21,455 nt of DNA from a virus. The notes beneath the pieces are model-generated. The model ran no database searches, was not told where the DNA came from, and saw only the letters and a program-made list of their open reading frames with translations. Positions within the stretch are counted from its first letter, which is position 1, and every line of letters starts with the position of its first letter. Where the stretch lies: positions 1-21,455 of IMG/VR virus record IMGVR_UViG_3300031236_000572. One strand, written 5' to 3'. Both the position numbers and the translations under genes were made by a program. Below, one piece after another: positions 1 through 21,455 of the stretch.

Positions 1-10
1 GCTTCCTTTA

Positions 11-23
11 GGGGCGCGGCCCC
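11..23. other. short GC hairpin at window edge
   Basis: GGGGC-GCG-GCCCC forms a perfect 5-bp stem with a 3-nt loop just before the first ATG. No T-tract follows on either strand, so it is not a convincing terminator. A TAG at 9-11 could end a gene lying to the left, in a frame that cannot be checked here. Confidence 0.25.
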
Positions 24-42
24 CGCGCGCCCCATCCTCCCC

Positions 43-504
43 ATGCCTCTCAACGAATCCGTGCGGCCCGTGCGCCGGAGCCATTTCACGCAACAAGAAA
101 TCCGCGACGCCGAGCGCTCCATCTACGGCCTTCCAAAGGACACCATGCCCAGAACGCAACCGAACGAACCGGCTCTCTCGGAGAGCGAAATCCAGCACAT
201 GCGCCACATCCTGGCGCGGCACGATAAAGGCGGCGGCAGGAAGCTGCGCGAGTTCGATTTGAACAAGCCGCCCGTCGAGCCATATCGCCACGAGGAATAC
301 CCCAAGGCGATGCACAATCACGTCACCCGCAAGACCAAGGACGCGCTCGACGCAGCGCATGAAGAGGAACTGGCGGGCCAAGGCTTCCAGCCCGAGGCGT
401 TCCCCAACGAACTGCCATCGGAGCCGGCGCTCGATGCGGCCGAAGCCGCCGAAGTGGCCGCGCTCGACAAACAGGCGCGCAAAAAGAAAGCAGCCACGGC
501 CTAA
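43..504 (+). CDS. phage late-region protein of unknown function (153 aa, possibly longer at its 5' end)
   Basis: Hydrophilic protein with an Ala/Glu/Lys-rich C-terminal tail (about residues 125-153) that is probably helical. Around residues 78-118 it has the pattern YPKAMHNHV, then an acidic helix, then GFQPEAFP. This resembles short podovirus proteins with a 'fPk-lY ... eEe-al-GW--P' pattern that sit between capsid and tail genes; I recognise the pattern, not a function. There is no SD before ATG 43, and the frame stays open to base 1, so the true start may lie left of the window. It lies 6 nt upstream of the next gene and is probably in the same late transcript. Confidence 0.7.
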   Translation: MPLNESVRPVRRSHFTQQEIRDAERSIYGLPKDTMPRTQPNEPALSESEIQHMRHILARHDKGGGRKLREFDLNKPPVEPYRHEEYPKAMHNHVTRKTKDALDAAHEEELAGQGFQPEAFPNELPSEPALDAAEAAEVAALDKQARKKKAATA

Positions 505-510
505 GCTGCC

Positions 511-1200
511 ATGCTCGTTTCCGACATCTGCAATTACGCGCTGATTCACATCGGCGCGTATTCGCCGGGCGAGACCCCGAACACGAACGATCAGGCCATC
601 GCCCTTTTTTGGGCGAACCTGACGCTCGATTCGCTGTCCGCGAAAAAGCTGTCTCCGCTCGGCCTGCTGGCCGCGACGTATGCCCTTACCGGGGCGTCGT
701 CGTATACCTACGGGCCGGGCGAGACATGGAACGGCGCGCGCCCGATGAAGATCAAGAGCGCGTCCGTGATCGCCGCGAATGGCACGCAAAAGAGCGTCAG
801 GATCGCTTCGGCCGAAGAGTACCGCGCCGTGGCGGATCTTACTCGTACCGGCATTTTCGTCGAGGACCTGCTATGGGACCAGGGTTATCCCACCGGCAAC
901 GTGTATGTCACGCCGATGCCCGCGGCGGGCAACATGCTGCTGGAGACCTACCAGCAGATTTTGAATTTCGTCAACCCGACGGACACGATAAACCTGGCGC
1001 CCGGCTATCCCGAGTGCGTCGTCACGCTCGTGGCGCTCAAGTTGTGCAACCCCTTCGGCCGCCCGATCCCGCCCGGCCTGGCAGAGGAAGCCGCGGACGC
1101 GCTCATGACCATCACGGGCCTGCAAGCCGAGATTCTCGGCAGCTCCCCGCCCGTGGGGCCGCAGTTGCCGATGGCGCCGCCGCCGGGAGCGAAAACGTAG
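511..1200 (+). CDS. putative head-tail connector / tail-completion protein, copy 1 (229 aa)
   Basis: The layout matches a family common in podovirus-like genomes, at the position of P22 gp4 or the Bordetella phage Bbp13 type. It has an N-terminal helical part (residues 1-55), then 'ARPMKIKSASVI' (about 77-88), 'EEYRAVADL', 'DQGYPTGNVYVTPMP' (about 126-140), an extended strand, and a helical C-terminus beginning near 'LAPGYPECVVTLVALKL'. A Pro-rich tail ends the protein. The inferred role is sealing or connecting the DNA-filled head to the tail. No SD precedes ATG 511, so translation may be coupled to the gene upstream. The following gene looks like a diverged paralogue. Confidence 0.65.
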   Translation: MLVSDICNYALIHIGAYSPGETPNTNDQAIALFWANLTLDSLSAKKLSPLGLLAATYALTGASSYTYGPGETWNGARPMKIKSASVIAANGTQKSVRIASAEEYRAVADLTRTGIFVEDLLWDQGYPTGNVYVTPMPAAGNMLLETYQQILNFVNPTDTINLAPGYPECVVTLVALKLCNPFGRPIPPGLAEEAADALMTITGLQAEILGSSPPVGPQLPMAPPPGAKT

Positions 1201-1204
1201 CGCG

Positions 1205-2044
1205 ATGGCTCCCAACCTTCCGGTGCCATATACCGGCGTCTGGCTCGTGAGCGACCTGCTGTACCGCGCGCTGCGCGCGTCGAACGTGGTCAAGCGCGCG
1301 CAGGGCGTCCCCAGCTCGTCGCAATACCAGGAAGCGCTGGCGCTGCTCAACCAGATGGTCGATGAGAAGGCCGCGCGCCGGCCGTTTCAGTGGACGACGA
1401 CGTTCAATCTCTACACGTTGACGCCCAACCACCAGCCGCACCTGCTGGGGCCGGGCCTGGCCGCTCCGGACTTCGCCATCGCGTCGCGCCCCGTGCGGAT
1501 CGAGAGCGCCAACCTGGTCTTGACCGGGCTCGGCGCGCCCAACCCAGCGCCGAATCCGCCGTCCACGCCTGCGGGCGCGGTGAACACGAACGTCGATCTG
1601 CAGCTCAACATCCGCGATAGCGCGTGGTGGGCGGCAAACAGCGTGAAGGGCATCGCCACGAATGTGCCGACAGATCTCTATCCGGAATACGACTGGGACT
1701 CGCTGGCGCTGTGGCTTTGGCCGATCCCATCGTATGCCTACGGCCTGCGCCTCGAATTCTGGGTGGGGCTTACTCAGTTTCAAGAAATCGCGAACAAGTT
1801 TTCCGCGCCGCCCGCCTGGTTCAACTTCTACGCCTACACGCTCGCGGTGGCGCTCGTGGGCGCCTACGAGTTGCCAATGCCGGCCACGCTGCCGAGCCTG
1901 CTGCGCGAAGCCACCAAAGCCGTGCAAACCAACACCATCAAGAGCAGGCGGATCGCGAGCGCGGACTGGGGCACGCGCGGCGGCAGCGGATCGAACGCCG
2001 ACTTTAACTATATGAGCGGCGGGCCGCCCAGTTGGTCTCCATGA
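1205..2044 (+). CDS. putative head-tail connector / tail-completion protein, copy 2 (279 aa)
   Basis: It has the same landmark order as its left neighbour: 'ALALLNQMVDEKAAR' near the N-terminus, 'SRPVRIESANLVL' mid-protein, 'TDLYPEYDWDSLALWLWPIP', 'GLRLEFWVGL', then a C-terminal helical segment ending in 'TIKSRRI'. A Pro/Ala-rich insert (about residues 105-120) is not in copy 1. Function is inferred from pattern and position just before the gp10-like gene. ATG 1205 lies 5 nt after the previous stop and has no good SD (a GGGAG is about 14 nt away). The stop overlaps the next ATG as ATGA, which suggests coupled translation. Confidence 0.65.
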   Translation: MAPNLPVPYTGVWLVSDLLYRALRASNVVKRAQGVPSSSQYQEALALLNQMVDEKAARRPFQWTTTFNLYTLTPNHQPHLLGPGLAAPDFAIASRPVRIESANLVLTGLGAPNPAPNPPSTPAGAVNTNVDLQLNIRDSAWWAANSVKGIATNVPTDLYPEYDWDSLALWLWPIPSYAYGLRLEFWVGLTQFQEIANKFSAPPAWFNFYAYTLAVALVGAYELPMPATLPSLLREATKAVQTNTIKSRRIASADWGTRGGSGSNADFNYMSGGPPSWSP

Positions 2045-3759
2045 AATTCGACGCGTTCACGGCCGGCGGCAGCTTCACCCTAGCGTCCGTTTCCGCCGCT
2101 TCCGAATTGGCGATGAACTATTACGCCGATCCGATCCAGGGCGTGGCAAATGCGGAAAAGGGGCCGATGGCCCTTGTGCGCACGCCCGGCATCTCGCTGT
2201 TCACCACGCTGCCGCAAGGCCCCACGCGCGGCCTATGGCCCGGCCAGAACCGGCTCTTTGCTGCGGGCGGCTCGCACCTCTACGAGGTGCTTGCAAACGG
2301 CATGACGGTAGATAACGGCTACATCGGCAACGATGGCCTGCCCGTGCAGATCCTCTCGAATGGCAGCCAGCTTTACATCGTCTCCGACGGCCTCGCGTGG
2401 ATCGACGCGGGCGTGTCCGAGGCGGGCGGCGCAGGGCCTCCGCCACCGCCGAGCGGCGCGGTCCCCATCTTCCAATCCATATTGCTTTTCGACCTGTCGA
2501 TCGACGCGGGCACCGGCGGCCTCACCGGCGCGACCGGCGGTATTTTCGACTCGACCGACGTGGGCGAAACCATTTGCATCACGTCGGGCGCGGGCTTCAC
2601 CGTGCAGTGCCAGATCGTCACCAGCGTGGTGAGCGGCCAGGCATTCGGCGCGAGCGGCTGGGGCACTGGCGGATCGACAGGCGGCGAAGGCATCGAGTGG
2701 CTGTACGTGGAGGGCCAGCTCGCGGCGAACCAGGGCGCGTTCCTGGACGGCTATTTTTTCGCCAGCGCGTACAACTCGAACAAAGTCTACTTCTCTGCCA
2801 TCGACGATGGCACGATGTGGAATCCGCTCGACTATTTCATCAAGGCCAGCTATCCGGACAACGTGGCGGCGCTCGCGGGCGATCACCAGGAGTTATACGT
2901 GTTCGGCGACCTGGAATCGAGCCAGGTGTTTCAGGATACGGGCGACGCCAACAGCCCTTTCCAGCCAAATCCGGGCGCGATTATGCACTTCGGATGCGTC
3001 GCGCCGTTCTCCGTGACGCGGCTCGGCCAAGGGCTTGCGTGGCTGGGCGGCGACGTGCGCCGCGGCGACCGCTTCGCGTTTCTGGCCGTCGGCTTCCAGC
3101 CCGAAAAAATCTCGACCGCTGCGGAAGAAATCGCGTGGGGGGCCTATTCGACCATCGAAGACGCCATTTCCTATAGCGAGATCTACAACGGCCACGAGTT
3201 CTGGGTCGTGCACTTTCCCTCGGGCAACGCGACGTGGGCTTACGATCTCACCACGGGAATCTGGGCGCAGCGCGGCTGGTGGACGGGCGCTTTCGATGCG
3301 AACGGCTTTCCGGTGTGGGCGCGCCAGCGGCAGAGCTTTCATGCCGTCGTTTCGCTCGGCAACACGCTCACCGAAAAGCACTACGTCGGCGACTGGCAAA
3401 ACGGCCAGATTTACATTCAGTCCGCCGCGTACCTGACCGACAACGGCACCACGATTTACAGGCAGCGATCGTGCCCGCACTTGACCCAAGAAAACCTGCG
3501 CACGTTCTACCACCGCTTCGAGATCGACTGCGATGTGACTGGCCTCATGCGAGTGTTTTGGAATCTGCTGGGCTATGGCCGCGACCGGATCTGGAGCGTG
3601 GTCGCGTGGCAACCCACGGGCCAGGGCGTGTCACTGCAACTCTGGTTTTCGGACACCCGCGCCCAGACGTGGCAAAGCAAGCCCGCGCAAACGCTGGCGT
3701 CTACCGTGGACGTTACGCTCGCGAATGCCTATTTGATGCTCACTCCGGGGAGTAGCTAA
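2041..3759 (+). CDS. P22 gp10-like packaged-DNA stabilisation / tail hub protein (572 aa)
   Basis: It resembles P22 gp10, the hub protein that closes the portal channel after packaging. Visible features are an N-terminal 'MNYYADPIQG' strand and 'VRTPGISLFTTLP' (gp10 has a similar SFPGI segment). Mid-protein it has 'HQELYVFGDLESSQVFQDTG', then 'VAPFSVTRLGQGLAWLGGD', 'AISYSEIYNGHEFWVVHFP' and 'WAYDLTTGIWAQRGWW', which read as beta-propeller blades. A Gly/Pro-rich insertion (about residues 132-220) interrupts the early part. ATG 2041 is preferred over an in-frame TTG at 2032 because it forms an ATGA overlap with the previous stop. The P22 family is usually about 470 aa, so this copy is longer. 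Confidence 0.75.
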   Translation: MKFDAFTAGGSFTLASVSAASELAMNYYADPIQGVANAEKGPMALVRTPGISLFTTLPQGPTRGLWPGQNRLFAAGGSHLYEVLANGMTVDNGYIGNDGLPVQILSNGSQLYIVSDGLAWIDAGVSEAGGAGPPPPPSGAVPIFQSILLFDLSIDAGTGGLTGATGGIFDSTDVGETICITSGAGFTVQCQIVTSVVSGQAFGASGWGTGGSTGGEGIEWLYVEGQLAANQGAFLDGYFFASAYNSNKVYFSAIDDGTMWNPLDYFIKASYPDNVAALAGDHQELYVFGDLESSQVFQDTGDANSPFQPNPGAIMHFGCVAPFSVTRLGQGLAWLGGDVRRGDRFAFLAVGFQPEKISTAAEEIAWGAYSTIEDAISYSEIYNGHEFWVVHFPSGNATWAYDLTTGIWAQRGWWTGAFDANGFPVWARQRQSFHAVVSLGNTLTEKHYVGDWQNGQIYIQSAAYLTDNGTTIYRQRSCPHLTQENLRTFYHRFEIDCDVTGLMRVFWNLLGYGRDRIWSVVAWQPTGQGVSLQLWFSDTRAQTWQSKPAQTLASTVDVTLANAYLMLTPGSS

Positions 3760-4311
3760 ATGGCAGGCATCAATCCGCCCTCCGGAAAAGCCACCACCGG
3801 CTACAAATCGAAAGGCGCGCCCGTAGGCTTCGTGCCGACGCGCACGCCGATGTTCAAGCCGGACGCGAATGGCAAGCCGTTCACGGGCAAGCTCGCGCGC
3901 ACGTGGTCGCTCCAGCTACAACCGCAGGCCATAAATCCTGTGGTGGGCTTTTGGATGCCAGGCGTAGCGGCGGGCGCGATCAACCTGCCCTCCATGACCT
4001 CCGCGCGCAGCGGCAACTGCTCGGAAGTGGTGGTCACCGTGGTGGCGTCCGACCCCGCCGTCGCGCTGTCGTTCGACATGCTCCAGAACGGCACGTCGAT
4101 TTTCGCGTCGCCCCCCGTGATCCCGGCGAACACGCCCGCTGGCACGAAACTGACGTTCACGAATCTAACGAGCTACGCGGGCACGGGCGGCATTCAGCCG
4201 CATCCGCTGAGCGTGCAGCAGGGCGACGAGTTTACGTTCAATATGATCGCGGGCGGATCGAACTGGTTTTTCAAGACGCAGCTCCACAACGCGATCCCCG
4301 TAAGTCAGTAG
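3760..4311 (+). CDS. beta-rich virion accessory protein (183 aa)
   Basis: The N-terminal 50 residues are basic and extended. The rest is alternating strands typical of a small beta-sandwich, including 'VALSFDMLQNGTSIF', 'IPANTPAGTKLTF' and 'LSVQQGDEFTFNMIAGGS'. This pattern, ending in a 'v--GD-f--~i' strand, is common in phage appendage and collar domains and recurs in the C-terminus of the protein at 11804. ATG 3760 follows the gp10-like stop directly and has one of the few good SDs of the late block (GGGGAG, 7-nt spacing). Probably structural; exact role unknown. Confidence 0.65.
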   Translation: MAGINPPSGKATTGYKSKGAPVGFVPTRTPMFKPDANGKPFTGKLARTWSLQLQPQAINPVVGFWMPGVAAGAINLPSMTSARSGNCSEVVVTVVASDPAVALSFDMLQNGTSIFASPPVIPANTPAGTKLTFTNLTSYAGTGGIQPHPLSVQQGDEFTFNMIAGGSNWFFKTQLHNAIPVSQ

Positions 4312-4333
4312 CGGTACCGGGACGGCCGCGAGG

Positions 4334-4483
4334 ATGAACACCCCCATGCCCTGCCTCGGCTGCCAGCACGCAAAACCCGCGCCCATCTGCCACCGCTGCG
4401 GCGCGCCCGCCGTGGCCACCGCGCCATCCGCGACGGGGAAAATGCGCGCGGTGTGTAGCGAGTTCCCTCGATGCCAGGCATAA
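4334..4483 (+). CDS. possible zinc-ribbon microprotein (49 aa)
   Basis: A short reading frame fills the gap between two beta-rich genes. It contains C7-x2-C10, then C19-x2-C22 ('CLGC ... CHRCG'), the spacing of a zinc ribbon or knuckle, with two more Cys at 41 and 47. It overlaps the start of the next gene by 13 nt in another frame. The SD is weak (CGAGG directly abuts the ATG). Cys codons are not abundant in this DNA, so the paired CxxC motif argues for coding, but a chance frame cannot be excluded. Confidence 0.45.
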   Translation: MNTPMPCLGCQHAKPAPICHRCGAPAVATAPSATGKMRAVCSEFPRCQA

Positions 4484-5172
4484 CCATTGTCCAGTCCGCG
4501 GTGGGCACGTATGGCGCGTTGGGGTCTCTCGATGCGCTGCCTGTAGCGTTCACGAGCGCTAACAGCCTGGGCAACATACTGCTCGCGTGGGTTTCTTCGG
4601 CCGAAGGCGGGGGACTCACCGGCGCGATCACCGACAGCAACGGGAACACGTGGGAGCTTCTGCCGGGCGTCAACCTGGAAGACGAGTTCACCGAATTTTA
4701 CATCTGCACCAATTGCAACGCCGGCGCAAACACGGTCACAGCGGGCGGGTGCATCCCCAGTTCCACCGGCGGCCCAAACCTCGTCATCGTCGAGATCGCG
4801 CCTCCGCCTTGTCCGATCGGCAGCACGGGAATCCAGGCGTTCTGCGGCGACTATCGCAACCAGTTCGTCACGGCCACGCTCAGCCTGACCGCGCGCTATA
4901 GCGCCAATCAGGGCCCGTGGTATCACTCGCTGATCGTCGCGCTCTACAACAACACCAACAGCGAGTCGAACACGGCGCGCACGTGGGTGGGCGGCGCGCT
5001 CATCGCACAATTCCCTGAGTTTTCAGGCAAAAACAGCGGCGCTATCGGATATCAGACGGTGGCCTATCCGAACAGCGGCAGTACGGTGACCTTCACTCCG
5101 ACGCCATCGACGCCCGCGCTCAACCCCGACGAAAACATTCTCATCGGAGTCCTCTTCTCGACGCAAGCGTGA
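4471..5172 (+). CDS. beta-rich phage protein, paralogous to the next gene's N-terminal half (233 aa)
   Basis: No known family is recognised. Landmarks are 'LGNILLAWVSS', 'ITDSNGNTWELLPG', 'PNLVIVEIAPPP' and a C-terminal 'LNPDENILIGVLF'. The first three recur in order in the next gene, so both probably share a lectin-like or jelly-roll-like domain; that fold is inferred only. Six Cys occur in the middle (about residues 75-130). No signal peptide and no SD are seen; the start is ATG 4471, inside the preceding microprotein frame. It sits between the tail hub and the gp14-like gene, where tail accessory or fibre proteins could fit. Confidence 0.65.
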   Translation: MPGITIVQSAVGTYGALGSLDALPVAFTSANSLGNILLAWVSSAEGGGLTGAITDSNGNTWELLPGVNLEDEFTEFYICTNCNAGANTVTAGGCIPSSTGGPNLVIVEIAPPPCPIGSTGIQAFCGDYRNQFVTATLSLTARYSANQGPWYHSLIVALYNNTNSESNTARTWVGGALIAQFPEFSGKNSGAIGYQTVAYPNSGSTVTFTPTPSTPALNPDENILIGVLFSTQA

Positions 5173-5176
5173 CTCA

Positions 5177-6268
5177 ATGCCCATCGCCTTTCCGACAGTG
5201 CAGGCAGCAACGGCGGCCGGGCCGTGGACCTCCGCGCCGAACGTCGCGTTCCCCTCGCCGGTGAGCTACCAAAACATTATTCTGGCGGCGTGGGGCAACA
5301 CGGGAGTTAACGCGGGCGCGGGCGACGTCCCGCCCACCACCGTGACTGACTCGCTCGGCAACGATTATGAGCTGTGGGGCCAGTCGAACTGGATCTACGC
5401 GAACGAAGAGGCAGTCAGCCAGATCTGGGTGGCGCAGGGCAACGGCACCACGAAATACGGGGGCATCAAGGGCGGCGCGTGCACTGTGACGTTCAACGGG
5501 GCGATAGGCGGCGCGGCGGGCGGCCCCTCGCTGATCGTGTGTGAAAAAGAAGTCCCGGATTTCTACCAGATCTTCGGCCAGATGATGGTCGATACGTTCA
5601 ACCCGCACGCTTATTTTCGCGCCCTGGCCAACAATGGCTCGCCCGGCGGCGGCAGCTCGTCGGACACCGGAACGCAGTCGATCGTCTGCACTCCTAACGG
5701 CGCTATCGAAGAAGAAACGAACGACAACGTGTGCTCGCTGATCCTGATGGATCAGTTTCTCAGCGTCACGCAGGTGCTCGTGAATTTTAACGACGATTTT
5801 CCGCTGAATAGCGGACCCTGGACCAGCTCCGGACGCACCATCGGCCAGACGCTGCAGCCGCCGAACACCGAGCATAGCGGCGTGGCGTCCGACGCGTCGC
5901 TCATCATGACCGATGACGACTTTCCGTATCTCGGCGGCCCGCTCGTTGCGTCGTGCGGCAACCCGCCCAACGGACAGATCGGCGTGGCCTACGGCCCGAT
6001 GGGCGCGGGCTACTCGCTGATCGCGGACGGCGGCACGGCACCCTACACCTGGGCCATTGTGGGCGGCGCGCTTCCGCCCGGTCTGGCGCTCGCCCCTTCC
6101 GGAGCCGATGCCGGCCTGATAAGCGGCACGCCGACTGCCGCGGGCAAGTTTCTGTTCACCGCGACGGTCACCGACTCGGTGGGGGCGACGGCGACCATCA
6201 CCTGCTCTATCGCGATTTGCTCCGCGGGGAGCGCGGGCAGCGCGGGCGCCTACGCGTGGACGGGATGA
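5177..6268 (+). CDS. beta-rich protein with C-terminal putative-Ig (He_PIG-type) domain (363 aa)
   Basis: Residues 1-150 repeat the landmarks of the upstream gene ('NIILAAWGN', 'VTDSLGNDYELWG', 'PSLIVCEKEV'). Residues about 256-348 have the hallmark He_PIG pattern: 'DGGTAPYTWAIVGGALPPGL', then 'GLISGTPTAAGKFLFTATV' and 'TDSVGAT'. Such Ig-like domains mediate adhesion or act as spacers on surface proteins. Together this suggests a virion decoration or receptor-contact protein. It begins 5 nt after the previous stop with no SD, and its stop overlaps the next start (ATGA). Relative to its neighbour it looks like an ancestral domain plus an acquired Ig-like tail. Confidence 0.7.
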   Translation: MPIAFPTVQAATAAGPWTSAPNVAFPSPVSYQNIILAAWGNTGVNAGAGDVPPTTVTDSLGNDYELWGQSNWIYANEEAVSQIWVAQGNGTTKYGGIKGGACTVTFNGAIGGAAGGPSLIVCEKEVPDFYQIFGQMMVDTFNPHAYFRALANNGSPGGGSSSDTGTQSIVCTPNGAIEEETNDNVCSLILMDQFLSVTQVLVNFNDDFPLNSGPWTSSGRTIGQTLQPPNTEHSGVASDASLIMTDDDFPYLGGPLVASCGNPPNGQIGVAYGPMGAGYSLIADGGTAPYTWAIVGGALPPGLALAPSGADAGLISGTPTAAGKFLFTATVTDSVGATATITCSIAICSAGSAGSAGAYAWTG

Positions 6269-6741
6269 CGTTCGAGCGCACCACGGACTATGGGCTTGTC
6301 CGGCAGATCCTCGCGGACCCCGGCATTTACGCCCGCATGGGCGACGACTTTGCGCCTCCCATCGCGGAATTTGTCGTTAACGAGCATCCGGCGATCTGGT
6401 ACGTGCTGGTTTATCCATCCGCAGGCGATTTAGTCTCCGGACTGTTTTGCTTCTTCCCAGAGAACGGCGTTTGCTGGGCAGGGCACGTTGCGTTCCTGCG
6501 CAAAACGCCGCCCGCGATCACGCTCGCCGCGGGCCGCGCGATGGTGCCCTGGCTGTGGGCTAACACGCCATGTGTGCGGCTGGTGGCCTCGATCCCGGCC
6601 TATAACCGCGCGGCGATCCGCTTCGCGCGGCGCGCGATGGGCCTAGCGGCGCACGGACGCAACAAAGCCAGCTTTATGAAACGCGGAACACTGCACGATC
6701 AGGTGCTTCTCGGCATTTCGAAGCCTTCCCCTCAACGCTGA
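6265..6741 (+). CDS. GNAT-fold protein at the P22 gp14 position (158 aa)
   Basis: It fits the short GNAT-like family to which P22 gp14 (head assembly) has been assigned. The signature 'SIPAYNRAAIRFARRAMGL' followed by 'GRNKASFMKRGTLHDQVLLG' is clear at about residues 110-150, and 'VCWAGHVAFL' forms the central strand. Classical GNAT acyltransferases bind acetyl-CoA; whether these phage members are enzymes or only structural is not known to me. ATG 6265 gives an ATGA overlap with the previous stop and fits the family N-terminus. An upstream extension in the same frame, inside the previous gene, is unlikely to be used. Confidence 0.75.
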   Translation: MTFERTTDYGLVRQILADPGIYARMGDDFAPPIAEFVVNEHPAIWYVLVYPSAGDLVSGLFCFFPENGVCWAGHVAFLRKTPPAITLAAGRAMVPWLWANTPCVRLVASIPAYNRAAIRFARRAMGLAAHGRNKASFMKRGTLHDQVLLGISKPSPQR

Positions 6742-6809
6742 CTGACTGACAACGCAGGTAAATCCGCTATGACTCTCCGCACCCAATTCTCCGCACAACG
6801 AGGCACCCA

Positions 6810-7676
6810 CTGGCCAGTATAGTCACAGGAATTATCGGGGGCATTCAGGGCGCCTCAGCCAGCCACAACGCCGCAAACACGCTCTCCGCTGGCTATGGGC
6901 AGGCGGGAAACACCGTCACTACCGCCGCGAACACCCAGTCTCCGCTCATCACCAATCAGGCGGCCGCCGGCGCGGGCCAGGTCAACACGGCGGCGGGCAA
7001 CGCGGTCGCCGGCCTCGCCCCGTACACGGGCGCGGGCGCGCAGGCGGCTGCGGGCCTCAACGGCGCGGCGAATTATACGCCATTCAACGCGTCGATGATG
7101 GAGTCGCAGGACCCCGGCTATGAGTTTGCCCAGCAGCAGGGCCAGCAGGCGCTGCAGCGGCAGCAGGCGGCCAGCGGCGTGGCGGGCGGCGGCGCGGCAA
7201 AGGCGATGGACCAGTACAGCCAAAACCTGGGGACTCAGCAATACCAGCAGGCGTTCAACAACTACACCACCCAGCATCAGAACACCTTCCAGAACCTTGC
7301 GAGCGTGGCGGGCATGGGCCAGCAGGCGAGCGAGTTCGGCGGGCAGTTGCAGACCGGCGCGAGCGAGTTCGGCGCGAATCTGCAACAAAATGCCCAGGAT
7401 CTCAGCAGCCAGACGCAGATGGGCGCCGCAAACTACCTTGCCAATAGTCAGATAGGCGGGGCTAATGCAATTGCGCAAGGCACTTTAGGCGCCGCGAACT
7501 CCTGGAATGGAATGCTCGGAAGCATCGGCAACGCAGGAAACTCCATCGCAATGATGGGCATGGGCGGATTCCTCCCGGGGCAGCAAAATTTTGGCGGCGG
7601 CGGGGGGAACGTGGACTGGTCGCAGTCTCCGGGATCGGGCAGCTATAACACGAGCACCGGGCAGTTCGGACCGTAA
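6810..7676 (+). CDS. gp7-position ejection / DNA-transfer protein, probable CTG start (288 aa)
   Basis: The protein is rich in Gln, Ala, Gly and Asn. Its core pattern is 'DPGYEFAQQQGQQALQRQQA', then 'GGGAAKAMDQYSQNLGTQQY', then 'NLASVAGMGQQA'. This is the pattern of podovirus DNA-transfer proteins ejected with the genome. The first ATG codons in frame (7095, 7098) would remove about 95 conserved-looking residues. The frame is open from 6762 and has no ATG, GTG or TTG before 7095. CTG 6810 gives (M)ASIVTGIIGGIQGASASHN, typical of the family N-terminus, with CGAGG 6 nt upstream. An indel joining it to ATG 6769 is the alternative. Confidence 0.7.
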   Translation: MASIVTGIIGGIQGASASHNAANTLSAGYGQAGNTVTTAANTQSPLITNQAAAGAGQVNTAAGNAVAGLAPYTGAGAQAAAGLNGAANYTPFNASMMESQDPGYEFAQQQGQQALQRQQAASGVAGGGAAKAMDQYSQNLGTQQYQQAFNNYTTQHQNTFQNLASVAGMGQQASEFGGQLQTGASEFGANLQQNAQDLSSQTQMGAANYLANSQIGGANAIAQGTLGAANSWNGMLGSIGNAGNSIAMMGMGGFLPGQQNFGGGGGNVDWSQSPGSGSYNTSTGQFGP

Positions 7677-7684
7677 AGGAAAAT

Positions 7685-8110
7685 ATGAAAACACTCAAAC
7701 GGATTTTCTGCGGCCTCGCGGCCGCGTTGTCACTCGCGGCCAGCCAGCCGATCCAACTGACTACCGTGCTCACCCTGAGCGCCACGGGCATTACCACGCA
7801 ACAGAGCGTGCCCGGCCTCTACGTGGCGTGGGCGGGCAGCACGTTCGCGCAAGGCGTGCAGGCGATCCCCACCACGTCGGGCGGCACGGCGCTCAACATC
7901 TCGAACCTGCCCAACGTGGGCTACTGCACGTTTCAGAACCTCGACCCGGCAAACTATGTGCAGATTTTGACGGCTGTGAGCGGCACGGTCTTCGCGCGCC
8001 TGGTGGCGGGCGACTCGCACCTGTTCCGCTTCGACCCCAGCGTGACCGCGCCCGCGATGATCGCACACACCGCTACGGTCTCGATTCAATATCTCTGCCT
8101 CTCGAACTGA
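7685..8110 (+). CDS. small exported beta-rich protein with signal peptide (141 aa)
   Basis: The N-terminus has basic residues (MKTLKRIF), a hydrophobic stretch (CGLAAALSLAA) and a polar turn at residues 20-22, a standard Sec signal peptide layout. The mature part is beta-rich with two Cys ('GYCTFQN', 'QYLCLSN'). Its SD is good: TAAAGGAAAAT includes the previous stop codon. It lies between two ejection-type genes, an odd site for an exported protein. Function is unknown; an envelope-targeted accessory protein or a periplasm-matured virion part are both possible. Confidence 0.65.
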   Translation: MKTLKRIFCGLAAALSLAASQPIQLTTVLTLSATGITTQQSVPGLYVAWAGSTFAQGVQAIPTTSGGTALNISNLPNVGYCTFQNLDPANYVQILTAVSGTVFARLVAGDSHLFRFDPSVTAPAMIAHTATVSIQYLCLSN

Positions 8111-8124
8111 CTCAGTGACTCGCC

Positions 8125-9888
8125 ATGTTTGCCCCTCCGCCCCAATACGCGTCCGCGCCCATCGCCACCGCCATCACGCCGCCTAACTATGGCGACCCCA
8201 CGGAAGTTGCGCGCGCGCTGTCCACGATGCGCGCGCAGGGCGCGCAGACGCAGGGGCAGCAGCTGCAGAACCAGATTGCGCAGCAGCAGCTCCGCGACCA
8301 GCAGCTCGTGCAGCAATATTTTGCGCAGCGCGGCGCTCAGACCGCGAATCCGAACGCCGCCGGCGCGGGCGGAGCGATGCCAGGACCCAGTGGCCCCGGC
8401 ACAAACAACCCCACCCTCGCGCCTAACGGACAGCCATATCCGGTGCTGCCGGGCGGCCTGATCGATCGCACGGGGACGCCGGCGCCGCCGGCACAGGGCG
8501 CACCTCCCGCGCAGTCTCCGATGGCGCCGCTCGCCGGCCAGCCCGCGGCAGTGACAGCCATGCAGCAACGGCCCGCGGCCCTCCCCGGCGCCGGCCAGAA
8601 TCCCATCGTGGGCATGGACCTGGGCGAGCTCGCGCGCAACGGCGTTTCCGGCGGCATGCTGCAGTCGCTCGCCGGATCGCAGCTCAAGTACGCGGCCGAT
8701 TATCAGAACCTCACCAAGGGCGCCCAGGAGATCAAAGACAAAAATAACGCGTACGCGGCCAGCGCACTGAAGGGTCTGTATTATTCCGATCCGGAGACTT
8801 GGGCGCAAAATTACGCCGGCGTGCGCGACGCGGTGCGCAAGCTGGCCCCGGACGATCCGGCCACGATGCCCGACCAGCTCCCCGCAAATCCCGCGCAGGC
8901 GAAAAACCTGCTCGCGATGCATATGGGATTTCTCGACGCGCACGAATCGATCGTGGCCAGCGCGAAGAGCGCGGCCGAAACGGAAAAGGCACTGAACGAA
9001 TCGGCTAACGCGGCGGCCGAGACGCCGGGCAAGGAAGCGCAGTCCCGTATCCTGCAAAACCAGGCCGGCGCAATCGACGCGTGGCGCCAAGGACTGAGCG
9101 CCGGCAACGACGCGGGGCCGGCCATGATCCAGCGGGCGATCGCCTTCAACCCGCAGGCCGCGCAAGGGTTCCTCGATCGCTACAACGTCGCCATGCACAA
9201 CGGCGACTATAAGGCGTCGCAGGACGTGCTCACCGAAGCCACGAAGTACGGCGTCGAGAACAACCCGACGACCAGGGCGCAAGCCGCCACGCAAGCGGCC
9301 ACCGTCGCCGGCCAGGAAGCCGCGGCGCGGGCTCCCAGCGAGATTCACGTCGCCGGCGCCAACGCCGCGACGCAAAACGCGTTAGAACAGCAGCGCACCG
9401 CGCGCGGCAAGGATTACGACGCGGGCCAGGATTACGCAAGTACCATGGGCCTCGTGAATTCGGCACTCGCGGCCGTGCAACAGGCGCGCGCCGGCGGCGG
9501 GGTGCAAAGCGAAGCTGCGCAGGCGTTGATCCCCGCGGCCACACTGGCGCTCGCCGGCATCAAGCGGCTGCCCGCGGTGGCAGGCGAAATCGGAAAGGGG
9601 GGAATGCAAGACCGGGCAATCAGCGCTCTGGATAATGCTTTCCACAATCGGCCGACCGACGAAAACGCGCTGAACGAGGCCGAGCAGTGGCTCAAGACCC
9701 TCGGAAATAATGCGGCGGACACGAAAAACGGCACGGCGGACAGCCTCAAACGGGCATTCCCCGGCCAGCGCGTGGAGCGCATCGACCGGCCCTTCCCGCA
9801 GACGGCGACCGGACCCAACGGGCACAAAATCGTCTCGACAGATGGCAAAACCTGGAAAGACGCTAAGACCGGAGCGCCTGTCCAATGA
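8125..9888 (+). CDS. gp20-position ejection protein (587 aa)
   Basis: Residues about 28-70 are a Gln-rich coiled coil (QQLQNQIAQQQLRDQQLVQQ). A Pro/Gly/Ala-rich linker follows to about 150, then long helices with Ala/Gln/Asn bias to about 540 and a short C-terminal beta segment ('GPNGHKIVSTDGKTWKDA'). This composition fits podovirus ejection proteins, and the position matches P22 gp20. No catalytic motif was found. The 3' end overlaps the next ATG (ATGA at 9885-9888). No SD precedes ATG 8125. Confidence 0.6.
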   Translation: MFAPPPQYASAPIATAITPPNYGDPTEVARALSTMRAQGAQTQGQQLQNQIAQQQLRDQQLVQQYFAQRGAQTANPNAAGAGGAMPGPSGPGTNNPTLAPNGQPYPVLPGGLIDRTGTPAPPAQGAPPAQSPMAPLAGQPAAVTAMQQRPAALPGAGQNPIVGMDLGELARNGVSGGMLQSLAGSQLKYAADYQNLTKGAQEIKDKNNAYAASALKGLYYSDPETWAQNYAGVRDAVRKLAPDDPATMPDQLPANPAQAKNLLAMHMGFLDAHESIVASAKSAAETEKALNESANAAAETPGKEAQSRILQNQAGAIDAWRQGLSAGNDAGPAMIQRAIAFNPQAAQGFLDRYNVAMHNGDYKASQDVLTEATKYGVENNPTTRAQAATQAATVAGQEAAARAPSEIHVAGANAATQNALEQQRTARGKDYDAGQDYASTMGLVNSALAAVQQARAGGGVQSEAAQALIPAATLALAGIKRLPAVAGEIGKGGMQDRAISALDNAFHNRPTDENALNEAEQWLKTLGNNAADTKNGTADSLKRAFPGQRVERIDRPFPQTATGPNGHKIVSTDGKTWKDAKTGAPVQ

Positions 9889-11426
9889 GCCCCGCGCTGC
9901 CGGCCGGCTATAAGCTCGATCCCTTCCCCTCCATGCCGGATGCCGCATCGGGGCTGCCCGCCGGTTACAAACTCGACGCCGGCTCGGTGGGCGCGCCGCC
10001 GGCGGGCGCGCCGCCGGCAGCGAAGCCGCCCACGATGCTCGAAACGCTCGGCAACGTCGCCAAGGTAGCCATGACCGGCGACAAGACCGCGTCGGATCGC
10101 ATCCAGCAGAGCACGATGTGGAACGACTTAGGCGGCAAGGGCCTAAGCAATTTTCTCAAGGTCGCGTTTACCGGCGACCAGGACGCTGCGGACCAGGTTA
10201 CGCAGAGTGTCAAGGGCGTCGTCAACGGCCTCAGGGGCGAGCCTGCGCGCGTCTGGTCGCAACTGTCCGCCTCCGGCCAGGCGATGCTCGCCGGCCAGCT
10301 CGCCGATGCGACGTACCACCTAGCGGGATCGGTCCCGCTCGTTGGCGCCGGCGCGCAGGTAGTGGCCGACGCCGCGGCTAAGGGCAACTGGGACGAAGCC
10401 GCGCAGCACGCCGCGATGCTACTGCTGCCGTTCGCCCTCGGTGGCGCAGGCAACGTGGACGCGGCCGGAGAGATGGCGGCCAACGCCGTCGACGCCGTGC
10501 CCAGCGCGGCCAAGGCCACAGCCGCGGGACTGAAGGCGGCCGCCCCGGATGCGGCCAAGGGCCTCGCGAAGATCGGGGCGGGGCAGGTAATCGGGCACAT
10601 GACCGGCATGGAATGGCCCATGCGCCTCGCTATGACCTGGCCCGGCATCGGCGACGTGAAGGCGGCATGGAAAACGGGAATGGAGGCAGGCAAATCCGCC
10701 ATCGCTCCGGCCGAAGAGGCGGCGGAAGCCGCGCCAGCGGGCGTGCCCGCGACCGGCCCGGTAAACGTAGCGCTCCCCGCGCAGGATTTGCCCGCTGTCC
10801 CGCCCCCCGCGCCTCCCGCTGGCCCGGTGCCGACCAACCGGCCCCTAGCGGCGTCCGGCACAGCGATCCCCGCCGGTGTGCAGCCGACCTACACCCCGCC
10901 GGCCGGACGCGTCGCGCCGGGCTATAGCGCACCCGCGCCCGCCGTCAACGGCGCGCTGCCGGGCGAGCCTCCGGAAGTCACGGCTATGCGCCAGCGCATG
11001 CAGCCCGCGGCGAACGAAACGCCCGAACCTCCGGCCGAAGATATGCAACTGCTCGACGACATCGCGCGCGGCATGGCCGGCCAGCCGTTTGCAAAGCTCA
11101 ACGCGGAGCGCCAGGCCGCCGTGCGCAACATCGCGGCGCGGATGAACCCCACGCCGTCCTCTCGCGTCTCGCGCACAATAGAGCCATCCGGCCCGCCTCC
11201 GCCGCAACTCGCTCCAGCGGCCAGCCAGGCGCCAGAAGCCGCCCCCATAGGCGAAGAGCCGAAGATTATATCGATGAAAAACCTGAAGCAGGAAGCCGCG
11301 AACTCCGGGCGGCCTGTAGACGAGGTGGTCAACCAGTATCGCCAGGAAGGCTGGCGCATCGAGTACGACCCGTTTTACAACACGTTGCGCAACCGGCGCG
11401 GCAAGCTCGCGCCCACGGCGCAATAA
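9885..11426 (+). CDS. gp16-position ejection protein with LPAGYKLD repeats (513 aa)
   Basis: The N-terminus carries two copies of LPAGYKLD (residues 5-12 and 24-31), close to the LPPGF-LD repeats of large phage ejection proteins. Residues about 130-190 are hydrophobic and Ala/Gly-rich ('LVGAGAQVVADAAAKG', 'AAMLLLPFALGGAGN'), suited to membrane insertion during DNA ejection. A long Pro/Ala linker (about 285-365) leads to a charged C-terminal domain ('KNLKQEAANSGRPVDEVVNQ'). The start overlaps the previous stop (ATGA), with a GGAG about 10 nt upstream. The role is inferred from composition and order; no lytic transglycosylase motif was found. Confidence 0.6.
   Translation: MSPALPAGYKLDPFPSMPDAASGLPAGYKLDAGSVGAPPAGAPPAAKPPTMLETLGNVAKVAMTGDKTASDRIQQSTMWNDLGGKGLSNFLKVAFTGDQDAADQVTQSVKGVVNGLRGEPARVWSQLSASGQAMLAGQLADATYHLAGSVPLVGAGAQVVADAAAKGNWDEAAQHAAMLLLPFALGGAGNVDAAGEMAANAVDAVPSAAKATAAGLKAAAPDAAKGLAKIGAGQVIGHMTGMEWPMRLAMTWPGIGDVKAAWKTGMEAGKSAIAPAEEAAEAAPAGVPATGPVNVALPAQDLPAVPPPAPPAGPVPTNRPLAASGTAIPAGVQPTYTPPAGRVAPGYSAPAPAVNGALPGEPPEVTAMRQRMQPAANETPEPPAEDMQLLDDIARGMAGQPFAKLNAERQAAVRNIAARMNPTPSSRVSRTIEPSGPPPPQLAPAASQAPEAAPIGEEPKIISMKNLKQEAANSGRPVDEVVNQYRQEGWRIEYDPFYNTLRNRRGKLAPTAQ
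9989..10018 (+). repeat. 15-bp tandem duplication (2 copies)
   Basis: GGGCGCGCCGCCGGC occurs twice without a gap and encodes GAPPA-GAPPA in the linker after the LPAGYKLD repeats of the gp16-position protein. It is probably a slippage product in low-complexity DNA. Confidence 0.7.
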
Positions 11427-11436
11427 AGGAAAATTC

Positions 11437-11787
11437 GTGATCCAACAGACAGTCACTCTCGTAACCGTGGCCGCCGCAGGCACGCCCGTGCAGCCCTACG
11501 TGCGCGCGAAGTTCGGCGCGCCGCAAATGTGCTGCGGCATTTTCATCCAGGCCGTGCCCGGCAACACCGGCAACGTGCTGGTCAAGAATCAGCAGGGCGT
11601 TACCATCGCATGGCTCGCGCCAGGCGGCGGCAACAACGCGGCGGGGAATCCGCTCCCCGGCGGCATGTACTCGTGGCCGCCGTTCGCGGGCGCATCGCTC
11701 GGCAATCCCATCGACGCCACACAATATCAGATCGACGTTGAGGTCTCGGGCGAGAAGGCTAACTTCGTTATCGGCGTCGCGATTTGA
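11437..11787 (+). CDS. small conserved-looking phage protein (116 aa, GTG start)
   Basis: Mostly beta-strand protein with no signal peptide. It contains 'GNVLVKNQQGVTIAWLAPGG' and 'ATQYQIDVEVSGEKANFVIG', which suggest a compact beta-sandwich like phage decoration or fibre-base proteins. No family is recognised. The GTG start has a strong SD in TAAAGGAAAATTC, whose TAA is the previous stop. The same TAAAGGAAAAT junction precedes the gene at 7685. It sits between the ejection genes and the exported set. Confidence 0.6.
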   Translation: MIQQTVTLVTVAAAGTPVQPYVRAKFGAPQMCCGIFIQAVPGNTGNVLVKNQQGVTIAWLAPGGGNNAAGNPLPGGMYSWPPFAGASLGNPIDATQYQIDVEVSGEKANFVIGVAI

Positions 11788-11803
11788 CACTCGGCTCACT
11801 CAC

Positions 11804-12628
11804 ATGCTAACTTCACCTCGTCCCACCCCGCGCGGGCGGAAACACGCCTGGAGCCTGTACAGGTTCCTGGTATTTTTCGCTGCCTGCGCCATCCAAGCCC
11901 AAACTGTCGTCAACCCCGCGCCTCCCGGCGGCAGCGGCGGCCCGGCGAGCGTCACCGGCACGCCCAACCAGATCGTTTGCTCCCCCACCACCGGCAACGT
12001 GATCTGCGGCTACGCCAGCCCCGCGACCTTCGCGGGCAACCTCGGCGCGCTCGGCACCATGAGCGTGGGCGCGTCCGGCACGGCGGGCAGCGTGGGCTGG
12101 TACGACCAGGGCGGCACAAATCAGACAATCTGGTCCGATGCTACGAGCGGCTACAACGGCACGTGGTATTGGCCCACCACGGCGGGCACAAGCGGACAAA
12201 TCTTTTGTCTCGGCGCGGCGGGCCAGACGAGCTGGTGCGCAGCGCCCGTCTCTCCCACGACAAACCAAAACATCCGCACCGTCGGCGCAACGCTCACGCC
12301 CACCGCGCTCACGGGCTGCATTTACGTAGCCTACGCGGGCACGGTCACCGGCTTTCATGCGGTCGCGACGGACGGCCTCACTGTAGTCACTGCGCTGGTC
12401 AAAGTCGCCACACAGCCCACGTTCGCGACGTTCGTTTCGGGCGGCGCGGCGGGCGCGAGCGATATCAGCAACGGCGGCGAGCAACTGACTTCGACGCTCG
12501 GCCTGGCGGACACGACTCTGACGAGCTGGTCGAAGACCGTCGCTGCGGGCACGACGTTCTGTTTCGTCGCGTCCACGTTTTCGGCGGGCGCAACCGTGAA
12601 CGCAAACATCAACATCGCGGCAAACTGA
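11804..12628 (+). CDS. exported fibre-like protein with signal peptide (274 aa)
   Basis: ATG 11804 is chosen because it puts a basic stretch (PRGRKHAWSLYR) before the hydrophobic core FLVFFAACAIQAQ, a Sec signal peptide. Cleavage after AIQA is likely; FAAC is a weak lipobox-like alternative. The mature part has Gly/Thr/Ser-rich repeats like phage tail-fibre shafts ('GALGTMSVGASGTAGSVGWY'). It ends in a beta-domain ('LTSWSKTVAAGTTFCFVAS') like fibre or collar tips. Several Cys are present. The protein may recognise a surface glycan or protein. Its stop is 1 nt before the next ATG. Confidence 0.65.
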   Translation: MLTSPRPTPRGRKHAWSLYRFLVFFAACAIQAQTVVNPAPPGGSGGPASVTGTPNQIVCSPTTGNVICGYASPATFAGNLGALGTMSVGASGTAGSVGWYDQGGTNQTIWSDATSGYNGTWYWPTTAGTSGQIFCLGAAGQTSWCAAPVSPTTNQNIRTVGATLTPTALTGCIYVAYAGTVTGFHAVATDGLTVVTALVKVATQPTFATFVSGGAAGASDISNGGEQLTSTLGLADTTLTSWSKTVAAGTTFCFVASTFSAGATVNANINIAAN

Positions 12629-12629
12629 C

Positions 12630-14228
12630 ATGAGAAAACTTCTAGCTCTACTCTTGCTCTCCGCGCTCCCGGCGCTTTGCGCGCTGCCCTACCAGATGCA
12701 GTGGCGCGTGGCGTCCACCGGCAGCGACTCGAACAACAGCGGCGGCTTCTACGCGCTGGGCACATCCTGCGGGACGGACTACTCGCTGCAAAACAGCCCG
12801 CAAATCTCTTACACCGACCTCGTGGTCGGCGTGACCACCACCACCTACACCAGCGTGCTCCACGCGGTCGCCAGCGCCGTGACATGCAACACGCTGCACG
12901 TCGTGAGTGGCACTGGCTGCACCACGGGCACGTTCTATATTTCGGCGGAAACTGGCGGGTCGCCCAACTTCGCCACGGTGGACCGCTCGCTCGGCACCGC
13001 GGCGAGCGTCTGCACAGCATACCTGGGCGGCGCGTTCGCGTCTATCGCGCAGGCCATGAGCGTCAACAGCGGCGCGCTCGATACGATCTGGATCAAGACG
13101 AGCACAACGACGCTCACGAGCTCGCTGGGCAACTGCGTGAGCCAGGGCAGTTGCTCGAACTCGACTAATGCAATCCGAAGCATCACGCTGTCCGGATACA
13201 ACACGACCCCCGGAGATGTGACGGTCGCCTGCATCGCGGCGTCCACCTGCACGCGCCCACTCATCACGACGAGCACCAGCAGCGTGGAACTGTTTCAACT
13301 CGTGGGGTCCATCATTACGGCATCTTTCACGATCCAAAACCTCGAGATCTCAAACACGGCGTCTTCGAGTGCGTACCCAATTATCGCGGGAATCAACGGT
13401 GGCCCGAACCTCTACCTCTACAACACCAAAATCGACGTTACCGGCACGAACTCGGGCGGCGCGTCCGGCATTTACAACGACAATGAATTTTCGTTTATCG
13501 TGATCTACGCATCCGAGTTCAACGTGGCCACCGGAAATTCCGGAGTGGCGGATCAAGAGGAATCGCAATCGAACAATGGCCACGGAATCTGGTCGTATTA
13601 TTCGTACTACCACGGCGCCGGGACAGCGTTCTACGACGTGGACAATGGCGGCCTCCAACTCTGGCACTGGATCGGCAATGTGTGCTCAGGCATGTCGCGC
13701 TGCCTCTACGCCGCAGAGACCGGAGACAACAGCGTCTCGCTCATCGAACTCGTGGGGAACGCCTTTTACAACCCGGCGAACGAGGCGGTGAGATACAACA
13801 GCTTCGCCCTCGGATTCCTCTCCAACATCAACAATATCTATTATGGCGGCACGTATGGCCTGTACATCAACGGCTACATCGCGGATGGCTCCAGCGTGCC
13901 CTTCGGCATTCCTTTCAGCCAGTCGAACGCCTACGGCGGACAGAGCACCGCGCCGTACCTGCCCTACACTTTTGGAGGCAACCGTTCCGGCGTCCTGACC
14001 GGCACGCCCCCCGGCTACGGATCGAGTGACATTACGCTCGGAGCCTGCAATCCGTTCAATAATCCAGGCAGTGGAGATTTTTCGCTGTCTACTTGCGGAA
14101 AGACCGCGCTCGCACAGGCGGGCTACCCCGGCGTGAGCCTTTTCGGCAGCGGCTACGCGGCAATAGGCGCGCTCCCCGCGCAGGGCGGCGGCACGTCCGG
14201 CGGCGGCGCGAGTCCCTATGTCCAGTAG
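12630..14228 (+). CDS. exported right-handed beta-helix protein (532 aa)
   Basis: MRKLLALLLLSALPALCA is a clear signal peptide. The next segment ('ASTGSDSNNSGGFYA', 'GTDYSLQNSP', 'GGAFASIAQAM', 'DTIWIKTST') matches the N-terminal region of pectate-lyase-like parallel beta-helix proteins often found in phage structural regions. Residues about 180-480 show repeating short strands and turns as in a beta-helix. About 14 Cys, several as close pairs, suggest disulfides in an oxidising compartment. Tailspike-type beta-helices often bind or cut polysaccharide; no catalytic residues can be assigned here. It overlaps the next gene by 11 nt. Confidence 0.65.
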   Translation: MRKLLALLLLSALPALCALPYQMQWRVASTGSDSNNSGGFYALGTSCGTDYSLQNSPQISYTDLVVGVTTTTYTSVLHAVASAVTCNTLHVVSGTGCTTGTFYISAETGGSPNFATVDRSLGTAASVCTAYLGGAFASIAQAMSVNSGALDTIWIKTSTTTLTSSLGNCVSQGSCSNSTNAIRSITLSGYNTTPGDVTVACIAASTCTRPLITTSTSSVELFQLVGSIITASFTIQNLEISNTASSSAYPIIAGINGGPNLYLYNTKIDVTGTNSGGASGIYNDNEFSFIVIYASEFNVATGNSGVADQEESQSNNGHGIWSYYSYYHGAGTAFYDVDNGGLQLWHWIGNVCSGMSRCLYAAETGDNSVSLIELVGNAFYNPANEAVRYNSFALGFLSNINNIYYGGTYGLYINGYIADGSSVPFGIPFSQSNAYGGQSTAPYLPYTFGGNRSGVLTGTPPGYGSSDITLGACNPFNNPGSGDFSLSTCGKTALAQAGYPGVSLFGSGYAAIGALPAQGGGTSGGGASPYVQ

Positions 14229-15618
14229 GCTCGCCATTCTCGCGCTCATCGCACTGCGCGCGTTCGCGCAGCCAGGCGTGTGCACGGTGTTTCCGCTGGT
14301 GACCACGGGCTGCGCGGCGGCCGTCGCGCCCGTCACAGGCACGCCCACCTTCCCGGCGTACATCACGGACGTCAACACCGCGGTGACCGCGATCCAGGCG
14401 AGCTATGCGAGCCTGCCGCAACCGCTCACTGCAAGCGGCGGCCAGCTGGTCGGCACGGCGTCGAGCTTTGTCAACGCGGGCGCGCCGTTTAACAGCACGT
14501 CGAAAGAGATTGCGTACATGCAGCTCATCGCGTTGACGGGCGCGACATACGTCGATCTCAACTGGGATCCAATCCAGTTCGCGCAGTCGCCGTACTACGC
14601 CGCGATCTGCGCGCTCTCGGGCGGCACCTGCGTGTCCGGAGGCGGCACGGGCACGAATTACAATCTCTACCGCTCGCTGGCCAGCGCGGCACAAACGGCG
14701 GGCCTCGGGCTGCGCATCGCGTGGGGACCGCTCTCGAACACGTGGAGCAACTGTCCCAACATCTCAAATCCCGCGACGGCCACCGCCGCGCAAATCGCGT
14801 CGTGCCTCGGCCCGCTCGAAGCGGCTGCGGCGACTGACTTTTCGCACCTCTCGCCCGCGGTGGCCATCGTCGACGAGACAGTGAGTCACGAGCCTACGGG
14901 CTTCTGGTCGCTCACGCTCGGCACGCTGAGCGCGGCGAACTGGAACGTGCAAAACACCGCGCTGTGCGGCTGGGTGACAGGCCAGACCGCGGGCGCGGCG
15001 ATCAAATGCGGCACGGGCTTTTTGTCGAGTGACACGGCGTATGTGAGTTCGACGATCGCCAACGAGAGCGGGGTAATAAACTACCTCGGCTTCGATATTT
15101 ATTTCGGCAAGACGCCTGGCTCGTGGGCATCGCCGATTTTTTCGAATTACATGAGCTTTTGCGAGGCGGCTGTCGCGGGCGGCTTCGGCTGCAAGGTGAA
15201 CGAGTTCGCCGTCATCCGCTGGTGTCCCAGCGGCGGCACAAACTGCAACGAGAGCGACGCGTATCTCTCCTGCGGCGACTCGATTTTCGATTCGACCCGC
15301 GTCAACAGCGCGGTCATGACGGCAGTCGCTCACGGCATGGCGGCGGCGGGCGCGTCGTACGTGACCATGTTTTCGACGCAGCCGTGGATCTTGTTTTCGA
15401 CGCCCGCGCTCAACACCGCGAGTCAGTGCGAAGACACCAGCTCGACCGGATACACCGCGTACATTCTCGACAATCTGCCCGCGTCGCTCACCAGCACGGG
15501 CGCGGCGTGGGAAAGCGCAATCGCGCGCGGCAATGTCAGCGCGCAGGGATTCGTCAGCTTTAGTGGAAAAATCGTTTTCGGCGCGGCGATCCAGCTCGCG
15601 ACGCTACCGGCGCGATGA
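14218..15618 (+). CDS. exported glycoside-hydrolase-like protein (466 aa)
   Basis: MSSRLAILALIALRAFA is a signal peptide. The body resembles a TIM-barrel hydrolase: 'GATYVDLNWDP', 'LGLRIAWGPL', 'AIVDETVSHEPTG' with E225, 'NYLGFDIYFGK', and 'KVNEFAVIRW' with E329. The two Glu are about 104 residues apart, as acid/base and nucleophile often are in clan GH-A, but the usual N-E-P is H-E-P here. Function is therefore a hypothesis: an enzyme acting on host surface sugar. Cys-rich, consistent with export. The last 15 residues lie in a stretch shared with the next gene, and a -1 shift there would extend it to 15641. Confidence 0.55.
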   Translation: MSSRLAILALIALRAFAQPGVCTVFPLVTTGCAAAVAPVTGTPTFPAYITDVNTAVTAIQASYASLPQPLTASGGQLVGTASSFVNAGAPFNSTSKEIAYMQLIALTGATYVDLNWDPIQFAQSPYYAAICALSGGTCVSGGGTGTNYNLYRSLASAAQTAGLGLRIAWGPLSNTWSNCPNISNPATATAAQIASCLGPLEAAAATDFSHLSPAVAIVDETVSHEPTGFWSLTLGTLSAANWNVQNTALCGWVTGQTAGAAIKCGTGFLSSDTAYVSSTIANESGVINYLGFDIYFGKTPGSWASPIFSNYMSFCEAAVAGGFGCKVNEFAVIRWCPSGGTNCNESDAYLSCGDSIFDSTRVNSAVMTAVAHGMAAAGASYVTMFSTQPWILFSTPALNTASQCEDTSSTGYTAYILDNLPASLTSTGAAWESAIARGNVSAQGFVSFSGKIVFGAAIQLATLPAR

Positions 15619-15628
15619 CGGTTACGAT
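15573..15628 (+). repeat. repeat pair A-B at the 3' end of the hydrolase-like gene
   Basis: Segment A (15573-15600, 28 bp) is identical to 15886-15913. Segment B (15607-15628, 22 bp) is identical to 15843-15864. Here the order is A then B; in the downstream gene it is B then A. Segment A is read in the same frame in both genes (VFGAAIQLA). Segment B is read in different frames and supplies the stop of the hydrolase-like gene. Confidence 0.85.
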
Positions 15629-15637
15629 CAAACTTCA

Positions 15638-16039
15638 ATGAGAAAAATACTGTTCGCTCTTTTGTTTGCGGCCGCCGCCGCGCGCGCGGCCAGCATCACC
15701 GGCACGCTGCAATACAACTTCACGAGCACGGTCGCGTGCTCCTCGACCGTGACCGCCAACTGCGCCGTGAGCTTCGAAGTCGGATGGATGAACGGCGCGG
15801 TGTTCGTGCCGATCGGCAGCGTGCCGCTGCCGGCGGCGCCCGCCGGCGCGATGACGGTTACGATTCCCGCCGTCGCGTTCAACGGCGTTTTCGGCGCGGC
15901 GATCCAGCTCGCGGCCGGCGTCAATGCGCTCGACTGGCAGGGCCACGCGCTCGCGCCCCTTACTTTTTTTTTAGCGCCGGGCACGTCGGCTGCCGGCCCG
16001 GCCCCCGTAACCGGCTTCGCACCCTCTGTGGGCCCGTAA
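15638..16039 (+). CDS. small exported beta-rich protein with signal peptide (133 aa)
   Basis: ATG 15638 gives MRKILFALLFAAAAARA, a textbook Sec signal peptide with AxA cleavage after ARA. The mature part is beta-rich with two Cys ('VACSSTVTANC') and a Pro/Gly-rich end. It shares VFGAAIQLA with the C-terminus of the preceding gene. There is no SD. A longer frame reading back from 15533 would bury the signal peptide, so it is rejected. Unknown function; it looks like a companion of the other exported proteins. Confidence 0.65.
   Translation: MRKILFALLFAAAAARAASITGTLQYNFTSTVACSSTVTANCAVSFEVGWMNGAVFVPIGSVPLPAAPAGAMTVTIPAVAFNGVFGAAIQLAAGVNALDWQGHALAPLTFFLAPGTSAAGPAPVTGFAPSVGP
15843..15913 (+). 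repeat. repeat pair B-A inside the small exported gene
   Basis: This is the second copy of both segments, in swapped order: B at 15843-15864 and A at 15886-15913, coding for PAGAMTVTI and VFGAAIQLA in one continuous frame. The intact frame here suggests this may be the donor copy. Confidence 0.8.
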
Positions 16040-16040
16040 A

Positions 16041-16319
16041 ATGATGGCTTGGCTGCACACACACCAGGAGGCTCTTGGCCTGCTCGGCCTGGCGCTCATC
16101 GCCACCATGCCGGCGACCAGGCCGGCCACGATCCGCGAGCTGCCCGGCTGGCTGTACGACTGGGCCCGCCTTTGGCTCCAGGCGTTCATTTCGTTCCGCG
16201 CGCCGCGGACACCTGCGGCCGCGGATCCGCCCAAGCCGTCCGGGCCCGCCGACGTGCTCGACGCGGGCAAGGCGTTTGCGGACGCGCTGCGCGCCGCGCA
16301 GGCCGAGGCGAAAAAGTGA
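16041..16319 (+). CDS. small membrane protein, possible holin-like (92 aa)
   Basis: Residues about 10-28 (EALGLLGLALIATMP) form one likely membrane helix. A second amphipathic or membrane segment is 'WLYDWARLWLQAFISF', followed by a charged, Pro-rich soluble tail. Similar short proteins with an N-terminal helix and 'P-P--~YdW~~d~~~~F' are found near phage lysis genes. No endolysin is next to it in the window, so a holin role is only suggested. The start could be ATG 16041 or 16044. It is the last gene of the late block; the opposing operon ends 33 nt further on. Confidence 0.6.
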   Translation: MMAWLHTHQEALGLLGLALIATMPATRPATIRELPGWLYDWARLWLQAFISFRAPRTPAAADPPKPSGPADVLDAGKAFADALRAAQAEAKK

Positions 16320-16351
16320 TTATGTGGCTGAGCCGCCCGCGCCCGTCCGCG

Positions 16352-16489
16352 TCACATCCGCAGGCCAATCAACGCGGCTGCGAGCAGCCAGATCGCGATA
16401 CACGCGAGCACCAGCAGCGCCGCCGCGCGCTTGCCCCACACGGTGGCCACCGCCCATAACGCGATGCCCACCAGGGCGAGGGCCGTCAT
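16352..16489 (-). CDS. two-helix membrane microprotein (45 aa)
   Basis: Sequence begins MTALALVGIALWAVATVWGK and continues with a second hydrophobic segment (LLVLACIAIWLLAAALIG), separated by a short basic turn. Its ATG overlaps the stop of the gene before it (ATGA at 16489-16486), which strongly supports coupled translation. Two-helix hairpins of this size in phages can be holins, superinfection-exclusion or other membrane-active proteins; the sequence alone cannot decide. It ends the left - strand operon. Confidence 0.65.
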   Translation of the reverse strand: MTALALVGIALWAVATVWGKRAAALLVLACIAIWLLAAALIGLRM

Positions 16490-17232
16490 CGCGCGCCTCG
16501 CCGCGTCTCGATAAACGCGCTGGTGACCAGGCAGCGCACGCTCTCCGGGCTGACTTCCTCGCCGTGTTCCTCGCGCGACCAGGCGAGCACGTCGGCGTAG
16601 ACGCCGATCAACTCCTTGGCGAGCGCGTTAGTGATCTGCAGCCAGGATTCGCCGCGCCCGTTGCGCGCGGTATGATCGTCGCTGGCGAACCGCGCTGGCG
16701 TAGCGGCCGGCGTGGCCACTGGGGCGGCGACTGATGTGCTCTGAGCATCTGAGGCGGTGAGATACAACATCTTCGCTCCGGGATTCCCCGCCGCCCGTTT
16801 CCTCTTGCGCTCCGCGATTTCCGCCTTGATCCGCTCAACCTCCACCGACATACGGATCTCGTACTCGAGATCCGTCTCAGCTGGCGCCGCCGGCGCGTGC
16901 GGCGATGCCGGCACGGCGTAGGTGCCGTCGCGCTGCGCGCCGTATGCGGGCGCGGCACCTGCTGGCAGCGACACGTAATACACGCGCGCGTTGCCCGAGC
17001 AGCGCAGGGTCAAGTCAAATTCCTGGCCAGGCCGGAGGCCCGCCTCGGTGATGGCGCGCGCCTCATCGAGCGTCAGAAACATCACTCGATTGTCGGAAGT
17101 GGTGAAGAGCGCGTACTCGCCGCTCTTGCCCATCCCGATTTTCGGCTGAGCGTATTTGAGAGCCAAGCGTACCGGGACGTTTGGCTCGAATTGCACCTTC
17201 TCGCGTTGTACCGTCGTACCGTTCGTATACAT
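16486..17232 (-). CDS. unknown phage/plasmid-type protein (248 aa; a 281-aa form possible)
   Basis: No family is recognised. The N-terminal half is beta-rich and compact ('VPVRLALKYAQPKIGMGKSG', 'EYALFTTSDNRVMFLTLDEA', 'LRPGQEFDLTLR', 'ARVYYVSLPAG'), possibly an OB-like fold. It is followed by a Pro/Ala linker, a charged coiled coil ('EIRMSVEVERIKAEIAERKR') and a C-terminal helical domain ('NALAKELIGVYADVLAWSRE'). ATG 17232 has an ideal SD (AAGGAG, 7-nt spacer). ATG 17331, in the same frame, has GGAGGTG and lies 1 nt after the previous stop, so two start sites are credible. A nucleic-acid-binding role is only a guess. Confidence 0.7.
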   Translation of the reverse strand: MYTNGTTVQREKVQFEPNVPVRLALKYAQPKIGMGKSGEYALFTTSDNRVMFLTLDEARAITEAGLRPGQEFDLTLRCSGNARVYYVSLPAGAAPAYGAQRDGTYAVPASPHAPAAPAETDLEYEIRMSVEVERIKAEIAERKRKRAAGNPGAKMLYLTASDAQSTSVAAPVATPAATPARFASDDHTARNGRGESWLQITNALAKELIGVYADVLAWSREEHGEEVSPESVRCLVTSAFIETRRGAR

Positions 17233-17332
17233 TGTTTTTCTCCTTGCTTTCTCTTCGCCAATCTGCGCCCACACGCCCGCGTAAAAGCGCGCGTTGAGCG
17301 CCGCAATCCCCGCCGCGCTGCGCCGCAGCATG

Positions 17333-17491
17333 TCACCTCCACCCCGCCAGAGCCACGGCCAGCAGCGTGGACAAAACGCCGATCGCCGCGCCCGCCGCGA
17401 TGAAGGGCAGCAACGCAATCGCGCGCTCGCGCAGCGGCACCAGCCTCGCCCCCTCGCTCCCTCGCCCCTTCTCCCACTCTCGTCTCGTCAT
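17333..17491 (-). CDS. single-helix membrane microprotein (52 aa)
   Basis: A charged N-terminus (MTRREWEKGRGSEGARLVPL) leads into one membrane helix (about residues 25-50, 'AIALLPFIAAGAAIGVLSTL'), ending at W51-R52. The ATG overlaps the preceding stop (ATGA) and follows AAGGAGG with 4-nt spacing. No function is recognised. Its place between soluble small genes in a coupled chain argues that it is expressed. Confidence 0.6.
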   Translation of the reverse strand: MTRREWEKGRGSEGARLVPLRERAIALLPFIAAGAAIGVLSTLLAVALAGWR

Positions 17492-17625
17492 TTAGCCTCC
17501 TTCGCCGGCGTCGCCGACAGCCCCATGCGCGCGCGCCAGCCGGCTGCGCGCATCTCGTTGTAGGCGCGCTGCCGCGCCGCATTGTAGATTCTCCGCGTCT
17601 CCGCATCGCGTTGCTTGCGCGTCAT
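17488..17625 (-). CDS. small basic helical protein (45 aa)
   Basis: MTRKQRDAETRRIYNAARQR begins a strongly basic, helix-forming protein with many Arg, ending in TPAKEAK. It could bind nucleic acid, but no motif proves it. ATG 17625 is preceded by GGAGGAG at 4-nt spacing and overlaps the stop of the gene before it (ATGA). A longer upstream reading is less likely because it would ignore that SD. Confidence 0.6.
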   Translation of the reverse strand: MTRKQRDAETRRIYNAARQRAYNEMRAAGWRARMGLSATPAKEAK

Positions 17626-17738
17626 CTCGCTCCTCCCCAATTCCCGCCGACCACTCTCACCGCCTGCGCCACGATCCGGACCGCGCCAGTATCGCGCCAG
17701 ATCAGAAACGCTAAAACCACGCTGAGAATAATGCGCAT
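17622..17738 (-). CDS. hydrophobic microprotein (38 aa)
   Basis: MRIILSVVLAFLIWRDTGAV has a hydrophobic N-terminus resembling a membrane anchor or signal, followed by a short amphipathic tail ('VRIVAQAVRVVGGNWGG'). The start is 2 nt after the previous stop with GGAGG 7 nt upstream, and the stop overlaps the next ATG (ATGA). Too short for family recognition; junctions on both sides support translation. Confidence 0.55.
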   Translation of the reverse strand: MRIILSVVLAFLIWRDTGAVRIVAQAVRVVGGNWGGAR

Positions 17739-17740
17739 CG

Positions 17741-18091
17741 TCACGCCTCCATCGCAAATTCAAAACACGCCTGCTGCCGCGCGCCCTGCGCCGCGTACCG
17801 CAGCCGGCGCAATCGCTCCAACTCGCTCTCTTCCGCTTCCGGCTCGCGCGCCGCCGCGTTGCGCTCCAGCTCCGCGGCGATCGCCAGGCCGCGCCGCGCG
17901 TCCTCCATGCTGGGCGCGGGCAGCGCGCTCATCCATTCGTCGCCGTTTTCCCAGGGTTGCTCCACGTCGCTTGTGTCGTAGCCCGCGGGGTCGCCGTACT
18001 CGCGCGGGATGTGCGCGTCCAGGTAGGCTTCGCGCATCCACGGCCATGCGCGGGTGCCAGTGGTCTGTTCGTAGTAGTCCAGGTCGCTCAT
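17741..18091 (-). CDS. acidic protein of unknown function, first gene of left - strand operon (116 aa)
   Basis: Acidic N-terminal half with aromatic residues ('MSDLDYYEQTTGTRAWPWMR', 'HIPREYGDP') and a C-terminal charged coiled coil ('EAEESELERLRRLRYAAQ'). No known domain is recognised. ATG 18091 has SD AGGAG with 9-nt spacing. It is the first gene after the operator-bearing promoter at 18112-18140, so it is probably the most tightly controlled of the set. Small acidic early phage proteins often inhibit host proteins, but nothing in this sequence shows that. Confidence 0.65.
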   Translation of the reverse strand: MSDLDYYEQTTGTRAWPWMREAYLDAHIPREYGDPAGYDTSDVEQPWENGDEWMSALPAPSMEDARRGLAIAAELERNAAAREPEAEESELERLRRLRYAAQGARQQACFEFAMEA

Positions 18092-18111
18092 CGCTTGCTT
18101 CTCCTATTTAT

Positions 18112-18140
18112 ATTGTCTCATGCCCACGTGGGCATAGCAA
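18112..18140 (-). promoter_or_regulatory. promoter of left - strand operon, operator in spacer
   Basis: On the - strand, -35 TTGCTA (18140-18135) and -10 GACAAT (18117-18112) are 17 bp apart. The spacer holds most of the 16-bp palindrome. The transcript would start near 18105, just at the SD of the 116-aa gene. The same layout precedes the right - strand operon. Confidence 0.6.
18120..18135. promoter_or_regulatory. operator site 1, perfect palindrome
   Basis: ATGCCCACGTGGGCAT is a perfect 16-bp palindrome, a likely dimer-binding site. It lies between -35 and -10, where a bound protein would block RNA polymerase. The sequence from 18125 to 18147 is identical to 20233-20255. Confidence 0.7.
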
Positions 18141-18191
18141 GAGAAATTTTGGCTCTCTTTAGTTAATTGGTACCATCCGTACCGGCTTGGC

Positions 18192-18221
18192 TTGCACTCG
18201 TTGCCGACGTGGGCATATCAT
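18192..18221 (+). promoter_or_regulatory. promoter of the 57-aa gene
   Basis: TTGCAC (18192-18197) and TATCAT (18216-18221, 5 of 6 to consensus) are 18 bp apart, with operator site 2 in the spacer. Start at +7 would fall on the ATG at 18228, giving a leaderless mRNA. The -35 is weak. Confidence 0.5.
18201..18216. promoter_or_regulatory. operator site 2
   Basis: TTGCCGACGTGGGCAT matches the site-1 palindrome at 14 of 16 bases. The right part ACGTGGGCAT is identical in all three sites. It lies 65 bp from site 1 within the same divergent intergenic region, so cooperative binding or looping is possible. Confidence 0.6.
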
Positions 18222-18227
18222 AGAGGC

Positions 18228-18401
18228 ATGTCCACAAAAGGCGAACGCGCCGGAGCCGCTCTGGTCGCGCTGCGCTATGCCAAGCAAACGGCCGAGCAGC
18301 GCAGCGAGGCCGCGCGTCACGCGGCGCTCATGCGATGGGGGAACAAGCCCCGCGCGCGAAAGCGAGTGGCAAAACGCGCCGCGCGCGCTACAGGCCCATG
18401 A
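18228..18401 (+). CDS. small basic protein, probably from leaderless mRNA (57 aa)
   Basis: The protein is highly basic. Its middle 'AEQRSEAARHAALMRWGNK' resembles the repeated 'AaKARW' pattern of small plasmid and phage proteins of unknown function, and it ends in an Arg/Lys-rich tail. There is no usable SD (GAGG is 1 nt from the ATG), which fits a leaderless transcript from the promoter at 18192-18221. It is divergent from the 116-aa gene and shares its regulatory region. It could be a DNA-binding regulator of the palindromes; there is no direct evidence for that. Confidence 0.55.
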   Translation: MSTKGERAGAALVALRYAKQTAEQRSEAARHAALMRWGNKPRARKRVAKRAARATGP

Positions 18402-18442
18402 GCCTGCCGAAGCGGCAGCCGATGAGCGATTTGACGCGAGGG

Positions 18443-18461
18443 GGGCACGGCTGGCGTGCCC
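18443..18461 (+). terminator. possible intrinsic terminator between convergent genes
   Basis: GGGCACG-GCTGG-CGTGCCC is a perfect 7-bp stem followed by only three T on the + strand. It lies between the convergent ends of the 57-aa gene and the 397-aa gene. A second stem, CTGCCG-AAG-CGGCAG, is at 18404-18418. The short T run makes it uncertain. Confidence 0.4.
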
Positions 18462-18477
18462 TTTGGCGTGTGCGGCA

Positions 18478-19671
18478 TCAGAGCGCGTACTCCCGAGTGA
18501 GGGCGAACGGCCCGACGGCCATCTTGACGGCTACGGAGCGGTTGGACGCCTCGACGCAGCCGTCGCCATGACCGCAGTCGTGGATCACGTAGTGCGTGCG
18601 CAGCGCATACTGCTTGGCATCGGGCATGGCCGCTTTAATGCGGACGAGCCACGCGTGCTCGCTGTCGGTCAGGCAGTCCACACCGTCCGACTCTCTGCGG
18701 GAGATCTCGCACTCGTCGCAGCAGTACTCCGAGGTGCAGTGGAGGGCCGGGCGCGTGTGGCGGGGGAAGCTGGCGCCGTCGAGCGGCGCGAACGTGAAAT
18801 CCACCAGCGCCTCGATGGCTTCGTCGCGGCACATCACGCCGTCCGTCTGCCGCGCCTTCTGGCTGTCGGTGCCGTTCTCGCCGATCCAGGAGGCGAGGTA
18901 ATCGCGCTTGGCGGCCTCCTTGGCCGCGGCGTCCGCCGCCTTGCGCCGCAGGGCCTCGGCGACCAATTCCGCGGTGCGCTTTTCGCCGTATACTTCGCGC
19001 GTGACGCGGATCTTACCAGGCAGGTCCACCCACCAAGCGATGGAGGTGGGGATGCCGGTGGCGCGCGCCGTGGTATCCGCGAGGAACGCCGTGGCGGCGT
19101 CGGACTGCACGCGATACTTCGCATCTCTCACAGCCTGCTTGCGCTCGTCCACGAGATTATAGAGGGGGTGTGTAGTCAGGGATGGTTCGCCCTCCACCAC
19201 GTCGCTCGAGGACGCCGATATGGCCGGGAGGTTACTGGGTATCAGCGATTCGTCTGCCAGCATCTGCTGGTAGATGGATTCCGCCTCGGCCATGCGCTCG
19301 GCGATCAGGCCGAAGCGTTGCTGCCGTTTTTCCGCTGCCTTGGCATCTTTGCGCCGTTGCGCCGCGGCCGCAATCTCGCGGATGAACGCCACGATATCGG
19401 TGGCGGGATCGGAGATGGAGAGCGGCTCCGCGTTCGCATATACGCCGCCGCCCGCGCAGATGTGGATACGTTTAGCTTTCGGCGCCTGCCTTTCGTAGGC
19501 CACGGCGATATCGAGGCCGGGGTTGCCATCCGCGTCAATATCCAGGATCTCCAGGTCGTCCGTGGTGATCTCCACCGTCTTGCTCTGTTTGCGCGCTACC
19601 GGCTGGCCCGTGGCCGCCATCTGCGCGCGTTGTGCCTTCTCTGTGAGCAGATAGGTGATAGTTGCTTGCAT
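18478..19671 (-). CDS. unknown protein with coiled coils and C-terminal Cys/His cluster (397 aa)
   Basis: Residues 1-120 are mixed beta ('MQATITYLLTEK', 'DDLEILDIDADGNPGLDIAV'). Two charged coiled-coil stretches follow ('QRRKDAKAAEKRQQRFG', 'AEALRRKAADAAAKEAAK'). The C-terminal part has C312, C317, C318, C321, C333 and then C366-x-H368-x3-C372, a possible metal site. No family is recognised. ATG 19671 is chosen for its SD (AAGGAG, 9-nt spacing); an upstream frame extension would overlap the previous gene's end without an SD. It shares a 19-bp leader with the operon's first gene, so both may be regulated alike. Confidence 0.65.
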   Translation of the reverse strand: MQATITYLLTEKAQRAQMAATGQPVARKQSKTVEITTDDLEILDIDADGNPGLDIAVAYERQAPKAKRIHICAGGGVYANAEPLSISDPATDIVAFIREIAAAAQRRKDAKAAEKRQQRFGLIAERMAEAESIYQQMLADESLIPSNLPAISASSSDVVEGEPSLTTHPLYNLVDERKQAVRDAKYRVQSDAATAFLADTTARATGIPTSIAWWVDLPGKIRVTREVYGEKRTAELVAEALRRKAADAAAKEAAKRDYLASWIGENGTDSQKARQTDGVMCRDEAIEALVDFTFAPLDGASFPRHTRPALHCTSEYCCDECEISRRESDGVDCLTDSEHAWLVRIKAAMPDAKQYALRTHYVIHDCGHGDGCVEASNRSVAVKMAVGPFALTREYAL

Positions 19672-19680
19672 TTGGTAATG

Positions 19681-19699
19681 CTCCTTTGGGCTGTGCCCG
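19681..19699 (-). promoter_or_regulatory. hairpin-SD leader element, copy 1
   Basis: On the - strand this reads CGGGCACAGCCCAAAGGAG. GGGC-ACA-GCCC forms a small hairpin directly 5' of the SD of the 397-aa gene. It matches 20182-20164 at 18 of 19 bases. It could tune ribosome access or mark a processing site. Confidence 0.45.
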
Positions 19700-19759
19700 A
19701 CGCGGCGCCTTGCCGCGTTTCGTCGCCCGCCCGGCGACTCGTCAGGGGCGCTATTCGTG

Positions 19760-19798
19760 CCGGCAAAAAGAGCCGGAGCGCCGCGTTTAGGCGCGGCG
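19760..19798 (-). other. double hairpin after the 73-aa gene
   Basis: On the - strand, CGCCGCG-CCTAAA-CGCGGCG (19798-19779) spans the stop codon of the 73-aa gene. It is followed by CCGGC-TCTTTTT-GCCGG (19776-19760). The T run sits in the second loop rather than directly after the first stem, so this could be a partial terminator or a processing site between two genes of one operon. Confidence 0.35.
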
Positions 19799-20008
19799 GA
19801 GTTCAATGCTCACTGCCGTGCGCCCGTCCCCGCACGGCTCGTAATCGTCAAGCCACTCCGCGATTCGCGCGTGGGGAACTTGGCGGAGCAGTCCTTGTAT
19901 TGCACTGCCTTCCGCGCCGTCATCTAGCGCGGCGCTGCCCAACACCCTGCCCCCCAGGGTGCGGACAGTCTCATTCGCGTCGATCATGACCTGAATCGTA
20001 TGTGTCAT
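19787..20008 (-). CDS. small acidic protein of unknown function (73 aa)
   Basis: The N-terminus 'MTHTIQVMIDANETVRTLGG' is followed by an acidic helix and 'VPHARIAEWLDDYEPCGDGR', ending in a strand (TAVSIELRRA). No family is recognised. ATG 20008 has SD AGGAG with 7-nt spacing and overlaps the stop of the gene before it (ATGA at 20008-20005), so it is coupled to the 50-aa gene. Confidence 0.6.
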   Translation of the reverse strand: MTHTIQVMIDANETVRTLGGRVLGSAALDDGAEGSAIQGLLRQVPHARIAEWLDDYEPCGDGRTAVSIELRRA

Positions 20009-20157
20009 CTTTTTTCTCCTGCGCAGAGCTTACGCGCCTCGTCCGCTTTCGCGGCGGGGATCATCCATGTCTTTTGCTTGAGGTCCCATCGTCCGCCGAG
20101 GTTGCGGATCTGGTCTTGGAAGGTATTGCCTGTGATTTCTACGACTGCGCTAGCCAT
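20005..20157 (-). CDS. short 'GGRWD-K-W-P' domain protein (50 aa)
   Basis: 'ITGNTFQDQIRNLGGRWDLK' followed by 'KTWMIPAAKADEARKL' matches a small domain frequent in phage and plasmid genomes (pattern GNTYP-KD-L--LGGRW-----W-VP---A-EA), alone or fused to larger proteins. Its function is not established to my knowledge. ATG 20157 is supported by an ideal SD (AAGGAGG, 5-nt spacing). It is the first gene of the right - strand operon, read from the operator-bearing promoter at 20220-20248 through a leader with a strong hairpin. Confidence 0.65.
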   Translation of the reverse strand: MASAVVEITGNTFQDQIRNLGGRWDLKQKTWMIPAAKADEARKLCAGEKR

Positions 20158-20163
20158 GCTAGC

Positions 20164-20182
20164 CTCCTTCGGGCTGTGCCCG
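20164..20182 (-). promoter_or_regulatory. hairpin-SD leader element, copy 2
   Basis: On the - strand this is CGGGCACAGCCCGAAGGAG, with a perfect 5-bp stem (CGGGC-ACA-GCCCG) abutting the SD of the 50-aa gene. It is the near-identical partner of the element at 19681-19699. Confidence 0.45.
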
Positions 20183-20186
20183 TTTC

Positions 20187-20217
20187 AATTGTTCACCCGG
20201 CGATGCCGGGTACAATT
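20187..20217 (-). promoter_or_regulatory. strong leader hairpin before the 50-aa gene
   Basis: AATTGT/ACAATT (6 bp) stacks on ACCCGGC/GCCGGGT (7 bp) with a GAT (ATC on the - strand) loop and a 2-nt bulge. It lies in the untranslated leader between the promoter and SD. No T-tract follows on the - strand, so it is not a standard terminator. It may stabilise the mRNA or bind a protein. Confidence 0.5.
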
Positions 20218-20219
20218 AA

Positions 20220-20248
20220 AGTATCGCATACTCACGTGGGCATAGCAA
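20220..20248 (-). promoter_or_regulatory. promoter of right - strand operon, operator in spacer
   Basis: On the - strand, -35 TTGCTA (20248-20243) and -10 GATACT (20225-20220) are 17 bp apart, the same -35 and spacing as the left operon promoter. Upstream, 20249-20266 is a tandem duplication of GAGAAATCT, absent from the left copy. Confidence 0.6.
20228..20243. promoter_or_regulatory. operator site 3
   Basis: ATACTCACGTGGGCAT matches site 1 at 14 of 16 bases, with the changes in the left arm. The 23 bp from 20233 are identical to site 1, and GCTCTCTTTGGTTAAT at 20269-20284 matches 18152-18167 at 15 of 16. Confidence 0.65.
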
Positions 20249-20312
20249 GAGAAATCTGAGAAATCTTTGCTCTCTTTGGTTAATGTGGCCGCGCAGGCCT
20301 CACGCGGCGGGC

Positions 20313-20340
20313 TTGACCATCCGCGCCACAACGCTACACT
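20313..20340 (+). promoter_or_regulatory. possible promoter of the serine recombinase
   Basis: TTGACC (20313-20318, 5 of 6 to consensus) and TACACT (20335-20340, 4 of 6) are 16 bp apart. The start would lie only 3-5 nt before ATG 20351, giving a very short leader, in keeping with the lack of a good SD. Confidence 0.4.
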
Positions 20341-20350
20341 TGAGACAGCC

Positions 20351-20968
20351 ATGCGTGCAGCCATTTACGCGCGCGTCTCGACCAAGGACAAGGGCCAGGA
20401 CGTCGAGAATCAGCTCGCCCAGCTCCGCCGGTACGCCAGCGAGCAAAACTGGGAGGTCGCTCTCTTTATCGACTACGAGAGCGCCAAGACCGCGAGCCGC
20501 GCGCAGTTTCAGGAGCTATTCGCCGCAGCATCGCGCCGCGAGTTCGGCGTGGTGCTGGTGTGGGCGCTCGACCGCTTCACGCGCGAGGGCGTCGCCGAGA
20601 CGTTCATCCACATCAAGCGCCTGCTCGAGTTCGGGGTCCAGTTCGAGAGCTACACCGAGGCGCATTTCCGCACGACGGGGCCCGCGGGGGAGCTCATGAT
20701 TGCGATCGCGGCGTGGATCGCGAAGCAGGAGCGCATCCGGATCTCGGAGCGGACGAAGGCGGGCCTGGCCACGGCGCGCGCCAAGGGCAAAACGCTGGGC
20801 CGGAAGTGGAAGCTGTTTCCGCGCGACGACGCGGCGCGGGACCGCAAGGGCGGGATGAGCTGGTCCGAGCTCGAGCGCAAATACGGCGTGGGGCAGTCCA
20901 CGATCCGCAACGGTTTGGCCCATTTTCCCCTGCTCGACAAGGGCAGCCGCAAGCGCCGCGCCAATTAG
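20351..20968 (+). CDS. small serine recombinase (resolvase/invertase type, 205 aa)
   Basis: The N-terminal catalytic domain has 'MRAAIYARVSTKD' with R8 and nucleophile S10, then 'VLVWALDRFTRE' and the E-helix region 'AKQERIRISERTKAGLATAR' followed by 'AKGKTLGR'. A C-terminal helix-turn-helix ('MSWSELERKYGVGQSTIRNG') binds DNA. Length is normal for resolvases and invertases and too short for a large serine integrase. It cuts and religates DNA at paired sites through a Ser-DNA bond. ATG 20351 is preferred; an upstream in-frame TTG adds 28 residues that do not fit the family. Likely roles are dimer resolution or inversion of a phage segment. Confidence 0.85.
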   Translation: MRAAIYARVSTKDKGQDVENQLAQLRRYASEQNWEVALFIDYESAKTASRAQFQELFAAASRREFGVVLVWALDRFTREGVAETFIHIKRLLEFGVQFESYTEAHFRTTGPAGELMIAIAAWIAKQERIRISERTKAGLATARAKGKTLGRKWKLFPRDDAARDRKGGMSWSELERKYGVGQSTIRNGLAHFPLLDKGSRKRRAN

Positions 20969-21207
20969 CCCGGTTTGCCCTGCATCAAACCCCTCCCAAA
21001 CCCTCCGCGCAAGTGTATGATTCCGCGCAGTCGGGCGTGCCACGCCTGGCTATGCGCCATACGGTCGATTGCCGCAGGATTTTTACGTTATTGGGCCTGT
21101 TTGGTGGGTTTCGTGCTTCTGGGGGGCTTTTGGCGCCCCGCATCCCCGCACGTTTCGGCACCCCCGCGGGGGGGGCCGGAAACTCCGCATTTGCGCGAAG
21201 CACCGGA

Positions 21208-21241
21208 AGTTGAAATCTCTTTAGGGCGCTGTTTTTCAACT
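21208..21241. repeat. 8-bp inverted repeat with 18-nt spacer
   Basis: AGTTGAAA and TTTCAACT are perfect inverted arms. Total span (34 bp) is close to that of a recombinase subsite or invertase crossover site, but no second copy was found in the window. Confidence 0.4.
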
Positions 21242-21286
21242 GACGGCCGGAAACTAGCAAAAATGCCGGCGTTTCGCGCGCGGGTG

Positions 21287-21292
21287 TATGAT
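21287..21292 (+). promoter_or_regulatory. possible -10 box before the last gene
   Basis: TATGAT (5 of 6 to consensus) lies 21 nt before ATG 21314. No good -35 is seen 16-18 bp upstream, so this is weak. Confidence 0.3.
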
Positions 21293-21313
21293 AGTGCCCG
21301 AAGGAGCCACACC

Positions 21314-21455
21314 ATGCACAGACGTTTGATCGAGTTATTGGTGACCGCCGGCTGCACCCAGCCGATGGCGGAGACCGTCTTGAATTACCTCGGCGAGTTG
21401 GGCCACGCGGACGGCCTGCTGACAACGCTTAAGGACGCCACGCCCGGCCCGCCCA
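21314..21455 (+). CDS. start of an unknown gene, cut by the window end
   Basis: The frame runs open to the window end and begins MHRRLIELLVTAGCTQPMAE, continuing with 'NYLGELGHADGLLTTLKDA'. SD AAGGAG with 7-nt spacing is ideal. The 47 visible residues look like a helical protein; no family can be named. Confidence 0.55.
   Translation, partial: MHRRLIELLVTAGCTQPMAETVLNYLGELGHADGLLTTLKDATPGPP

Follow-up and report, generated by a model that had tools for sequence, protein, structure and literature searches.

To our knowledge, tailed-phage virions are taken as built wholly in the cytoplasm. Why, then, would a block of phage late genes encode several proteins with Sec signal peptides? The question is raised by a linear fragment of viral DNA of 21,455 bases, the complete IMG/VR record IMGVR_UViG_3300031236_000572, hereafter the window. 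A sequence-only reading had noticed five such genes, starting at positions 7685, 11804, 12630, 14218 and 15638, and had offered three roles for their products: secreted matrix-degrading proteins, surface proteins altering the infected cell, or virion adhesins matured in the periplasm. The third option fits best. We put at roughly 0.6 the probability that outer parts of the virion leave the cytoplasm through Sec, gain disulfide bonds in the periplasm and meet the particles at lysis.

The window contains the late block of a P22-like podophage, about half of its genome. The gene order is gp4-like neck proteins, head closure protein Hc3, gp14-like protein, DNA ejection protein, two large Cys-free internal proteins, then tail and lysis genes. 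Podoviruses of this type (P22, Rhodoferax phage P26218, Xanthomonas phage PBR31) have the late gene order in common with the present group, as well as coat, portal, Hc3, ejection proteins and the tailspike head-binding domain. Hc3 is matched by 48 phage records, the best at about 30-35% identity. A nearly identical contig (L003/L004), whose Hc3 protein is 100% identical, overlaps the window and adds terminase, portal, scaffold, a P22-type coat and one further gene that ends at window base 1. Along most of its length the coat shares 23-28% identity with annotated P22 coat proteins, and the portal is assigned from size and position only. A Hc3/gp10-type head closure protein, P22-type coat and portal (L004) and DNA ejection proteins, all of which mark a P22-like late operon, are thus present.

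Genome contigs were scanned for relatives with the coat alignment as query. Many viral contigs from soil encode close relatives of the coat, and so do three Acidobacteriota genomes, namely two MAGs and the isolate Acidicapsa dinghuensis 4GSKX, in its chromosome; the host of the virus is thus most likely an acidobacterium.

The late operon comprises the following features.

511..1200, plus strand: putative gp4-like neck protein (phrog_12985, of unknown function, E 1e-24; gp4-like from its position before Hc3)
2041..3759, plus strand: head closure protein Hc3, P22 gp10-like, without signal peptide (phrog_578, E 1.7e-57)
6265..6741, plus strand: gp14-like head morphogenesis protein, without signal peptide (phrog_651, E 8e-4)
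6809..7676, plus strand: DNA ejection protein, without signal peptide or Cys (phrog_598, E 4.5e-6)
7685..7744, plus strand: signal peptide of the 7685 protein, MKTLKRIFCGLAAALSLAAS followed by Q (score 11.3)
7745..8110, plus strand: mature 7685 protein, small, adjoining the ejection genes, 2 Cys (conserved in the G002 orthologue, which has a signal peptide)
8125..9888, plus strand: putative internal or ejection protein, without signal peptide or Cys (from its position between ejection protein and tail genes)
9885..11426, plus strand: putative internal or ejection protein, without signal peptide or Cys (from position)
11437..11787, plus strand: small protein without signal peptide (the equivalent position in G004, G005 and G009 holds a signal-peptide protein; weak homology, E 0.1)
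11804..11899, plus strand: signal peptide of the 11804 protein (score 11.1; kept in the G002 homologue)
11900..12628, plus strand: mature 11804 protein, fibre-like, 6 Cys (G004:8533, in the corresponding place, has a signal peptide and then GTVTSIVAGTGLSGG)
12630..12683, plus strand: signal peptide of the 12630 protein, MRKLLALLLLSALPALCA followed by L (score 11.1; diverged signal peptides in relatives)
12684..14228, plus strand: mature 12630 protein, probable beta-helix spike or depolymerase, 12 Cys (beta-helix judged by eye)
14218..14268, plus strand: signal peptide of the 14218 protein, MSSRLAILALIALRAFA followed by Q (score 11.4)
14269..15618, plus strand: mature 14218 protein, 14 Cys (searches gave no relatives)
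15638..15688, plus strand: signal peptide of the 15638 protein, MRKILFALLFAAAAARA followed by A (score 12.6)
15689..16039, plus strand: mature 15638 protein, 2 Cys (searches gave no relatives)
16041..16319, plus strand: putative holin (hydrophobic N-terminal segment and position; no profile match)

ORF lists shorten the ejection gene (6809-7676) to the ATG at 7095, but its coding region reaches further 5'. A 300-aa homologue from G002 aligns by tblastn from 6809, and the start is probably a non-ATG codon upstream of 7095. The assignment as ejection protein has E 4.5e-6 for the window protein and E 4.4e-7 for the G002 homologue. A frameshift truncation of the 7095 gene was rejected, since the upstream homology stays in frame.

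All five signal peptides are found at the starts claimed for them, with n-, h- and c-regions: a charged n-region, a hydrophobic h-region and small residues at -3/-1. Our scorer is a custom rule set, not SignalP. Among the plus-strand late genes exactly these five pass, with scores of 11.1-12.6; five textbook E. coli signal peptides reach 9.6-12.6 on the same scale. On the minus strand a hydrophobic ORF of 45 aa (16352-16489) also passes and looks like a membrane peptide. The predicted cleavage sites (marked by a slash) are LAAS/QPIQ for 7685, AIQA/QTVV for 11804, ALCA/LPYQ for 12630, RAFA/QPGV for 14218 and AARA/ASIT for 15638. The mature parts contain 2, 6, 12, 14 and 2 Cys in the same order, all even numbers, in keeping with the several or paired Cys noticed earlier.

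Chance occurrence was rejected on the basis of two kinds of control. Only 4 of 305 internal pseudo-starts passed, none above 8.55, and the five window signal peptides outscore all 305; in seven contigs, 4 of 477 internal Met exceeded the 9.5 cut-off. When residues 2-40 were shuffled, the observed score was reached in 26, 3, 5, 221 and 10 of 2000 trials for 7685, 11804, 12630, 14218 and 15638, respectively. The signal peptide of 14218, whose N-terminus is Ala/Leu-rich, is therefore the weakest of the five.

Searches of Pfam, NCBIfam and PHROG, and PDB sequence searches, gave no match to the signal-peptide proteins of the window; the probable beta-helix of 12630 matches neither a profile nor a PDB entry. 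When viral contigs were scanned with single sequences, no relatives of the 7685, 15638 and 12630 proteins appeared, and a search of a phage collection gave no match for 12630, 14218 or 7685. Relatives that keep both the signal peptide and the phage context exist for 7685, 11804, 12630 and a sixth protein described below; for 14218 and 15638 we found no relatives.

In the 7685 family, the window and G002 have the signal peptide, and the orthologues in G004, G005, G008 and G009 start with M at the mature end. Both Cys are kept in the G002 protein and replaced by A and L in the orthologues that lack a signal peptide. The 12630 family is divided in the same manner: seven members (L014, L130, L131, L132, L134, L140, L144) carry diverged signal peptides, and four (L133, L136, L139, L141) begin with MA.. 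at the domain. Several members of this beta-helix family outside the window have odd Cys counts. The small protein at 11437 was not counted as a proven case of signal-peptide gain relative to G004:8130, which bears one, because the equivalence is positional only (E 0.1).

The sixth signal-peptide protein of the same virus lies outside the window (L004:8897-9907), directly after the coat gene, and is the gene that ends at window base 1. Members of this post-coat family from viral contigs have a signal peptide in 37 of 39 readable loci. The two others are a contig-edge fragment (L072) and a distant protein with no coat match nearby (L079). Identities of the adjoining coat genes span 25 to 100%. 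When 29 members are aligned, the signal peptides are 28% identical, versus 52% for the mature N-domain; their core hydropathy stays at 2.2-3.5, and the predicted cleavage site has A, G or S at -1 and Gln at +1 in 29/29. Such divergence in sequence with a kept cleavage geometry is the pattern expected from selection for a cleavable signal peptide. Cys161 is present in 29/29 members and Cys133 in 28/29. A homologue in G212, also placed after the coat, has neither signal peptide nor Cys and starts exactly at the mature end; the gene with the head-binding domain in G212 lacks a signal peptide as well.

An AlphaFold2 model of the post-coat protein (pLDDT 76) shows weak similarity to a capsid chain of cyanophage A4 (9jwb_Z; E 2.6e-4, TMt 0.46) and resembles an Anabaena phage A-4L protein in BFVD (TMt 0.56). 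These cyanophage capsid proteins are possibly decoration or head-fibre proteins, and their gene also follows that of the coat; the post-coat protein differs from them by its signal peptide and two conserved Cys. Position and weak fold similarity suggest that it could be a capsid decoration protein. A tail role is possible too, since its N-domain is similar to modules found in phage tail proteins.

The closest link between signal peptide and virion comes from the tailspikes of relatives. The tail gene that follows Hc3 in L081 and L082 begins with a signal peptide, and a head-binding domain comes immediately behind it; L082 is the chromosomal prophage of A. dinghuensis 4GSKX, a cultured isolate, and has both post-coat and tailspike signal-peptide genes. 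A scan for the domain gave 32 loci, and it lies at the mature N-terminus in L081, L082 and L097-L118. Its sequence matches, over the domain, are to the PDB entry 7eeq, titled 'Tailspike head-binding domain', with E 8e-7, and to the tail spike chains of 9vyg with E 8e-6. From 5 rows, AlphaFold2 gave a low-quality model of it (pLDDT 57). For the PBR31 tailspike, the N-terminal part is described as apparently the virion-binding domain (PMC10975493). In PBR31 and four other phages the same domain starts no more than a few residues into a tail protein that has no signal peptide. A tblastn search for the domain gave no match in the window, nor in its five signal-peptide proteins; the best proof of a signal peptide on a virion-attachment domain comes from relatives. 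On L117 (5567-7664), three tandem tailspike-gene starts with the same head-binding domain are spaced 494 bases apart, the last one long, and are possibly recombination cassettes.

In contrast to 7eeq and 9vyg, the domains of the first set that follow a signal peptide carry a Cys pair, GGC[VI][FY]TY plus NC[AS]SG in a short insertion, with a variant form in L115. In this set of 35 distinct domains the pair is present in 20/20 with a signal peptide and in 0/15 without (Fisher 3e-10 if independent; a tree suggests few transitions of signal peptide and Cys, so that the 35 amount to far fewer independent data points, and one of the two search patterns, GGCVFTY, contains the first Cys and favours Cys-bearing matches). 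Two Acidobacteriota genomes found later, L149 (L149:1474-2421) and L150, have domains with a signal peptide and no Cys pair, possibly an intermediate or an independent gain. The Cys pair is thus seen only with a signal peptide, but signal peptides also occur where the pair is absent.

In bacteria, exported proteins tend to have an even number of Cys, according to PMC7678975, which refers to E. coli work. With the 825 proteins of these contigs grouped at 60% identity, even and odd mature counts are 34:4 for signal-peptide proteins and 85:118 for the others (Fisher 2.7e-8). Clustering without an identity limit gives 16:1 versus 44:76, and an earlier, smaller set gave 34:4 versus 67:92. Some proteins without signal peptide also have even counts. 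The products of 4471 and 5177, which lack signal peptides, have 5 and 7 Cys. These two genes form a unit (window 4471-6268; also L037:12494-14215) that lies on the plus strand in the window and G002, and similar-looking genes lie on the minus strand in G003, G004, G005 and G008. The 5177 protein carries a He_PIG Ig-like domain (E 3.3e-11). A DNA-invertase-type serine recombinase (phrog_125) is encoded at window 20351-20968, and a search for an invertible cassette around 4471 and 5177 found no convincing flanking inverted repeats.

None of the coat, portal, scaffold, neck and ejection proteins has a signal peptide, and the ejection proteins are Cys-free. In the P22-like podoviruses of other hosts that were covered, the outer parts lack signal peptides, unlike here: we found none in 38 late proteins of five phages, genes after the coats included, nor in the five tail proteins with the head-binding domain.

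Because the same protein exists with and without a signal peptide (7685, 12630, post-coat), we regard these as phage virion-type proteins to which signal peptides were added or from which they were lost. The precise fusion of a signal peptide to the tailspike head-binding domain in relatives, and the position of the most conserved signal-peptide protein after the coat, argue for virion adhesins matured in the periplasm. Signal-peptide features and their conservation, fusion to a virion-attachment domain and pairing of Cys are all established at the level of sequence. Export is well supported; that export and cleavage actually take place, that these proteins are present in the virion, and where and when they assemble outside the cytoplasm is what we infer.

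The following scheme would account for the data. Cleavable Sec signal peptides would be present on the outermost virion parts, namely the post-coat protein (possibly capsid-decorating), tailspikes, fibres and small neck-side proteins, and on none of the coat, portal, scaffold, neck and ejection proteins. In the late phase the proteins that bear them would cross the inner membrane, signal peptidase I would cut before the mature N-terminus, often Gln, and disulfides would form in the periplasm. Lysis would then mix the two compartments and the DNA-filled particles would be completed. In vitro, tailless P22 heads that are already complete are known to take up tailspikes, which makes late attachment of spikes physically plausible. 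We give about even odds to the detailed version of this two-compartment route, with DNA-filled heads and necks made in the cytoplasm, exported and disulfide-bonded decoration proteins and tailspikes attached only at lysis, and several gains or losses of the signal peptide precisely at the N-terminus of these proteins.

The signal-peptide proteins may instead be exported and not be virion parts, acting as secreted or periplasmic enzymes or adhesins released during infection or lysis, for matrix polysaccharide degradation or as decoys. The products of 12630 and 14218 may be free matrix-degrading enzymes, in line with the first option of the sequence-only reading: no virion-attachment domain was recognised in either. 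The 12630 protein resembles a beta-helix depolymerase, and the lack of phage relatives for 14218 and 15638 points the same way. As a general account this is unlikely, since in relatives the signal peptide precedes a conserved tailspike head-binding domain, the post-coat gene adjoins the coat and has a homologue without signal peptide in the same position, and members of the 12630 and 7685 families without signal peptide also sit in phages. For surface proteins altering the infected cell we found no support.

Less probable still is that the virion pool is not exported, either because fast folding or inefficient targeting leaves a cytoplasmic fraction or because the hydrophobic helix anchors the protein in a membrane or in the virion. 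Cytoplasmic assembly is the norm for virion proteins, and 7685, 12630, the post-coat protein and the spikes with a head-binding domain all have orthologues that lack signal peptides and evidently work unexported. Against this, the cleavage geometry with Gln at +1 is conserved while the signal-peptide sequences diverge, paired Cys go with the signal peptide, and the helix sequence itself bears no sign of selection; the cleavage-site pattern in particular disfavours a virion anchor. Capture of host secreted-protein genes as morons or receptor-binding modules, with their signal peptides retained, would agree with the resemblance to ordinary Gram-negative signal peptides and with the absence of phage relatives for 14218 and 15638, but is very improbable given that at least two domains of clear phage origin (head-binding and post-coat) have been joined to signal peptides, and that nearly all members of the post-coat family keep theirs.

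Inovirus coat proteins are likewise phage structural proteins with Sec signal peptides; inoviruses assemble at the membrane and are extruded through the envelope. The present virus differs in that a tailed dsDNA phage packages its DNA into a coat without signal peptide. In the open-access literature covered, we found no report of signal peptides on tailed-phage appendages. If the reading is right, Sec-exported tailspikes and capsid-surface proteins imply a different order of assembly, in which the periplasm is used for oxidative folding of virion parts and receptor-binding enzymes are perhaps kept off the virion until lysis.

Two repeats were observed in passing. In G005 (L032-L035), a record of 63.6 kb, a gene set is repeated at a spacing of about 43.3 kb with diverged copies, and represents either two related tandem prophages or a chimeric assembly. 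In the window, 37 bases of the 12630 gene (13782-13818) have a direct match of 89% identity after the lysis genes (16751-16787).
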